A program made the position numbers and the translations under genes. A stretch of DNA of 64,000 bases from the NCBI GenBank assembly GCA_902779765.1, contig CACZCQ010000002.1:124001-188000 (forward strand), given 5' to 3'. Below are positions 1-64,000 of the stretch, one piece after another. The notes under the pieces were generated by a model. It did no database searches. It saw nothing but the letters and a program-made list of their open reading frames with translations, and was not told the origin of the DNA. The DNA comes from an uncultured Bacteroidia bacterium (GTDB lineage Bacteria > Bacteroidota > Bacteroidia > Bacteroidales > UBA932). Each line of letters opens with the position of its first letter. The first letter of the stretch is position 1.

Positions 1-178
1 TAAGGAAATGGAAGGCCAGGAGCAAAGCAATGAAGACCAGCAGCAGGATGATATTCACCGGCCAGGCAAGGACATCCCAGTTTACGGGACCGCATACGAC
101 CTGCAGCAGCAGTCCTGCAACAGACAACAGTCCTCCGAAGATGAATCCCCCGGCCATATTCAATGGTTTCTTAAACAT
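1..178 (-). CDS. Membrane protein, N-terminal part only (probable cytochrome c biogenesis protein)
   Basis: The gene starts with ATG at 178 and runs off the left edge of the window, so only 59 residues are visible. They read as a short basic start (MFKKPLN), a glycine-rich hydrophobic helix (residues about 8-30), a short polar turn with a tryptophan (GPVNWD) and a second strongly hydrophobic helix. This pattern fits the N-terminus of the ResB/CcsA-type cytochrome c biogenesis proteins that accompany nitrite reductase genes in Bacteroidales, but that assignment is from memory of the family and cannot be tested on so short a piece. It is transcribed away from the metal-efflux operon. Confidence 0.55.
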   Translation of the reverse strand, partial: MFKKPLNMAGGFIFGGLLSVAGLLLQVVCGPVNWDVLAWPVNIILLLVFIALLLAFHFL

Positions 179-236
179 AATCTTTTGTCATTTAACACAG
201 GCAAAATAAGTAATTAATCAATCCGGACCAAAATAA

Positions 237-268
237 TTGAATATTTAATCGTTTTTTTCCTAATTTTG
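237..268 (+). promoter_or_regulatory. Candidate Bacteroidota promoter for the metal-efflux operon
   Basis: A TAATTTTG box at 261-268 matches the TAnnTTTG -7 consensus, with a TTG at 237-239 about 21 bases upstream as a possible -33 element. The predicted transcript would begin within a base or two of the first start codon at 274, giving a leaderless or nearly leaderless mRNA unless a later start is used. Confidence 0.5.
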
Positions 269-273
269 CTTTG

Positions 274-645
274 ATGCTCAGGAAGGTTTCAGTATTGCCC
301 GCCCTCGTGGCCATGATGATGGTGCTCTTCACTACATTCGTACCGCACCACCACCATATGGCTATGATATGCCTCGTCCACGAGGTATGCCTGGCGGACG
401 GATGCTGCGACGACGAGCACACATCCCATTCCGATGCCAATCATGAAGAGGACGAAAACCACTGCGTTTCGCGTGAGAAATACTGTCCTTCAGACGGCGT
501 CCGGCTGGACATCGTTACCCTTCCTTCCACAGTCTTGAATGCACCGGTACCCGCCGATGCCGGAAACGTTGTCTCTGTCAGGAAAGTCGTCGCCCGGGCT
601 GCATTCAATTCTCCTCCCATCCTCTCCTGGCGGATCAATTGCTGA
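274..645 (+). CDS. Small exported histidine/cysteine-rich protein of metal-efflux operon
   Basis: This 123-residue protein has a hydrophobic N-terminal signal segment (about residues 5-22), followed by HHHH and a run of His, Cys, Asp and Glu residues (EVCLADGCCDDEHTSHSD, then HEEDENHC). That composition suggests metal binding in the periplasm. Small proteins of this kind commonly precede RND metal-efflux genes in Bacteroides relatives (a DUF6769-like family). A TTG lies immediately before the ATG; I chose the ATG. It is the first gene of the operon with the adaptor, pump and channel genes, with about 56 bases to the adaptor start. A metal-scavenging or sensing role is inferred, and the metal cannot be named. 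Confidence 0.7.
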   Translation: MLRKVSVLPALVAMMMVLFTTFVPHHHHMAMICLVHEVCLADGCCDDEHTSHSDANHEEDENHCVSREKYCPSDGVRLDIVTLPSTVLNAPVPADAGNVVSVRKVVARAAFNSPPILSWRINC

Positions 646-701
646 TTATCTCCCGGATACATCAAGTATTTGAGAGATAAGTAGTTCAATTGATCTTTAC
701 C

Positions 702-1841
702 ATGAAAAAATCAACATTTATCATAATGGCACTCTGTGCCATCCTGAACGGCTGCCATAACCATGACCACAGCCACGGGCATGAACACGAAGAAGAGGCC
801 GGAGCCCACGGCCATGAAGGAGAGATCCACATAAGCCCCGAACGCCAGGAGGCGTTGGGCATCAGCGTAGACACCGTTGCATTCGGAGAATTCAGCGAAG
901 TGATCCGGACAAGCGGCCAGATCGTATCCTCCGCAGGCGATGAGATGACTGTGGTGGCCAAGAGCGAAGGAATAGTCAGTCTCGGCGACCTAAGCGAAGG
1001 GTCGGCTGTCGGTAAGGGCTCCAGGATAGCCACGATCTCCACTAAGAGCATCGGTTCAGGTGACAAGCTTGCCAAGGCCAGGATCACCTATGAAACCGCA
1101 AAGAAAGAATATGAACGTGACCTGCAGCTCAGGGAGGACAACATAGTCAGCGAGAGCCACCTTGACAAGAGCAGGCTGGATTACGAGCATGCCAAGGCTG
1201 AATATGATGCCCTTACCGCAGGAGGCGTTTCCGCCGGAGGTCTGGTCGTCACTTCCCCGCTCTCCGGTTTCGTAAAGAGCCTGAGTGTCAGGAGCGGAGA
1301 CTATGTCGAGACCGGCACCCCCATCGCGACCGTCAGCAGCAACCGCAGGCTCCGCCTGAGGGCGGACGTATCCGGGAAGTACTACGGCAGGATAGCCCGC
1401 GTAAGGGATGCGGATTTCATAACCCCATATGATGGCAGGGCATACAGCCTGGCCGACCTGGGCGGACGGCTGGTCAGTTACGGAAGGGCCTCCGACGGGG
1501 ATTTCTACATCCCAGTGACCTTCGAGTTCGACAACAAGGGCGATTTCGTGCCAGGTTCCTTCGTCGATGTCTTTCTCAAGACGGCCGACAGCGGAAGCTG
1601 CATCTCCGTGCCGCTGGAGGCAGTCGTCGAGGACCAGGGCGTCCATTATGTCTTCGTACGAGAAGAAGACGATGACGACTGCTTCATCAAGCGTGAAGTT
1701 ACCCTGGGACAGTCTGACGGGACCAGGGTACCTGTGATCAAGGGTCTCAGGGAAGGCGAGATGGTCGTGGTGTCCGGAGCGGTCCACGTGAAGCTTGCAG
1801 GAGTCACCTCCGTTCCCGCAGGTCATACCCATAACCATTAG
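702..1841 (+). CDS. RND efflux periplasmic adaptor lipoprotein (CusB/CzcB family)
   Basis: This membrane-fusion subunit would link the inner-membrane RND pump to the outer-membrane channel. The start at 702 gives a lipoprotein signal with lipobox LNGC, followed by a His-rich stretch (HNHDHSHGHEHEEEAGAHGHEGE) that probably binds metal. The remainder has the HlyD-type layout: barrel-sandwich strands, a helical hairpin rich in Lys/Glu at about residues 125-165, a second lipoyl half (VVTSPLSGFV) and a membrane-proximal C-terminal domain, ending again in HTHNH. The 379-residue length is normal for the family. The stop is 3 bases before the pump start, so the two are translationally close. His-rich termini suggest Zn, Co, Ni or Cu, without deciding which. 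Confidence 0.88.
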   Translation: MKKSTFIIMALCAILNGCHNHDHSHGHEHEEEAGAHGHEGEIHISPERQEALGISVDTVAFGEFSEVIRTSGQIVSSAGDEMTVVAKSEGIVSLGDLSEGSAVGKGSRIATISTKSIGSGDKLAKARITYETAKKEYERDLQLREDNIVSESHLDKSRLDYEHAKAEYDALTAGGVSAGGLVVTSPLSGFVKSLSVRSGDYVETGTPIATVSSNRRLRLRADVSGKYYGRIARVRDADFITPYDGRAYSLADLGGRLVSYGRASDGDFYIPVTFEFDNKGDFVPGSFVDVFLKTADSGSCISVPLEAVVEDQGVHYVFVREEDDDDCFIKREVTLGQSDGTRVPVIKGLREGEMVVVSGAVHVKLAGVTSVPAGHTHNH

Positions 1842-1844
1842 GCC

Positions 1845-4800
1845 ATGGAACGTCTGCAGCAGGAAAATGGTCTTCTGAACAAGATCATAGCGTTCTCGCT
1901 GAACAACAGGGCCGCCGTCCTCGTGATCGCCGCCCTGTGCATGGTTGCGGGAATATATTCGACTTTACGCTCCGAAGTCGACGTGTTCCCGGACCTCAAC
2001 GCTCCCACCGTGGTGGTGATGACCGAAGCAGAAGGCATGGCCCCCGAAGAGGTTGAAAGGCTCGTGACCTTCCCGGTGGAGACAGCCGTCAACGGCGCGA
2101 CCAACGTGCGCCGCGTCCGCTCGTCCTCCACCACAGGATTCTCCATCGTGAACATCGAGTTCGACTGGGGAACCGACATCTACAAGGCCCGCCAGATCGT
2201 CAGCGAGAAGATCGCAATGGTGGGCGATGAACTTCCCTCCAATGCCGGCAATCCCACCCTGGGGCCGCAGGCATCGATCCTGGGTGAACTGATGATCATC
2301 GGACTTACGGCCGACACGACATCGATGCAGGACCTTCGAACCATGGCGGACTGGACCATCCGTCCACGCCTGCTTTCGACAGGCGGGGTTGCCCAGGTAG
2401 CGGTCATGGGCGGAGACATAAAGGAATACCAGATACTCCTCGATCCCGGCAGGATGCGCCACTATGGAGTGTCGATGGACGAGGTCATCGATGCAGTCAA
2501 GGGGATGAACCAGAACGCCCCGGGAGGTACCCTCTATGAATATGGAAACGAATACATCGTCCGCGGGGTCCTGTCCACCGACGACATAGAGCAGATGAAG
2601 AAGGCCCTCGTAAAGACTTCCCCCAGGGGCCTGCCTATCCCACTCGACGCAATAGCCGATGTCAGGATCGGTCCGAAGACCCCTGTCCTGGGCATCGCAT
2701 CGAATGACGGGAAACCTGCCGTCATAATGACTGTAACCAAGCAGCCCAACACAAATTCGCTGGAACTGACCAGGAAGCTGGACAGGGAACTTGATGACAT
2801 CAAGGCTGCCCTGCCCTCAGACGTCAAAGTCAATTCCGGAATATTCCGCCAGTCAAGGTTCATCGAAGGATCAATCGGCAACGTGAAGAAATCGCTGGTA
2901 GAAGGAGGCATATTCGTGGCCCTCGTACTGTTCATCTTCCTGATGAACTGGAGGACTACCCTCATCTCGCTGATCTCCATTCCCCTGTCGATACTCATAA
3001 CCCTGCTCGTGACCCGCTGGATGGGGCTCACCATCAACACGATGAGCCTCGGAGGAATAGCGATAGCCATCGGTTCCCTCGTGGACGACTCGATAGTTGA
3101 CGTGGAAAACGTGTTCAAACGGCTCAGGGAGGCCAGATACGGCTCGGAGCGACGCGACCCAGGGAGTCTGAGGGGTACGCCCCTCAGTCCCCCCAGGGGG
3201 CGCAGGGGGGTAGATGAACAGCATACAGCATCCTCTTTAGAGGTGGTGTATGCTGCTTCAAAAGAAGTAAGGATGCCTATGCTGAATTCGACGCTGATCA
3301 TCATCGCCTGCTTCCTCCCCCTGTTCTTCCTCTCAGGCATGGAAGGCAGGATGCTGAAGCCGCTCGGCATATCTTTCATCATCTCCCTTCTGACATCCAC
3401 GCTGGTTGCACTCTCCGTGACCCCGGTCCTGAGTTCATACCTGCTTGCACATGAAACGGAATCGCCTAAGGAGGCGCCGGTAGCGAGGTGGCTCAAGAAG
3501 CATTATTCGAAGGCTCTGGAATGGGCCCTGGACCACAGGAAAACGGTCATCGGAACCGTGGCGGTCCTGCTCGTCGCGGCGGTTGTGATGTTCCTGTCCC
3601 TCGGCCGCAGCTTCCTTCCGGCATTCAACGAAGGCTCGTTCACGATCGCAATGAGCTCGGTGCCAGGCATCTCGATTGAAGAATCGGACAGGCTCGGACT
3701 GCAGGCCGAACAGATTCTGATGGGCATTCCGGAAATCCAGACTGTCGGACGCAAGACCGGCCGTGCCGAACTCGACGAACACGCTTTCGGAGTAAACTGC
3801 TCCGAGTTCGAATGTCCCTTCATCCTGAAGGGCAGGAGCAAGGAAAGCCTGGTCCGCGAAGTCAGGGAAAAACTGTCCGTACTACCTGGAGTAAACATTG
3901 AAATAGGTGGACCTATATCGCACAGGATCGATGCAATGCTTTCCGGTACACAGTCCAACATAGCTATCAAGGTATTCGGTACCGACCTCAACAGGATGTA
4001 CTCCATAGGGCAGGAGATCAAGTCTGCCATTTCGGATATCGAAGGTATCGCCGACATCAACGTAGAACAGCAGGTGGAGCGACCTGAACTGAACATCGTC
4101 CCAAAGCGCGAGATGCTTGCCAGGTACGGCATAACCCTGCCCGAGTTCTCGGAGTTCGTAAAGGTGATGCTGGAAGGCGAACCCGTCTCCACCGTCTATG
4201 AAGGCAACCGGTCCTTCGACCTGACACTCAAGGTGAAGGGCGATGCCAAGGCCACCATGGAGAACATAGAAGACCTGATGGTGGACACTCCCTCCGGGAA
4301 CAAGGTGCCCCTCAGCTACGTGGCCGACGTAGTCTCATCCGCAGGCCCGAACACCATCAACAGGGAGAATCTCAGCCGCAAGCTGGTGGTATCGTGCAAT
4401 GCAACGGGAGGCGAACTGGCAAAGGCCGTCGCCTCCATCAAGGAAGAGATATCCGAGCACGTCACCCTGCCCGAGGACTACCGCATCGAGTTCGGAGGCC
4501 AGTTCGAAAGCGAGGAAAGGGCGTCGAAGACGATCGCCCTTGTCAGCATATTCAGCATATTCATAATATTCATGCTGCTGTTCGGAGAGTTCAAGAACGC
4601 CTCGCAGTCGCTGATAGTGCTTCTGAACCTGCCTCTGGCACTGATCGGCGGGGTGATGACCATCTTCTTCACTGGAGGCGTGATGAGCATCCCGGCCATA
4701 ATCGGTTTCATATCCCTTTTCGGGATCGCGACAAGGAACGGAATGCTGCTGATCGACCGGTACAATGCTCTTGCGTCGCAGGGCCTGCCGATCGCGGAGA

Positions 4801-5021
4801 CAGTCGTGGGCGGCTCGCTCGACCGCCTCAATCCGATCCTGATGACGGCCGTCACCTCGGCCCTCGCCCTCCTGCCTTTGGCCTTGGGCGGCGACCTGCC
4901 GGGCAATGAGATCCAGTCCCCCATGGCCAAGGTCATACTCGGAGGACTGCTTTCCTCAACCCTGCTGAACGGCTTCGTCATCCCAGTCATGTATCTAGTA
5001 ACTAACAAGAACAGGAAATGA
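1845..5021 (+). CDS. Heavy-metal efflux RND transporter (CusA/CzcA family)
   Basis: The 1,058-residue inner-membrane proton/metal antiporter is the engine of the tripartite efflux system. It has the RND repeat layout: a first helix, a porter domain, helices around residues 340-560, a second porter domain and helices from about 880 to the end. The segment GGIAIAIGSLVDDSIVDVENVFKRLRE is the family signature region, CusA-like in lacking the DFG motif of CzcA. Metal specificity is not decided. Between that helix and the conserved VVYAASKEVRMPMLNST lies an extra low-complexity stretch (about residues 432-465, rich in Arg, Gly, Pro) encoded by palindromic GC-rich DNA. It keeps the frame open and would lie in a cytoplasmic loop. 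The stop overlaps the next start by 4 bases. Confidence 0.93.
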   Translation: MERLQQENGLLNKIIAFSLNNRAAVLVIAALCMVAGIYSTLRSEVDVFPDLNAPTVVVMTEAEGMAPEEVERLVTFPVETAVNGATNVRRVRSSSTTGFSIVNIEFDWGTDIYKARQIVSEKIAMVGDELPSNAGNPTLGPQASILGELMIIGLTADTTSMQDLRTMADWTIRPRLLSTGGVAQVAVMGGDIKEYQILLDPGRMRHYGVSMDEVIDAVKGMNQNAPGGTLYEYGNEYIVRGVLSTDDIEQMKKALVKTSPRGLPIPLDAIADVRIGPKTPVLGIASNDGKPAVIMTVTKQPNTNSLELTRKLDRELDDIKAALPSDVKVNSGIFRQSRFIEGSIGNVKKSLVEGGIFVALVLFIFLMNWRTTLISLISIPLSILITLLVTRWMGLTINTMSLGGIAIAIGSLVDDSIVDVENVFKRLREARYGSERRDPGSLRGTPLSPPRGRRGVDEQHTASSLEVVYAASKEVRMPMLNSTLIIIACFLPLFFLSGMEGRMLKPLGISFIISLLTSTLVALSVTPVLSSYLLAHETESPKEAPVARWLKKHYSKALEWALDHRKTVIGTVAVLLVAAVVMFLSLGRSFLPAFNEGSFTIAMSSVPGISIEESDRLGLQAEQILMGIPEIQTVGRKTGRAELDEHAFGVNCSEFECPFILKGRSKESLVREVREKLSVLPGVNIEIGGPISHRIDAMLSGTQSNIAIKVFGTDLNRMYSIGQEIKSAISDIEGIADINVEQQVERPELNIVPKREMLARYGITLPEFSEFVKVMLEGEPVSTVYEGNRSFDLTLKVKGDAKATMENIEDLMVDTPSGNKVPLSYVADVVSSAGPNTINRENLSRKLVVSCNATGGELAKAVASIKEEISEHVTLPEDYRIEFGGQFESEERASKTIALVSIFSIFIIFMLLFGEFKNASQSLIVLLNLPLALIGGVMTIFFTGGVMSIPAIIGFISLFGIATRNGMLLIDRYNALASQGLPIAETVVGGSLDRLNPILMTAVTSALALLPLALGGDLPGNEIQSPMAKVILGGLLSSTLLNGFVIPVMYLVTNKNRK
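3133..3254 (+). repeat. In-frame palindromic insert inside the RND pump gene
   Basis: Three successive inverted repeats occur here. Arms CTGAGGGG and CCCCTCAG at 3168-3187 surround a 4-base loop. A C-run/G-run palindrome lies at about 3189-3201. Arms AGCATACA and TGTATGCT at 3220-3254 carry an inner CCTC/GAGG stem. The encoded residues are compositionally unlike the rest of the protein and lie between two well-conserved family blocks, so this looks like a mobile or expanded palindromic element tolerated in frame. Confidence 0.5.
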
Positions 5022-6190
5022 AAAGGATATATTTAACTATCATAGGATTATGTTCAGTTTTCTGTAGCTATGGTCAAAGTTCCGTAGAGGCCGTCCTGGA
5101 TGAAATAGCAAGGAACAATCCGGAACTTAAGGCGGCTGAGGCCGTACTGGATATGGAAAGGCTGGACAACCGTTCGGAAACCCTCCTCGAGAATCCGGAG
5201 ATCGAGTTCAACTACCTGTGGGGGGCCGACAATATCGGCGGGCGTCACGATGTCCGGATAAGCCAGGCATTCGACATACCCACGCTTACCGGGATGAAGT
5301 CAGTCAAAGCGGCATGCATGGACGAACTGTCGGCGCTCAAATACGATGCTGCCAGGCTGGAGGTGATGCAGGAAGCGCGCAGGCTTTGCGTCGGGCTGGT
5401 ATATTACAACAAACTGATCAGTGAGTTCGAATACCATCTTGCGAGTTCCTTGACCCTTGTCGAATCCTACGGAAAAAGGTTGGCAGCCGGAGATGCGACC
5501 ATACTCGACCTCAACAAGGCCAAACTCCACATGGCGTCTGTCAAAGGCCGGATAAAAGAGGCCGGGAATGAAAGGCAGGCGCTGCTTTCCCGGCTGAAGT
5601 CGTTGAACGGAGGACAGGACATCGACTTCGATGATAAGGAATATGACCTGTCCGAGACCCTTCCGGTTGATTTCGAGAGCTGGTTCGAAGAGGCTTCAAG
5701 GGAAAGCCCCGTCCTCGGGTACGTCCGGAAAGAAGTCGAACTCGGACGCAGGCAGCTTGCGATCGACAGGACTTCGATGCTGCCCGAACTGTCCCTTGGG
5801 TACATGAGTGAGATCCGGACGGTTGAGAAGTTCCGCGGAATGACCGTAGGTGTGAATATCCCGCTGTGGAGCGGAGCCAACAAGGTAAAGCGGTCAAGGG
5901 CCGGGGTGGCGGCAGCCGAGTCCAGGCAGAATGCAGCGGAACTCGGATTCTACTACAGGCTGATGGACCTTTACAGGCAGGCTACCTCGATGAAGGCCAA
6001 TTACGAGATGCTGCGCGACTCCATCGAAGAGACTGACAACCGCGATTTCCTTCTTTCGGCACTGACGAAGGGAGAGATCTCGATGATAGACTATCTCGTC
6101 GAGAACGACCTTTATTACGATGCCCTGGAAAGGACATTGGATGCCGAGCGCGAATACCGTACCTCGCTGGCGGCCCTCAAGGTCTTTTAG
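5018..6190 (+). CDS. Outer-membrane efflux channel (CzcC/TolC family)
   Basis: The 390-residue protein has a signal peptide (MKRIYLTIIGLCSVFCSYGQ) and the long amphipathic helices of the outer membrane factor family, with two similar halves rich in Ala, Glu, Leu and Arg (for example AVLDMERLDNRSETLLENPE and AGVAAAESRQNAAELGFYYR). It would form the trimeric outer-membrane duct for the adaptor and pump encoded upstream. Its ATG overlaps the pump stop (ATGA), which supports translational coupling as the last gene of the operon. Its 3' end overlaps the convergent hydE by 14 bases, with no obvious terminator between them. Confidence 0.88.
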   Translation: MKRIYLTIIGLCSVFCSYGQSSVEAVLDEIARNNPELKAAEAVLDMERLDNRSETLLENPEIEFNYLWGADNIGGRHDVRISQAFDIPTLTGMKSVKAACMDELSALKYDAARLEVMQEARRLCVGLVYYNKLISEFEYHLASSLTLVESYGKRLAAGDATILDLNKAKLHMASVKGRIKEAGNERQALLSRLKSLNGGQDIDFDDKEYDLSETLPVDFESWFEEASRESPVLGYVRKEVELGRRQLAIDRTSMLPELSLGYMSEIRTVEKFRGMTVGVNIPLWSGANKVKRSRAGVAAAESRQNAAELGFYYRLMDLYRQATSMKANYEMLRDSIEETDNRDFLLSALTKGEISMIDYLVENDLYYDALERTLDAEREYRTSLAALKVF

Positions 6191-7220
6191 GACCGGCGAC
6201 GTCTCCCCTGTCGGTCACGATATCATAGCCGATCGCACGGATCCGCTCCCTGAGGCTTCCGTCGGCGATCATCAAGGCTCCTCCGGAGACGGGCTTGTTG
6301 TCATACAACGAATACAGCCTGGCCTCGTCCGGAGGCGTCAGGTCCGGCATGATTACGTTGGCTCCGGCTTCTAGGCCTTTCTCCAACCCTCCGGGAGCGA
6401 TGGTGCCCAGGGAAGTTGTGGAAGGGATCAATGAATATGGGAACATCAGCCTCAGAATGGAAATAAGGTTGAGGGTCGTGGCCACGGACCCGGCCTTCTT
6501 CGTTGCGAAAGGAGTATTCGCAGCAGGAACGAACGGGCCTATACCTATCATGTCGGGCTGCAGTTCCTGCAGGAACCTGAGGTCTTCCACAAGGTTGTCC
6601 GGAGTCTGGCCCGGCGATCCGACCATGAAACCGGAGCCCACCTGATATCCGATCCTTTTCAAGTCCCACAGGCAGGCCTTGCGGTTCTCCAGGCTCATTT
6701 TCGAGGGATGAAGGCTGGAATAATGCTCCTGCGAGGCAGTCTCGTGACGAAGGAGGTAGCGGTCCGCACCGGCATCGAAATAGGCCCGGTACGATCCGTG
6801 GTCCTTCTCGCCTATGGACAGGGTGACGGCGCAGTCCGGATATTCCTTCTTGACCGAACTCACTATCGAGCATATCCCTTCATCGGAATAACCGTTGTCT
6901 TCACCTCCCTGAAGCACAAAGGTCCTGAACCCCAGTCGGTATCCTTCACGGACCAGCTCCATGATGGTTTCAGGAGCCAGGCGGTAACGCCCGAGGGAGA
7001 CGTTGCCGGCCCTTATGCCGCAATAATAGCAGTTGTTCCTGCAATGGTTGGTGAACTCGATCAGGCCCCTTATGAAAACTTTCCGGCCGTACCATTCCAG
7101 CCGCCGGGATACGGCGGCTTCTCGGAGAAGGGAGGGATCCTCAAGCCCGATCAGGAGCTTCAGTTCCGCATCGGAAGCATTCCCGGTGCGGTACAGCCTG
7201 TCCACCGCTTCACCGACCAT
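6177..7220 (-). CDS. hydE: [FeFe]-hydrogenase H-cluster radical SAM maturase HydE
   Basis: A radical SAM enzyme needed, with HydF and HydG, to assemble the 2Fe subcluster of [FeFe] hydrogenase. The 4Fe-4S/SAM motif is Cys60-x3-Cys64-x2-Cys67 in the block IEFTNHCRNNCYYCGIR, which is the characteristic HydE form. The glycine-rich FVLQGGED, the later GSGFMVGSPGQT and IGIGPFVPAANTPF also match. The length of 347 residues is normal. BioB and PylB are relatives, but the CRNNCYYCGIR context favours HydE. It is the last gene of a minus-strand group and lies 3 bases after the ABC exporter gene; no hydF, hydG or hydrogenase gene is in the window. Confidence 0.9.
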   Translation of the reverse strand: MVGEAVDRLYRTGNASDAELKLLIGLEDPSLLREAAVSRRLEWYGRKVFIRGLIEFTNHCRNNCYYCGIRAGNVSLGRYRLAPETIMELVREGYRLGFRTFVLQGGEDNGYSDEGICSIVSSVKKEYPDCAVTLSIGEKDHGSYRAYFDAGADRYLLRHETASQEHYSSLHPSKMSLENRKACLWDLKRIGYQVGSGFMVGSPGQTPDNLVEDLRFLQELQPDMIGIGPFVPAANTPFATKKAGSVATTLNLISILRLMFPYSLIPSTTSLGTIAPGGLEKGLEAGANVIMPDLTPPDEARLYSLYDNKPVSGGALMIADGSLRERIRAIGYDIVTDRGDVAGPKRP

Positions 7221-7223
7221 ATC

Positions 7224-9197
7224 CTATCCAGTAATGCTGTTGCCCGTATATAGTTCGTAATACTTGCCCTTGAGGGCCAGCAGTTCATCATGGCGTCCCC
7301 TCTCGATGATATGCCCGTGGTCCATTACCATGATGTAATTGGCGTTCTGTACCGTGGAAAGGCGGTGTGCTATGACGAATGTGGTCCTTCCCTTCATCAG
7401 CGAATCCATGCCTTTCTGGATGAGTTTTTCCGTGCGGGTATCGATCGATGACGTAGCCTCGTCAAGGATGAGCACCGGAGGATCGGCAACCGCCGCCCGG
7501 GCGATTGCCAGGAGCTGGCGCTCTCCCTGCGAGAGATTGCCGCCGTCCGCAGAAAGGACGGTATTGTATCCCTGGGGAAGACGTCTGATGAAAGAGTCGG
7601 CATATACCAGTTTCGCAGCCTCGATGCACTCCTCGTCCGTAGCGTCAAGACGGCCGTATCGGATGTTGTCAAGGACCGAAGCCGAGAAGAGACAGGTTTC
7701 CTGAAGTACGATACCAAGGCTTCGCCTCAGGGAATCCTTCTCGATGTTGCGGATTTCAATTCCGTCATAAGTGATGCTGCCCTCCTGGATTTCGTAGAAT
7801 CTGTTGATCAGGTTGGTGATGGTGGTCTTTCCGGCTCCCGTTCCTCCGACGAAGGCAATCTTCTGCCCGGGATAGGCGGTAAGGGTTATATCGAACAGTA
7901 CCTGTTTCCCCGGAATATAGCCGAAATCGACATCCTTTATACTGACCAGTCCTTTGAGAGGCACCAACCGGTCTGCACTTTGCCGCTCCGGTACCTTCCA
8001 GGCCCAGGACCCCGTACGTTTCTCGCTAACTGTCAATAAATCACCCTCGGAAACATTTGTGTTTACAAGTGTAACATTTCCGTTATCAACCTCTTTGGGC
8101 TCATCCAGCAGTCCGTAGACCCTGTCCGTACCGGCAGAAGCCATCGCAATCGAATTGATCTCGTTGGAAATGCTCGAGATGGGCCTGGTGAAATTCTTCT
8201 GGAGGGTAAGGAAGGCGACGAGCGTACCGAGAGTCAGGGTTGCGCCGCCTATTCCTGACATGTACCACGCGGTGAATCCACCGAGAGCGATGGATGCACC
8301 GACCACTGCCGTCAGGACATACCCGATATTACCGATGTTGCTGTTCAGAGGCATCACCATGCTGCCGATCTTGTTGGCATTGTAAGCGCTGGAACGAAGG
8401 TTCTCGTTGATCACGGAGAAGTCTTCCACGGCCTTCTTCTCGTGGCAGTAGACCTTGACCACACGCTGGCCGGATACCATCTCCTCTATGAAACCGTTGA
8501 CTATGCCGAGGTTTTTCTGGCGTTCCACGAAATGCCCCCTCGATATCTTGCCCAGCTTCGTGGTGACCTTGACGGTCAGGAAAGCCATAAGTATCGACAC
8601 AAGGGTCAGAGGCATAGACAGCACGACCATCGACACGAATGTGGAGACCAGTGTGATCAGTGACTGGAACAGGTTCGGTATAGTACTGCCGATGACCTGC
8701 CTCAGCGTATCCACGTCGTTGGTGTAGACAGACATCACGTCCCCGTGCGTACGGGAGTCGAAGTAACTCAGCGGTAGGTCTTCCATATGGGTGAAGAGAC
8801 TCTGCCGGAGTTTCAGCATGGTTCCCTGCCCCACGAAGATCATGATCAGGTTGTATGAATATGACGCCACCACTCCAGCGAGCAGGACCGCTCCAAGTTT
8901 TAGCAGGGCGACTGCAAGCGGAGAGAAGTCCGGAGACGCCTGTCCGATCATGGGAGTTATATAGTCATCGATCAGTGTCCTGGTAAACAGCGATGACGCA
9001 AGGGTCGTGAGGGCTGAAATGACTATGCAGACCAGCACGATCCCGAACCGGAACTTGTAGTGCTTGAATATGAAGCCGAAAAGCCTCCATACTGTCGAAT
9101 CCTTGCCCAGGCTCTTCTTGAGCTCGGCGCGGGACATATGTGGCTCCCTGACGCCTCCACGGCCGCCTTTCATGTTCATCTTCGGCTGAGCGCTCAT
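7224..9197 (-). CDS. ABC exporter half-transporter, catalytically intact subunit (MdlB-like)
   Basis: The 657-residue protein has six N-terminal transmembrane helices (about residues 50-350) followed by an ATPase domain with Walker A GGTGAGKTT and Walker B VLILDEATSS, including the catalytic Glu. The ABC signature is degenerate (LSQGE instead of LSGGQ). The first 45 residues form a basic, glycine-rich cytoplasmic extension, and a long linker (KEVDNGNVTLVNTNVS to ERQSADRLVPL) joins the two domains, as in related clostridial and Bacteroidales exporters. It starts 4 bases inside the upstream partner gene. Together they would form a heterodimeric multidrug- or lipid-type exporter; the substrate is unknown. 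Confidence 0.88.
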   Translation of the reverse strand: MSAQPKMNMKGGRGGVREPHMSRAELKKSLGKDSTVWRLFGFIFKHYKFRFGIVLVCIVISALTTLASSLFTRTLIDDYITPMIGQASPDFSPLAVALLKLGAVLLAGVVASYSYNLIMIFVGQGTMLKLRQSLFTHMEDLPLSYFDSRTHGDVMSVYTNDVDTLRQVIGSTIPNLFQSLITLVSTFVSMVVLSMPLTLVSILMAFLTVKVTTKLGKISRGHFVERQKNLGIVNGFIEEMVSGQRVVKVYCHEKKAVEDFSVINENLRSSAYNANKIGSMVMPLNSNIGNIGYVLTAVVGASIALGGFTAWYMSGIGGATLTLGTLVAFLTLQKNFTRPISSISNEINSIAMASAGTDRVYGLLDEPKEVDNGNVTLVNTNVSEGDLLTVSEKRTGSWAWKVPERQSADRLVPLKGLVSIKDVDFGYIPGKQVLFDITLTAYPGQKIAFVGGTGAGKTTITNLINRFYEIQEGSITYDGIEIRNIEKDSLRRSLGIVLQETCLFSASVLDNIRYGRLDATDEECIEAAKLVYADSFIRRLPQGYNTVLSADGGNLSQGERQLLAIARAAVADPPVLILDEATSSIDTRTEKLIQKGMDSLMKGRTTFVIAHRLSTVQNANYIMVMDHGHIIERGRHDELLALKGKYYELYTGNSITG

Positions 9198-10945
9198 GAT
9201 ACCACCTCCTTTTCGTCAAAGTCAGCTTCTCCACCTGAAGTCTGCATCTCGTAGATATCCTTGTAAATGTCACAGTTCTCCAGAAGGTTCTCGTGGGTGT
9301 CGAATGCCGCCACCCTTCCATCTTCCATGACGATGATCCTGTCCGCATCCCTGATGCTGAGAATACGCTGGGAGATGATAATCTTGGTAAGCCCCTCCAC
9401 ACGGCCGGCAAGGGCGGCCCTAATATGCGAATCAGTGGCCGTATCAACCGCAGAAGTGGAATCGTCAAGGATGAGGACCTTGGGCTTCTTCAACAGGGCC
9501 ATGGCGATGCAGATCCTCTGCCTCTGGCCTCCGGAGACATTGGTACCTCCCTGGTCTATATATGTATTGTACCCGTCCGGCATCTGCGAGATGAATTCGT
9601 CGGCGCACGCCTGACGGCAGGCTTCGATGCACTCCTCCTCGGTCGCATCTTCCCGTCCCCATCTGAGGTTGTCGAGGATGGTCCCGGAGAACAGGGTGCT
9701 CTTCTGCAGGACGACCGCGACCTGGTTCCTCAGGGATTCCATCTCATAAGACCTCACGTCCAGGCCTCCGACCTTGACGCAGCCCTCGGACACGTCATAG
9801 AGGCGGGATATCAGGTATATCAGGCTGGACTTGCCGCTTCCGGTACCACCGATAACACCGATCGTTTCTCCGGCATCTATATGGAAATTAATTCCTTCCA
9901 GCGCATAATCTCCACCTTTTGTATAAGCGAAGGACACATTCTCGAAATCAATGCTTCCGTCCTTGACTTCCTTGACCGGATCCTCGGGATCGTACATGTC
10001 AGGTTCCTCGTTGATCACATCGGCGATCCTCTTCCCGCTAGCCGCGCTCTGGGTAAGCTGGACGAATATCATCGACAGCATCATCAAAGAGGACATTACG
10101 GTCATTATATATGTAAAGAGAGACGTTAGCTGACCAGTTGTAAGTGAGCCTCCTACAATAAAATGGGCTCCAAACCAGGACAGGGAGATGATGCAGCTGT
10201 AGACCACCAGGTTCATGACCGGATGGTTCAGGGCCATGAGGCTCTCAGCCTTGACGTTGAGGTTGTACAGGGAAAGTGCCGCCTTGTCGAACTTGCTCAG
10301 TTCGTGGTCTTCCCTGACGAATGCCTTGACCACCCTGATGCCGGAAATGTTCTCCTGGATGACTCCGTTGAGATTGTCATACCTTTCGAATATCTGTACG
10401 AACAGTTTGGCAGCCCTCCTGATCAGCACGAAGAGGCAGGTACTGAGGATCACCATCGCGACCAGGAAGATGATGCTGAGCCTTCCGTTGATGAAGAAGC
10501 ACATGAAAAGGCTGAAGAACATGTTCAAGGGAGCCCTGAAACTGATCCTTAGAAGCATCTGGAAAGCGCCCTGGATGTTGCTGACATCCGTGGTCATCCT
10601 GGTAACGAGCCCGGCGGTTGAATACTTGTCTATGTCCGAGAACGAGAACCGCTGGATATTGGTATACATCGCTTCCCTGAGGTTGGCGGCGAGTCCCGTA
10701 GAGGAATACGCGGCGAACCTGGCGGCAAGGATTCCGAACAGGGTGCTGAAGAAGGCCATCACCAGCATCAGCCCGCCGTATCTGAATACTTCGGGCATGT
10801 TGCCTGAATTGATGCCCTTGTCGATCAGCGAGGCGGTCACATAAGGGATGAGCACCCCCATGATAACCTCTGCGGTGGTCCAGACAGGTGTCAGGATGGC
10901 CGCAGTCCTGTATTGCTTGACCTGGCGGAGAAGGGTCCTAAGCAT
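9194..10945 (-). CDS. ABC exporter half-transporter, subunit with degenerate ATPase site (MdlA-like)
   Basis: This 583-residue membrane/ATPase fusion has six helices in residues about 15-310 and an ATPase domain with Walker A GGTGSGKSS, signature VSGGQ and Walker B VLILDDSTS. The residue after the Walker B Asp is Asp instead of the catalytic Glu. The neighbouring subunit keeps the Glu but has a degenerate LSQGE signature. The two proteins would therefore build one competent ATP site (the partner's Walker motifs with this protein's VSGGQ) and one degenerate site, the hallmark of heterodimeric type IV exporters. The start overlaps the end of ridA by 8 bases. Confidence 0.88.
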   Translation of the reverse strand: MLRTLLRQVKQYRTAAILTPVWTTAEVIMGVLIPYVTASLIDKGINSGNMPEVFRYGGLMLVMAFFSTLFGILAARFAAYSSTGLAANLREAMYTNIQRFSFSDIDKYSTAGLVTRMTTDVSNIQGAFQMLLRISFRAPLNMFFSLFMCFFINGRLSIIFLVAMVILSTCLFVLIRRAAKLFVQIFERYDNLNGVIQENISGIRVVKAFVREDHELSKFDKAALSLYNLNVKAESLMALNHPVMNLVVYSCIISLSWFGAHFIVGGSLTTGQLTSLFTYIMTVMSSLMMLSMIFVQLTQSAASGKRIADVINEEPDMYDPEDPVKEVKDGSIDFENVSFAYTKGGDYALEGINFHIDAGETIGVIGGTGSGKSSLIYLISRLYDVSEGCVKVGGLDVRSYEMESLRNQVAVVLQKSTLFSGTILDNLRWGREDATEEECIEACRQACADEFISQMPDGYNTYIDQGGTNVSGGQRQRICIAMALLKKPKVLILDDSTSAVDTATDSHIRAALAGRVEGLTKIIISQRILSIRDADRIIVMEDGRVAAFDTHENLLENCDIYKDIYEMQTSGGEADFDEKEVVS

Positions 10946-11315
10946 TTTCCGCTATGCACTCTATTTCCACCAAAGCCCCCTTGGGGAGCGTCTTGACCGC
11001 AAATGCGCAACGGGCCGGATACGGAGTTCCGAAGAATTCGGCATACACCCCGTTCATGGCGGCGAAATCGCCCATGTCCGCGAGCAGTACAGTTGTCTTG
11101 AGGACTTTGTCAAGGCCTGAACCAGCCTCTTCGAGGATCGACTTTATGTTGGAAAGCGACTGCCTGGTCTGGGCTTCCACTCCCCCTTCGGGAAATTCCC
11201 CGGTCGCAGGGTCGATGGGAAGCTGGCCGGATACGAAGATGAATCCGCCGGACGAGACCGCCTGGCTGTAAGGGCCTATTGCAGCCGGTGCATTCTTTGT
11301 GTTTATCTGTTTCAT
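10938..11315 (-). CDS. ridA: RidA family reactive enamine/imine deaminase
   Basis: This small cytosolic enzyme hydrolyses reactive enamines and imines such as 2-aminoacrylate released by PLP enzymes. The sequence carries the family blocks APAAIGPYSQAV near the start, FVSGQLPIDPATGE, and the C-terminal YPARCAFAVKTLPKGALVEIECIA with the conserved Arg and Glu. I placed the start at the internal ATG at 11315 (MKQINTKNAP), because a TAnnTTTG promoter box at 11338-11345 predicts transcription beginning only about 15 bases upstream; an alternative GTG start at 11336 would lie at or above the transcript start. It leads a tight minus-strand group with the two ABC exporter genes and hydE. Confidence 0.92.
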   Translation of the reverse strand: MKQINTKNAPAAIGPYSQAVSSGGFIFVSGQLPIDPATGEFPEGGVEAQTRQSLSNIKSILEEAGSGLDKVLKTTVLLADMGDFAAMNGVYAEFFGTPYPARCAFAVKTLPKGALVEIECIAENA

Positions 11316-11337
11316 GCAGTTCGGTTTATTATTCACG

Positions 11338-11345
11338 CAAATTTA
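11338..11345 (-). promoter_or_regulatory. Candidate -7 box upstream of ridA
   Basis: The minus strand reads TAAATTTG, an exact match to the Bacteroidota TAnnTTTG box, 22 bases before the chosen ridA start. The divergent gene has a weaker TAATTTCG at 11360-11367, so this short spacer probably holds both promoters. Confidence 0.5.
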
Positions 11346-11397
11346 TAAAATATTGGTTTTAATTTCGTATTATTACGGAACTGAAATCCACAATGAT

Positions 11398-13671
11398 ATG
11401 AAACATACTGCTGTCTTGGTCGCTCTCGCACTCCTGGCGACAATGACATTGTCCGCCCAACAGCCTGACCAACCGATGTCAAGGGACGGATACGTCGATT
11501 TCCTCTATAGTTGCATGCCCATGCCCGACAGCCTGGTCAATTCCAGGCAGTATTGGGAGGAAGTGGTGGACAAGACCTTGGAGGTCAGGGACCGCATGAA
11601 CTGGGGTATCCCGGAAAGGGAATTCCGTCATTTCGTCCTCCCTGTCAGGGTGAACAACGAGGATCTGGACAGGTTCAGGGCCGTGTACGCTGACGAGATC
11701 TGCAAGCGGGTCAAGGGAATGTCGCTGCACGATGCCGTGCTGGAAATCAACCACTGGTGCCACGAATGGGTGACCTATGTCGGAACTGACGCACGCACCC
11801 GTGGACCTCTGGCCTTGATGAAGTCCGGCGAAGGAAGGTGCGGCGAAGAATCCACCTTCACCGTATCTGCGCTCAGGGCAGCCGGAATACCTGCCCGTCA
11901 GGTCTACACCCCCCTCTGGGCCCACACAGACAGCAACCACGCCTGGGTGGAAGCCTGGGTGGACGGGGAATGGTGTTTCCTCGGGGCCTGCGAACCCGAT
12001 CCTGAACTGAATATGGGTTGGTTCAATGCGGCCGTATCCAGGGCCCTCCTGCTTCATACGAAGGTTTCAGGGAACTATCAGGGACCTGAGGACATAATAG
12101 CCAGGAATCCGGTCTACACCGAAATCAACGTCATACGCGACTATGTCCCTACCCGTCTGACCACGGTGATAGTCGTGGACGAATCCGGGAAGCCTGTCCC
12201 GGGAGTCGATGTCGAGTACAAACTGTTCAATTACGGAGACTTCGGGAACGTCTGCACCGTAACCACGGACAAGGAGGGAAAGGCCCTTCTTAACACCGGT
12301 TGCGGCGATATGCTGGTCTGGGCCGCCCACGGAGGCAAGTTCGGCTTCACCAAGCTTGACAGCAAGTATGCGGCCATCGTCCTGAACCGTTCCGAAGGCG
12401 AGGTATTCTCGGCGAACATCGACATGAACCCTCCCGTCGAGGACCCCCTTCCCAACAACGCTACGAAGGAGCAGATCGATGCCAACCAGAAACGTCTTGC
12501 ATACGAGGACGACCTCCGCAAGTCAAGGCATGCGACCGACAACGTCAAGCAGCTTGAAGACAGTTTCCTCGCCTACGTGCAGGAGAACATGCCCGCGAAG
12601 GTCGATGCAGCGAAGGTCCTTCTCCAGGTCATGAGTCCCAAGGACAAGGGTGAGTACGGGATGGACGTCCTCCTGGACGCAGTCAATTCTACGGATTCAA
12701 AGGACCCCCAGGTCCTCGCCCCCAGGGTGGGAACCGAGATGCTCTATCCTTGCAAGGTCGAGATACGCAACGGACTCGCCGGCAAGGTCGGCTCTCCGGA
12801 GGAACTGATGGAGTGGATGGACAGGAACATCCGCATCGTGGAAAACGGACGCAATCCCCAGGGGCTCAAGATCCCTCCCCTCTATGTCTGGCGTTCCAGG
12901 ATGAGTGACAAGGAGTCTTCCAGGATATTCTTCGTGGCTGCCTGCCGGGCTCTCGGCTGGCCTGCCAGGAACGGTATGGGAGGAAAGATCGCCGTCAGCA
13001 AGGACGGGAAATGGATCGATGTCGACCTTGACAAGTCCGTGGCGGAAATACCTTCCCGCGGTGAGGTACAAGTGGTCTCATCCGGCGCGACGACTCCACG
13101 TTTCGGAGAGTTCAGCATATCCGCCATAAAGGACGGAAGGCTTTCCAGGAGCGGATTCGGGATGCCCGGTGGCAGACGGGGCGGCCAGGGAGGTAACGCT
13201 AAGCCGGAGATGGACGAAGGCTACTATATGGTCACCACCGGAAAGCGCCTGAAGGACGGAAGCGTGCTGGCAAGGATACGCACTTTCAACGTGGTCAAGG
13301 GGCAGGAAAACAGGATACCTGTCGAGATCCGTACAGAAGATGAGACTCCGCTGGAAGTCATAGGAAAGATCGAGCCGGGCAAGGTGAGCGACAAGGCGAA
13401 GTTCATCCTGGCCGTCGTAAAGGAGAACGGAGAGCCTACGGTCCATGTTCTCAGGCAGCTTGAGGGAGACCCCAACGCTATCATTGTCAAGCCCGGAGAC
13501 CCTTCATATGACCTGTACAGGACACTGGTGGAGAAAGCCTGTGGAGCTGATCCCAAGTCTCTCCCCTATGTCATCGTCGCCGACAAGGCAGGCAACGTCT
13601 ATTATTTCTCACAAGGTTACAACACCACCCTCAGGGAAGGCATAGACCGGGTCTTCAACAAGATCCGCTGA
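11398..13671 (+). CDS. Exported transglutaminase-like protein
   Basis: The 757-residue protein begins with a clear signal peptide (MKHTAVLVALALLATMTLSAQ); the open frame extends further upstream but that part is not signal-like. A transglutaminase-like core has the catalytic triad Cys148 (GRCGEES), His181 (NHAWVEAW) and Asp201 (ACEPDPE). A carboxypeptidase-like or Ig-like insert follows (VIVVDESGKPVPGVDVEYKL), then a second, probably inactive, transglutaminase-like region (FFVAACRALGWPARNG), and a C-terminal sandwich domain with a glycine-rich patch (GMPGGRRGGQGGN). Such proteins act outside the cytoplasm on peptides or cross-links. The substrate is unknown. The 3' end overlaps the convergent DUF362 gene by 17 bases. 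Confidence 0.85.
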   Translation: MKHTAVLVALALLATMTLSAQQPDQPMSRDGYVDFLYSCMPMPDSLVNSRQYWEEVVDKTLEVRDRMNWGIPEREFRHFVLPVRVNNEDLDRFRAVYADEICKRVKGMSLHDAVLEINHWCHEWVTYVGTDARTRGPLALMKSGEGRCGEESTFTVSALRAAGIPARQVYTPLWAHTDSNHAWVEAWVDGEWCFLGACEPDPELNMGWFNAAVSRALLLHTKVSGNYQGPEDIIARNPVYTEINVIRDYVPTRLTTVIVVDESGKPVPGVDVEYKLFNYGDFGNVCTVTTDKEGKALLNTGCGDMLVWAAHGGKFGFTKLDSKYAAIVLNRSEGEVFSANIDMNPPVEDPLPNNATKEQIDANQKRLAYEDDLRKSRHATDNVKQLEDSFLAYVQENMPAKVDAAKVLLQVMSPKDKGEYGMDVLLDAVNSTDSKDPQVLAPRVGTEMLYPCKVEIRNGLAGKVGSPEELMEWMDRNIRIVENGRNPQGLKIPPLYVWRSRMSDKESSRIFFVAACRALGWPARNGMGGKIAVSKDGKWIDVDLDKSVAEIPSRGEVQVVSSGATTPRFGEFSISAIKDGRLSRSGFGMPGGRRGGQGGNAKPEMDEGYYMVTTGKRLKDGSVLARIRTFNVVKGQENRIPVEIRTEDETPLEVIGKIEPGKVSDKAKFILAVVKENGEPTVHVLRQLEGDPNAIIVKPGDPSYDLYRTLVEKACGADPKSLPYVIVADKAGNVYYFSQGYNTTLREGIDRVFNKIR

Positions 13672-14659
13672 CGAAAGGCTTCAGGTCTTTCGCGGCATCG
13701 GCAGCCGTTATCCTCACACCGCCATTGTCCAGGTCGATGAGGACATAGCGGTCGTTGCCCATTCCGAGTTCCTTCATGTAGGATAGCTGGCGGAGACCGT
13801 GGCGGGTCTCGATGCGTTCTATCATGTCGTGGTGTTCTTCAGCGGTCATCGCATAGATGATGTCAACGCAAGCCTGGTCTATGGCGAGGATATCGGTGGA
13901 AGAAAGGATACCTACGTCCGGAGTCACCACAGGCTCGGCAGCCTGCCCTTCACAGTCGCAGGAAACAGACATGTTGCGCATGACGTTCACGTATGTGACA
14001 TGCTCCCCGAAATGGTCTATCGTCGCCTTGGTCGATTCGGTCATCCTTTCCATGAACTCTTCCTCGGCGATGTCCCACTGGTCAGGCTGACCGGGGGTCG
14101 TATGGATCCAAGCCTTACCGACCCTTCCGTCGGCACAGCCTATTCCGATATTCTTGTTGCTTCCTCCGAAACCGCCCTGGGTATGTCCCTTGAAGTGGGT
14201 CAGGGCAAGCATGGAATCGTAATTGAGCAGATGGCTTCCAACCGACATCCTGTCGAACCACTTTCCTCCGGTGACAGGAAGCATGGCGGTGCCTTCCTCG
14301 TCGATGATGTCCACCGGGCAGAATGTCCACCCGTTGACCTTCAGGGTCTCGCGGTGCAGTTCGGTGGTGTAACGGTCACCGTCGTAATACGTATTCGTCT
14401 CGATGATGGCGGCTTCCGGCAGGTCCTTGGCGAGGAGGGCCTTCACCCACCCGCGGGGAATGATGTTGGGGCCATGCTGCTCGCCCGTATGGAGCTTCAC
14501 GCCGACATGGCCGGTCATCCTGCCGTCGACTTTCTCATAAGCCTTCATGAGTCCCTCAGCCGACAGGTCGCGGGTAAAATATACTATGGACTCGTTACCT
14601 GTCCTCTGGTCGTATGGCAGGAATACCCTGCCGTCTTTTCCACATGTGCACATATTCAT
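13655..14659 (-). CDS. DUF362 domain protein
   Basis: A 334-residue cytoplasmic protein with the DUF362 layout: VGVKLHTGEQHG near residue 53, IIETNTYYDGDRY, ALTHFKGHTQGGFGGSNKNIGIGCADGRVGK (the conserved Gly- and Asn-rich block) and DILAIDQACVDIIY. Family members with a C-terminal ferredoxin domain are common; here no 4Fe-4S cysteine pattern follows, only scattered Cys residues (CTC near the start, CDC in the middle). The biochemical role of DUF362 proteins is not established. It lies 19 bases downstream of the nucleoside kinase gene on the same strand and is probably co-transcribed with it. Confidence 0.82.
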   Translation of the reverse strand: MNMCTCGKDGRVFLPYDQRTGNESIVYFTRDLSAEGLMKAYEKVDGRMTGHVGVKLHTGEQHGPNIIPRGWVKALLAKDLPEAAIIETNTYYDGDRYTTELHRETLKVNGWTFCPVDIIDEEGTAMLPVTGGKWFDRMSVGSHLLNYDSMLALTHFKGHTQGGFGGSNKNIGIGCADGRVGKAWIHTTPGQPDQWDIAEEEFMERMTESTKATIDHFGEHVTYVNVMRNMSVSCDCEGQAAEPVVTPDVGILSSTDILAIDQACVDIIYAMTAEEHHDMIERIETRHGLRQLSYMKELGMGNDRYVLIDLDNGGVRITAADAAKDLKPFVSGSC

Positions 14660-14678
14660 TTGTTTTCCGATTTCATGA

Positions 14679-16346
14679 TTAGAGGCTGCTTCCGCCGATA
14701 AATCCGCGCAGCAGGGATGTAGGAGGAATTTCCTTGTCCGAAACGGGCACGAAATAATGCAGGAACATCAGGAGCCTGTGGGCCTCGCAGTATTCAGGGC
14801 AGTTCTTGGGTACCGTTGCCAGGATCCTCTCAGCATGGGTCCTGAGGACTGCGAATTCCACCAGGTAAGCCGAGTTGAACAGTACGTCCGCATCCTCCTG
14901 GAAAGGATATATCCACCTGACCTCCGACCTGCGGACGTTGGGCCAGTTTGAGATGGTTTCACGTGCAGTGAACGCTCCCTTCAGGAAATCACGCACGATC
15001 CTCCGCAGGAGCCTGTTGTCACTGGTGGGTATGCAGTTATGGGAATCCAGCGAGATGGAAGTGATGGTATTGATGAATATCTTGAACTTTTCGTTCTGGG
15101 GAACCTTGTCGGACAGCAACGGATTGAGGGCATGTATTCCTTCTATCAGCAGGACTGACCTCTCCCCCAGCCTGAGCTTCTTCCCGTTGAACTCACGGAG
15201 CCCGGTCACGAAATTGAATTCCGGGACTTCCACCTCTTCACCGGCCAGGAGTTTCAGCAGGTCTTCCTGAAGATAATCATGGTCGACCGTATCGAAGTTG
15301 TCAAAGTCGAACGAACCGTCAGGAAGCTTCGGAGTATCCAGGCGGTTTACGAAATAATCGTCCGTCGAGAACGATATCGGATGGAGCCCGCACGCCTTAA
15401 GCTGAATGCTCAGCCTCTTGCAGAAAGTGCTCTTTCCGCTGCTGGTCGGACCTGTGATCAGGACCAGCCGTACAGGGTTGTCAGGGTCGCCGTGCCGTCT
15501 TTCGATCTCCTCTGCGATCTGGACTATCTTCTTCTCCTGCAAGGCCTCCGCGATCTGGATCAGATCCGACGCCTTTCCATCCAGGATGGCCTCATTGACG
15601 TCTCCTACGTTACCGAGTCCCATTATCCCGTTCCACCTGCGAGACTCGTTGAACACGTCGAAGGTCTTTGGCTGCTCCAGGAATGGAGCCAGGTCTTCAG
15701 GATGGTGGCGGTCGGGGACCCTCAACAGGATGCCGCCTTTGTAGAGGTTGACGCTCCAGGTCTTAAGATATCCTGCACTGGGCACCAGTTCGTCATAGTA
15801 GTAGTCGGCAGTATTCCCCAGGGTGTAATAGGTCACATAGACCTCGCCGCAGGTCTCCAGGAGTTTGACCTTGTCGTAGTTGCCAAGTTCACGGAACTTC
15901 CTGATGGCCTCCTCCACCTGCACCTCGTGGCGGCGGAATACCAGGTCCTGGTCCACCACCTCCCTCATCCTGGACCGGATGGCATCCACGTCAGAATCGG
16001 TCAACGGCGTCCCGTCCCCCTTGTCCACGACGCAGTAATACCCCTTGGAGATAGGGCGTTTGATCATGAGGCTGCTTTCGGGGAAGAGGTCCTTGACGCC
16101 CTTGTACATCAGGAAACACAAGGAGCGGCAATAGAAGTTGCGGCCTATGTATGTCCTGTAATCGACGAACTCCACGTCCAGGCTGTGATATACCCGGAAC
16201 TTCAGGCCCTGTGCGACATTGTTGACCTTAGCCGCCAGGATATCATAGGGCTTCCCGAAATCGAACTCCCGGGATATATCATACAGGGAGGTTCCTTCCC
16301 CGAACTCCTTCGAAGTTCCCGTATTCTTGCAAAAAATCTTGACCAT
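14679..16346 (-). CDS. TGS-type nucleoside (uridine) kinase
   Basis: The 555-residue protein joins an N-terminal region related to the TGS and second additional domains of threonyl-tRNA synthetase (residues about 1-230) to a uridine-kinase-like P-loop domain. Walker A is GPTSSGKST, followed by ISFSTDDYFV and a kinase lid region. Family members are annotated as nucleoside kinases that phosphorylate uridine or related nucleosides. I used the ATG at 16346 (MVKIFCKNTGTSKEFGEG) because the preceding residues are not family-like and the upstream GH127-like gene ends only 11 bases away. It lies in a minus-strand run with the carbohydrate genes upstream and DUF362 downstream. Confidence 0.85.
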   Translation of the reverse strand: MVKIFCKNTGTSKEFGEGTSLYDISREFDFGKPYDILAAKVNNVAQGLKFRVYHSLDVEFVDYRTYIGRNFYCRSLCFLMYKGVKDLFPESSLMIKRPISKGYYCVVDKGDGTPLTDSDVDAIRSRMREVVDQDLVFRRHEVQVEEAIRKFRELGNYDKVKLLETCGEVYVTYYTLGNTADYYYDELVPSAGYLKTWSVNLYKGGILLRVPDRHHPEDLAPFLEQPKTFDVFNESRRWNGIMGLGNVGDVNEAILDGKASDLIQIAEALQEKKIVQIAEEIERRHGDPDNPVRLVLITGPTSSGKSTFCKRLSIQLKACGLHPISFSTDDYFVNRLDTPKLPDGSFDFDNFDTVDHDYLQEDLLKLLAGEEVEVPEFNFVTGLREFNGKKLRLGERSVLLIEGIHALNPLLSDKVPQNEKFKIFINTITSISLDSHNCIPTSDNRLLRRIVRDFLKGAFTARETISNWPNVRRSEVRWIYPFQEDADVLFNSAYLVEFAVLRTHAERILATVPKNCPEYCEAHRLLMFLHYFVPVSDKEIPPTSLLRGFIGGSSL

Positions 16347-16357
16347 TTCCAAAACAG

Positions 16358-18223
16358 TTACTTGAGTGGAAGCCAGGTCTGGATATGTCCGCCGTCCCAG
16401 CAATCCACGGAAGAATAGTCTACCATCCTGATGGTCCCGTCGACAGTGGGCACGAGGAATTCCACCCTTGTACCGGCTCGTTCCGGGGCCACTCTCTTCA
16501 CATCGACCACGGAATCCGCGTCGGCTATGATCCTTACAGGGGATGCGTATCCAGGATCGATACCCTCATCCCTGGCAAGGACCAGGGGTCCCCATTGGAC
16601 GGCCTGGAAATCCTTCCCCATTGGATTGCGTCCTTCACGGGCCATTATCAGGCGCGCCTTCATGTCAAATGATATCCTGATCTCATCACCAGCCTTCCAG
16701 TCGCGGTCAAGGGAGAGATAGGAGCCGCTTACCACGTTCTCGACAGCTTTTCCGTTTACCGAAACGACCGTAGCCTCGCTCCAGGAAGGAATATGCAGCC
16801 TGATGGAAAAAGCCCCGCTGCCGGACGGGAATACGGCAATCTTTACGTCTCCCTCCTTAGGGTAGGCGGTATCTATTCCCAGCGACAGGTAGCGGCCGTC
16901 GGGAGTCACAGTCCTGTATACCCCACGGTTGTAAAGATTCACTACCGGGCCTTCCTTGGCCTGCATGACTGCCACATAAGGAATATATGCAAGGCCAGTG
17001 GGCCCGCTCAGATTGCAGCAGGTGACGGGAAGACCGTCGATCACCGTACCCCAGCCGCTGTTCGTGACCTTGGGGCCATTGAGCAGGTTGACATAACTGA
17101 AGCCCTTACCGTCAGGACGCATGGCGCCCAGAAGCCCGTTGTAGACATATCTCTCTATGCAGTCGACAGCCGCAGGGTCTCCTGTAAGTCTCAGGTATTG
17201 TGAGCAGAACTTCATCCAAGTCACGCCGACGCAGGTCTCCATCATCCTCTTGATGTCCGGATTGGACTGTTCGACGGCCGAGTTGCTCCACCCTTCACCC
17301 ATCAGCTTGGGCCAGTAGACATCGGAGCCTCCGTTGCCGATTATCGTGATTTCGTTGTCCTTTACCTGATTGAAGAAATTCTCCAGGCAGCGAAGCCACC
17401 TTGGGTCGCCGGTCGCCCTGTAATATTCGGCAAGCCCCTCCCAAATGGAGGTCATCTCGTATGCCTTAGGATACGGGGCACCTACTTCATGCATGGGTAC
17501 TCCGTCATAAACCTGGGCAAAGATATCGCTGCCCTTGCACCCGCCGGATTCGATTATGTATGTCGCGAAATCGAGGTATTCCTGCTTCCCCGTAATGAAA
17601 TACAGTCTCATGAAAGGCTCCAGAATGGAGGAAGACTCGATATTGGTGGAACTCCAGCCGAGTTCGGTTATGCTCTTCTTCGGAGCAGGGCCGACCTGCT
17701 CCATCACGGAACAGGCCTCCTTTTCCATCGCTTCCAGCACTGCCGGATCACGTTCTACATCGAGATAATACTGACTTAGCCCCAGGAGGACATATTTCCT
17801 CTCCCAGATGTCGCCGTCGTGTTCCCCGGGCTGGTCCTCGACCGGAGTGCAACTGATGGAACCGTTGCTCTTGGTGGTGGCGATCAATGAATAAACCACA
17901 TCCTTTGTCAATGCCTTCAGTTCAGGATCGCGGGAATAACGCCAAAGAAGGGAATTGGTCCTGATGCTCTTTCCGGGCATCTCGCCGAGCGCGAACTTTT
18001 TCCTGCCGGTACGGAAGAACTCGAGGACATCTTCATAAGGCATCACACCCTTGGCCCAGTTCTCCTGGGTGAGCATTATCGCGTCGTCCAAATATCCCCG
18101 CATATGGATGCTGCCGCCGGGGAGAGGCGTAAAAACGTCATCCACCTTCTTCAGGCCGTCCTGGGCGAAAGACGCCGAGGCTATGGCCAGGAAGGCGAGC
18201 AACGTGAAGAATCTGTACTTCAT
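16358..18223 (-). CDS. Exported GH127-like beta-L-arabinofuranosidase (DUF1680)
   Basis: A 621-residue secreted or periplasmic glycoside hydrolase with a signal peptide (MKYRFFTLLAFLAIASASFAQ). The (alpha/alpha)6-barrel features include YYRATGDPRW, the Cys-containing METCVGVTWMKFCSQYLRLTGD and the Cys-Cys block PVTCCNLSGPTGLAYIPY. In GH127 enzymes a Glu and three Cys from such blocks form the zinc-linked catalytic site, and these residues are present. A beta-sandwich C-terminal domain follows. It would release terminal L-arabinofuranose from plant glycans. GH146 or another DUF1680 branch is possible. The sugar isomerase-like gene lies 12 bases upstream in the same transcription unit. Confidence 0.82.
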   Translation of the reverse strand: MKYRFFTLLAFLAIASASFAQDGLKKVDDVFTPLPGGSIHMRGYLDDAIMLTQENWAKGVMPYEDVLEFFRTGRKKFALGEMPGKSIRTNSLLWRYSRDPELKALTKDVVYSLIATTKSNGSISCTPVEDQPGEHDGDIWERKYVLLGLSQYYLDVERDPAVLEAMEKEACSVMEQVGPAPKKSITELGWSSTNIESSSILEPFMRLYFITGKQEYLDFATYIIESGGCKGSDIFAQVYDGVPMHEVGAPYPKAYEMTSIWEGLAEYYRATGDPRWLRCLENFFNQVKDNEITIIGNGGSDVYWPKLMGEGWSNSAVEQSNPDIKRMMETCVGVTWMKFCSQYLRLTGDPAAVDCIERYVYNGLLGAMRPDGKGFSYVNLLNGPKVTNSGWGTVIDGLPVTCCNLSGPTGLAYIPYVAVMQAKEGPVVNLYNRGVYRTVTPDGRYLSLGIDTAYPKEGDVKIAVFPSGSGAFSIRLHIPSWSEATVVSVNGKAVENVVSGSYLSLDRDWKAGDEIRISFDMKARLIMAREGRNPMGKDFQAVQWGPLVLARDEGIDPGYASPVRIIADADSVVDVKRVAPERAGTRVEFLVPTVDGTIRMVDYSSVDCWDGGHIQTWLPLK

Positions 18224-18235
18224 CGTAAACTTAAA

Positions 18236-19069
18236 CTATTTTGTACCGTCCAGTATTCCGCGCAGGTAACCTATCGATTCGGCCACACCGGGATGGGGGT
18301 TGTCTCCGCTCTTCTCGAATTCCAGGGATACGACGCCTGAATAACCGACTTTGCGCAGCGCCTTGACGATGGGCCTGTAGTCGATCACTCCCCTGCCCAT
18401 CTCCCAGGTCTGACCTGCCTTCGATGCGTCGGTCTCATCCTTGATATGGATGTCGTAAATCCATTTGTGATACTTCTTGACAATCTTGGTGATATCCTCT
18501 CCGCTGCGGACGGAATGGCCCATGTCGAGGCAGCATCCGACTCCCAGGGAAGGATCCTTGACCAGTTCCATGATCTTGTAGATGCTCGGAAAGGCTGCTC
18601 CGTCAGGGCCGTGGGTATGGATGGCCACACGGATCCCCGTCTCCCGGACCTTGCCGATCACATAATCGATGAGCTCATAATCAGGGACGCCGATGAACAT
18701 CTTGATCCCGTAACGTTCCGTGTACGCGAATGCACGGTCAACCTCAGCCTCCGAGTGCATGTAGATAGGTCCGAGGATGTATCCGTCCACGCCGTAGCTT
18801 TCGCACTTCTTTTTAAATGCGTCCATCTGCTCCTTGGTGGAATCGAGCGGCAGCCACCAGTCCTTGATCGACAAATACTTCACTCCCATGCTCTGGAGCA
18901 TGGAAAGGGTCTCGTCGATTGAGAAATTACGATAGCTGTACCCGGCCACACCGATCTTCATGTCCTCGGAACCGTGCGGACCATTGACGATCTGGGCATT
19001 GGAAGTCTTCGCCGAAAGCAGCGTAAGGACGGCTGCGATCATCAAGAAATGGAATCTCGTCTTGTTCAT
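18236..19069 (-). CDS. Exported sugar phosphate isomerase/epimerase-like TIM-barrel protein
   Basis: The 277-residue protein has a signal peptide (MNKTRFHFLMIAAVLTLLSAKTSNAQ) and a xylose-isomerase-like TIM barrel. Metal-ligand blocks are visible: VAIHTHGPDG, GCCLDMGHSVRSG, YDIHIKDE and VVSLEFEKSGDNP. The His, Asp and Glu residues in these blocks match divalent-metal ligands of the AP-endonuclease-2 superfamily. Exported members are frequent in Bacteroidales next to glycoside hydrolases, and it is paired here with the GH127-like gene. Substrate unknown; 3-keto-glycoside hydrolase activity of related DUF1080-associated proteins is one alternative. Confidence 0.8.
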   Translation of the reverse strand: MNKTRFHFLMIAAVLTLLSAKTSNAQIVNGPHGSEDMKIGVAGYSYRNFSIDETLSMLQSMGVKYLSIKDWWLPLDSTKEQMDAFKKKCESYGVDGYILGPIYMHSEAEVDRAFAYTERYGIKMFIGVPDYELIDYVIGKVRETGIRVAIHTHGPDGAAFPSIYKIMELVKDPSLGVGCCLDMGHSVRSGEDITKIVKKYHKWIYDIHIKDETDASKAGQTWEMGRGVIDYRPIVKALRKVGYSGVVSLEFEKSGDNPHPGVAESIGYLRGILDGTK

Positions 19070-19134
19070 GATTATGGTATTATTAGATTATCCGGTTTGT
19101 CCTCACAAGTTACGAAATTTTTAGATTAAATCAT

Positions 19135-19142
19135 TATTTTTG
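19135..19142 (+). promoter_or_regulatory. Candidate -7 box upstream of ettA
   Basis: TATTTTTG matches TAnnTTTG exactly, 24 bases before the ATG at 19167, in the AT-rich spacer shared with the divergent isomerase-like gene. I see no clear -33 element. Confidence 0.55.
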
Positions 19143-19166
19143 CATTAAACGCTAAACACGGTATCC

Positions 19167-20840
19167 ATGGCTGACGAAACCATCATTTTCTCGATGTGTG
19201 GTGTAGGGAAAACCCTCCCGAACAACAACAAGGTTATCCTCAAGGACATCTACCTTTCATTCTTTTATGGCGCCAAGATCGGCATAATCGGCCTCAACGG
19301 TTCAGGAAAGTCAACCCTGCTGAAAATCATAGCCGGAGTTGAGCAGTCATACAAAGGCGAGGTGGTATGGTCGCCCGGTTATTCCGTCGGATACCTGGAG
19401 CAGGAACCGCAGATGGATCCGTCCAAGACGGTCCTCGAGGTCGTGCAGGAAGGAGTCCAGGAGGTGATGGATGTCCTGAACGAATACAACGAGATATCCA
19501 TGAAGTTCATGGAGCCGATGGATGACGACGAGATGAACCGCCTTATCGAAAGGCAGGGTGAACTTTCCGAGCAGATCGACCATCTCGGAGGCTGGGATAT
19601 CGACTCGAAACTCGAGAGGGCGATGGACGCCCTGAACTGTCCCCCGCCGGACGCGCAGGTCTCGAACCTGTCAGGAGGAGAAAGAAGGAGGGTCGCACTC
19701 TGCCGCCTCCTGCTCCAGCAGCCTGACGTCCTGCTCCTGGACGAGCCTACCAACCACCTCGACGCCGAAAGCATCCAATGGCTGGAGGCCCATCTCAGGC
19801 AGTACAAGGGAACTGTGATCGCGGTAACCCACGACAGGTACTTCCTGGACAACGTTGCAGGGTGGATACTGGAACTGGACAGGGGTGAAGGCATTCCCTG
19901 GAAAGGCAACTACAGTTCCTGGCTGGACCAGAAGACAAAGAGGCTGGCCCTCGAGGAAAAGCAGGAAAGCCGCCGCCGCAAGACCCTGGAACACGAACTC
20001 GAATGGGTACGGATGGCTCCCAAGGCCCGTCAGGCCAAGCAGAAGGCCAGGCTTGGCGCATATGAGAAACTGGCAGCAGCCGATACCAGGGAAAAGGAAC
20101 AGAACCTCGAGATATACATCCCTAACGGGCCCAGGCTAGGCAACAAGGTCATCGAATTCAAGGACGTGTCCAAGGCATTCGGGGACAAACTCCTGTTCGA
20201 GAACCTGAGTTTCGCCCTTCCTCCCGCCGGGATCGTAGGAGTCATCGGTCCCAACGGAGCCGGAAAGACCACCCTCTTCAGGCTGATAATGGGCAACGAA
20301 ACCCCGGACACGGGTTCCATCGAAATAGGAGAAACCGTAAAGATCTCATATGTCGACCAGCAGCACAAGAGCATAGATCCCGACAAGACGGTCTATGAAA
20401 CAATCGCCGGCAATTCCGAATGGGTCAGGCTTGGGAACAGGGACATAAACGCCCGTGCCTGGGTTTCCAGGTTCAATTTCACCGGGGCCGACCAGGAAAA
20501 GCTCTGCGGGGTCCTTTCCGGTGGCGAAAGGAACAGGCTCCATCTCGCCCTCACCCTAAAGGACGAGGGCAACGTACTGCTCCTTGACGAGCCCACCAAC
20601 GATGTCGATGTCAACACCATCCGCGCCCTGGAGGACGGTCTGGAGAACTTTGCCGGCTGCGCCGTGGTGATCAGCCACGACCGCTGGTTCCTGGACCGCA
20701 TAGCCACACACATGCTGGCTTTCGAGGGTGACGGCAAAGTGGTCTTCTTCGACGGCAACTATTCCGAATACGAAGAGAACAAGAAGGCGCGTCTCGGAAA
20801 TGTCGAACCCAAGCGGTTCAAGTACAAGAAACTAATGTAG
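19167..20840 (+). CDS. ettA: ABC-F translational throttle ATPase EttA
   Basis: A soluble 557-residue protein with two tandem ATPase domains and no membrane helices, as expected for ABC-F ribosome-binding factors. Domain 1 has GLNGSGKST and LSGGERRRVALCRLLLQQPDVLLLDEPTNHLD; domain 2 has GPNGAGKTT and LSGGERNRLHLALTLKDEGNVLLLDEPTND. The arm insert of EttA is present after the first Walker A, and the interdomain linker contains the basic helix KTKRLALEEKQESRRRKTLEHELEWVRMAPKARQAK. EttA gates entry into elongation in response to ATP level. Length and end (RFKYKKLM) fit EttA better than Uup or YbiT. Confidence 0.93.
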   Translation: MADETIIFSMCGVGKTLPNNNKVILKDIYLSFFYGAKIGIIGLNGSGKSTLLKIIAGVEQSYKGEVVWSPGYSVGYLEQEPQMDPSKTVLEVVQEGVQEVMDVLNEYNEISMKFMEPMDDDEMNRLIERQGELSEQIDHLGGWDIDSKLERAMDALNCPPPDAQVSNLSGGERRRVALCRLLLQQPDVLLLDEPTNHLDAESIQWLEAHLRQYKGTVIAVTHDRYFLDNVAGWILELDRGEGIPWKGNYSSWLDQKTKRLALEEKQESRRRKTLEHELEWVRMAPKARQAKQKARLGAYEKLAAADTREKEQNLEIYIPNGPRLGNKVIEFKDVSKAFGDKLLFENLSFALPPAGIVGVIGPNGAGKTTLFRLIMGNETPDTGSIEIGETVKISYVDQQHKSIDPDKTVYETIAGNSEWVRLGNRDINARAWVSRFNFTGADQEKLCGVLSGGERNRLHLALTLKDEGNVLLLDEPTNDVDVNTIRALEDGLENFAGCAVVISHDRWFLDRIATHMLAFEGDGKVVFFDGNYSEYEENKKARLGNVEPKRFKYKKLM

Positions 20841-20847
20841 TTTTTTG

Positions 20848-20855
20848 TATATTTG
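20848..20855 (+). promoter_or_regulatory. Candidate -7 box upstream of the glycine-lipid genes
   Basis: TATATTTG matches TAnnTTTG, 27 bases before the start at 20883. A good Shine-Dalgarno-like AAGGAG at 20876-20881 directly precedes the start codon, which is uncommon in this order. Confidence 0.55.
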
Positions 20856-20882
20856 CATAACCAGGGTCAGTTTTAAGGAGTA

Positions 20883-21695
20883 ATGTCACAAGGAACCGGA
20901 CAGACGATCGACGTGGCGAAGATCGTCAGCGAACGGAGCGGGAAGAAGATTCCCGGCTTCCTTGCCCGCCTGATGGAGAGATTCATCCATCAGGACTATA
21001 TCAACGGATATCTTTCACAAGGTTACGAAGGTGTGGAGTTCTGCACCGAATGCATGAAGTACCAGGAGATCAAGCTCCACGTCAAAGGGCTGGAAGAGTT
21101 GGAGATACCCGAGGGCGCCCGCCTGACCTATGCCTCGAACCATCCGCTCGGCGGAGCCGACGGTATCGCGCTTATCGGGGTTATCGGCAGCACCAAGAAC
21201 CGTCCGCTCAAGCTGATGGTCAACGATTTCCTGATGAACATCAAGGGACTTGCCTCGATGTGCGTCCCCGTCAACAAGCTGGGAGGCCAGTCGAAGAGCC
21301 TGTCTGCCCAGGTGGACGGCATATTCGAAAGCGAAGCCGATATCCTGATGTTCCCCGCAGGCAAATGCTCCAGGAAGATAGACGGTACCATCCAGGATCC
21401 AGAATGGCGCAAGACTTTCATAACCAAGAGCGTAGCTACTGACCGCTGGATAGTCCCGGTCCACTTCATAGGCCAGAATTCGAAGCGGTTCTACAGGGTT
21501 GACTCCTTGTGCAAGACCTTGGGCATCAAGTTCAACCTCCCCATGCTGTTCCTTCCTGACGAGTTGTACAAGGCTCACGGGAAGGAGTATGAGATAATAT
21601 TCGGAAAACCAATTCCACCCTCCCGTTTCGATTCGTCGAAGTCCGCCCTTGAATGGGCGCGCACAGTCCGGGAGGAAGTATATAATCTTCATTGA
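20883..21695 (+). CDS. glsA: Lysophospholipid-type acyltransferase, probable glycine-lipid O-acyltransferase GlsA
   Basis: The 270-residue PlsC-like acyltransferase has the motif order LTYASNHPLGGADGIAL (NHPxGGxD in place of the usual NHxxxxD), LMVNDFLMNIKGL and DILMFPAGKCSRK (glycine/proline acceptor motif). In Bacteroides thetaiotaomicron an adjacent pair of acyltransferase genes makes glycine lipids: GlsB N-acylates glycine and GlsA adds the second acyl chain. This gene lies 2 bases before a GNAT-type N-acyltransferase gene, the same arrangement, so I assign GlsA by family and context. A plain 1-acylglycerol-3-phosphate acyltransferase role is the alternative. Confidence 0.78.
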   Translation: MSQGTGQTIDVAKIVSERSGKKIPGFLARLMERFIHQDYINGYLSQGYEGVEFCTECMKYQEIKLHVKGLEELEIPEGARLTYASNHPLGGADGIALIGVIGSTKNRPLKLMVNDFLMNIKGLASMCVPVNKLGGQSKSLSAQVDGIFESEADILMFPAGKCSRKIDGTIQDPEWRKTFITKSVATDRWIVPVHFIGQNSKRFYRVDSLCKTLGIKFNLPMLFLPDELYKAHGKEYEIIFGKPIPPSRFDSSKSALEWARTVREEVYNLH

Positions 21696-21697
21696 AT

Positions 21698-22777
21698 ATG
21701 GAACAAATCATCGATCCGGTAGACGTAAGCTTGATCGAGTCAGAGTTGACTCCTGAGAAAAAGCTTGGAGACACCAACAAAGGTGGGAATGAACTATATG
21801 TGGTCACCTGGCACGATTCTCCCAACACCGTCCGTGAGATCGGACGTCTAAGGGAGGTCTCCTACCGTGACGCAGGCGCCAGTTCCGGAAAGTCGATGGA
21901 TCTGGACGAATACGACATGATGGACAATCCATACCACCAGATCATAGTATGGGACCCTGAAGCAAAGGCCATAATCGGAGGATACAGGTACATCCTCGGG
22001 ACTGATGTCGCATTCAAGGAAGACGGACAGCCGAATATCACATCATCTCATCTGTACAGGTTCTCCGATTCGTTCATCAAGGATTATCTCCCCCATGTCA
22101 TGGAGTTGGGAAGGTCCTTCGTGGCCCCCGAGTACCAGAGTTCGAAGGCTGGTGCGAAGTCCCTGTTCACGATGGACAACCTATGGGACGGAATCGCGAC
22201 CGTCATCCTCCATCATACCGACACCTGGTACTTCCTTGGGAAGATGACCATCTACCCGTCATACAACCTCACGGCGAGGAATCTCATCATCCATTTCATG
22301 GACAAGCATTTCTACGACCCCCAGGAACTTGTCAGGCCGAAGAATCCGCTCACAGTCAACGACGACGCAAGACTCATGGACCTGATACTTGCCGAGGATG
22401 ACCTGAAGAAAGACTACAGGATCCTCAAGGATGCCGTCAGGAAACTGGGTACCAATATTCCCCCGCTTGTCAATTCATACATAAACATCTCCTCCACCAC
22501 CAAGATGCTCGGTTCGTGCATCAACGATGAACTTGGAGACGCCATTGAGACCGGCATCCTGATCTGTTTCGACGAGATATATGAAGACAAGAGGGAAAGG
22601 CACATGCAGGCGTTCGTCTCAAACAGACTGAAGAGGCTTCGCAAGCGTCACCCCAACATGACCGAAGCTGCGATCGCCAAGTACCGCGACCAGATTGCAA
22701 AGAAACGTTCCAAGGCACTGTCAAAGTTCCAGAAACAGATCGGCCTGAAGCCGTCCCCAGAAGTAGAATTCCTTTGA
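21698..22777 (+). CDS. glsB: GNAT/hemolysin-family N-acyltransferase, probable GlsB
   Basis: The 359-residue enzyme carries the ornithine/glycine N-acyltransferase (OlsB-like) features: a core with EIGRLREVSYRDAGASSGKSMDLDEYD, IGGYRYILGTD, and the block MELGRSFVAPEYQ. It also has a charged C-terminal extension rich in Lys/Arg (KRLRKRHPNMTEAAIAKYRDQIAKKRSK). It is the expected first enzyme of glycine-lipid synthesis in Bacteroidales, acylating glycine with 3-hydroxy fatty acid. The ATG at 21698 follows the upstream stop by 2 bases; a TTG at 21692 would overlap it. Neighbouring upp is a separate housekeeping function, possibly on the same transcript. Confidence 0.78.
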   Translation: MEQIIDPVDVSLIESELTPEKKLGDTNKGGNELYVVTWHDSPNTVREIGRLREVSYRDAGASSGKSMDLDEYDMMDNPYHQIIVWDPEAKAIIGGYRYILGTDVAFKEDGQPNITSSHLYRFSDSFIKDYLPHVMELGRSFVAPEYQSSKAGAKSLFTMDNLWDGIATVILHHTDTWYFLGKMTIYPSYNLTARNLIIHFMDKHFYDPQELVRPKNPLTVNDDARLMDLILAEDDLKKDYRILKDAVRKLGTNIPPLVNSYINISSTTKMLGSCINDELGDAIETGILICFDEIYEDKRERHMQAFVSNRLKRLRKRHPNMTEAAIAKYRDQIAKKRSKALSKFQKQIGLKPSPEVEFL

Positions 22778-22798
22778 TAACCAATAATTTCCAATAAC

Positions 22799-23428
22799 AT
22801 GAGCCTACTACACGTAATCAACCATCCGATGGTACAGCACAAGCTTACCATCATGAGAGACAAGAACACCGGATCCAAGGATTTCAGGGAACTCCTTAAT
22901 GAAATATCCCTTCTGATGGGTTATGAAGTCACCCGGGACATCCCTCTCGAGGACGTTGAAATCGAAACTCCTATCTGCAAGATGACAGCCAAGGAGGTAT
23001 CGGGACGCAAGCTTGCCATCGTGCCGATCCTTCGCGCCGGACTCGGAATGGTCGAAGGTCTGCATACCCTTGTTCCGGTTGCCAGAGTGGGCCACATCGG
23101 TCTCTACCGCAACGAGGAGACCCACGAACCGGTGGAGTACTACTGCAAGCTCCCCGAGGACATCCATGACCGCCTCGTCATCGTCACTGACCCGATGCTC
23201 GCTACCGGAGGCAGCGCCTGTGACGCGATTACCATGCTGAAAAGGAAGGGTTGCAGGAACATCAGGCTGATGTGCCTTGTAAGTGTCCCGGAGGGTATCA
23301 GGAAGGTTCAGAGCGAGCATCCTGACGTGGACATCTACACCGCAGCCGTGGATGACCACCTCAACGAAAACGCCTATATCGTTCCCGGTCTCGGCGATGC
23401 CGGTGACCGCATTTTCGGCACGAAATAA
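22799..23428 (+). CDS. upp: Uracil phosphoribosyltransferase
   Basis: A 209-residue salvage enzyme converting uracil and PRPP to UMP. The PRPP-binding loop is [15 protein letters not shown] at residues about 129-143, and [12 protein letters not shown] and the C-terminal uracil-binding [16 protein letters not shown] are typical. The length matches E. coli Upp. It starts 21 bases after the N-acyltransferase gene and is followed by an inverted-repeat-rich gap. Confidence 0.95.
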
Positions 23429-23787
23429 TCCTGCTGCCGGACGAAGACTGCTCCCCTTCGGGTCCACGTCGACTGGACTACTCGCATCGGCCGGACCAGA
23501 CGGCTCGCTGACTCGGGCCTGCGGCCCTCAGACAGACGCTCGCTTTTCATCTGTCCGGCTCTTGCTCGCGACGTCCATTCTCCTAGTGCCCCAAAGGGGA
23601 CAGTCTTTGTCCGAAGAGAACGATACTCCGGAGCAAGTGGTTCTATTCCCGAACCAATGCCACCCTCGGCACTAGAGGGGGGACCGGAGCTGAGCGCAGC
23701 GAAGCGAGCGGTGGGGCCGCGAAGCGGCGGTTCGGGAGTAGAAGCCGCTTGCGCCAAATAATAGTTTGCATATAATAGTAGATAATA
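23429..23787. repeat. Gene-free stretch with long nested inverted repeats
   Basis: No convincing reading frame lies here. Two large inverted repeats are visible. The first pairs 23438-23450 (CGGACGAAGACTG) with 23601-23613 (12 of 13 bases) and continues inward through TCCCCTTCGGG and its partner near 23589-23600; inside it are a CCGGAC/GTCCGG stem and a GGGCC-TGC-GGCCC hairpin. The second pairs 23641-23655 with 23729-23743 (14 of 15 bases) around a GC-rich core with short GAAGCGAGC-like repeats. The first could act as a terminator-like structure after upp; the second looks like a terminal-inverted-repeat miniature element of about 103 bases. Function is not known. Confidence 0.55.
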
Positions 23788-26460
23788 ATGAAATACTTCT
23801 GGTGTTGCATAATGGCAGTGAGCATGCTGCTTTCGACATCCTTGCGGACGCAGGGGCAGGTTCTGGATTCAAAGCTGGGACATGGCGGAGCATACGAATG
23901 GAAGATGTGTCGCGCCGATGAGGTCAGGCTTCCGGCGAGGAGCCTTTCCGCCGCCGGCTTCGACGATTCATCCTGGATGAGCGCAATCGTCCCCGGCACA
24001 GTGCTCACTTCGCTGGTGGAGAACGGCGTCTACCCGGAACCATATTACGGAACCAACAACAAGATGTCGGAGAAGAAGATTCCCGATATCATCGACGCAG
24101 GCCATGAATTCTACACTTACTGGTTCAGGACCGAATTCGACACTCCGGACATCGATGAAGGAGGCAGGATCTGGCTGCACCCGGAAGGCATCAACTACAG
24201 GGCAGAATGGTGGCTTAACGGACATCTGGTCAGCGTTATGGCAGGCATGTTCAACGACGACCTGATCGACATCACGGATTTCGTGGCAACTGACGGGCGC
24301 AACGCCCTCGCCGTGCTTGTCAAGCCGGTGGATGTCCCGGGTACTACGATGCCGAAGCCCTGGGGAGCCCCCGGGGAGAACCGGAACGGAGGTGACGGAG
24401 ACATCGGTTGGAATACCACCCAGCTGATGACAGTGGGATGGGATTTCTCTTATGATGACGGAATCAGGGACCGCAACACCGGTATCTGGAAATCCGTAAG
24501 CGTATTCACGACCGGACCGGTATCCCTCAGGAATCCTTTCATAAAGTCATCCCTCTCAAGCCCGGGCTTCGATGTCGCCTCGGAAACGGTGTCAGTTGAG
24601 CTGGTCAATCCTGCCAGCGGCTTCCGTAACAACGAACCGGTCGACTGCCAGCTCAGGGGTGAGATTGAAGGGACTGGTATCCAGTTCGAAAAGAATGTCA
24701 GGCTCATACGCGGAGAGGAGGCCACGGTCTCTTTCACTCCCGAAGAATTCCCGCAGCTGATTATCCGCAATCCCCGCCTGTGGTGGCCTAAATACAAGGG
24801 AGAACAGAACCTGTACAAGATGAAACTCTCCGTTCTGGTTGACGGAAAGGTTTCGGATACGAAGGAAGTCTCTTTCGGAATCCGCGACGTCCAGGTGACC
24901 ACGGACACGCCGGATGGCTCCAAGGTATTCATAATCAATGGGAAGCGGATGTTCATCAGGGGCAGCAACTGGATTCCGGAAGCGATGCTCCGCACCGATG
25001 ACGCCCGGATGAGGACCGAGCTGGCATACACAGACCAGTCGGGCATCAATTTCCTCAGGCTCTGGGGTGGAGGTATAGCAGAGAGCGACCTGTTCTATCA
25101 GCTCTGCGACGAATACGGCATCATGGTCTGGCAGGAGTTCTGGATGACCGGAGACACCCGCCATCCCCACGATGAATCCATCTATTTCAACAACGTCGCT
25201 TCCACGGTAAAGAGGATACGGAATCATCCCTCGATCGTGTTCTATGTGGCCTCCAATGAAAGTACGGAAGTTTCCGGCACGCCCGGCTTCCTGGCATCTT
25301 TGGATGGGACCAGGCCGTACCAGATGCAGTCCGAATGCGACGGAATCCACGACGGGAGCCCATACAAGCAGGTCAATCCCATGCGGCATTATACCAACAC
25401 CGCGTCGGACCGCGGAAGCCGCGTGGACGGTTTCAACCCCGAATACGGTGCCCCTACCCTGCCGGTCATCGAGAGCCTCAGGAATATGATGCCTGCAGAT
25501 AAGCTTTGGCCCATGGACAAGGCTACCTGGGACTATCTGGACGGCAACGGATTCCACCTTATGAGCACACTGTACGACGAGATGGTCCGGTGCTATGGCG
25601 AGCCTTCCGGAATCGAGGATTACGCCCGCAAGGGCCAGCTGGTCGGAGCCATGAACTCGAAGAGCATCTGGGAGGTATGGAACTACAACCGTCTCGATGA
25701 CGGAGACAGGTTCTGCTCAGGCCTCCTGTTCTGGTATCACAACTGCCCGAACGTCCAGGTCTGCGCCAGGATGTGGGACTGGTACCTGGAGCCTACAGCC
25801 TCGCTTTATCACACGATGCATTCACTTGAACCTATGCATGTTCAGTTTGACTACCTGAAGAATACGGTGAGCATAGTCAACGACACGTTCGAACGCTGTG
25901 ACGGACTTGTACTCAAGGCCACTCTCTACAATCTCGACAGCAAGGTGGTGAAGGATTGGGCACTCAAGTTGGACGTCCCTGCTGACAAGGCCGTCGACGA
26001 TGTCCTTAAACTGGAATTCCCTGAAAATATCTCCCCTGTTCACTTCATCAGCCTTGTCCTGTCCGACAAGTCCGGGAAGGTGGTCTCAGAGAATTTCTAC
26101 TGGCGGTCGTCTGATGCTTACGAAGGCCCGCAGACTGTCACCGGCCCCTGCACTTCCGGCTTCGAACCGTTGCAGGGCATGCCTGAAGCAAAAGTGAGGA
26201 TCTCAAGGAAGGACCGCCAGGATGGGAAGATTGAAGTAACTATAAAGAATACATCTTCCAAGATAGCGTTTTTCAACCGCTTACAGTTGCGGGACTCAAA
26301 GGGTGAGCCGGTTCACGGGACGATGTATTCGGACAATTTCATCACCCTTCTGCCGAAAGGTTCCAGGACGATTGTAATCACGCCCGGCCCTTCGACAAGT
26401 TCAGTGACCGACCTCAAGATTTTCCATGAGGGATGGAACTGCAGGACTAGCGTTTTCTGA
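23788..26460 (+). CDS. Exported GH2 glycoside hydrolase (beta-mannosidase/exo-glucosaminidase-like)
   Basis: The 890-residue protein has a signal peptide (about the first 24 residues), a GH2 sugar-binding domain (EFYTYWFRTEFDTP to AEWWLNGHLV), an Ig-like domain and a TIM barrel with FIRGSNWIPEAM, FLRLWGGGIAESDLFYQLCDEYGIMVWQEF and YVASNEST. The acid/base is Glu491 (SNES) and the nucleophile is probably Glu552 (NPEYGAPT). The WNYNRLDD region and a C-terminal beta domain follow. The WGGG and MVWQEF blocks place it in the mannosidase/exo-beta-glucosaminidase branch rather than beta-galactosidase. The 3' end overlaps the convergent symporter gene by 14 bases. Confidence 0.86.
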   Translation: MKYFWCCIMAVSMLLSTSLRTQGQVLDSKLGHGGAYEWKMCRADEVRLPARSLSAAGFDDSSWMSAIVPGTVLTSLVENGVYPEPYYGTNNKMSEKKIPDIIDAGHEFYTYWFRTEFDTPDIDEGGRIWLHPEGINYRAEWWLNGHLVSVMAGMFNDDLIDITDFVATDGRNALAVLVKPVDVPGTTMPKPWGAPGENRNGGDGDIGWNTTQLMTVGWDFSYDDGIRDRNTGIWKSVSVFTTGPVSLRNPFIKSSLSSPGFDVASETVSVELVNPASGFRNNEPVDCQLRGEIEGTGIQFEKNVRLIRGEEATVSFTPEEFPQLIIRNPRLWWPKYKGEQNLYKMKLSVLVDGKVSDTKEVSFGIRDVQVTTDTPDGSKVFIINGKRMFIRGSNWIPEAMLRTDDARMRTELAYTDQSGINFLRLWGGGIAESDLFYQLCDEYGIMVWQEFWMTGDTRHPHDESIYFNNVASTVKRIRNHPSIVFYVASNESTEVSGTPGFLASLDGTRPYQMQSECDGIHDGSPYKQVNPMRHYTNTASDRGSRVDGFNPEYGAPTLPVIESLRNMMPADKLWPMDKATWDYLDGNGFHLMSTLYDEMVRCYGEPSGIEDYARKGQLVGAMNSKSIWEVWNYNRLDDGDRFCSGLLFWYHNCPNVQVCARMWDWYLEPTASLYHTMHSLEPMHVQFDYLKNTVSIVNDTFERCDGLVLKATLYNLDSKVVKDWALKLDVPADKAVDDVLKLEFPENISPVHFISLVLSDKSGKVVSENFYWRSSDAYEGPQTVTGPCTSGFEPLQGMPEAKVRISRKDRQDGKIEVTIKNTSSKIAFFNRLQLRDSKGEPVHGTMYSDNFITLLPKGSRTIVITPGPSTSSVTDLKIFHEGWNCRTSVF

Positions 26461-27847
26461 TCGAGGCCTCGTATTCCCTGAGGGCGGCGATTGCCTTGGG
26501 AGCGAGGATTACTATCGCAATCACGTTGACCCACGCCATGATGCCGACCCCGATATCTCCGAGGGTCCAGACGAGGTTGGCTTCCTTGACGGAACCGAAG
26601 ACGACGGATGACAGCAGCACTATCTGAAGCAGCCTGATCAGGATATTCTCAGTGCGCTTGGATATCTTCCCCTCCATGTTGCAGAGGTACATCAGGCTGG
26701 ACTCGGAATCGAAGTAATATGCCATGACGGTAGTGAACACGAAGAATGCCAGGGCTACACTTACGAATATGCTCCCGAAGCCGCCTATTACCGAATCCAC
26801 TGCCGCCTGGGTGAAACCGACATAGTTCGCGCCCAGTCCAGGAGCATTCTCCACGAGCATCTCCCCCGTCTTGGAATCAAGGATGTTGAACGTGCCTGCA
26901 GAAAGGATCATCAAGGCGGTAGCGGTACAAACGAGCAGAGTGTCGACATATACCGAGAAGGCCTGGACAAGACCCTGTTCCGCAGGATGGTTGACATCCG
27001 CCGAAGCGGAAGGGATGGCTCCGGTTCCCTGCCCCGCCTCATTGGAGAAGAGTCCACGCTTGACTCCCATCATGATGGTGGATCCCAGGATTCCGCCGCA
27101 TAGAGGGTTGATTCCGAAGGCATTCTGTACTATGCTTCCGAGCAGTCCGGGGATGGACCTCCAGTTGAATGCAAGGACCACGATGGCTATGATGATGTAT
27201 GCTACGGCCATGAAGGGGGTGATGAGGGAGGCAGCCTTGGCTATCCTCTTGATTCCTCCCACCACTACAAGGCCCATCAGGAAGGCGAGGAACAGTCCGG
27301 ATACCAAAGGTTTGATTCCGAAAGAATTCATCGCGGCGGTGGCCATTCCGTTGGCCTGGACCGTGGGCAGGAGCAAACCGGTCGCGACGATGGTGATTAT
27401 GGCGAAAGCAATGGCCAGCCATTTGGATTTCAAGCCTTTCTCAATGTAGCATGCAGGTCCTCCGCGGAATCCTGTCGAATGGGAGAACTTGAAGATCTGG
27501 GCGAGCGTCGACTCCACAAATGCCGTCGATGCTCCGAAGAATGCTATTATCCACATCCAGAAGATAGCTCCCGGTCCGCCCAGGGCTATGGCCGTAGCCA
27601 CACCGACAATGTTGCCCGTGCCAACCCTGCCTGACAGGGCGATGCAGAAGGCCTCGAAGGAAGAAACACCCTTCTTGCCGGAATCCTTGTCCTTCTTCCT
27701 GAACAGGATCCTTGCCATCAATCCGACCCTTCTGATTTGGACGAAACGGGTCCTGGTTGTAAAATAAAGACCGGCACCGACCAGGAGCACGACCAGGGCG
27801 GGACTCCATACGATGCTATTTATAAATGATACAATCTTTTCCAGCAT
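26447..27847 (-). CDS. Sodium:alanine (AGCS family) symporter
   Basis: The 466-residue inner-membrane transporter shows the AGCS signature (GRVGTGNIVGVATAIALGGPGAIFWMW at about residues 70-96), FRGGPACYIEKGL, and GLFSNEAGQGTGAIPSASADVNHP. About ten hydrophobic helices are visible. Family members import alanine, glycine or glutamine with sodium. The open frame reaches upstream into the tRNA gene, so I placed the start at the ATG at 27847 (MLEKIVSFINS), where the family N-terminus begins. A tRNA terminator hairpin lies just upstream, so the gene needs its own promoter. Confidence 0.92.
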   Translation of the reverse strand: MLEKIVSFINSIVWSPALVVLLVGAGLYFTTRTRFVQIRRVGLMARILFRKKDKDSGKKGVSSFEAFCIALSGRVGTGNIVGVATAIALGGPGAIFWMWIIAFFGASTAFVESTLAQIFKFSHSTGFRGGPACYIEKGLKSKWLAIAFAIITIVATGLLLPTVQANGMATAAMNSFGIKPLVSGLFLAFLMGLVVVGGIKRIAKAASLITPFMAVAYIIIAIVVLAFNWRSIPGLLGSIVQNAFGINPLCGGILGSTIMMGVKRGLFSNEAGQGTGAIPSASADVNHPAEQGLVQAFSVYVDTLLVCTATALMILSAGTFNILDSKTGEMLVENAPGLGANYVGFTQAAVDSVIGGFGSIFVSVALAFFVFTTVMAYYFDSESSLMYLCNMEGKISKRTENILIRLLQIVLLSSVVFGSVKEANLVWTLGDIGVGIMAWVNVIAIVILAPKAIAALREYEASIRKR

Positions 27848-27870
27848 ATTCCAAATATACGGAAAAACCG

Positions 27871-27911
27871 AAAAAAAGAAAATCCCTCCAAGTCTTAGAC
27901 CTGGAGGGATT
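27871..27911 (-). terminator. Rho-independent terminator of the tRNA-Lys unit
   Basis: On the minus strand AATCCCTCCA pairs with TGGAGGGATT across an 11-base loop, then a U-rich run (TTTTCTTTTTTT) follows. It sits 4 bases beyond the last base of tRNA-Lys(CTT). Confidence 0.85.
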
Positions 27912-27914
27912 CCG

Positions 27915-27987
27915 TGCTCTGTTAGGGACTCGAACCCTAGACCCACTGATTAAGAGTCAGTTGCTCTACCAACTGAGCTAACAAAGC
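27915..27987 (-). tRNA. tRNA-Lys, anticodon CTT
   Basis: A 73-base cloverleaf on the minus strand. Acceptor GCTTTGT pairs with ACAGAGC (one G-T pair), the D-arm reads TAGCTCAGTTGGTAGAGCA, the anticodon loop is CTCTTAA in a CTGA(C) stem, and the T-loop is GTTCGAGTC. Discriminator A; CCA is not encoded. Followed by a strong terminator. Confidence 0.93.
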
Positions 27988-28021
27988 ATTTTTAAAGAAC
28001 TTAAAAGAACCTGCTCTTTAG

Positions 28022-28094
28022 TGAACCGTTCGGGGCTCGAACCCGAGACCCCAACATTAAAAGTGTTGTGCTCTACCAACTGAGCTAACGATTC
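28022..28094 (-). tRNA. tRNA-Lys, anticodon TTT
   Basis: A 73-base cloverleaf on the minus strand. Acceptor GAATCGT pairs with ACGGTTC, the anticodon loop is CTTTTAA in a CAACA/TGTTG stem, the T-arm contains GGTTCGAGCC, and the discriminator is A without encoded CCA. It lies 34 bases upstream of tRNA-Lys(CTT) and is probably co-transcribed with it. Confidence 0.93.
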
Positions 28095-28182
28095 TTTCCA
28101 ATCGCTTCGGCATGTTTCCGAATCGGGACTGCAAATTTAGTTCGTTTCCCAGAAAAAAACAAATATTTCTAAGATTTTTTAA

Positions 28183-29277
28183 CTATTTATTTTCAGGGGC
28201 AGAATACTCCTTGATCCTCTGCTCCTCGGAAATCGGGCAGACAAGGACATCCTGTCCCTGAACTGCTATGATATAGTCCTTGAGGCCGGAAACTATGACA
28301 GTCCTAGTTCCCTCCGCATGGACGAGACATCCCTCGCATCCGAACACACGGATATCCCTTCCTATCACCCTGTTGTCACCGTCCAGCGCCCTGGCCGCTC
28401 CCCCGTCCGGAACCGGGTCTTCGTCCGGCATGGGAATATGGGCCTTGATCGAGCTGAAACTGCCCAGGTCGGACCATCCCAGGTCGCTTGCTATCACGTG
28501 GATCTTGGAAGACTTTTCCATCACCGCATAGTCTATGGATATCTTCTCGCAGGTCGGGAACAGTTCATGAAGCCTTTCCTCCTCCTTCCACGTCCCGAAG
28601 GACGCAGCTATCCTGTCCATCGTATCCGCTATACCGGGTGCGTGTTCGCGCATCTCTGAAATGATCGTACTGCAGTTCCAGATGAATATTCCGGCATTCC
28701 AGAAGTAATTGCCGGCGGCAAGATACCCGTTGGCGGTCGCAAGATCGGGTTTCTCCTTGAAGCCACGCACTTTCACGACCTCGTCCGGGCATTTCTCCTC
28801 TGCGCATATGTACCCGTAACCTGTATCAGGACGGGAAGGCTCTATACCGACCGTAACTATCTTGTCCGTGTCATTGGTAAAATTCAGGGCCTTGCGGATC
28901 AGGGCCGCGAATTTCTCCACGTTGATGACAAGCGCGTCAGCAGGAGTCACGACAACGTTTGCATTGGGATTGACAGCCGCTATCTTCCAGCAGGCATACG
29001 CGATGCACGGTGCGGTGTTGCGCGCGACCGGTTCGGCCAGAATGTGGTCCGCGGGAATCAGGGGAAGCTGTTCCTTGACCATGTCCACATAGGCTTCGGA
29101 GGTCACCACCCAGAAATTACCGATATTGCATACCGGAAGGAATCTCTCGACGGTCATCTGTATGAGGGTCTTGCCGATTCCAAGGACGTCGATGAACTGC
29201 TTGGGCTTTTCCGGTGTGCTCACAGGCCACAGCCTGCTTCCGATTCCACCTGCCATTATTACTACGTGGGTATCCAT
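28183..29277 (-). CDS. manC: Mannose-1-phosphate guanylyltransferase
   Basis: The 364-residue cytosolic enzyme makes GDP-mannose from mannose-1-phosphate and GTP, feeding GDP-fucose, capsule and glycoprotein synthesis. The nucleotidyltransferase signature MAGGIGSRLWPVSTPEKPKQF is at residues about 9-29. VTPADALV, GYGYICAEE, FKEKPDLATA, YFWNAGIFIW and SIDYAVMEKS are also typical. There is no C-terminal phosphomannose isomerase cupin of the bifunctional type, only a short beta tail. It reads away from aqpZ across an AT-rich divergent spacer of about 125 bases. Confidence 0.93.
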   Translation of the reverse strand: MDTHVVIMAGGIGSRLWPVSTPEKPKQFIDVLGIGKTLIQMTVERFLPVCNIGNFWVVTSEAYVDMVKEQLPLIPADHILAEPVARNTAPCIAYACWKIAAVNPNANVVVTPADALVINVEKFAALIRKALNFTNDTDKIVTVGIEPSRPDTGYGYICAEEKCPDEVVKVRGFKEKPDLATANGYLAAGNYFWNAGIFIWNCSTIISEMREHAPGIADTMDRIAASFGTWKEEERLHELFPTCEKISIDYAVMEKSSKIHVIASDLGWSDLGSFSSIKAHIPMPDEDPVPDGGAARALDGDNRVIGRDIRVFGCEGCLVHAEGTRTVIVSGLKDYIIAVQGQDVLVCPISEEQRIKEYSAPENK

Positions 29278-29403
29278 AAGAACATTATGATTTCAATCTG
29301 TTTGCAGTCGTAAAATTAGGAAAAATGATGGAGATAAACAGATATTTTATTAAATTAGCAATGTATTAACGACATTACACACTATTCACTAATAGCAAAG
29401 ATC

Positions 29404-30096
29404 ATGAAAAAGTACATTGCAGAATGCATCGGAACCTTTGTTCTGACATTCCTTGGCTGCGCCACAGCCATGTTCGTCGGATGCGGCACAGCAGCCGGAC
29501 TATTCGCCACCGCGACCGCATTCGGTCTCGCTGTAGTGGCTATGGCTTACACCATCGGAGGAATCTCCGGTTGCCACATCAATCCTGCAATCACCCTTGG
29601 TGTCGCCCTTTCCGGACGCATGAGCTGGAAGGATGCCTGCGGCTACTGGATCGGCCAGATCATCGGCGGTGTCATCGCCGGCGCCCTGCTCCTCCTCTTC
29701 GCCAAGGTCATGACCCCCTCAGCAGCTTTCGCCGGTGCAAATCCCGCCGGACTTGGCTGTAACGGTGTTGCCGGCGCAGGCGGTCCCGGCGGTGCATTCC
29801 TGGTCGAAATCGTAGCCACCTTCCTCTTCGTCCTGGTAGTTCTCGGAACCACTGACGGCAAGGTAGGTGCAGGCAATTTCGCCGGACTGGCCATCGGTCT
29901 CAGCCTCATCCTGATCCACCTCGTGTGCATCAACCTGACCGGTACTTCCGTCAATCCCGCCCGTTCCATCGGACCCGCAATCTTCGCAGGCGGACAGGCA
30001 CTGAAGGATCTCTGGGTATTCATCGTCGCCCCTCTCTGCGGTGCAGCACTCAGTGCCATCGTATGGTGCGCCATAGCTCCCAAGGAAGAGAAGTAG
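29404..30096 (+). CDS. aqpZ: Aquaporin Z-type water channel
   Basis: A 230-residue six-helix MIP channel with both half-helix motifs: NPA at residues 60-62 (GCHINPAIT) and NPA at 184-186 (SVNPARS). The aromatic/arginine filter inferred from these landmarks is Phe40, His172, Thr181 and Arg187, the AqpZ water-selective combination rather than the glycerol-facilitator one. It has its own start after an AT-rich spacer and is followed by a GC-rich hairpin before the GH95 gene. Confidence 0.93.
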   Translation: MKKYIAECIGTFVLTFLGCATAMFVGCGTAAGLFATATAFGLAVVAMAYTIGGISGCHINPAITLGVALSGRMSWKDACGYWIGQIIGGVIAGALLLLFAKVMTPSAAFAGANPAGLGCNGVAGAGGPGGAFLVEIVATFLFVLVVLGTTDGKVGAGNFAGLAIGLSLILIHLVCINLTGTSVNPARSIGPAIFAGGQALKDLWVFIVAPLCGAALSAIVWCAIAPKEEK

Positions 30097-30118
30097 AACG
30101 GTAGAATCCTGACTTTCT

Positions 30119-30158
30119 GGGGGCGGCTGGAGTGTCCTATGGATATGAGGTCGCCCCC
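30119..30158 (+). terminator. Possible hairpin between aqpZ and GH95
   Basis: GGGGGCG at 30119-30125 can pair with CGCCCCC at 30152-30158 across a 26-base loop. The following bases are not a strong U-tract, so this may be a weak terminator or a translation-affecting structure. Confidence 0.3.
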
Positions 30159-30180
30159 TCATTATTGTCATTAACGGCAA

Positions 30181-32583
30181 ATGAGAAAGATATCGATGAC
30201 GGTCCTGGTCCTGCTGGCTTCGGTACTGGTGTCAGTACCATGCCTGTATGCAGGGCCCGGAAAACAGAATACGCTCTGGTACCGCCAGCCGGCAAAGGAC
30301 TGGAATGAAGCCCTTCCGGTCGGGAACGGAAGGATCGGAGCGATGGTTTATGGTAATCCATGGAATGAAACCATCCAACTGAACGAAGAGAGCCTGTGGG
30401 CTGGCTGCCCGGAGGATGGCAATGCAGATGCCGCCGCGATAATGCCGGCCATCCAGAAACTCCTTCTGGAAGGGAAGATATCGGAGGCCAATGAATTGGC
30501 CCAGAAGAACCTGGCCGGTAATCCGATGAGGATACGTTCATACCAGACATTCGGTGAGTTGGACTTCGATTTCTTCGACCGCGGATCGAACGATGCGAAT
30601 GGATTCTATCCTGACGGCATAAAGGAATATGAGCGCTCCCTGGACCTTATGTCGGGCGTGGCATCCACAACGTTTACAGCCGGAGGAATAAGGTTCACCA
30701 GGGATGTTTTCGCCTCGGCTCCTGACAATGTCCTCGTGATCAGGCTTTCCGCGGACCATCCGTCGTCATTGACCTTCAAATTGAGCTACCGAAGGTCAGA
30801 GAATGCCTCAGCCCGCCCTGACGGGCCCGGCACGCTGGCCATATACGGACAGATCATAGACCTCCCCGACCATGGACAGGGAGAACCCGGACCGCATATG
30901 AAGTTCGCCGGACTGGTGAAAGCTGACTGCAAGGGAGGCAGGACCACTTCCGCCGGCAATTCCATCTTTGTCGAAAAAGCCGATGAAGTCGTGGTCCTGG
31001 TGGCAATGAATACGGACTACTGCTTCGAAAAGCTCGATTTCGACCACTCCATCGATCCCGGGAAGTTATGCTCCGGGCAGGTTGAGAATGCCGGCAGCAA
31101 GGATTACAAGCAGTTGCTGGAACGTCATACAAAGGACCACTCGTCCATAATCGGGAGGGTATCGCTGTCGCTTGGCGACCCCTCCATGGCTGAAGTGCCG
31201 ACTGACGAAAGGCTGGCCCGGATGAAAGATGGAGCCTCCGATCCGGCCCTTGCCGCCTTGTATTTCCAGTTCGGACGATACCTCCTGGCCGGGTCCTCAC
31301 GCAGTCCAGGGCTGCTTCCGGCCAATCTTCAGGGAATATGGAACCAGGATATCGACGCCCCCTGGAACGCCGACTACCACACCAACATCAATATCCAGAT
31401 GAATTACTGGCCGGCCGAGGTCTGCAACCTCTCCGAAACGGTCATTCCATTCTCAAACTGGATCAATTCCATCAGGGAACCAGGAAGGATCACGGCCAGG
31501 AAGACCTTCGGCGCCGAGGGATGGACGGTAAACCATGTCTCCGACCTCTTCGGCCACACTTCGATCAGTGACGGGGTCGGTTGGGGAACCTTCCCTATCG
31601 CCGGTCCCTGGCTGACGCTGCATCTTTGGGAGCACTTCCTTTTCACGGGAGACAAGGATTATCTACGTGAAAAGGCTTATCCCGCGATGAAGGAGGCCGC
31701 CGAATTCCTGCTTTCATTCATGGTCACCGACAAGGACGGCCATCTGGCCACCGCCCCTTCGAATTCGCCGGAAAATGCCTACAGGATGCCTGACGGCAGG
31801 ACCTACAACCTGACATATTCAGCCACCATGGATATCGAGATAGCCATGGAACTGTTCAAGGCTTGCATCGATGCAGCCGGGCTGCTGGGAGAGGACAAAG
31901 CTTTCGTAGCCGGCCTCAAGGAAGCGATGGCCAAGCTACCTCCGATCAGGATCGGCAAACGTTACGATACCATCCAGGAATGGATAGAGGATTATGAAGA
32001 AGTCGAACCGGGCCACAGGCACATGTCACATCTTTTCGGGCTCTATCCCGGAACCGTGATCACGGACAAGGATCCCGAACTGTTCGCCGCCGCCAAGCGT
32101 ACAATCGAACGGAGGCGCAAATACAATGAAGATCCGGTCACCCGCCAGGGGTCATATACCGGGTGGAGCAGGGCCTGGTTGATCAACTTCTACGCGAGGC
32201 TCCGTGACGGAGAGGAGGCAGGAGCCAACGTCAATGCCTTGCTCTCCAAATCGACCCAGGCCAACCTCTTCGACACGCATCCTCCTTTCCAGATCGACGG
32301 CAACTTCGGAGGGACTGCGGGTATAGCCGAGATGCTGCTCCAGTCACACTCCGGGGAGATCCATCTGCTTCCAGCCCTGCCGTCCTCGTGGAGCGACGGA
32401 GAGGTGAAAGGACTTCGCGCACGCGGAGGCTATACCGTTGACATCTCCTGGAAAAACGGCGTCCTGCAATCCGCCACAATTGTCCCCGACCATTCCGAAA
32501 AACGTGTTGTCCGGTACGGCGACAGGAAGAAAACGGTCAGTTTCAAGGCAGGAAAGGAATATGTATACATTAGCAAACAATAA
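30181..32583 (+). CDS. Exported GH95 alpha-L-fucosidase/alpha-L-galactosidase
   Basis: The 800-residue protein has a signal peptide (MRKISMTVLVLLASVLVSVPCLYAG) and the full GH95 layout. The N-terminal beta domain opens with ALPVGNGRIGAMVYGNPWNETIQLNEESLWAG. The (alpha/alpha)6 barrel carries DYHTNINIQMNYWPAEV, whose Asn pair matches the catalytic asparagines, and GPWLTLHLWEHFLFTGD with the general-acid Glu. The Cys-free C-terminal block is FDTHPPFQIDGNFGGTAGIAEMLLQS. It would remove terminal alpha-1,2-linked L-fucose or L-galactose from plant or host glycans. The next gene, rhaT, follows after 18 bases and suggests uptake of a released deoxysugar. Confidence 0.92.
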   Translation: MRKISMTVLVLLASVLVSVPCLYAGPGKQNTLWYRQPAKDWNEALPVGNGRIGAMVYGNPWNETIQLNEESLWAGCPEDGNADAAAIMPAIQKLLLEGKISEANELAQKNLAGNPMRIRSYQTFGELDFDFFDRGSNDANGFYPDGIKEYERSLDLMSGVASTTFTAGGIRFTRDVFASAPDNVLVIRLSADHPSSLTFKLSYRRSENASARPDGPGTLAIYGQIIDLPDHGQGEPGPHMKFAGLVKADCKGGRTTSAGNSIFVEKADEVVVLVAMNTDYCFEKLDFDHSIDPGKLCSGQVENAGSKDYKQLLERHTKDHSSIIGRVSLSLGDPSMAEVPTDERLARMKDGASDPALAALYFQFGRYLLAGSSRSPGLLPANLQGIWNQDIDAPWNADYHTNINIQMNYWPAEVCNLSETVIPFSNWINSIREPGRITARKTFGAEGWTVNHVSDLFGHTSISDGVGWGTFPIAGPWLTLHLWEHFLFTGDKDYLREKAYPAMKEAAEFLLSFMVTDKDGHLATAPSNSPENAYRMPDGRTYNLTYSATMDIEIAMELFKACIDAAGLLGEDKAFVAGLKEAMAKLPPIRIGKRYDTIQEWIEDYEEVEPGHRHMSHLFGLYPGTVITDKDPELFAAAKRTIERRRKYNEDPVTRQGSYTGWSRAWLINFYARLRDGEEAGANVNALLSKSTQANLFDTHPPFQIDGNFGGTAGIAEMLLQSHSGEIHLLPALPSSWSDGEVKGLRARGGYTVDISWKNGVLQSATIVPDHSEKRVVRYGDRKKTVSFKAGKEYVYISKQ

Positions 32584-32601
32584 CAAAACAACAATACTGA
32601 T

Positions 32602-33633
32602 ATGAATCTGATAATCGGTCTGCTGATCATCGCAATCGGCGCATTCTGCCAGTCATCAAGCTACGTTCCCATCAACAAGATCCGCGGTTGGAGTTGGGAA
32701 AGCTACTGGATCGTACAGGGTATTTTCGCGTGGTTGATTTTCCCTCTCATAGGAGCTTTACTCGCGGTCCCTTCCGGGCATACATTGGGTGAACTGTTCT
32801 CCAATGCACCTTCATTCAACCTGTGGATGACCGTCTTCTTCGGAGTCCTCTGGGGAATCGGAGGCCTGACATTCGGGCTTTCGATGCGCTACCTGGGTGT
32901 AGCCCTCGGACAGAGTATCGCCCTTGGAACCTGTTCAGCACTGGGCACCATCATGGGCCCGGTCCTTCTGAACATATTCTTCCCTGAGCTCAAGCCCCTC
33001 GAGTCCCTTACGTGGGCAGTGATCATCGGCGTGCTCGTAATGCTACTCGGCATTGCCATCATCGGCATTGCGGGAGGAATGAAAGCCGCGTCGCTCCCCG
33101 ATGAAGAGAAAAAGAAGGCTGTCAAGGACTTCAATTTCTCAAAGGGTCTCGCCATCGCACTCCTCGCCGGTTTCATGAGCGGTTGCTTCAACGTCGGCCT
33201 CGAGTTCGGAAAGGGCATCAACTTCGCCGAGACTCCAGACATATTCAAGACCCTCCCTGCCACGCTGCTGGTGACGATAGGCGGATTCATCACGAATGCG
33301 ATCTACTGCTTCTGGCAGAATACCAAGAACAAGACGTGGGGAGACTACAAGAAAGGCAGCGTGTGGGGCAACAACCTGCTGTTCTGCTGCCTGGCCGGCC
33401 TGCTCTGGTACAGCCAGTTCTTCGGGCTCAGCCTTGGCAAGGGATTCTTCACCGATTACCCGACCATGATGACTTTGGCATTCTGCATCCTGATGGCCCT
33501 GAACGTAACCTTCAGCAATGTCTGGGGAATAATCCTCAAGGAATGGAAGGGAGTTTCACGCAAGACCATCACCGTACTTCTCATCGGCCTTGCCGTACTG
33601 ATATTCTCCACCTTCCTGCCCCAGCTGATCTGA
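32602..33633 (+). CDS. rhaT: L-rhamnose/proton symporter RhaT family
   Basis: A 343-residue inner-membrane protein with about ten hydrophobic helices and the RhaT-specific opening GAFCQSSSYVPINKIRGWSWESYWIVQGIFAWLIFPL. Internal LGQSIALGTCSALGTIMGP and GLLWYSQFFGLSLGKG also match. E. coli RhaT imports rhamnose with protons. Placed between GH95 and a GH39-like gene (1-base gap to the latter), the real substrate may be L-fucose, L-rhamnose or a related sugar liberated by these enzymes. Confidence 0.88.
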   Translation: MNLIIGLLIIAIGAFCQSSSYVPINKIRGWSWESYWIVQGIFAWLIFPLIGALLAVPSGHTLGELFSNAPSFNLWMTVFFGVLWGIGGLTFGLSMRYLGVALGQSIALGTCSALGTIMGPVLLNIFFPELKPLESLTWAVIIGVLVMLLGIAIIGIAGGMKAASLPDEEKKKAVKDFNFSKGLAIALLAGFMSGCFNVGLEFGKGINFAETPDIFKTLPATLLVTIGGFITNAIYCFWQNTKNKTWGDYKKGSVWGNNLLFCCLAGLLWYSQFFGLSLGKGFFTDYPTMMTLAFCILMALNVTFSNVWGIILKEWKGVSRKTITVLLIGLAVLIFSTFLPQLI

Positions 33634-33634
33634 C

Positions 33635-35017
33635 ATGGACAAGCATCTCGCCATACTTGCCGTCTTGCTGCTTTCCGGCTTTGTTGCTAGCGCCCAAGTC
33701 AGTATCGATCCGAATGTGACCGTCGGTCCCATCAAGCCGATGAATGGCGTGAACAACGGTCCGACGATGGCCAATGCCAAGGAACAGACCCGCGGCAATT
33801 TCTACGAGTACAAGGTCCTGAACATCCCTTATGCCCGTACCCACGACTCGAACTACAACAGCGGTTACGGCGGACCTCACACGGTGGACATATCCGCCCT
33901 GTTCCCTGATTTCGACCGCGACCCGGACGACCCGTCGGCATATGACTTCACCAATACCGACGCTTATCTCAAGAGTATGATGGCAGCCGGGACCCAGGTC
34001 TTCTTCCGTCTGGGAGAGAGCATCGAACATACTGTCAAGCAGTACAACATATTCCCGCCGAAGGATTACCTGAAGTGGGCAAAGATATGCGAACACGTCA
34101 TCCGGCACTATAACGAAGGCTGGGCTGACGGTTTCCATCTCGGAATCAAGTACTGGGAGATTTGGAACGAGCCGGACCTGGACATCGAGGACTGGAAGAC
34201 CAAGCCGCACACCTGGGGCGGTTCCCCGGAGCAGTTCTACGACTTTTACGAAGTAGCCGCGAAGTATCTTGACAGGGTTTTCCCCGACCTGATGATCGGA
34301 GGGCCGGCCCTGTGCTGGCAGGAACAATGGGCGGAGACTTTCCTCAAGCGGGTCCGCCAGAAGGATGTCGGACTGGACTTCTTCTCCTGGCACATCTACG
34401 AACGCAGGGTGCCCGAGATCGTCGCGAAGGTAAGGCGCATCCGCGACCTGCTGGACAGGAACGGGTTCAAGGACGTTCCTTCGATCCTGAACGAATGGAA
34501 TTACATCAAGGGCTGGACCGATGAATATGTCTACAGCCTTTCCGAGATAGGCGCCATCAAGGGTGCCGCATTCACCTCGGCCGTGATGTCGGCCTGCCAG
34601 GATGAGCCCGTGGACATGCTTATGTACTACGATTTCCGACCATCCTCCTTCAACGGCGCATTCGACCCGGTCACCTACCGCCCGGCCAAGACCTATTACG
34701 TCTTCTATGCCTGGGACAAGCTGGTCCAGTACGGCACCCAGGTAAAGGCTACCGTTGCGGATAACGAACTGTATGCAACGGCGGCACGTTCCGCGGACGG
34801 TCACCTGAGGGTGCTCCTGACCAGGTATTCGGAGGACCGGAATATCACGAAGGTCCGTCCGTTCCGGATCGAGGTCGAAGGGGCTGGTGACGGAGTCGTC
34901 TACGCCTACCTGACAGACAAGGACCGGACGTTCACCGAGATTCCCCTGGAAATGAAAGGCGGAGTCGTAGAAGGGGTGATGGATCCCGACTCATTTGTCC
35001 TGCTGGATTTCAAGTAG
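33635..35017 (+). CDS. Exported GH39-like glycoside hydrolase
   Basis: The 460-residue protein has a signal peptide (MDKHLAILAVLLLSGFVASAQ) and a clan GH-A TIM barrel. The acid/base Glu179 lies in the block KYWEIWNEPD, and the nucleophile is probably Glu287 in SILNEWNYIKGW. A short beta domain with the DSFVLLDFK ending follows. The WNEPD and NEWN spacing fits GH39 (beta-xylosidase, alpha-L-iduronidase and related activities), but other GH-A families remain possible. It begins 1 base after rhaT and is part of the same operon as the GH95 gene. Confidence 0.8.
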   Translation: MDKHLAILAVLLLSGFVASAQVSIDPNVTVGPIKPMNGVNNGPTMANAKEQTRGNFYEYKVLNIPYARTHDSNYNSGYGGPHTVDISALFPDFDRDPDDPSAYDFTNTDAYLKSMMAAGTQVFFRLGESIEHTVKQYNIFPPKDYLKWAKICEHVIRHYNEGWADGFHLGIKYWEIWNEPDLDIEDWKTKPHTWGGSPEQFYDFYEVAAKYLDRVFPDLMIGGPALCWQEQWAETFLKRVRQKDVGLDFFSWHIYERRVPEIVAKVRRIRDLLDRNGFKDVPSILNEWNYIKGWTDEYVYSLSEIGAIKGAAFTSAVMSACQDEPVDMLMYYDFRPSSFNGAFDPVTYRPAKTYYVFYAWDKLVQYGTQVKATVADNELYATAARSADGHLRVLLTRYSEDRNITKVRPFRIEVEGAGDGVVYAYLTDKDRTFTEIPLEMKGGVVEGVMDPDSFVLLDFK

Positions 35018-35030
35018 TTACAATGATCAT

Positions 35031-35384
35031 ATGAAGCATATTGCGGCATTGGCATTATTCCTTGCCTCCATCACTGCCTGCGTACCGCGTGACGGTGAGG
35101 CTGTCAAGATAGTGGCCGAGATTCGCCCGGAGATCAATTATGTGACGCATCTCTATACCCTGGCGGGACTGGGATTCTCTGACGAAGAGTATTCCGCCAG
35201 GTATGGAGGTTCACTCCCCCGGCCGGCGGTCGATACCCTGCAGAAGTACAGGGACCTCCTGACCTTCGGACATGCAGACGTGGAGGCTTTCTGCAGTATC
35301 TACGACCGTCTGTCAGAAGAAGGCATCACGGATCCGGCCGAACTGTACCGGAAAGGGATAATCGAATACCTGAAGGAAGACTAG
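35031..35384 (+). CDS. Small lipoprotein of unknown function
   Basis: I do not recognise a family with confidence. The start at 35031 gives a lipoprotein signal with lipobox SITAC at about residue 19, then about 98 residues that are mostly helical and acidic, ending YLKED. It follows the GH39-like gene by 13 bases and overlaps the convergent esterase gene by 4 bases. The short length and the start of what looks like a helical domain (EINYVTHLYTLAGLGFSDEEY) could mean that it is the N-terminal remnant of a larger DUF4932-type lipoprotein. Confidence 0.6.
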   Translation: MKHIAALALFLASITACVPRDGEAVKIVAEIRPEINYVTHLYTLAGLGFSDEEYSARYGGSLPRPAVDTLQKYRDLLTFGHADVEAFCSIYDRLSEEGITDPAELYRKGIIEYLKED

Positions 35385-36076
35385 TCGCCGGAAACAGATT
35401 CCAAGGCCCACAGGAAGGCCTTGGCGGTCCGGATGTCGGCTTCCACGAAGTGATTGCCGGGATTCCATTCCAGGGTGGTTCTCACACCTTCAGTTGCAGA
35501 AAGGATCTCTGAATATTCCCTGATACAGGTCTCCACAGTGGCCAACGTCCTGTTCCTGGACTTATATTCCTTATCCCCGAGGCTCAGATAAATGTTGTGT
35601 GCCTTGGGGCTATGGTTGCGGACGAATTCCATCCAACCCGGATACCAGACGGACGGAGAGGCTGCTGCTATACCGTCAAAGGAGCCGCTTTCATAGGCAC
35701 ACCACAGAGCGAACAACGCTGAAAGAGAGTAACCGCCTATTATCCTTCTCCCGTTCTCCAGCGAAGGGAGCGATGATTCCACCTTTGGGATCAACGCGTC
35801 TTCGATGAGTCGTAGGGTTGCGGGTGCACCTCCGGTGAAAGGTTCCTTCCCGAACACCGGTTCGGCCGGCCAGGGCGCAAGCTCCTTGTTCCAGTCCTCG
35901 ATGATGAGGGCGGCCAGGGCAAACGGCCTTCCTGCTTCAGCCTTCAGGATTTCAAGCTCGCGGTCAAGGAATTCCAGGTCCTGTTCATCCATGGGCTCGA
36001 CCAGCAGCACCTCGGGTTCTGCATCAGCATACAGAAGGCACCGCTTGCCATCAATCAGTATTTTTTCTTCGACCAT
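35381..36076 (-). CDS. Alpha/beta hydrolase, esterase of the siderophore-esterase-like family
   Basis: The 231-residue protein has the nucleophile block RRIIGGYSLSALFALWCAYE (Ser117 in GYSLS, a variant of GxSxG) and FDGIAAASPSVWYPGW. A C-terminal GNHFVEADIRTAKAF supplies the catalytic His. No signal peptide is visible, so it is probably cytosolic. Related proteins hydrolyse enterobactin-type or acyl esters, but the substrate cannot be read from the sequence. It overlaps the small lipoprotein gene by 4 bases end to end and is transcribed toward the GH95 cluster. Confidence 0.72.
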   Translation of the reverse strand: MVEEKILIDGKRCLLYADAEPEVLLVEPMDEQDLEFLDRELEILKAEAGRPFALAALIIEDWNKELAPWPAEPVFGKEPFTGGAPATLRLIEDALIPKVESSLPSLENGRRIIGGYSLSALFALWCAYESGSFDGIAAASPSVWYPGWMEFVRNHSPKAHNIYLSLGDKEYKSRNRTLATVETCIREYSEILSATEGVRTTLEWNPGNHFVEADIRTAKAFLWALESVSGD

Positions 36077-36121
36077 AATGCTAAGGTACGAAATTACTCT
36101 CTGGGCGACAACATAATTAGT

Positions 36122-36129
36122 TATATTTG
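36122..36129 (+). promoter_or_regulatory. Candidate -7 box upstream of the aldo/keto reductase
   Basis: TATATTTG matches TAnnTTTG, 21 bases before the ATG at 36151. No obvious -33 element. Confidence 0.5.
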
Positions 36130-36150
36130 CAAGAGTGAAAATATAACAGA

Positions 36151-37335
36151 ATGCAATACAGGGAAGATCGGCACGGCGACAAGCTCTCCATCCTAGGTTA
36201 CGGCTGCATGAGATTCAGCCGGAAGGGCGCCGGCATAGATATCGACAAGACCGAGCAGGAACTGATGGCGGCATACCGGGCTGGCGTGAACTATTTTGAC
36301 ACCGCCTACATCTACCCTGGCAGCGAATCGACGCTGGGTGAGATACTGGAGCGTAACGGCATCCGTGACAAGGTTCACATCGCCACGAAACTGCCTCAGT
36401 ACCTGGTCCGCAACCTCGCCTCACTGGACAAGTTTTTCGACGAGGAACTCGCCCGCCTGCGGACGGACTACGTCGATTACTATCTGATGCACCACATCAC
36501 TGATGTTGCACAATGGGAAAGGCTCAAGACGGTCGGAGTTGTGGATTGGATTGCCGGTAAGAAAGCATCCGGAGCCATCCGGAACATTGGTTTTTCATAT
36601 CACGGGAATACTGACAACTTCCTTAAGGTTCTAGCAGACTATGACTGGGATTTCTGCCAGATCCAGTACAACTATCTGGACGAGACGACCCAGGCCGGTG
36701 TCGCTGGGCTGAAAGCCGCTGCCTCAAGAGGGATTCCCGTTGTGATCATGGAGCCCTTGCGTGGCGGCAAGCTCGTAAACAAGTTGCCGGAGGAGGCTAA
36801 ACGGCTCATTTCCGGTCATAAGCGGGGATGGACTCCGGCCGACTGGGGGCTTCGCTGGCTTTGGGACCAGCCAGAGGTAACCGTCGTGCTTTCCGGGATG
36901 AACTCCCTCGCAATGGTCGAAGAGAACGTGAGGACCGCATCTGACGCCGAAGTCGGCGCTTTTACAGAGGATGACCGCGCGTTCCTGCAACGTATCGTAG
37001 GCATAATCAGGGCAAAGGAAAAGGTCGGATGCACTGGCTGCCGCTACTGTATGCCCTGCCCCAAAGGAGTGGATATTCCGGGCATATTCGCCAGTTACAA
37101 TACAATGTACACGGAATCGAAGATGTCAGGGAGGTCGCAGTATTTCCAGACCGTCGCCCTGGCAGCGCAGCCTTCATTTGCCTCGCAATGCATCCAGTGC
37201 GGCAAATGTGAACAGCATTGCCCACAAGGCATACCGATCCGGGAGAAAATCCAGGAAGCTGAACGTGCCCTGCTCCCCTGGCCGATGAAATCCTTCGTCA
37301 GGCTTGGCCGGAAGTTCCTGCTACGGAAGAAGTGA
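36151..37335 (+). CDS. Aldo/keto reductase with C-terminal 4Fe-4S clusters
   Basis: The 394-residue cytosolic protein has an aldo/keto reductase barrel with catalytic-tetrad residues in YFDTAYIYPG (Asp50, Tyr55), HIATKLP (Lys80) and the YYLMHHI His. After the barrel two ferredoxin-like cysteine motifs follow, CTGCRYCMPCPKG and CIQCGKCEQHCPQGI. This architecture is frequent in anaerobes, where electrons probably come from or go to ferredoxin, but the substrate is unknown. It shares one base with the dinB start, so both are probably on one transcript. Confidence 0.9.
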   Translation: MQYREDRHGDKLSILGYGCMRFSRKGAGIDIDKTEQELMAAYRAGVNYFDTAYIYPGSESTLGEILERNGIRDKVHIATKLPQYLVRNLASLDKFFDEELARLRTDYVDYYLMHHITDVAQWERLKTVGVVDWIAGKKASGAIRNIGFSYHGNTDNFLKVLADYDWDFCQIQYNYLDETTQAGVAGLKAAASRGIPVVIMEPLRGGKLVNKLPEEAKRLISGHKRGWTPADWGLRWLWDQPEVTVVLSGMNSLAMVEENVRTASDAEVGAFTEDDRAFLQRIVGIIRAKEKVGCTGCRYCMPCPKGVDIPGIFASYNTMYTESKMSGRSQYFQTVALAAQPSFASQCIQCGKCEQHCPQGIPIREKIQEAERALLPWPMKSFVRLGRKFLLRKK

Positions 37336-38501
37336 TGCGCATCATATTCCATATCGATGTAAACTCCGCATTCCTCTCGTGGACTGCAGTCAAGAAGGTT
37401 CTCGAGGGGCAGCCGGACATAAGGCTGGTGCCGTCGGTCATTTCAGGGGATCCGAAAGACAGGAGAAGCATTATCGCCGCCGCGTCCATGCCTGCCAAGA
37501 AGCTGGGAATCAAAGCGGCGATGCCGGTCTCGATGGCGCTGCGCATTTGCCCGACGCTGGTGATAGTCCGCGGAGACTGGGAATGGTATAAGCGATGTTC
37601 GGAAGGATTCATCTCCATCTGCCGGAACTACTCCCCCATCCTGCAGCAGTTCAGCATCGACGAGTGCTTCATCGATATGTCATTCCGCTGTGCAGGGCAT
37701 GACCCTGTCGAGGTAGCGACACGGCTGAAGGATGAGATCAAGTCCAAGCTCGGTTTCACGGTCAACGTAGGCGTCGGTTCCAACAAGCTGCTCGCCAAGA
37801 TGGCTTCCGACTTCGAGAAACCGGACAAGGTGCACACTCTCTGGGAGGATGAGGTGCAGGAAAAGATGTGGCCCCTCGGAGTCCGCGACCTGCTATGGGT
37901 GGGAAAGAAGACCGAAGAAAGGCTCCTGGACTATGGGATCAGGACGATCGGCGACCTTGCCACCCTCGACATAGGCCATCTCACCCGGCTGGTCGGACAC
38001 AAGTTCGCACAGCAACTGCACGAAAACGCCAACGGCCGCGACGATTCGCCCGTAGAAACCGAAGTTGCGGAGGCCAAGAGCTACAGCGCCGAGAGAACGT
38101 TCGCCAATGATTATACCGACCCTAAGGATATCGACCGTGCGCTGTTCAACGTGGCCTGCATAGTGGCGCACCGCATACGCCGGGACGATTTCAGGGCATC
38201 GACCGTATCGATGTTCATCAAGCACAAGGACTTTACAGTCGTTCAGAAGCAGACTTCCCTTTCACAGCCGACAGACATCACGGCAATTATCCTGAACGAG
38301 GCCCGCAGGATGCTTTCGGAGATATGGGACGGCGTAACTCCCATCCGCCAGGTCGGCCTCGGCGTCAGCAAGCTCACTCACGAGAACTACGAACAGATGT
38401 CCCTGTTCGAAGACCCCAAACTTGAGTACTACCGAGACTGGGACAGACGGTTCGATGAGCGGCAGTCTCCTTCTGGAGAACGGCGGAATCGTCGAGAATA
38501 A
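37335..38501 (+). CDS. dinB: DNA polymerase IV (Y-family)
   Basis: The 388-residue translesion polymerase begins MRIIFHIDVNSAFLSWTAVKK, with the first catalytic Asp. SIDECFIDMSF gives the second Asp-Glu pair, and GVGSNKLLAKMASDFEKPDK is the conserved DinB block. A helix-hairpin-helix region (LWVGKKTEERLLDYGIRTIGDLATLD) and a little-finger domain follow. The C-terminal segment EQMSLFEDPK resembles a beta-clamp binding motif (QMSLF). The ATG at 37335 overlaps the upstream TGA; a GTG three bases earlier is less likely. Confidence 0.94.
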   Translation: MRIIFHIDVNSAFLSWTAVKKVLEGQPDIRLVPSVISGDPKDRRSIIAAASMPAKKLGIKAAMPVSMALRICPTLVIVRGDWEWYKRCSEGFISICRNYSPILQQFSIDECFIDMSFRCAGHDPVEVATRLKDEIKSKLGFTVNVGVGSNKLLAKMASDFEKPDKVHTLWEDEVQEKMWPLGVRDLLWVGKKTEERLLDYGIRTIGDLATLDIGHLTRLVGHKFAQQLHENANGRDDSPVETEVAEAKSYSAERTFANDYTDPKDIDRALFNVACIVAHRIRRDDFRASTVSMFIKHKDFTVVQKQTSLSQPTDITAIILNEARRMLSEIWDGVTPIRQVGLGVSKLTHENYEQMSLFEDPKLEYYRDWDRRFDERQSPSGERRNRRE

Positions 38502-38505
38502 TGGT

Positions 38506-39168
38506 TCACTTGGGCCAGCCGTCCCAGATGTCGGCACGTATGCCTTCCGAAGTACGGACCAGGTCCAGCATAAAGACTTCTCCGTAATAACGGTCGGCTT
38601 CCTCATCTATCCAGATGGTCCTTTCGTAGAACATACCGGACAGGGTGCGGAGTTTCCCGCGCGTGAGTTTGGCAGCACGGGCTGCAAGGACTTCGTCTCC
38701 GGACAGAGCGTCAGCAAGCATGAAAGAAGAAACACACCGGCCGTTTTCGTCCTCGTCGAAGTCGTTGAGACAAAGACCGTTCTTGACGATATGCTCGTCG
38801 ATCTTGTCAGCTATCTTTTCCAGAAGATCCTTGGGCTTCCTGCGGCGGACGAACGGAATATCCTGATTGTCATCCAGGCACCAGAAATCGCATATATGGT
38901 ACTTCGCGCACTCTTCCCTTTCCTGAGGCGTCGGAGTGAACCTGTCCTTGACGAAGACGGACCCGTCAGCATCCAGGATGACGATGTTGTCATACTTTGT
39001 CCCGGTACTGAAGATAAGTCCGTCATCGTCGCAATCCCTGTCGAACAAACGGGAGGACTTCCAGCTGTCAATCGCCTTTTCGTTGTCGAACCTTCCTTCA
39101 ATCTTGAGGTTCGTGAAATAGACCTTGCAGTCAGTTCCGATGATGTGGAGAGCTTGGTAGATAGTCAT
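38506..39168 (-). CDS. Hypothetical acidic protein
   Basis: I do not recognise this 220-residue soluble protein. It has no signal peptide or membrane helix and is rich in Asp, Glu and Lys, with an aromatic start (MTIYQALHIIGTDCKVYF) and a beta-rich first half (SGTKYDNIVILDADGSVFV in part). A helical middle (PKDLLEKIADKIDEHIVKNG) follows, ending in a strand-rich part with DIWDGWPK. It converges on dinB with a 4-base gap and has its own promoter box at 39194-39201, divergent from the next small gene. A cytosolic immunity-type or regulatory protein would fit its size and charge, but that is only a guess. Confidence 0.65.
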   Translation of the reverse strand: MTIYQALHIIGTDCKVYFTNLKIEGRFDNEKAIDSWKSSRLFDRDCDDDGLIFSTGTKYDNIVILDADGSVFVKDRFTPTPQEREECAKYHICDFWCLDDNQDIPFVRRRKPKDLLEKIADKIDEHIVKNGLCLNDFDEDENGRCVSSFMLADALSGDEVLAARAAKLTRGKLRTLSGMFYERTIWIDEEADRYYGEVFMLDLVRTSEGIRADIWDGWPK

Positions 39169-39193
39169 TGGTAATGCTGTTGTGGTTCAATTA

Positions 39194-39201
39194 CAAAGAT
39201 A
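39194..39201 (-). promoter_or_regulatory. Candidate -7 box, minus strand
   Basis: The minus strand reads TATCTTTG, matching TAnnTTTG, about 25 bases before the start at 39168. Confidence 0.5.
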
Positions 39202-39224
39202 CGGAGTTTTTCTGCAGTCCCAAA

Positions 39225-39252
39225 ATACCGATAAATCATTTTTTATCAGTAT
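39225..39252. promoter_or_regulatory. Inverted repeat between divergent promoters (operator candidate)
   Basis: ATACCGATAAA at 39225-39235 and TTTATCAGTAT at 39242-39252 are inverted copies with one mismatch in 11 and a 6-base spacer. The right arm overlaps the plus-strand -7 box, and the left arm lies near the -33 region of the minus-strand gene, so one regulator could control both. Confidence 0.45.
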
Positions 39253-39257
39253 TTTTG
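39250..39257 (+). promoter_or_regulatory. Candidate -7 box, plus strand
   Basis: TATTTTTG matches TAnnTTTG, 25 bases before the ATG at 39283, and partly overlaps the inverted repeat. Confidence 0.5.
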
Positions 39258-39282
39258 TAATAATCTTAAAAGGGCACTAATA

Positions 39283-39693
39283 ATGAGTGAATACATTGAA
39301 ATAGCTGATATTCTTGTAGATCCTCAATCTGCAATTGGAAAGGATTTCCACTATGAATGCGAGATGGTTTTACCAGATACTCCATTTGCTAACGCATTAT
39401 CGGACATGGCCAGTTATTTATCCGAAGGAGAGCCTGATATCATATCCATTGATGGCCGGGTCGTCTATTGCGACAGCAAATTCGCAGTGATCAGAGTTCA
39501 TCATTCTTTTATAGAGTTCGATCACTATATGTTCTCATTCGAAGAGACCGCTGAACGTTTTCCGGACTTTGAAGACAAAACCAGGACCGGAAGCGAGGAT
39601 TATCTGTGGCTTTCCCTTGAAGACGGATTTTTCACTCTAAGCGATCCGACATTTGAGGATGATGAAACGGACCTACCTAAGGAATCTGAATAA
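39283..39693 (+). CDS. Small acidic hypothetical protein
   Basis: A 136-residue soluble protein I do not recognise. It is very acidic, especially at the C-terminus (DPTFEDDETDLPKESE), and has alternating beta segments (DIISIDGRVVYCDSKFAVIRV) and no signal peptide. The coding sequence is AT-richer than the core genes nearby. It is divergent from the 220-residue hypothetical gene and shares its inverted-repeat promoter region. Possible roles include DNA mimicry or immunity to a toxin, neither supported beyond composition. Confidence 0.6.
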   Translation: MSEYIEIADILVDPQSAIGKDFHYECEMVLPDTPFANALSDMASYLSEGEPDIISIDGRVVYCDSKFAVIRVHHSFIEFDHYMFSFEETAERFPDFEDKTRTGSEDYLWLSLEDGFFTLSDPTFEDDETDLPKESE

Positions 39694-39737
39694 ATAGCCT
39701 CGCTTTCACTTTTTTAATTGATACTTGAATCGCAACA

Positions 39738-40331
39738 CTAAATCTCTTTGAAGTACGGTTCAGTATCGGGAATGAATTCCTCTCCCGTTGCTCGAATCGC
39801 CTCTTCCGGATCCGAAAATATGAAGGGAACGGATAGCTCAGCAGATGGTTCAGGGAATTGAATAACTTTTATGACACCCCATTTCCCATCTTTATTTGCA
39901 ACCACGTATCCATAATCGTCCCAATGATTCCAATCAGCATAAACTGAAACGCCCTCATAAATGAACGGTTCTCCCTCACAACACCAAATACCGTCCTGAG
40001 ACCCATTTACTTCCATCAATGGGAAAATGCCGTACTTACCATTGTATTCAGCTATACAAAGTCCACTGACATTGCAGTCGTTCAACATATAGAATGTCAA
40101 ATTATCAGCGGTGACATAATTGCCTTTAAAACGAGCCTTATAGTAATCTTGCATTTCTCCCGACTGGAAAATGGAATCGTAGGTATACCAATTCCCATCC
40201 ACTTCATAAAGATTATGTCGGTTCAAATACTCAGTCAATTCTTCCTGGTTCATCCGCGAGCCGTTTTCATTCTTCACCGTAATTCCGGCCATAGCCATCG
40301 CTTCCGCGAACCTCTTGTTAAAATCTTCCAT
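39738..40331 (-). CDS. Hypothetical protein with WG-repeat-like segments
   Basis: The 197-residue soluble protein contains two segments resembling WG beta repeats, YNGKYGIFPLMEV and KDGKWGVIKVI. An aromatic-rich first half follows a helical start (MEDFNKRFAEAMAMAGI). WG-repeat proteins are widespread and often act as binding or immunity-like accessory proteins; no catalytic motif is visible here. It is AT-richer than the core genes. It lies on the minus strand between the acidic protein and the leucine-rich repeat protein, without tight spacing to either. Confidence 0.62.
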   Translation of the reverse strand: MEDFNKRFAEAMAMAGITVKNENGSRMNQEELTEYLNRHNLYEVDGNWYTYDSIFQSGEMQDYYKARFKGNYVTADNLTFYMLNDCNVSGLCIAEYNGKYGIFPLMEVNGSQDGIWCCEGEPFIYEGVSVYADWNHWDDYGYVVANKDGKWGVIKVIQFPEPSAELSVPFIFSDPEEAIRATGEEFIPDTEPYFKEI

Positions 40332-40403
40332 AATGCTGAATGATCATTTGTATATTCCTTGTTCAAATTCTACGATTACGTACGATGAAAGAATGACACA
40401 AAC

Positions 40404-41471
40404 CTACAGAACATCATCTTCTTCCGCCCCGTAAGTCCTGATCTCGGGCTTCTCCTGCGTATAAATATCGTTCATAAAAGAAGGATAGAAGCGGAGACTT
40501 TGCCTGGCGGCAGTCTTCGTCCTTTCAAAGCAGAACAAAACCTCGAACGGGTGGAAAGAAGCCGCATGCCACACTTCCGCCACTACTTCATAAACCGGTT
40601 TACCAGGACGCAGTCCCGGCAAGGGGTGGAAACAGATTGCATATTCCCAATAAGAGTAGGTCAGATCAAATGAATCGATAGGATTGGGACGTCCCTCTTC
40701 CAGATACTCGACGACCATATTGGCAGCCAGCAAATTGATGTCTCCAGGCTCTAAGCTCTTGATGCTTTCGTTCAGCAGGCCGCACAGTCCTTCATAGGCA
40801 TCCTTTGCATTGAAAAAAGGCCCTCCAATATAAGGCTCGACGAAACAATGGTCATCAAAACACGAATAGGAGTAATCCAGATCCTCCACAATACTGGAGA
40901 CGGTAGCCATAACCGGAAATTCGCCCGAATATCCTTCCATACGCTGCAACAACTCATCAAGGTTCTTATGTTTCAGGCGATAGTACCACTCGTCTCTCGG
41001 TGCATTTTCGCACAAGTTTTCAAGACCGGGAGGAACGATCATCTCGGCGACCTTGTCCTTATAGACACCGAAAGAATCTGCCTTGTACCCTTCCGGTACG
41101 ACAAAACGCTTCAAGTCCGGGCAGTCAAAGAACGCCCCCTCCCCCATTTGCTTGATGCGTGGAGTCAGAATCATTTCTTCCAGTCCGCTTCCTGCGAATG
41201 CACGTGAACCGACGACTTTGACGGAATCCGGTAGCGTGACGTGCCTGAGTTTCCTGCACCTGCCGAAAGCATCAGGCTCGATGGTCGTCACTCCATACGG
41301 TATCGTAACACTCTCAAGGTTGACGCATTCATAAAAGGAAGCCTTCCTGATGGTCTTGATGCCGGAAGGAATATCAACGCTTTTAATGTCCTTTCTTTTC
41401 CAGAAGCATTGGGCTTTGCCAAATGACTCCAAATTGGCATCAAGAATAGAGCCGTCTGTCAATGTGATCAT
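40404..41471 (-). CDS. BspA-type leucine-rich repeat protein
   Basis: The 355-residue protein has about four LRR_5 repeats in its first 140 residues: IKSVDIPSGIKTIRKASF, LESVTIPYGVTTIEPDAF, LRHVTLPDSVKVVGSRAF, LEEMILTPRIKQMGEGAF. A separate C-terminal domain without repeats follows, containing DYSYSCFDDHCFVEP and TYSYWEYAICFHPLPG. There is no signal peptide, so unlike surface BspA proteins it is probably cytoplasmic. Function unknown; the repeats suggest protein binding. It lies 28 bases downstream of the HD-domain gene on the same strand and may be co-transcribed with it. Confidence 0.78.
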   Translation of the reverse strand: MITLTDGSILDANLESFGKAQCFWKRKDIKSVDIPSGIKTIRKASFYECVNLESVTIPYGVTTIEPDAFGRCRKLRHVTLPDSVKVVGSRAFAGSGLEEMILTPRIKQMGEGAFFDCPDLKRFVVPEGYKADSFGVYKDKVAEMIVPPGLENLCENAPRDEWYYRLKHKNLDELLQRMEGYSGEFPVMATVSSIVEDLDYSYSCFDDHCFVEPYIGGPFFNAKDAYEGLCGLLNESIKSLEPGDINLLAANMVVEYLEEGRPNPIDSFDLTYSYWEYAICFHPLPGLRPGKPVYEVVAEVWHAASFHPFEVLFCFERTKTAARQSLRFYPSFMNDIYTQEKPEIRTYGAEEDDVL

Positions 41472-41499
41472 AAAATGATATAGTTAATGTCAAACCGAA

Positions 41500-42204
41500 C
41501 TAGTGTATGGCAGCTTCATGGTCTGCTTTGATAATCAAGCGCACAAGGGCACTCTCCTTCTTGGCCATTTCGCACTCGGTCCTCTCTTTCAGGTCTTTGA
41601 TACGACTCGCCCCCATATGCCAAATGATGGCCAGCATTTCATCTTCTTCAAGCCTATAACCGTGTAACAGAGCCAGGATAACCGACTTGCAGCCATGCCC
41701 GCCGATATGGACAGATGTAGGTTTGTGAGCCGGAGACCCGTCAGCCCTGATCTCATATTCATCCATCTTGCAGATGTCGTGAAGCAGGGATGCAACAGCA
41801 ACGCTCTCTTCCTTCAGTTCTCCGACGAGAGCAGGATCTGCCTTCAACATTTCTTCACGAAATTTCATGGCGTAGTCATACACCTTCAAAGAGTGGTTGA
41901 TGAGTCCTCCTTTCCAATTGCTGTGATGGACGACTGAACCCGGTGCAGTAAAAAAGCCGTTGATTCTGAGATAGTGAATGAAGGGCACCGTGCCTTCGCG
42001 CCCAACGGATTCCAAGATTTCGCAAAATCGCCTCTCATCTTCACTGACCGTTTGCAAGTCCTTGACATTCTGTTCCATTTCTGCGGCCAGTTCATCTTTC
42101 TCCTCATCACTCATACCTAATGGGAAAAAGTCCAGAAACTGTCTGGCAGAGAGTGGTTTGATGGGGAATACCCTGGGATCCATTTCGTTGTCTTCGTTTG
42201 ACAT
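41500..42204 (-). CDS. HD-domain phosphohydrolase/nuclease-like protein
   Basis: The 234-residue soluble protein has an HD-superfamily core: HHSNWKGGLINHSLKVYDYA supplies the first histidines, ASLLHDICKMDEYE is the HD motif, and IGGHGCKSVILAL a later His. This arrangement resembles the HD domain of YhaM-type 3'-5' exonucleases and related signalling phosphohydrolases. An acidic N-terminal region of about 60 residues precedes it. The substrate, nucleic acid or nucleotide, cannot be read from the sequence. It is the first gene of a probable pair with the leucine-rich repeat gene. Confidence 0.72.
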   Translation of the reverse strand: MSNEDNEMDPRVFPIKPLSARQFLDFFPLGMSDEEKDELAAEMEQNVKDLQTVSEDERRFCEILESVGREGTVPFIHYLRINGFFTAPGSVVHHSNWKGGLINHSLKVYDYAMKFREEMLKADPALVGELKEESVAVASLLHDICKMDEYEIRADGSPAHKPTSVHIGGHGCKSVILALLHGYRLEEDEMLAIIWHMGASRIKDLKERTECEMAKKESALVRLIIKADHEAAIH

Positions 42205-42321
42205 ATGCTTATATAGTTGGTTTCAAAAAACGTCTCACCATATTATATACACCTAAAAGGATTATATCTTTCAGCAGAAGTAGTATAGAACATCCTATCA
42301 AGAATGTGAAACTGGAACAAT

Positions 42322-43434
42322 TTACTTGATGGATTCGGCGAGTTTCTTCGCCAGCGCTTCACCACGCAGACCACGGGCAACGACGATGCCTTCGGGGTCG
42401 ATAAGGAGGTTGTCCGGGATGGAGTTGACAGAGTATACCTCTGCGGCCGCTGTCTTCCAATACTTCAGGTCAGAGAGATGGATCCACGGCATCTGCCATT
42501 CGGCGATAGCCTTTACCCAGGGATCCTTCTCCTGGTCAAATGAAAGCCCTACGATCTCAAAACCCTGGTCATGGTACTGATTGTAGGCAGCCACGACATT
42601 GGGCATTTCAGCCTTGCAGGGACCACACCATGAGGCCCAGAAATCTACCAGCACCCATTTGCCCTGCCCCACATATTCACTCAGCTTATGCATGTTGCCT
42701 GCGGTATCCGCCTCTTCCAAATCCAGGAATCTTTGGCCTATGATGGCATTCTTTGCATCATCAGCCTTCAATTCTTCGGCCATGTTTTCTTCAAGGCTTT
42801 TCTTGAGATCCACGACGAACGGATGCTTGGCAAAGGGTGCATCCGAAGAAACCAGTTCGTTGAACTTGGCATAGCCCATGGCTGCGGGGACATTTTCAAT
42901 GAAAACGACCGGGATGAGATTGTCCTTATTCTCCTCGATGATCGCCAGCTTTGTATCGGCATAATCCTGGAACGCAGCCTCAAATTGCGCGACAAATTCA
43001 TCCTCTGCGGCATCCCGTTCCTCTTCGGGCAGTGCCAAAAAAACCTCGACGAGCTGATTCAACCGGGCATAGGCCTTTGAGTTACGCTTGTCACATTCCG
43101 TCAACTTGACATTAAGGGCCGATCCGGCGACGGAACTGTCGGCGAAATTGATTTGCACAGGAACACCGTCATTGATAAGAGGATATTTCCACTCGGAGTT
43201 CTCGACTTCTATGCCCAGAAAAGCATCTTTAGTGGCCTTCCCCTTCATCTCGAAGGTGCCGTTGGACACTACTGCGCTGTCGATGTAGTCTTCAACAATC
43301 CGGTCTATCAGATAGACGGTAACCCCATCCTGGGGAGCGTTCTTACCTGTAATGACATACTTTGAATCATTCCCGGAGCACGCCAGCATCCCTGCTGCGG
43401 CCACCGAGAGCATAAGAATGGAAATAGCTTTCAT
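42322..43434 (-). CDS. DUF4369/thioredoxin-fold lipoprotein (TlpA-like disulfide reductase)
   Basis: The 370-residue protein has a lipoprotein signal (lipobox GMLAC after MKAISILMLSVAAA), an N-terminal DUF4369-like beta domain (YVITGKNAPQDGVTVYLIDR), a helical middle and a C-terminal thioredoxin fold. The active site is WASWCGPC, followed by EIVGLSFDQEKDPW and a cis-Pro region. It would reduce disulfides or assist cytochrome/lipoprotein folding in the periplasm. Bacteroidales carry many paralogues. I chose the ATG at 43434 because it starts the signal peptide; the open frame extends 36 bases upstream. Confidence 0.88.
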   Translation of the reverse strand: MKAISILMLSVAAAGMLACSGNDSKYVITGKNAPQDGVTVYLIDRIVEDYIDSAVVSNGTFEMKGKATKDAFLGIEVENSEWKYPLINDGVPVQINFADSSVAGSALNVKLTECDKRNSKAYARLNQLVEVFLALPEEERDAAEDEFVAQFEAAFQDYADTKLAIIEENKDNLIPVVFIENVPAAMGYAKFNELVSSDAPFAKHPFVVDLKKSLEENMAEELKADDAKNAIIGQRFLDLEEADTAGNMHKLSEYVGQGKWVLVDFWASWCGPCKAEMPNVVAAYNQYHDQGFEIVGLSFDQEKDPWVKAIAEWQMPWIHLSDLKYWKTAAAEVYSVNSIPDNLLIDPEGIVVARGLRGEALAKKLAESIK

Positions 43435-43491
43435 AACCGCTAAAATAACCATTCTTTTCAGTCCAAGCAAGTTAAGTCAAAGATTATTGAT

Positions 43492-43499
43492 TAACTTTG
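43492..43499 (+). promoter_or_regulatory. Candidate -7 box upstream of the lipoprotein at 43523
   Basis: TAACTTTG matches TAnnTTTG, 23 bases before the ATG at 43523. Confidence 0.5.
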
Positions 43500-43522
43500 T
43501 CCGGACATTTTATCCTGTTTCT

Positions 43523-44227
43523 ATGAAAAAGTCATCTGTAATATTTATTATCTCGGCATTTGCTGCCGTTGTACTTGCATCCTGCGAAAAAGAAAGATCC
43601 GATAAGGATAAGAGTCCTTATGACAAATACGCTGTCGACCTTGGCTTGAGTGTAAAGTGGGCAAGTGTCAACGTAGGAGCATCGGACGAAAAAGGACTGG
43701 GGAATTATTATGGATGGGGAGAAACCTCTGAAAAGCCCGACGGTACTTACTATGACTGGGATAGCTACCTGGTGTTCAAAGGAATCGGGACTGACGACGC
43801 CTCGCGTGACGCAGCTCTTGCCCGAATCTACGGCAGCGATCTGATACTGAAAAACGAATATGACGTCGCCCACGTGAAATGGGGAGGGTCCTGGAGGATG
43901 CCTACTGAGGAGGAGTTCCAGGAACTCATGGAAAAGTGTACCTGGGAGATGGTGCCGTCAGACATCGACAAATGGTCCAATGATACTCCCGGCGGATGGA
44001 AGGTGACCAGCAAAATCAACGGGAAGTCCATCTATATTCCCGCTTCCGGACAACGTACGAATATGAATCTTGAAAAAGACAAAGGCAGACAGGCCTATTA
44101 TTGGACTTCGGACCGTGATGAAGATGCAGACACTTTCGCTATGGTTTTCGGCCGGTTCAAGAATGTACTATTCTGGGGCACTCAATATGTCTGCATGGGA
44201 TGTACTGTGCGTCCCGTCTGCCCTTGA
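43523..44227 (+). CDS. Lipoprotein with FISUMP-like (Fibrobacter major paralogous) domain
   Basis: The 234-residue protein has a lipoprotein signal (lipobox VLASC) and then the pattern of the Fibrobacter succinogenes major paralogous domain common in Bacteroidota surface proteins: AVDLGLSVKWASVNVGA, LGNYYGWGETSE, GGSWRMPTEEEFQELM, GKSIYIPASG and AYYWTSDRDE, ending in CTVRPVCP. Such domains adopt a C-type-lectin-like fold and are probably surface-exposed binding modules. The open frame extends about 170 bases upstream, but the promoter box and the signal peptide fix the start at 43523. Confidence 0.8.
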   Translation: MKKSSVIFIISAFAAVVLASCEKERSDKDKSPYDKYAVDLGLSVKWASVNVGASDEKGLGNYYGWGETSEKPDGTYYDWDSYLVFKGIGTDDASRDAALARIYGSDLILKNEYDVAHVKWGGSWRMPTEEEFQELMEKCTWEMVPSDIDKWSNDTPGGWKVTSKINGKSIYIPASGQRTNMNLEKDKGRQAYYWTSDRDEDADTFAMVFGRFKNVLFWGTQYVCMGCTVRPVCP

Positions 44228-44270
44228 CAACTGCTTACTTCGATTCTCCGATAGTATTTTTTGTAAAAAA

Positions 44271-44307
44271 CAGCGAGGGAGACAAAGATTATTTGTTTCC
44301 CTCGCTG
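44271..44307. terminator. Bidirectional terminator hairpin
   Basis: CAGCGAGGGA pairs with TCCCTCGCTG, and the stem extends through ACAAA/TTTGT around a 5-base loop. The minus-strand copy is followed by TTTTTTA. On the plus strand it lies 43 bases after the FISUMP-like gene. Confidence 0.7.
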
Positions 44308-44334
44308 TAAATTAATATTTTAAGAGTAATCTCT

Positions 44335-44355
44335 CTAGTATTCTTCTTCGTTAAA
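44335..44355 (-). repeat. Left copy of 21-bp flanking repeat
   Basis: CTAGTATTCTTCTTCGTTAAA matches 56106-56126 (CTAATACTCTTCCTCGTTAAA) at 18 of 21 positions in direct orientation, with both copies encoding FNEEEY plus stop on the minus strand. The pair brackets the AT-rich three-gene operon. Confidence 0.45.
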
Positions 44356-44481
44356 TTGGTCGCGGAGGATGGGATATTGCTTGGTAATCAATGGGTTAGG
44401 ATGCGTCATTGTAGTCTGGCCCCAGACCTGGCATGACTTATTTAACACTTCCTCCGCCAGAGACGAGTTGAAATAAAACAT
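44335..44481 (-). CDS. Possible 48-residue small protein or gene remnant
   Basis: An ATG at 44481 opens a 48-codon frame beginning MFYFNSSLAEEV and ending QYPILRDQFNEEEY before TAG. No family is recognised and no good ribosome site is seen. The last six residues and the surrounding bases match the end of the DUF2795 protein at 56106, so this may be a left-over or duplicated 3' end rather than a working gene. Confidence 0.3.
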   Translation of the reverse strand: MFYFNSSLAEEVLNKSCQVWGQTTMTHPNPLITKQYPILRDQFNEEEY

Positions 44482-44768
44482 GGCATAACTGTTTCATTGA
44501 GTTGCTCTCATTTTCATTGCCTCCGTGCAGTTTCTATTTATACGCTTAATGCTGCTTCAGTCACCCTTTGTTGTCGTATAATTGAAGATTTTGACTAGTT
44601 ATGTAATTGATAGCAAGAATACCTTGCACACATAATACACACTGAACTTGTATGGCACTGATATACGACAATATCGCGGTAAAAACCATGGAAGTTCTGA
44701 GGGGCATTATCACCAGCATCTAAATGTAGCTCGTAGACATTAGTCAAGAACAAGTGTTGAGATTTATA

Positions 44769-47700
44769 CTATCCTAACGAGCCATATCCTCCAGACCCGG
44801 AACTGAACGGAGCAGAGGACGATGGTGGATTAGCGGAAGTTGTATTGCCCCCAGTTTGAGATGAGCATGACGTTGTGTTCTGTACAGGTCTAGTAGCACA
44901 TTTTACAGGACTTGATTTAACAGTTCTCTGTAACTTGAATGAATTTTGGGATCTACACCCATCAATTGATTCCTGGCTACACACATTCCATAACGGATGA
45001 ACTAAGTGTTCAATAAGGGAAACACCTCGTTCCATAGTCGTGAAGTATCCGGAATGCCAATCATGTAAATCATTCTTGGTATAGACAATATTACCGGCAG
45101 GATGTGCATGTTCAACACGTTCGCCAAGTTCGTTCATAATTTTGGCCAGGTCACCATAAGGAGTAGACGACAAATCGGAGTATCCCATTTCGTATGTTCC
45201 ATCTATCATCAGTTTAATAATATCCATTCCTAGCCTCCAATCTAGAACATGGTGGATGCCTCTATTATAAAAAGTATCTAAGCACTTGGGGCATGCGGTG
45301 GCGCATTCATCTTTATGACTCAAAATAGCACGGATAAACTTGCTCTTGGGATTAGGAGACACGATGTCTTCCATAATTGATTGTAATTTGAGCACCCCCG
45401 TAGCCGGATCAGTTTTACAGAGTAACGAGATGAAACCGGCTCCATTTGCCGCTTTATCATTCAAATAAATGGATGGCATTCCACTCGTGGAATCAATTTT
45501 AACCTCACTTATCTCGATCTCTTCAGGTTGAATATCAATTTCATCCGCAAATGTCCTTTGTATTAACGTGGCGGCAGAATAAAAAGCGGCGATAATTGCG
45601 GAGCGATTACCCGTAAGGCAATTTAGATTAATCACTTGAGGAATTTTGGATACATCCATAGAAAGGCACAGGATATCAGTGACCTTTTTCGCTCCGATTG
45701 CGATTCTCTCCGGATTATTATCCGTGCTCCAATAATCCTTCTTATAACAGCCTTCTACCATGAAGTTGGGGGATGAGCCAATAACTTGGGCTTCGTTCGT
45801 CGGGGTAATCTGTTGTGAGAAGAAACGAGGTTCTACAAGATACGATCCAGCATTCTTGCGAATAGCTCGCTCTCCTCTAAAGAGTTCTCCGTTGTTGGTA
45901 TTAATATACCACACATCACCCTTCTTATTATCCCCGTTCCATACCTCCCATAACAAGGAACCTCCAGTAATGGATGCTGGCGCAGAGGATTTTGCATCCA
46001 CCCAAATCTCTACCGGCGTATAATTACTCCTTGTGTCGTCTTCATGGTTATATTCTCCCTTATTGCCAATAATTCTATCGGTTCTGAATGCCTTGGGAAT
46101 CACCAATCGAACAGTCGATAAGTTAATCGGATCAATAAGATTCTGATTATATGGCTCAACTGACATGATCTCCGCGCCATTCAAGTTAAGATTGTAGCTA
46201 TGCTGGAGAGGATCTAATTCTTCAGGGTCGATCGCCAAATCAGCTAACGTTTTTCTTCGAGCCAAGTAGGTTAGAGGGACAGTAAGACCTGCAGACTGAT
46301 ACTCGGCTGCATCCTTTGTCTTAATTGCTCCTGGAGCAAATTCTGTTATGGCCTGTTCAATAGGACGGTCTATAACTCCAGAGTATATTTCGTAGTACTT
46401 ATACGGCTGACCATCAGATGACCCGCTATGGTATAAAACTCGGATAGCAGAAGGCATTCCATACATTGGCAAGAGTCCGGCTTCTGCAAAAGCCTGGGCA
46501 TTATCATCTTGTGTGCTATTATCTATAGCTTCATCCATTAATGAGAGGATGTCATTATTTAACCATGAAATTAGATCAGAATTCAATGGGTCTGTTTGAG
46601 CAACAAACTGTGAAGTGTAATAATGAATAATACCATTAATGTCACTTTGATGGTTTTGGATCCAGTCTTTGATGCGAGGACGAACAACTGTTTTCCAATT
46701 ACCAGTATTCCCTAACTGCCCCGCAGTACCGGTTTTCGTCGCCCAGCCTTGTTCCCTTGAAGAAATAGCCATTAGTATGTGCTTGAGCACAATACGTTTG
46801 AGTATAACAGCATTAGGGACGCCGTCTACTATCGGATTGACAGAGATAGTAGGATATGCAGGGATCCCACCTGTTATTTCTTCAGTGGCCTGATAATAGT
46901 AATAGTTGTCATGACTCCTGCCGCGGCAAAAAGTTAGGGCGGCGGAGAATGCCTGACCTCTACGTCCCGCTCTACCAACTCTCTGCTGATAATTGTAACG
47001 TGTTGGAGGCATATTGCCCTGATAAATGGCCTGAAGACTTCCAATGTCCACACCAACCTCCATGGTCGTGGTTACGCTTAGCATATCGATGCAATTTGAC
47101 AATGGATTCTTTCCTGCCAGCATTATATCCTTGAAGCATAGCAGTCGTCCCATCTGATCATCCGTCTGACCTGTAAGTTCTTCAGAATGTAAACGCCTTG
47201 GATCGTGAGGCTCCTTTCTGACATCAAAGGAAATATAGTTGCTCGCCCATAAACTATCCACTTTCCCCGAGGAAGTTACCGGCAAGTCGCTGAGACAGGC
47301 GGTGTTGGTGCAAAATCCCAAACCTCTATGTAGATGAACACGTCCACACTTTGGACAAACATAGTAGTCATCTCCAGAATGCATTAGAACAAAACGTAAC
47401 GGCTTATTCAGTTCCAATTTCCCATCGTCATCGGTTGCAACAGAACGCATAGCGCTGCAAACAGCATCCCCCAATGTATTCTCATTATTCCCCGTTAAAA
47501 AAGCCAAACGTTGAACCACCTTTCTTAGAGGCTTTGAAAAGACTGAATAATTAGGCATTTCCTTGGCTTCAAAATCACCATCATATCTGTAGGCGTCACC
47601 GTAAACACGGATTAAGGCGTTAATCACACCTTCTATAGACAGGTTGTTTGAAGCCAAGTATGATTGAATAAGCTGACTTAAGTGATTAACTGCCTGAGAT

Positions 47701-50700
47701 TGGCTCGTGTCAGAAGAGGCCACATAGCCCAATCCTGCGACTTCGGTGTTCACATTAATAAACTGTCCAAAACAGTTGCTGAATACATTTGATTCAATGT
47801 TCCTATAAACGACTTCTCCGAGAGTCTTACCAGATGTGACCTTTACTAAGAACGCCCGGGATTTCATTTGCTCCTGTCCAGGGGTAAAATCATAGAACTG
47901 ATCCCAATATATGTCATCTTTGGGGTACATATCAGAATACTCTGATCCGGCGGGGTTTATGCCCAGTTTCAACAATTCTGCAACCAACTCGCCATCAATC
48001 ATATTATTGCTCCTGGAGACCATTTTATTAAGATCGACGCTGTCCACATTCGGAGAATATGAATTGATCTTTGCAATAACAATGTTAGTGGGTAATCCAG
48101 ATAATACTATTCCGCTGAGAGATGTGGCATCTGAAGTCGAAATGCCTGGCCAGCTATTGATTGTACTGATAACGATACTTGGCTGAACTCCACCTTGTAC
48201 CGCCGGCACTATCATAGACTTTAATTGATTCAGTTGAGTAGAAGCCGAGCCATTAGCTTTTTGGGCAATTAGATTGATAAAACAGAGACGCAACATATCA
48301 CGATAGTGTTCTCTCGCGATTAGTTTAGATTGTTCCGCCGCATCTTGTCTACTATCAGAGAACCCAATCAATTTGGATTTATGAGAACCGTGAGGATCTA
48401 ACTGATACAATAATTCTTTGCCGAAAATCTGGTTGTTTCGTCCCATACCAGTTCTGAAACTACGTATGGGAGATTGGGTATACTTTCTATTTAAGTAGTC
48501 TTTCTCGCATGCGGGACACTTACATGGTAGTGCCTTGAGCACCCTAGTATTATACTCAGTAAGTTCTGCTCCAGCAGAGTTCCTTGGACAATATAAAAAA
48601 CCATGGATGTATTCATCGCGTGCCACCTTGGGACCAAGAGCGAAAGTGATAGCGCCATCATATGGATTCAAGAACCCTTCTTTCCAGGCCCCGTGAATAG
48701 CATCGGAACCGGTATCTCGAGGTGATTTCTCTCCGATACAATTTACCACCCCAAAACGTTCATAATTGCCTGTTACGGGTTCACTACTAAACCAACCATT
48801 AAGCGCGCGGGCGCCACTGGGCCAGAATAAGGCATATTCATCAAGATTCTTTCTTTGAACCATAGGCGTAGCTTGCATGTTGGGAATCTTGTCAAGCTGA
48901 GGACTATTGAGTGAAAGGCCCACTTTACCTCTTGAAACACTATCGGCCCTATTACCACCAATAAACAATTCGCCACAACACTCACATCTAAGCAACTCCA
49001 AGACCCTATGCCCTCCATTCGATGAGACTTCTTCAGGATGAAATAGAATTTCACCAACATGTCCCGCATGGGCCTTGTCCGGCAGCAATTCTCCCCAAAG
49101 TCCGTCAATATAACGATAGAACTGATGAAACCTTAAACTGGGGAGATACTCATGATTAACAGCTCCTCTAAAGATTAAGAGACCTCTGATCGCATCATCG
49201 GATGGGGCACCTGGTAGTTTTTGTAAATCTGATAAAGCGAACGTAGTGCAGGCTGGCGAGACAAACTTTCGAAGGTCCTCGTAGATTTGGGGTGAATACT
49301 CGTCAACGAACTGGGCGAACGTTTTCGAGTATCTCGCCTTGTTAAGGAAGAGGCTCTCCGTGCTTACCTTTTCAGCCGCACTCTGTTCGTAATAAAACTT
49401 CCCGAAAGTGTTATTCTTGGAGAAAGTGTCGAAAACAGAATAGTCAAGCGGGGCCTGCTTTGCTGACGGAATACTTAAATCATATCCTTGCTGAATCGCA
49501 AAAGGCTTTTGTGGATCTGATATGCCAAAAAAATCAGCAAGATACTGTTGGGCGCCAAGGCCCAAAGAGGCACTGGATGCATACACGCGTAATTGTGGAT
49601 TCGCTTTCCCATTCTTCATGGGAGGAACACCGATGCGATCTAAGAACATTCTTAAGAGATAGGATACTTCAGCTCCAGCTGTTCCTCGATGCAAGTGCAA
49701 TTCATCCACGATTAAATGGAAAACAGCATCGGGATGATTTTGATAATAATTCCGAGTCTGGTCCAACATATCCTGCTCTTCAAAACGCATTAGCATTATG
49801 CTCAACATACTAATGTTTGTAATGAAGATGTCCGGACATGCCTTATGCATATCCTCTCGAACCAGCATTTCCCCTGTGAATTCCTGATCAGATAGGCGGG
49901 AAGATACATAAACATCATCGGGCTCGCATTCCCCATTTGATGCTGCTTTGGACAAGACTTGAGCTTGGTCAAATGATGCTGCCAATCGGGCAACCGCCTT
50001 GTATTTGTTCGGGGTCTCGCTATTATAGCTTCCGAAAAAAATACGATTCCCCTTACAATCCTTGTCGAGAAAAGCCCTCACGGCCGGAGAGTCCAACGCC
50101 TTTCTCAATCTGGCGACCTGATCTGCAACAAGGGCATTCATCGGATAAAGTAGGAGTGCTCTCATGGCGGCCGGACGAGTTTCGCCATTTCGTTGGCACG
50201 GCACATAAACTCCTTCCTGGTCAACAGTCTGCCACCAAGTAGGATTGTACCCGACAGCGGGAGCTGACCACTTGTTATTAGCCTCATATAATAATTCTGC
50301 AAACAGAGGCAACAAGAAGGATTCGGTTTTTCCAGAGCCGGTTCCAGATGTGATCAAGACATTCTTTCCTTCACCGTATCCCTTGCAGAGCATCTCGAAC
50401 TGATGCTTGTACGGAATGTAGTTCATTAAGCCGTTTGTAATAAAGGATGCGTACCCATCTGGCAAGGGTTTTAACCCATTATGCTTTGTATAATAATCAC
50501 CTGTAGCTGGCTTACACAGAGATGCAAGATCGCAACTCTCTGACTGATACTTCGGCAAAAGTTCGCAATAGGGCTCTTTTGCAAGGTTGTCGGATTTGCG
50601 GATTTCAGCATTCTTTTTCTTATCAATGCTCTGATCTTTGAAACGGTACATCGTCTCAAAATACCGCAGATAGTCTTCTTTGATTTTGTCGAAAGCGCCA

Positions 50701-50738
50701 ATAGGATCCTTAGACAAAAGCTGCTCGTATTGTGCCAT
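44769..50738 (-). CDS. Very large SF2 helicase with DUF1998 (DruE-like)
   Basis: The 1,989-residue protein has a Q-motif-like YKHQFEML, Walker A SGTGSGKTES at about residue 131 and the DEAD-type box VDELHLHRG at about 345. Motif VI is QQRVGRAGRRGQ. Several zinc-knuckle-like groups follow (CECCGELF, CPACEKDY, CPKCGRVHLHRG) and a C-terminal DUF1998-type CATACPKCLDTFYNRG. The end is a low-complexity Ser/Gly tail (SSSAPFSSGSGGYGSLG). Length and layout match DruE, the helicase common to all Druantia anti-phage types. DrmB or another DUF1998 helicase is less likely because of the size. The start lies 2 bases after the middle gene of the operon. A clear frame continues beyond its TAG stop. Confidence 0.85.
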   Translation of the reverse strand: MAQYEQLLSKDPIGAFDKIKEDYLRYFETMYRFKDQSIDKKKNAEIRKSDNLAKEPYCELLPKYQSESCDLASLCKPATGDYYTKHNGLKPLPDGYASFITNGLMNYIPYKHQFEMLCKGYGEGKNVLITSGTGSGKTESFLLPLFAELLYEANNKWSAPAVGYNPTWWQTVDQEGVYVPCQRNGETRPAAMRALLLYPMNALVADQVARLRKALDSPAVRAFLDKDCKGNRIFFGSYNSETPNKYKAVARLAASFDQAQVLSKAASNGECEPDDVYVSSRLSDQEFTGEMLVREDMHKACPDIFITNISMLSIMLMRFEEQDMLDQTRNYYQNHPDAVFHLIVDELHLHRGTAGAEVSYLLRMFLDRIGVPPMKNGKANPQLRVYASSASLGLGAQQYLADFFGISDPQKPFAIQQGYDLSIPSAKQAPLDYSVFDTFSKNNTFGKFYYEQSAAEKVSTESLFLNKARYSKTFAQFVDEYSPQIYEDLRKFVSPACTTFALSDLQKLPGAPSDDAIRGLLIFRGAVNHEYLPSLRFHQFYRYIDGLWGELLPDKAHAGHVGEILFHPEEVSSNGGHRVLELLRCECCGELFIGGNRADSVSRGKVGLSLNSPQLDKIPNMQATPMVQRKNLDEYALFWPSGARALNGWFSSEPVTGNYERFGVVNCIGEKSPRDTGSDAIHGAWKEGFLNPYDGAITFALGPKVARDEYIHGFLYCPRNSAGAELTEYNTRVLKALPCKCPACEKDYLNRKYTQSPIRSFRTGMGRNNQIFGKELLYQLDPHGSHKSKLIGFSDSRQDAAEQSKLIAREHYRDMLRLCFINLIAQKANGSASTQLNQLKSMIVPAVQGGVQPSIVISTINSWPGISTSDATSLSGIVLSGLPTNIVIAKINSYSPNVDSVDLNKMVSRSNNMIDGELVAELLKLGINPAGSEYSDMYPKDDIYWDQFYDFTPGQEQMKSRAFLVKVTSGKTLGEVVYRNIESNVFSNCFGQFINVNTEVAGLGYVASSDTSQSQAVNHLSQLIQSYLASNNLSIEGVINALIRVYGDAYRYDGDFEAKEMPNYSVFSKPLRKVVQRLAFLTGNNENTLGDAVCSAMRSVATDDDGKLELNKPLRFVLMHSGDDYYVCPKCGRVHLHRGLGFCTNTACLSDLPVTSSGKVDSLWASNYISFDVRKEPHDPRRLHSEELTGQTDDQMGRLLCFKDIMLAGKNPLSNCIDMLSVTTTMEVGVDIGSLQAIYQGNMPPTRYNYQQRVGRAGRRGQAFSAALTFCRGRSHDNYYYYQATEEITGGIPAYPTISVNPIVDGVPNAVILKRIVLKHILMAISSREQGWATKTGTAGQLGNTGNWKTVVRPRIKDWIQNHQSDINGIIHYYTSQFVAQTDPLNSDLISWLNNDILSLMDEAIDNSTQDDNAQAFAEAGLLPMYGMPSAIRVLYHSGSSDGQPYKYYEIYSGVIDRPIEQAITEFAPGAIKTKDAAEYQSAGLTVPLTYLARRKTLADLAIDPEELDPLQHSYNLNLNGAEIMSVEPYNQNLIDPINLSTVRLVIPKAFRTDRIIGNKGEYNHEDDTRSNYTPVEIWVDAKSSAPASITGGSLLWEVWNGDNKKGDVWYINTNNGELFRGERAIRKNAGSYLVEPRFFSQQITPTNEAQVIGSSPNFMVEGCYKKDYWSTDNNPERIAIGAKKVTDILCLSMDVSKIPQVINLNCLTGNRSAIIAAFYSAATLIQRTFADEIDIQPEEIEISEVKIDSTSGMPSIYLNDKAANGAGFISLLCKTDPATGVLKLQSIMEDIVSPNPKSKFIRAILSHKDECATACPKCLDTFYNRGIHHVLDWRLGMDIIKLMIDGTYEMGYSDLSSTPYGDLAKIMNELGERVEHAHPAGNIVYTKNDLHDWHSGYFTTMERGVSLIEHLVHPLWNVCSQESIDGCRSQNSFKLQRTVKSSPVKCATRPVQNTTSCSSQTGGNTTSANPPSSSAPFSSGSGGYGSLG

Positions 50739-50740
50739 AT

Positions 50741-53700
50741 TTATCGTTTAATTTGTTTTACTAATACAGGAATTGTTTGGGTCTTGTCTCCTTGGGGATG
50801 AACCGGAATATCTTTGACGTATTTTTCTATCTTATCAAGGTTGTTATTATCGAGGTTGACTGTATTGCAAATGATACTGGAAAATACCTCATTGAGATTG
50901 TTTCCTTCTAGGCGGTAAAAGACTGAAGCCGGCGAAGCCTTATAATAAACTTGATTACCGATAGCAAATGCCAATAGGTCAGATCCGTAGAATAGCGACA
51001 GTAGGCCAACTCTACCATCATAATTCCTGGTGTATTTCATTTTATACCAATTGTTCACTTGATATGAGAAAACGATGGATTCGTTTGATACCAAATCGGA
51101 AACTATCCTTCCAGATACTTTTGAAATAGCCCCGTGCAAGTATTGATAATTCTGCGATGTAGCTGTGGTGGCATAGTTCTTTTTCTCTATAGTAGGATCA
51201 TGAGCATTACTGGGGAGTCCTATAGTTTGCTCTTGATGGACAATAAATACCCTTTCTATACTGGGCATTCCTAATGACAGATCACAGAATGCCACATCGA
51301 GAACCGCTGGCAGCCCCATCCCAGACACAAAAGATATCTTCGCCAAATTCAGGCCCTTTAATGCTTTGGAATACTCCAACAAACAAATAGGGGTATTCTT
51401 GGAATTCTGACAGAAAGCACGAGCTAAGTGTTTAGGAATTGGCCTTAATTTTCCCTCTACTTCGTAATACTTATGTGTAACATACTTTCCACTCTTATCT
51501 TTAGTACACAAAACCTCATTCCCTTTGTTATCTTTAACCATACATGGGACTGTGCGTGAAGGAACTGAGAATAATGATTCCCCACCATTATTAATCCCGA
51601 ACTTTAGTGCAAAGCCCTTCATGTTCTCCATATTCGAGATTAGGTAATCCGCCACTGGATAATCTAATACCGGCCATTGTTCAATGGGCTCACCCTCAAA
51701 CAATATAACGTCGGGTAAACAAGCATATTCAGGTCGGGTAATTAATGCCCCATTATCATATGGCCGCTTTCGATAAATACTACTAGGACTGATATTATCT
51801 AATAAGGAATCAATGTCGGACTGACTATAAACACCCTTGACCACATAAGCATTTGCAAACTGAAGAATGCTATAATTACTCCTTTCCACATATTTGGAAA
51901 CAAGCTGATTAATATACTCTTTGCGATCAATGTCATAATAGGCCATGATATACCCTAGCCGACGTAATGCATAGATAACAGATTTGCGATTTGACTCAGT
52001 TGGGGTAATCCCCCAAAATGGCAGCGCAAACTCAATAGCCGCACGCATTTTTCTACCAGAGACACATCCGGAAGAGTCTGAGAGGTCATATAAAATCTGT
52101 ATAAGGATATCAGAGCCGACAGTTTTACCCCCCAAGTTATTATGGAGATGTTGCTTCCCTGTAACAATGTTTTTTACGCCTTTATCATCGACGGGGGAAT
52201 CTGTTATTTCTCCCCATCCATTCATGTGATAATTCGTTTGGAGCCCACCCCACTCGAAATCACAGGATACTTGTTCGGATACCACATCCTTTTCACCTTC
52301 TCGAATAATAAGATCCCCGCTCAAGTGTTGTGATGCGGTAGGCGGAAGCCTGAAATAGTACTTATTATTCACCCCTTTGATTAGACCATCCAGTCGTTTG
52401 AAATCCTGTCCGAGCTGATTGGGACGCCAAAAAACGCACTGTCCTTCAGAAAGAGCAACGCTAAACCAAGAACCAAGTTCGTTAAGTTGGAATGTGTCAT
52501 CTGCTTTTACACGATTCCTTCGCTCCGTCGTGGGCGCGGAATATGATTGTACGGAATACACATTGTATTCCTGTTCTAAAAAATCAGAAGGACACCACTC
52601 TTGTTCAAACGTCTTTAATCGCGCTGTTTTTTTGATAAAAACATAATAGTCCTTCCCACAAACGGGTGCTTCTACCTGTCGATAAATGTCGTCTGAAATG
52701 CGTTCAAAATAAAACCGTGAACCATATTCTGCAGTACCATCACCTACATTGCTAATCGTATACTTATTGCCCTCATAACGAAGTTGTTTTGCAGACAATG
52801 CCGCCAATGGGACATTCTCTGCAACATAATCTGAAGATGAAGGCTCTTCTGAAACTTCAAAGGAGCCCTGCTTTAGAGATAAATTGAATGGAAGGTTATA
52901 ATACTCACAGAAAACAGAGAAAGAATGTGACCCGTCAAAATCAAAGTATAACTCATATCCCCATTTGGCAATTGTATCTTGAATGTCGTTTCCGCATTTT
53001 GAGAACTTCTTTCCGAAGTTTAATTTGCCTCGAAGAATGTTTTTAACATAAGGTATATTTTCTTCTTTGATAATGATCCTGGTAAGGTCATTCTTACCGG
53101 CTTTCTCAAGCGCAGGGATTAAGATATTGTTTACAAAAAAAGAATATGACTCATATTGCCAATGAAGATTGTTGACCTCAAGGAAATCAACAAAATCTTC
53201 CCTCATTGATTTTTTGAGCACCAGATGATATTTAATGCGGCTTATATGTCTTTGGCTTCCACATATCATTCGGTCCGGATTAAAGCACGGATGATCCGCA
53301 TGTAATTGTTGCAGAAGAGGTTCTATCAACATTCCAGGGTTAGAGGCGTAATCTTCTCCTAAATACTCTCTAGCCTTTTCTTTAATCCTCGTATGATTAG
53401 CTCCTTGAAGACTTGCCAACAACATTATTGCGCACAACATTGCGAAATATGCCGGATAGTTATCTGCTTTCAAGGTCATCAACCGTTCAACTAGACTATT
53501 CCAAGTCCTAGCAGACGGAATGAGTGTTTTCCTATCACCCGTGCGATCTTCCCAAAAGAGCTTAAAACTTTCGAAGTCATCTCCACTCAAAAGAGTACAA
53601 GATAAGAACTGGTGAGTCCAATCCTGGCCTTCTTCATGTTTGATGTGATTGATCTCTGCGACTTGTGTTAAAACAGTTTCGTCTATATATAATATAGCAT

Positions 53701-53776
53701 TTTCCTCCTTTGACGGGAAGAAATATCGCCATAGTGCGCTGTTCCACTCGCAATACTTGTTGATTGGCCCAAACAT
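50741..53776 (-). CDS. Large protein of unknown fold in the Druantia-like operon (DruH candidate)
   Basis: A soluble protein of 1,011 residues when started at the ATG at 53776 (MFGPINKYCEWNSALWRYFF). The preceding 32 residues overlap the upstream gene and are discarded, leaving a 10-base gap. I see no Walker motif, nuclease motif or membrane helix. Visible features are an aromatic N-terminus of the WNxALxxxFF type, a helical first third, a beta-rich middle (ADDTFQLNELGSWFSVALSEGQ) and a C-terminal part with repeated beta strands. Druantia type III pairs DruE with a large uncharacterised protein, DruH; position and size make this gene a DruH candidate, but similarity to DruH is not shown. It lies 2 bases upstream of the large helicase gene. 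Confidence 0.7.
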   Translation of the reverse strand: MFGPINKYCEWNSALWRYFFPSKEENAILYIDETVLTQVAEINHIKHEEGQDWTHQFLSCTLLSGDDFESFKLFWEDRTGDRKTLIPSARTWNSLVERLMTLKADNYPAYFAMLCAIMLLASLQGANHTRIKEKAREYLGEDYASNPGMLIEPLLQQLHADHPCFNPDRMICGSQRHISRIKYHLVLKKSMREDFVDFLEVNNLHWQYESYSFFVNNILIPALEKAGKNDLTRIIIKEENIPYVKNILRGKLNFGKKFSKCGNDIQDTIAKWGYELYFDFDGSHSFSVFCEYYNLPFNLSLKQGSFEVSEEPSSSDYVAENVPLAALSAKQLRYEGNKYTISNVGDGTAEYGSRFYFERISDDIYRQVEAPVCGKDYYVFIKKTARLKTFEQEWCPSDFLEQEYNVYSVQSYSAPTTERRNRVKADDTFQLNELGSWFSVALSEGQCVFWRPNQLGQDFKRLDGLIKGVNNKYYFRLPPTASQHLSGDLIIREGEKDVVSEQVSCDFEWGGLQTNYHMNGWGEITDSPVDDKGVKNIVTGKQHLHNNLGGKTVGSDILIQILYDLSDSSGCVSGRKMRAAIEFALPFWGITPTESNRKSVIYALRRLGYIMAYYDIDRKEYINQLVSKYVERSNYSILQFANAYVVKGVYSQSDIDSLLDNISPSSIYRKRPYDNGALITRPEYACLPDVILFEGEPIEQWPVLDYPVADYLISNMENMKGFALKFGINNGGESLFSVPSRTVPCMVKDNKGNEVLCTKDKSGKYVTHKYYEVEGKLRPIPKHLARAFCQNSKNTPICLLEYSKALKGLNLAKISFVSGMGLPAVLDVAFCDLSLGMPSIERVFIVHQEQTIGLPSNAHDPTIEKKNYATTATSQNYQYLHGAISKVSGRIVSDLVSNESIVFSYQVNNWYKMKYTRNYDGRVGLLSLFYGSDLLAFAIGNQVYYKASPASVFYRLEGNNLNEVFSSIICNTVNLDNNNLDKIEKYVKDIPVHPQGDKTQTIPVLVKQIKR

Positions 53777-53786
53777 TCTTAATCTT

Positions 53787-55628
53787 CTACTTTTCCTCAA
53801 TAGTAACAAAATCAGGATTCTCGCGGGCAATCTCCCTGAGAATAGTATCAATTGTTGAACCCTTTTGGACACCTAATACAAGAGTGTCGACGGCTCGTGT
53901 TAACGGTATTAACGACCATAACGACAACATGTACTGTCTTGCAGGAGAAAAAGGGATCTCGTGATAATCGTGAGGATGAGGCTCAGTAAACAACTCATCA
54001 AAACGCAAGCAAACAGTTATCCAGGCTTCTAGCCCTCGACATGATTCGTATGTATATACACGACATTCCTTATTCTTGTAATTAACATCAGAATACAAAC
54101 TGTCTCTGTTGGCAGAGTCCACACCATCATACAAATGGATGCCTTGCGCATTATACGCATCTATTAAGTCAAAATGACCTGTCTTTGTGAGGCTATTTGG
54201 AACTAGCAACATTAAATCATATGCTGAACAACCATGTTGAACAGCCTCATGAAAAAGGCGTTCATGAAGGTTTTGATCATATGCATTTGTAATAATTACT
54301 TTCCCGCCTGGCAAAGAACGAGTAGAGTCCACATCCCAATATACGCCTAATTTGCTGGCAAAAATCTTTGCGAACGAAACGAGATTCGATCTCTGACGAA
54401 GACATTGTTTCAATTTAGGTAGTGCAATTGGCCCCCAATACGTATGCTCGCTGGTTTTCATGAACTGATCAATCCCATCAGCAATAACGATGTGTTTGTC
54501 TCTGTAATAATACTTGAGCATCTCCGCCTCATTTGTCTTCCAATCCTGCGCTTCGTCAACGAAGATATAATCATATACTGGTGCGATATCTTTTGACTCC
54601 TTGACTTTCATTAAAACAGCTAAGGATTGATCAAAATCAGACTTGATGTCAAATGTATTCTTCCATATACCTGCCTTACGCATAAGGCCGATCATAAATG
54701 AACTCATTGAATCTATGTCGAACACCGGCAGGATTTTGCCGAAGAAACGCATTGTGTGTTTAAGATCGGCTATTAATGCTCTGTTATAAGTCAGGAATAA
54801 ACACTTGTAACCTTTCTTCGTCATATTAATTGCTCCCTGCATCAGCATAACCGTTTTGCCTGTACCGGCATGTCCGGATAGGATTATAACAGATGAACAA
54901 TCCTTTTCTAGATCTAGAAGTGCATTATTATTAGTATTTAGGATATTAATACGACGAAGAGTCATCGTATCAGCACCATTACTCTTTGCACAAAAGATAT
55001 TGGCAGTGTACTCTATCGCTTCTTCTGTTCCGAACTTTCCAAAAGCGTTTACATAGCCATTGTCAACTAAAGAGTACTGTCGCCCGATTGCGACAAAAAA
55101 ATCTTTGGCAGTAGAATCGCTTACTAATATATTGCTGTCGACTAATCCTATCTCTTCGTTAAAATCATTCCAATCCGTCCCTCTCAGCCATATCAGGTTT
55201 GAGATAAAAGGAACTCGAATAGATTCCTGCTGAAGAGGTCCTGATAAGAAACGTCTAATCGATGAGTTTTGGTCATTACTTTGCATCGTAACATCCTCGT
55301 ATCCATCGGGATATTTAACTAATAGATGCGTGCCACTCCTTTTAAGCCCTACACCAGAATGAGATTTTATCTCAATAGTCGCAAAAAAGGACTTAATATC
55401 AATATTGCACTTCCCTGCAATATCGTCAATATAATAGTCCTTCAAATAACCAATCATGATCAGATCGACATCATGTCTCCCAGTCGCGGGATGAATGTCT
55501 ATACTGGGAACAATCCAAACACGACCATCTATATCGGCCAGTTCAACGTCTAAGAGTTGCTTCAACGAGGCTGCCGCTTCCATTTCACTTGAGGCTGTTC
55601 CAATTTTGTGAAGATAAACATCTGCCAT
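53787..55628 (-). CDS. NERD-nuclease/SF1 (UvrD-like) helicase fusion
   Basis: The 613-residue protein has an N-terminal NERD-type nuclease segment: RHDVDLIMIG with Asp53/Asp55 and FATIEIKSH with Glu86 and Lys88, the D...ExK core. A superfamily 1 helicase follows. Walker A is SGHAGTGKT (251-259), motif Ia is LTYNRALI, motif II is FVDEAQDW (356-363), motif III is VIADGIDQ, motif IV is LRQRSN, a late motif is YESCRGLEAW, and motif VI is IPLTRAVDTLVLG. NERD helicases occur in several defence contexts. It is the first gene of the three-gene operon and its stop lies 10 bases before the middle gene start. A role in cutting or unwinding invader DNA is inferred. Confidence 0.82.
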   Translation of the reverse strand: MADVYLHKIGTASSEMEAAASLKQLLDVELADIDGRVWIVPSIDIHPATGRHDVDLIMIGYLKDYYIDDIAGKCNIDIKSFFATIEIKSHSGVGLKRSGTHLLVKYPDGYEDVTMQSNDQNSSIRRFLSGPLQQESIRVPFISNLIWLRGTDWNDFNEEIGLVDSNILVSDSTAKDFFVAIGRQYSLVDNGYVNAFGKFGTEEAIEYTANIFCAKSNGADTMTLRRINILNTNNNALLDLEKDCSSVIILSGHAGTGKTVMLMQGAINMTKKGYKCLFLTYNRALIADLKHTMRFFGKILPVFDIDSMSSFMIGLMRKAGIWKNTFDIKSDFDQSLAVLMKVKESKDIAPVYDYIFVDEAQDWKTNEAEMLKYYYRDKHIVIADGIDQFMKTSEHTYWGPIALPKLKQCLRQRSNLVSFAKIFASKLGVYWDVDSTRSLPGGKVIITNAYDQNLHERLFHEAVQHGCSAYDLMLLVPNSLTKTGHFDLIDAYNAQGIHLYDGVDSANRDSLYSDVNYKNKECRVYTYESCRGLEAWITVCLRFDELFTEPHPHDYHEIPFSPARQYMLSLWSLIPLTRAVDTLVLGVQKGSTIDTILREIARENPDFVTIEEK

Positions 55629-55844
55629 GATTTCAAATACTTTGGTTATTATTACCGATCAAACAATAAAACCTTTCGTACTCATAGATGTTCTATAAAC
55701 AAGAGCTGCATCTAAGTTCCAAACTGCTCGTTATTTACGAATTGCCGGTCGGATTTCCAAAATTAACAAAAAAAACACATATTTACGAGGAAATCTTCAT
55801 TAATGAAAGGAATCATGCGCGCTCAAAGAGGGCAAACAGAATAG

Positions 55845-55881
55845 AAAAAAAAGATGGCAGGTCCCGCGGTGGCCTGCCATC
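55845..55881 (-). terminator. Rho-independent terminator candidate, minus strand
   Basis: GATGGCAGG at 55853-55861 pairs with CCTGCCATC at 55873-55881 (9 base pairs), and the minus-strand copy is followed by eight U residues. It would stop transcripts coming from the DUF2795 side before the defence operon. Confidence 0.7.
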
Positions 55882-55967
55882 TGCAGATTATCGAGATCCC
55901 TGGCAATGGATTTCAGGTAACCTGTCATATGAACACAAAAATTGGTTACTATTACCGTCGCAAAATT

Positions 55968-56003
55968 GCGTCTGTTTTTGCGTCCGTTTTTGCGTTCACT
56001 TTT
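55968..56003. repeat. Three tandem 12-bp units
   Basis: GCGTCTGTTTTT, GCGTCCGTTTTT and the more divergent GCGTTCACTTTT follow one another directly. Confidence 0.6.
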
Positions 56004-56038
56004 GTTTCCGCACCTGGCCCTCAGTGTCCTTAAAAGGC

Positions 56039-56071
56039 CATCGGGCGTGACTCAAAGAATCACACCCGATG
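56039..56071 (-). terminator. Hairpin after the DUF2795 gene
   Basis: CATCGGGCGTGA pairs with TCACACCCGATG (11 Watson-Crick pairs and one G-T) around a 9-base loop, 34 bases downstream of the DUF2795 stop. The minus-strand side continues GGCCTTTTAAGG, a weak U-tract. Confidence 0.5.
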
Positions 56072-56105
56072 CACTTAAATTACTGTATTTCAGAGAGTTA
56101 ACTAC

Positions 56106-56126
56106 CTAATACTCTTCCTCGTTAAA
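56106..56126 (-). repeat. Right copy of 21-bp flanking repeat
   Basis: The 3' end of the DUF2795 gene; 18 of 21 positions match 44335-44355 in the same orientation. Confidence 0.45.
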
Positions 56127-56327
56127 GAAGAAATCTTCCTTGGTGGGGTAATCGGGCCAGATGTCTTCGATGGATTCGTAGATCTCGCCGTCGTCTTCAA
56201 GTTCTGTCAAGTTCTCTATAACCTCTTCGGGAGCGCCGGAACGGTTGGCGTAATCGATGAGTTCTTCTTTTGATGCCGGCCACGGAGCATCGTCCAGGCT
56301 GCTGGCAAGTTCAAGTGTCCAATACAT
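56106..56327 (-). CDS. DUF2795 family small acidic protein
   Basis: The 73-residue protein reads MYWTLELASSLDDAPWPASK, then EELIDYANRSGAPEEVIENL and an acidic end with IWPDYPTKEDFFFNEEEY, the standard DUF2795 pattern found throughout Bacteroidota. Its function is not known. A TATCTTTG promoter box lies at 56345-56352 on the minus strand. Its last codons match the frame remnant at 44335, on the far side of the AT-rich defence operon. Confidence 0.88.
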   Translation of the reverse strand: MYWTLELASSLDDAPWPASKEELIDYANRSGAPEEVIENLTELEDDGEIYESIEDIWPDYPTKEDFFFNEEEY

Positions 56328-56344
56328 AATATCGTAATTTGCCG

Positions 56345-56352
56345 CAAAGATA
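56345..56352 (-). promoter_or_regulatory. Candidate -7 box upstream of the DUF2795 gene
   Basis: The minus strand reads TATCTTTG, 17 bases before the start at 56327. Confidence 0.55.
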
Positions 56353-56385
56353 TGTAAAATAATTAATCTATAACTTTTTTTTGCC

Positions 56386-56393
56386 TAATTTTG
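56386..56393 (+). promoter_or_regulatory. Candidate -7 box upstream of folE
   Basis: TAATTTTG matches TAnnTTTG, 37 bases before the ATG at 56431, divergent from the DUF2795 promoter. Confidence 0.55.
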
Positions 56394-56430
56394 TAGGACA
56401 AGCAGAGCTATTCAACAACCGTACCATAAG

Positions 56431-57018
56431 ATGGCTTACGAAAAGATTGAGAAATACGACGAAAAGACCACTGCTGAAATCTCGGCAAGGGTCAGGGAAA
56501 TCCTCGCCCTGCTGGGCGAAGACCCTGAGAGGGAGGGACTTCTGAAGACTCCTGAAAGGGTGGCCAAATCCCTTCAGTTCCTTACCCAGGGATACGCCCA
56601 GAACGGAGAGCAGATCATCAAGTCAGCCATATTCGATGAAAAATACCAGCAGATGGTCCTGGTGAAGGACATTGAGCTCTATTCGATGTGCGAGCACCAT
56701 ATGCTCCCCTTCATCGGGAAATGCCACGTAGCCTATATTCCCAACGGCAAGATCACCGGCCTGAGCAAGATTGCCAGGGTTGTCGAGACATACGCCAGGA
56801 GGCTCCAGGTCCAGGAAAGGCTGACCGTCCAGATCAGGGACTGCATAGTTGATGCACTGAAACCCCTGGGAGTGGCCGTCGTCATCGAGGCGATGCATAC
56901 CTGCATGTCGCTGCGGGGAGTGCAGAAATCGAACGCCATCACCACGACGTCGGCTTTCTCGGGAATATTCCTCAGCTCTGCAAGAACAAGAAACGAATTC
57001 CTAAACCTTATCAAATAA
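56431..57018 (+). CDS. folE: GTP cyclohydrolase I
   Basis: The 195-residue enzyme converts GTP to dihydroneopterin triphosphate, the first step of folate synthesis. Zinc ligands are visible at Cys87 and His90 (MCEHHMLPF) and Cys158 (MHTCMSLRG). The blocks [36 protein letters not shown] and RLQVQERLT are all typical. The length is normal for the bacterial type. trpS follows after 9 bases, suggesting co-transcription. Confidence 0.96.
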
Positions 57019-57027
57019 ACGCTAGAA

Positions 57028-58146
57028 ATGCCAGGAAAAATCATACTTACGGGCGACCGCCCTACCGGAAGACTCCACATAGGGCATTATGTCGGTTCAC
57101 TCAGGAACAGGGTGGCCATCCAGAATGCCGGAGGTTACGAGAAGATGTTCGTATTCATAGCCGATGCACAGGCCCTGACGGACAATTTCGACAATCCGGA
57201 GAAGGTTCGCCAGAATATCATAGAAGTCGCCCTCGACTATCTTTCCGTGGGTCTCGATCCGGACAAGGTCACGCTCTTCATCCAGAGCCAGATCCCCCAG
57301 CTCACCGAACTGACCTTCTACTACATGAACCTCGTCACAGTGGCGAGGCTCCAGAGGAATCCCACCGTCAAGACGGAAATCGCGCTGCGCGGCTTCAATG
57401 CAGAGGGAGAGGAACAGGCATTCGGAAGCGGACTCCCCGTGGGTTTCTTCTGCTACCCCATTTCCCAAGCTGCTGACATCACCGCATTCAAGGCGACCGA
57501 CGTCCCGGTCGGAGAAGACCAGAAACCGATGATCGAGCAGACAGTCGAAATCGTGAGGGCATTCAACAGGATCTACGGAGAGACGCTGGTCGAACCAAAG
57601 GCAGTGCTCCCTTCGAACGCCGCCTGCCTCAGGCTGCCCGGTACGGACGGAAAGGCCAAGATGAGCAAGTCCCTCGGGAACTGCATCTATCTCGCAGAAT
57701 CCGCCGACGAAATGCACAAGAAGGTAATGTCCATGTACACCGACCCCCAGCACATCAACGTCAGCGACCCCGGCCACATTGAAGGGAATACCGTCTTCAC
57801 ATATCTCGATGCTTTCTGCCGTGACGAACATTTCGGGCTATACTGGCCTGAATATGCCAACCTGGATGAACTCAAGGCTCATTACCAGAGGGGCGGACTC
57901 GGAGATGTCAAGTGCAAGAAGTTCCTGGAGAAGATCCTCAACGAGGAACTGGAACCGATCAGGGCCCGCAGGAAGGAATACGAGAAGGACATCCCGGCCG
58001 TCTATGACATCCTGAAAAAGGGCAGCGAGGTTGCCGAGGCTGCGGCCCAGGCCACGCTGGATGATGTCAAGAAAGCCATGCAGATAGACTATTTCAACGA
58101 CAGGGCCCTTATTGAAGAACAAGCCCGACGATTCACATCCATATAG
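57028..58146 (+). CDS. trpS: Tryptophanyl-tRNA synthetase
   Basis: The 372-residue class I synthetase has the HIGH motif as LHIGHYVG (residues 16-23) after DRPTGR, and the KMSKS loop at residues 211-215 ([10 protein letters not shown]). [16 protein letters not shown] and [12 protein letters not shown] are typical of the bacterial enzyme of the Bacteroidota/clostridial branch. The gene follows folE closely and is followed by a lytic transglycosylase gene after 2 bases, so these probably form one transcript. Confidence 0.95.
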
Positions 58147-58148
58147 TC

Positions 58149-59027
58149 ATGAAAAGGTTTGCACTCACTGCCATCACTGTCCTGGCCTGCAGTGTCTGCG
58201 CCATGGCCCAACGCTACGCCACGGAAGACCTCCAGTTCCAGTCTCCCCCGGTCCCCCAGTATATGGTATTCGCAGGGGACACGGTCCGTTTCAACCGCAG
58301 CGACCTGTATGAAAGGATGGACAGGGAGTTGATTGCATTTACATATTCGCACACCAACTCTCTCCTGATGCTGAAACGTTCGGAGAGGTATTTCCAGCAG
58401 ATCGAGCCCATCCTCAAGCTTTACGGTGTCCCGGACGACCTGAAGTATCTCATGGCTATCGAGAGCAACCTGAGCCCCAAGGCGTTGTCTACGGCAGGGG
58501 CTGCCGGACTCTGGCAATTCACCAAAGCTACCGGAAAGGAATACGGCCTCATCATCGACAACGAAGTCGATGAAAGGTACAATATCGAGAAAGAGACCAT
58601 CGCCGCCTGCCAGTACCTGAACAAGGCATACACCAGATACGGCAACTGGATGACGGTGGCGGCAAGCTACAATGCCGGTCAGGGAGGGATTTCCAAGCGC
58701 CTGGCGGACCAGCGGAGGAAGACCGCACTGGACCTCTGGCTGGTGGAGGAGACATCCCGCTATATGTTCCGGATACTCGTCGCAAAGATGCTCTTCGAGA
58801 ACCCTGCGGCTTTCGGATTCAAGGTCGACAAATTCGACAGATACCCGTACTACGCCCCGAAGAAGATAGTGACGGTCAACGGGCCGATCGAAAGTCTTGT
58901 CGACTTCGCAGAAGAGAACGGCTGCAGCTACATGCAGCTCAAGGAAGCGAACCTATGGCTTCGTGACAGCAAGCTGGACAACAAGGGCGGCCACAGTTAC
59001 AAGATCATAATCCCCAACGACAAATAA
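58149..59027 (+). CDS. Exported lytic transglycosylase (SLT domain, MltD-like)
   Basis: The 292-residue protein has a signal peptide (MKRFALTAITVLACSVCAMAQ) and a goose-type lysozyme/SLT fold. The catalytic Glu105 is in MAIESNLSPKALS, followed by GAAGLWQFTKATGKEYGL, ACQYLNKAYTRYGNW and AASYNAGQGG. A short C-terminal part ends with HSYKIIIPNDK, possibly a reduced LysM-like segment. It would cleave peptidoglycan between MurNAc and GlcNAc in the periplasm. It is 2 bases downstream of trpS. Confidence 0.9.
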   Translation: MKRFALTAITVLACSVCAMAQRYATEDLQFQSPPVPQYMVFAGDTVRFNRSDLYERMDRELIAFTYSHTNSLLMLKRSERYFQQIEPILKLYGVPDDLKYLMAIESNLSPKALSTAGAAGLWQFTKATGKEYGLIIDNEVDERYNIEKETIAACQYLNKAYTRYGNWMTVAASYNAGQGGISKRLADQRRKTALDLWLVEETSRYMFRILVAKMLFENPAAFGFKVDKFDRYPYYAPKKIVTVNGPIESLVDFAEENGCSYMQLKEANLWLRDSKLDNKGGHSYKIIIPNDK

Positions 59028-59041
59028 TATCTTCAAGTGCA

Positions 59042-59524
59042 ATGAAAAAGTCCCTTATCCTCATTCTTTCAGCCGCATTGATGATATGCGGTTGTTCCTC
59101 AATGCGCCTTACTCCCGAGGAGAAAGCCCAGATAGAGACCACGGTCCAGGAAAACCTGGACAACCGCAAATACGTTATCGAAGTGGACCAGATGGTTCCC
59201 CTCAGGGGCGGGAGCAGGCATGTCACCAATTATTCGGTCGAAGTGGACGGAGACAAACTCAAATCACATCTCCCGTATTTCGGAGCAGCATGGAATCTGC
59301 CTTACGGCGGAGGCCAGGGTCTTACTTTCGAATCGAAGATCTCCGATTACGTCGAGTATTCTCCCAAGGCGGACCGAAGGCAGATTGCTCTGTCAACCAA
59401 TAATGGTGAAGACCGTCTCGTCTATATCATCGAAGTATTCAACAACGGCAGGACAACCATCGAGGTACGTTCCCGCAACCGCGAGACCATCCACTACTAC
59501 GGTGACATGAAGACCATTTTCTGA
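59042..59524 (+). CDS. DUF4251 lipoprotein
   Basis: The 160-residue protein has a lipoprotein signal (lipobox MICGC after MKKSLILILSAAL), then a helical start (TPEEKAQIETTVQENLDN). A beta-rich domain follows with YVIEVDQMVPLRGGSRHVT, GAAWNLPYGGGQGLTFESKISDY and TTIEVRSRNRETIHYYGDM. This matches DUF4251, a Bacteroidota family of unknown function with a lipocalin-like or START-like appearance. It lies 14 bases after the lytic transglycosylase gene and 8 bases from the convergent fimbrillin-like gene. Confidence 0.85.
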   Translation: MKKSLILILSAALMICGCSSMRLTPEEKAQIETTVQENLDNRKYVIEVDQMVPLRGGSRHVTNYSVEVDGDKLKSHLPYFGAAWNLPYGGGQGLTFESKISDYVEYSPKADRRQIALSTNNGEDRLVYIIEVFNNGRTTIEVRSRNRETIHYYGDMKTIF

Positions 59525-59532
59525 TCAAGCCA

Positions 59533-61338
59533 TCAGAAAGCCAGGATCGACCTGGCAGCGTAGCCGTTGCTGGCATCCTCACCCGTCTGTTTTTCCACAT
59601 ATTTGAATATGATATCCGTAGAATTGAGGAATACTACGGATGCGGTTCCGTCCGAGGTGGCTTCGTCGCATGCCCAGAGATACCAGTCCATCTGGCCGTT
59701 ATAGGGCAGGTAGAAAACCGTCGCGACCATCCTTCCGGACGAGACATATTGAGCGAGGATGGGATTGTAATAAGCCGCGCTGCTGAAATATGCGGTAAAT
59801 GTGTTGAGGTATTCCTGTCTCACCGATGAAGAAGGGAATTTCCAGGCGAGCTCGGTGACCACTCCCCCGTTCGAGGTGAGAACAAGGTCGTTCGGGTCGA
59901 TGCCCGCCAGGTTGGCCAGGCACAGATACCATTGACCCACACTGGGCAGGAACCAACCGCTTGTATTCTCCGGCGCTTCGAAAGGGGCTATGTTCTCCGT
60001 ATTGCCGTACGCTACCACCCAGTCATCCTTTCCATATCGCATCGCACAGGGAATGGCTGCCCTGCCTCCCGTGGGCTCGAAACCGGGCAGGCCGTAATAA
60101 TTCCCTTGGGCAAAATCCTTCAGGTACAGTTCGTTCAGTACGGTACATGTGGACAGTCCCCTGAGGTTTTCCATCATCAATAACGGAGCGGAATCCGAAC
60201 TCGTCTCGAATACATTCTCGGTTTCCGGATAGTCCGGCCTGGCCGCAACCTCCGATTCCGGGGCCCAGGATGTGGGCCAGGCGGCATCCCTCAGGGCCAT
60301 GGCATAACCGTGGGTATATCCGGAAGCCCTGTCCTCCGCACTGGTATAGTTGCTGAATATGACAGCCTGGGGCCATTTGTCTTCGTAATAGACCAGCGGT
60401 CCCCATGTGCCGTCACTGTAGACATAATCTCCGATGCCGGGGACGCGGTCGTTGTCCGTGAGGATCTCTTTCCTCGCGACCACATTGCAGGCCTTGAAAG
60501 ACTTTCCGGCCAGTTTGACATAACGCCTGAAAGTATCATTCCCACATTTAAGGACCACCGACAGTTCCCCATACAGCTGTCCTCTTTCAGGAACGACAAG
60601 GTAGATGACCGCTTCACCGTCCGTGACGGGAATGGAGATATCATGCATCTCGTAGAAGATGATATCTTCCGTCTCTGAACTTATCCCTTCCTGGCCGAAC
60701 CTGTACGTAGCCTTGTCCGCAAAAAGAGCACCTCCATCATCAGTTCCTGAAGGAGTGAACGAGAATGATGCGGAACTGACGGTCCCGCCGGAGAGTCCGG
60801 TGAAAGTCATCCTGAGCACGCTGGTGAGATGCCGGAACCGGAGAAGCTTGTCGGCGGTCCCCTTTACATACATCAGTTCATATCCGGCGACATTGGACAG
60901 GCTTCCATCCTGTCCCGAGAGATCCACTTCGCTTACCATCGAGGAGCCCTCAAGGGAAGTCGAAATCCTCATTGAAGCATTTACGCAATTTAGTTCGCTG
61001 GATTCAAATGCAGCCGCTGCAGCACCCGATTCCACCTCTCCCGTGAACAGACCGTCTCCCTCTGCGGAAACCAAATCCGCTATGGCGGCTGTCCCGCCGT
61101 TGTAATACATTACCTTGATGGCCTCCCCTTCCTCCCAGGATGTCCTCAAACCGGTGTAGGCGTCCACATCTTCAGTGATCCTCGTCGCCGCCCCGTCCGC
61201 ACTTCCTCTCAACGTTATCCTGTATCCATCCACTCCTTCCTGCCCGTGACCATCGGGCAGCATCTCCTTTGAACATGAGACCAATATGGCGGACATGACC
61301 GCCAGGGTTGACATTATCCTTTCCATGGTGTTTTTCAT
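59533..61338 (-). CDS. Fimbrillin-like lipoprotein
   Basis: The 601-residue protein has a lipoprotein signal (lipobox ILVSC after MKNTMERIMSTLAVMSA). Its N-terminal half is of the Mfa-like/fimbrillin type, with TRITEDVDAYTGLRTSWEEGEAIKVMY, a long beta sandwich and KLAGKSFKACNVVARKEI. The C-terminal half resembles FISUMP/DUF1566-like modules (GYAMALRDAAWPTSW, GWFLPSVGQWYLCLANLAG, MDWYLWACDEATSDG). It is likely a surface protein anchored by lipid. I used the ATG at 61338; a second at 61326 is possible. A 51-residue small protein gene lies 7 bases upstream. Confidence 0.75.
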   Translation of the reverse strand: MKNTMERIMSTLAVMSAILVSCSKEMLPDGHGQEGVDGYRITLRGSADGAATRITEDVDAYTGLRTSWEEGEAIKVMYYNGGTAAIADLVSAEGDGLFTGEVESGAAAAAFESSELNCVNASMRISTSLEGSSMVSEVDLSGQDGSLSNVAGYELMYVKGTADKLLRFRHLTSVLRMTFTGLSGGTVSSASFSFTPSGTDDGGALFADKATYRFGQEGISSETEDIIFYEMHDISIPVTDGEAVIYLVVPERGQLYGELSVVLKCGNDTFRRYVKLAGKSFKACNVVARKEILTDNDRVPGIGDYVYSDGTWGPLVYYEDKWPQAVIFSNYTSAEDRASGYTHGYAMALRDAAWPTSWAPESEVAARPDYPETENVFETSSDSAPLLMMENLRGLSTCTVLNELYLKDFAQGNYYGLPGFEPTGGRAAIPCAMRYGKDDWVVAYGNTENIAPFEAPENTSGWFLPSVGQWYLCLANLAGIDPNDLVLTSNGGVVTELAWKFPSSSVRQEYLNTFTAYFSSAAYYNPILAQYVSSGRMVATVFYLPYNGQMDWYLWACDEATSDGTASVVFLNSTDIIFKYVEKQTGEDASNGYAARSILAF

Positions 61339-61345
61339 AACAATG

Positions 61346-61501
61346 TTAATTACCGGGCCATTCATCGGTCCATCCTTCTTCTGAATCATAACCTTCGTCA
61401 TACTTGTGCCCTCCGGGCCTGGCCGACAAAACCAGGACGGGCTCCTCGGGATACCCTACCGATCTGGTCAGGGGCGGCAGATAATCATTCTTTTTTTTCA
61501 T
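61346..61501 (-). CDS. Small Bacteroidales-type protein upstream of the fimbrillin-like gene
   Basis: A 51-residue protein beginning MKKKNDYLPPLTRSVGYPEE and ending EEGWTDEWPGN. It resembles the short, uncharacterised proteins with a basic start, a Pro/Val-rich middle and an acidic, Trp-rich end that often precede fimbrillin-like and surface lipoprotein genes in Bacteroidales. It stops 7 bases before the lipoprotein start, so it is probably co-transcribed. No function is known. Confidence 0.65.
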   Translation of the reverse strand: MKKKNDYLPPLTRSVGYPEEPVLVLSARPGGHKYDEGYDSEEGWTDEWPGN

Positions 61502-61700
61502 TCTTTATAAGACAATTAATTGAGTCACTTGCGATTGAAAAGTCTTAGGCTAGAATCGCGGTGCAAAGTTGTGAAGAACAAAAGGAATCGGAAGAATAAG
61601 CCTGCAGTTAATATGTCGGCAGCCGGCAGAAGATTTGTCCCAAACAGGGAAAAATTGTATCTGAGGGCAATTCTGAAGGGTCTGGAGTAAAACATTTTCC

Positions 61701-61708
61701 TATCTTTG
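61701..61708 (+). promoter_or_regulatory. Candidate -7 box upstream of the TPR/AraC regulator
   Basis: TATCTTTG matches TAnnTTTG, 25 bases before the ATG at 61734. The 230-base spacer back to the small gene shows no other feature. Confidence 0.5.
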
Positions 61709-61733
61709 TCACCCGAATCTAAAAAGCATACTG

Positions 61734-63443
61734 ATGACCAAGACAAATCGTCTTTTGCTTATTGCACTTCTCGCCGTATCGTACGCCCTGACTGCCTGCT
61801 CAGCAGAGGAGAATCCCGGGAAAAACCCGGATGGTGCAGAGGTGGAAAAGGTATGCGCCCGCATACAGAGTCTATCAGGAGACAGGCCGAGGGAAGCCCT
61901 GTCTCTGGTCGACAGCGCATTGAATGCAGGGATGATCTCTCCCTTGAAGGCCAGGATATACCAGGCGATAGTTTATTTCAACCCTCTCGAGGAAGATGAA
62001 AAGGTCATCGAGTGCGCAAAAGAAGCCCTGGCCATGGACAGTGATGAACTGACTCCCAGCGACAGGATCGTATTGCTGAGACTTCTCGGGAACAGCTATT
62101 ACCTTTCCGAGAATTTCGAGCAAAGCATCAGCACCGCCATCGAGGGAGAGAAGGCTGCGGAGAAGATCGATTCGTCGGCGGCGAAGGCTGAGTTTCGATT
62201 CCTCATCGGAGAATCACTGCTCCAGCTCGGGCAGCACGCCCAGGGTTATGCCAATATGGAATACGGAGTCGCGGCCCTCTCCAGGGAAAAGGGCCTTCAC
62301 GCGAGAAGCACGTTGAGCCACTTCCTCGGCGAAGAGATGAGTTTCATGATCTACGATGGGAAAATCGAGGAGGCAATTGCAACCGGACTGAAAAGGGAAA
62401 GGATCATCGAGGACATCAGGAATGAATATGGTTCCAACAGTTTCATCGACCAGCAGTTCGGATATCTTTTCGGAAAGATGGCACATCTTTATACCTTGGA
62501 AGGAAACCGGGAAAAGGCGGATGAATACGCAAGGAAATTTTATGAAACGGATTATTCCAGGAATGAGTGCGGGAAACTGCGCATCATCGAGTACCTGCTC
62601 GGGACAGGACAGGCGGAAAAGGCGCTAGAAACGTTGGGAACTTCGGATTTCCCATTACCCGGAGACAGCATATCGAACGTCGGACAGTACTACCTCAGAC
62701 AGAGAGCCCGCGCCTGGGCAGAGCTGGGAGATACGGGCAAGGCATATTCCTTCCTGCACAGGTCATACGCCATCACGGACAGCCTCGGGAAGAAAGTCGA
62801 CCTTGAGAAGGCCATGAAGGCCTTTGTGATGTACAACAGCCACGAGGCCGAACTTGAGGCGAGTAAGGCGGAGACAAGGGAAGCCAGATACCTTCTGGTC
62901 ATCATACTGATCGTAACCGCAACCATCATCCTGGCACTCGCTTTCTATTTATATTACAACAAGACCAAGAACCTCGTGGAGAAGAACCGGTTGATTTCCA
63001 TCGGCCGTTCCGATACTGAAAAATACATGCGGCTGCTGCAATCCGCCCAGGCACGTATCAAGGAACTATCCCCCGACGAAGATGTCAAGGAGAAAACCTC
63101 GGAGACAGACAGCTGGCAGCTTTTCTTCAAACTTGAGGATGCCATGGAAAAGCGCAAGCTATACCTGAACAAGGGAATCACGAGGGCAGACATTCTGGAA
63201 CTGCTCGGGATCAGCAAGAACAGGCTCGGAAGAATGTTCCAGGACATCGGAGGAGATATCAGTCTCCCCTCCTACATCAACGGAAAACGTCTCAATCATG
63301 CGCTCGGAGTAATTGCCGAGCACCCGGAATACACTGTAAATGAGATAGCTGATGCTTCCGGATTCTCCAATACAAGGAACTTCCATCTCCTGTTCAAGAA
63401 ACGATTCGGAATCACGCCTCTTCAGTACAGGGATGGAAAATAA
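61734..63443 (+). CDS. TPR-containing membrane regulator with AraC-type DNA-binding domain
   Basis: The 569-residue protein starts with a lipoprotein-like or signal segment (MTKTNRLLLIALLAVSYALTACS). A periplasmic TPR-like helical array follows (residues about 35-370), then a transmembrane helix (YLLVIILIVTATIILALAFYLYY, about 383-405), a coiled linker and a C-terminal AraC HTH pair. The latter contains ADILELLGISKNRLGRMFQ and VNEIADASGFSNTRNFHLLFKKRFGITP. This topology is used by Bacteroidota to sense extracytoplasmic signals and directly regulate genes. The divergent fimbrillin-like gene cluster is a plausible target. Confidence 0.85.
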   Translation: MTKTNRLLLIALLAVSYALTACSAEENPGKNPDGAEVEKVCARIQSLSGDRPREALSLVDSALNAGMISPLKARIYQAIVYFNPLEEDEKVIECAKEALAMDSDELTPSDRIVLLRLLGNSYYLSENFEQSISTAIEGEKAAEKIDSSAAKAEFRFLIGESLLQLGQHAQGYANMEYGVAALSREKGLHARSTLSHFLGEEMSFMIYDGKIEEAIATGLKRERIIEDIRNEYGSNSFIDQQFGYLFGKMAHLYTLEGNREKADEYARKFYETDYSRNECGKLRIIEYLLGTGQAEKALETLGTSDFPLPGDSISNVGQYYLRQRARAWAELGDTGKAYSFLHRSYAITDSLGKKVDLEKAMKAFVMYNSHEAELEASKAETREARYLLVIILIVTATIILALAFYLYYNKTKNLVEKNRLISIGRSDTEKYMRLLQSAQARIKELSPDEDVKEKTSETDSWQLFFKLEDAMEKRKLYLNKGITRADILELLGISKNRLGRMFQDIGGDISLPSYINGKRLNHALGVIAEHPEYTVNEIADASGFSNTRNFHLLFKKRFGITPLQYRDGK

Positions 63444-63517
63444 GTCCCGGGACATAGTTTCCACCATGGCAGGACAAAGCCTCGGTTGGAAAATGATTTT
63501 TTCACCAGGATAGTGTC

Positions 63518-63525
63518 TACCTTTG
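63518..63525 (+). promoter_or_regulatory. Candidate -7 box of a short transcript
   Basis: TACCTTTG matches TAnnTTTG and lies about 60 bases upstream of an intrinsic terminator, with no gene on the plus strand beyond it. Confidence 0.4.
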
Positions 63526-63531
63526 AAGCAC

Positions 63532-63617
63532 TAACCTATGAGTGACATCGTTCACACAAAGACAAGTATTATTTTTGCCCTGAAACCGCCGCACCTGTGA
63601 AGGACCGGCGGTTTTTC
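63532..63617 (+). ncRNA. Candidate small RNA or 20-codon leader ending at a terminator
   Basis: A transcript starting about 7 bases after the TACCTTTG box would be roughly 85 bases long and end at the hairpin below. It contains ATG at 63538 followed by 19 codons (MSDIVHTKTSIIFALKPPHL) whose TGA stop sits in the hairpin loop, a leader-peptide-like layout. No downstream plus-strand gene exists in the window, so a standalone RNA is more likely than an attenuator. Confidence 0.3.
63583..63617 (+). terminator. Rho-independent terminator
   Basis: AAACCGCCG at 63583-63591 pairs with CGGCGGTTT at 63606-63614 and is followed by a T-rich run on the plus strand. It lies between the AraC-type gene and the convergent DUF47 gene. 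Confidence 0.75.
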
Positions 63618-63626
63618 TTATCGGTT

Positions 63627-64000
63627 TCAGTCAGCGAGATAATTCAGCAGCAGATTCCGGACACGATCGGATATCTTCTTGTGCGCATCGGTAACATTCT
63701 CCAGCATTTCTGCCAGGTTCTTGTACTTTATCAGTTCGCGCACATTCTCGACATTGCCGAAAATGAATCCTACATAGTCTTCATAAGCCTCGTCGGCAGC
63801 GTGTTCCAGCTCAGTGACCCTCTCGCATGCGAGGGAGATCGAAGTCAGATTCTTCTTTATGTCTGCAAGAAGAGGGATCATCTCGGCCAATGCACCGGAC
63901 TGGTCCCTGGCTATATGGGACAGTTCCTCAAGCTGGCTGTCGATATGTTCAGGACGGTAAATGAGCACAGCCTTGGATGTATCCTTGATCGCATCGAGGC
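63627..64000 (-). CDS. DUF47 (PhoU-like) phosphate transport regulator, C-terminal part
   Basis: The gene runs off the right edge; the visible 124 residues are the C-terminal part of a helical-bundle protein. KAVLIYRPEHIDSQLEEL, CERVTELEHAADEAYEDYV and ENVTDAHKKISDRVRNLLLNYLAD match DUF47 proteins. These resemble PhoU and usually accompany a Pit-type low-affinity phosphate transporter. The Glu/Asp-rich ELEHAADE motif corresponds to the metal-binding ExxxD pattern of PhoU. The full family length is about 215 residues, so roughly 90 residues plus any Pit gene lie outside. No gene start is visible. Confidence 0.85.
   Translation of the reverse strand, partial: LDAIKDTSKAVLIYRPEHIDSQLEELSHIARDQSGALAEMIPLLADIKKNLTSISLACERVTELEHAADEAYEDYVGFIFGNVENVRELIKYKNLAEMLENVTDAHKKISDRVRNLLLNYLAD

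Follow-up and report, generated by a model that had tools for sequence, protein, structure and literature searches.

DruE is the one component common to all Druantia types, and its partners are thought to set its trigger, according to the preprint PMC13192584. Type III pairs DruE with DruH. The same preprint reports nuclease activity for the type III DruE and for dimeric DruH, describes DruE as loading on 3′-tailed DNA and cutting, and names DruH as the likely sensor. PMC12458937 assigns two PLD domains to type III DruE, one of them predicted to be active, and predicts an inactivated Vsr domain in the DruEs of types I and II. Type II consists of DruM, DruF, DruG and DruE, and type IV is defined in the PADLOC paper (PMC8565338) as DruE-DruF-DruL. 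NERD-type nucleases enter these sources through other systems: TALON, a YprA helicase with a NERD nuclease, in PMC12458937, and Mokosh and Nhi-like systems in PMC10952713. A combination of Druantia with NERD was not found in the literature searched, and supplementary tables or subscription papers may contain one. Here we describe an operon from the genome of a gut-dwelling Bacteroidales bacterium that is probably an anti-virus defence system of the Druantia family, with a NERD-helicase gene beside a DruF-DruE pair.

Results

Layout of the operon

The window, by which we mean the whole stretch of 64,000 nucleotides analysed, lies on contig 2 of a 2.48 Mb genome (G000). On its minus strand, three consecutive ORFs separated by gaps of 10 and 2 bases follow the order NERD-helicase, middle gene, druE. 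The three-gene operon of the preliminary description is thus real, down to its exact coordinates, and has the following features.

53787..55628, minus strand: fusion of a NERD-like PD-(D/E)xK nuclease with an SF1 (UvrD/SLFN-like) helicase, 613 aa (ORF, PADLOC/Pfam, homologue alignment)
55239..55628, minus strand: nuclease-like part, about residues 1-130, with E15, D53xD55, E86xK88 and Q120 invariant (nine homologues; border approximate)
53859..54896, minus strand: SF1 helicase part, about residues 245-590 (Pfam and alignment; border approximate)
50741..53776, minus strand: middle gene, a divergent DruF of 1,011 aa, the length of the long DruF form (DruF(L) HMM, hhalign)
53162..53764, minus strand: DruF-homologous N-terminal domain, middle protein residues 5-205 (hhalign aligned range)
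44769..50738, minus strand: druE, a YprA-family SF2 helicase of the type II/IV kind, 1,989 aa (PADLOC, motifs, tree)
44772..45230, minus strand: DruE C-terminal domain, residues 1837-1989, common to II/IV DruEs (HPLW motif), then a Ser/Gly/Thr-rich tail (hhalign)
44773..55724, no strand: cassette common to a second genome (L033), 88-92% DNA identity (DNA match, GC)

The length of the middle protein is counted from an ATG; an upstream GTG start would give 1,043 aa. An Rfam scan of 35000-64000 returned no match up to E 0.1.

The large protein is a DruE of the type II/IV kind

PADLOC identified the large protein as DruE, the component expected in Druantia of any type, at E = 0 over residues 10-1923. 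This bears out the earlier claim that the large helicase is DruE and the locus Druantia-like; with a non-Druantia family as the alternative best match, the outcome favoured DruE. Type-specific scores were 1271 bits for DruE2, 1132 for DruE4, 451 for DruE1 and only 234 for DruE3, the form that type III would call for, and the protein therefore belongs to the type II/IV branch. Its helicase motifs are intact, with Walker A GTGSGKT at residue 132, DELH at 345 and QRVGRAGR at 1252; it also carries four CxxC motifs (585, 741, 1128 and 1816) and LDWR at 1832. The C-terminal domain aligned with 22 DruE C-termini (hhalign E 7.2e-7), and the Pfam MZB/DUF1998 model stayed below its cut-off (17 vs 24.2 bits). 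II/IV C-termini weakly resemble Vsr (E 0.085), and the HxK(x)4D PLD motif is absent from the whole protein.

In a DruE tree of 28 rows, the window's DruE and that of L033 form a long branch of their own (length 2.14). The set enclosing this branch includes DruF-DruG and DruF/DruL loci (99% SH-aLRT, in a quick tree with long branches). The tree omits L080, whose DruE contains an IS, the fragmented L097, L092 (the contig of L033) and the low-scoring relatives L040-L047. L035, truncated by a contig end, and the main piece of L063 were included as found. Against solved structures, the window's DruE scored 611 bits with 9wae, presumably a type II DruE, vs 96 bits with 9tu7, presumably of type III. 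The DruE closest to 9wae (1547 bits) is that of L101, where PADLOC confirmed both DruF and DruG; a DruE from a DruF/DruL locus scored 815 bits. Viral contigs searched with DruE gave no match.

The middle protein has a DruF N-terminal domain

Neither PADLOC, its own DruF and DruH models included, nor Pfam matched the middle protein up to E 1. hhalign aligned residues 5-205 with DruF at E 8.7e-7; of 19 controls, made up of 10 shuffles, 1 reversal and 8 further proteins of the window, the best reached E 0.049. The profile HMM DruF(L), built from 20 DruF or DruF-DruL rows from which the window's sequence was excluded, found the middle ORF at E 2e-7 (26.9 bits) among 3,493 ORFs from the six-frame translation of 27 loci, listed no other ORF within 35001-64000 up to E 10, and matched the L033 copy at E 9e-5. 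Smaller DruF profiles aligned more weakly, at E 0.008-0.009 with 3 and 7 rows and 1e-5 with 10 rows. Based on these alignments, homology to DruF, which partners DruE in types II/IV, covers the N-terminal ~200 residues, and it is through this domain only that the protein qualifies as DruF; its last 800 residues show no significant similarity to DruF or DruL. A comparison with DruL gave E 0.072 (six shuffles, 0.11-0.61) and a colinear motif, PIPKHLARAF...NTP, which is no more than suggestive of a DruL part.

In many relatives, what precedes DruE is a DruF of about 680 aa plus a DruL of about 350 aa, a single protein with matches to DruF and DruL and a length of 947-1,032 aa (L034, L061, L062, L064, L091), or a long DruF (L078, L079). 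The middle proteins of two NERD-helicase loci, 1,013 and 1,035 aa in length, match DruF2 over their full length. Solved structures gave no match to any of four queries: the middle protein, a DruG, a DruF of type II and a fusion of DruF with DruL. Phages and plasmids searched with the middle protein gave none either. AlphaFold models were uninformative, with pLDDT values of 27.5 for the middle protein and 28.8 for the NERD-helicase, the input being each protein plus its L033 copy only.

The NERD-helicase and its distribution

E15, D53, D55, E86, K88 and Q120 are invariant in an alignment of nine NERD-helicase homologues, as are the helicase motifs Walker A GHAGTGKT (252) and DEAQDW (358). The helicase half matches the SLFN-g3 helicase and AAA_19 models just above cut-off. 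Of the fusion as first described, the nuclease-like and helicase motifs stand; the NERD label is weak, since Pfam NERD PF08378 matches two of the nine family members, at best E 0.17. PADLOC gave weak matches to Nhi, C3a187 and AbiO, proteins of other defence systems.

That the third gene, with its nuclease-like motifs and own helicase, belongs to the unit is supported by relatives in which it adjoins DruE (L066, L078, L079 and L080). Homologues in L066 (G424), from another Bacteroidota class, keep the same gene order with overlapping ORFs. In alphaproteobacterial plasmid loci of Shinella (L078), Alisedimentitalea (L079) and Sinorhizobium (L080), the gene lies just downstream of DruE; the Sinorhizobium locus is decayed, with an IS in DruE and a short NERD-helicase. 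Among 72,556 plasmids, the window's NERD-helicase matched 6 records and the L079 protein 7. Five of these seven (> 200 bits) abut DruE and represent three loci, the Sinorhizobium locus occurring in three plasmids; the other two (Emticicia and Citrobacter) are weak partial matches that are not beside DruE. Viral contigs gave at least two weak partial matches to the NERD-helicase, and phages searched with the L079 protein gave none.

The family is not confined to Druantia, as five NERD-helicase loci without DruE indicate. At E 1e-10 or better, the NERD-helicase was matched in 8 of 395 sampled genomes of the phylum. Two of these 8 (our genome and G424) are among the 9 that were DruE-positive in a search of 395 genomes of the phylum, and the other six are not. 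Flanks in six genomes, partial matches in G643 and G461 being left out, showed two NERD-helicase loci beside DruE (our genome and G424) and five without it (G735 twice, G673, G697 and G595). Of the loci without DruE (L082-L086), L083, L084 and L085 have a contig end near the gene, so that one flank is unseen; the gene in L084 lies beside two genes that by eye resemble a type III restriction-modification pair.

The NERD-helicase is absent from most type II/IV loci. Sampling covered 14 genomes whose DruE is type II/IV-like: 3 have the gene (our genome, G855 and G424), two of these being near-copies, and the contig of one of the 14, G026, ends at DruE. Twelve plasmid DruE loci were taken from the first 19 DruE matches in plasmids: the two with a NERD-helicase (H13 and H15) were both picked for that gene, and none of the 10 chosen regardless of it carries this family, H14 having the C3a187 kind of NERD gene. 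In the NERD-helicase protein tree, Druantia-linked members fall into two groups, with a single origin not rejected (AU p 0.199), and neither the DruE nor the NERD-helicase of the window groups with those of the other NERD loci. A Deinococcus gene of NERD+UvrD type (L099) was considered as kin; PADLOC assigns it to C3a187, it lies beside type III CRISPR genes and it matches the family profile at ~1e-8, and it was therefore not used as support.

DruK is a PD-(D/E)xK nuclease that PADLOC confirmed in both loci scanned (L034 and L060). Apart from the window's own, a set of 27 DruE loci includes 13 from Bacteroidota, and 9 of these have DruK. Across all 27 loci, DruK was present in 11, a NERD-helicase in 7 (the weak Deinococcus match included), both in 0 and neither in 9. 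Because these loci partly served to train the DruK and NERD profiles, the NERD gene itself led to three of the NERD loci, and related loci are non-independent, we regard this exclusion as a pattern, not a test. Neither a methyltransferase nor DruG was matched by profiles (E 1e-4) in 35001-64000, so the DruM and DruG of type II were not found there; of the four training proteins of the DruG profile, three are PADLOC-confirmed and one is not.

The three genes form a probable mobile cassette

A second genome of the family (L033) carries the same three genes in unrelated surroundings, their proteins being 91-95% identical to those of the window; together with the E = 0 of DruE, this copy puts the operon beyond a chance finding. 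It is a Bacteroidales MAG from water-buffalo omasum, and its 50,708-base contig is the same as that of the G855 match. Two pieces of matching DNA (88% and 92%) together span 44773 to 55724 and end at both operon borders. No DNA match to L033 adjoins the cassette on either side, the sole other match being 83 bases in a distant glycosidase gene. The cassette has a GC content of 42.1%, compared with 53.5% across the window outside 44269-56089. The operon is best read as a mobile low-GC cassette that has moved horizontally, its three genes together.

Among seven same-genus genomes, the folE side (from 56105) is conserved in two, with other DNA at the cassette's place; the left flank was found in none, and no empty insertion site was seen. 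The left neighbour (38000-44700) itself has a GC content of 47%. An HD-domain protein lies near the operon in both genomes, the two being about 30% identical.

Discussion

The locus resembles several described systems and coincides with none of those compared. Like type IV, it has a II/IV-kind DruE, a DruF-like gene just before it and no DruG; unlike type IV, it has no recognisable DruL, adjacent DruK or DruM-type methyltransferase, and it has an extra NERD-SF1 gene. The type IV rule as given in PMC8565338 (DruE, DruF, DruL) does not cover NERD-SF1 plus DruF plus DruE. With type II it shares a best score to DruE2, and PADLOC's type II DruF models include long forms of 1,011 and 1,030 residues, but DruM and DruG are missing. 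The likeness to type III is limited to the common DruE helicase core: DruH is missing, the DruE3 score is low and DruE has no PLD motif. L066, L078, L079 and L080 combine a II/IV-kind DruE with a NERD-helicase of the same family, with a DruF-like gene before DruE in the first three. They differ in that the NERD-helicase is downstream of DruE in L078, L079 and L080, DruF and DruL are split in L066, and a methyltransferase is nearby in L066, L078 and L079, whose DruEs and NERD-helicases are only 26-28% identical to those of the window. TALON, as described in PMC12458937, is similar in having a YprA-family helicase with a NERD-type nuclease gene; we rejected it since the window's DruE is of the II/IV Druantia kind, its nuclease is fused to a helicase, and no TPR-CSD or TBP gene was found among 20 flanking proteins (Pfam, E 0.01).

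We consider it likely that the operon is an antiphage cassette, a variant of Druantia II/IV made up of a NERD-helicase, a long-form DruF and DruE, in which the NERD-helicase would supply the nuclease. Four points in its favour are established by the sequences: the large protein is a DruE, the middle one has a DruF domain at its N-terminus, the nuclease-like and helicase motifs are intact, and the three genes were transferred together. The preliminary description had instead placed the locus near type III. A diverged DruH in the middle position would agree in length (1,011 vs 1,009-1,039 aa) and in lying before druE. Yet PADLOC reported no DruH match, comparison with two PADLOC-confirmed DruH proteins gave E 0.28 in hhalign and -0.5 and -0.6 bits by HMM, where DruF(L) reached 26.9 bits, the protein has a DruF N-terminal domain instead, and DruE2 and DruE4 outscore DruE3 about five times. 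The locus is therefore not type III-like, and a DruH here is almost certainly excluded. The accompanying idea of a type III pair with no nuclease visible in its motifs disagrees with the nuclease activity in PMC13192584 and the PLD domains, one predicted active, in PMC12458937.

The NERD-helicase could also be a defence gene in its own right that moves along with a complete DruF-DruE pair and acts separately from it, as would suit its homologues without DruE, one of them next to the restriction-modification-like pair of L084, and its weak PADLOC matches to proteins of other defence systems. We think this unlikely: the gene is held within the operon by gaps of 10 and 2 bases, L066 keeps the order with overlapping ORFs, the gene abuts DruE in three plasmid loci, the co-transfer with L033 is exact, and none of 27 loci has both DruK and a NERD-helicase. 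More doubtful still is a two-motor machine of the RecBCD/AddAB kind, in which SF2 DruE and the SF1 NERD-helicase would share one complex with one nuclease domain; one operon does contain an SF2 and an SF1 motor, the motifs of both being intact, and a single nuclease-like domain, but the part of DruF is left unexplained.

In the cassette reading that we prefer, DruF would sense infection or license the complex, and DruE would load on exposed single-stranded phage DNA and then translocate or unwind. The NERD-SF1 protein would be recruited as a second motor and cut DNA in DruK's place, a role we propose because DruEs of this branch are reported with an inactivated nuclease domain. Since profiles detected no DruM-type methyltransferase in 35001-64000, self DNA would probably be spared through DNA structure or the trigger, not methylation. 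More tentatively, such loci may constitute a separate Druantia type present in at least two phyla, with the NERD-SF1 fusion as dedicated effector of the DruF-DruE core and, in its boldest form, a RecBCD-like two-motor helicase-nuclease acting on phage DNA. A separate nuclease gene that may be swapped, DruK or NERD-SF1, would allow the cutting of phage DNA to be traced cleanly to one protein in a branch whose DruEs reportedly have an inactive nuclease domain of their own.

Related loci

A single NERD-type Druantia locus is present in three Sinorhizobium medicae plasmids (loci L080, L112 and L113). An IS3-family transposase gene interrupts DruE, the Druantia SF2 helicase, and the NERD-helicase is short; this locus is a decayed system. 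In Deinococcus aquaticus (locus L099), a gene of the C3a187 type is placed with Druantia DruE on one side and type III-A CRISPR genes on the other.

14152-15873 of L099, C3a187-type NERD+UvrD gene

Two further loci, L036 and L067, combine DruE and a DruF-like gene with a gene of 576–601 aa and another of 294–298 aa, perhaps another unlisted Druantia arrangement. A Lamassu LmuB-like gene lies upstream in L036.

Flanks of the cassette

The copies of an imperfect direct repeat flank the cassette, and in a loose two-sequence comparison they agree at 76% over 51 columns (E 1e-5).

44270-44308, inverted repeat of 39 bases, 87% identity, just past the operon's downstream end and bordering the left direct-repeat copy
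44308-44355, left direct-repeat copy
56076-56126, right direct-repeat copy
about 56328-56106, minus strand, small acidic-protein gene, its end inside the right copy

The small gene is presumably DUF2795-like, and a relic of that gene's end seems to survive as the left copy. For the inverted repeat, a terminator and an element end are the suggested alternatives.

In a genome of the same genus (G947; locus L105, 9141-18741), other genes occupy the cassette's site beside folE; judged by eye, one is integrase-like and some others methyltransferase-like. The site beside folE is likely a variable insertion spot.
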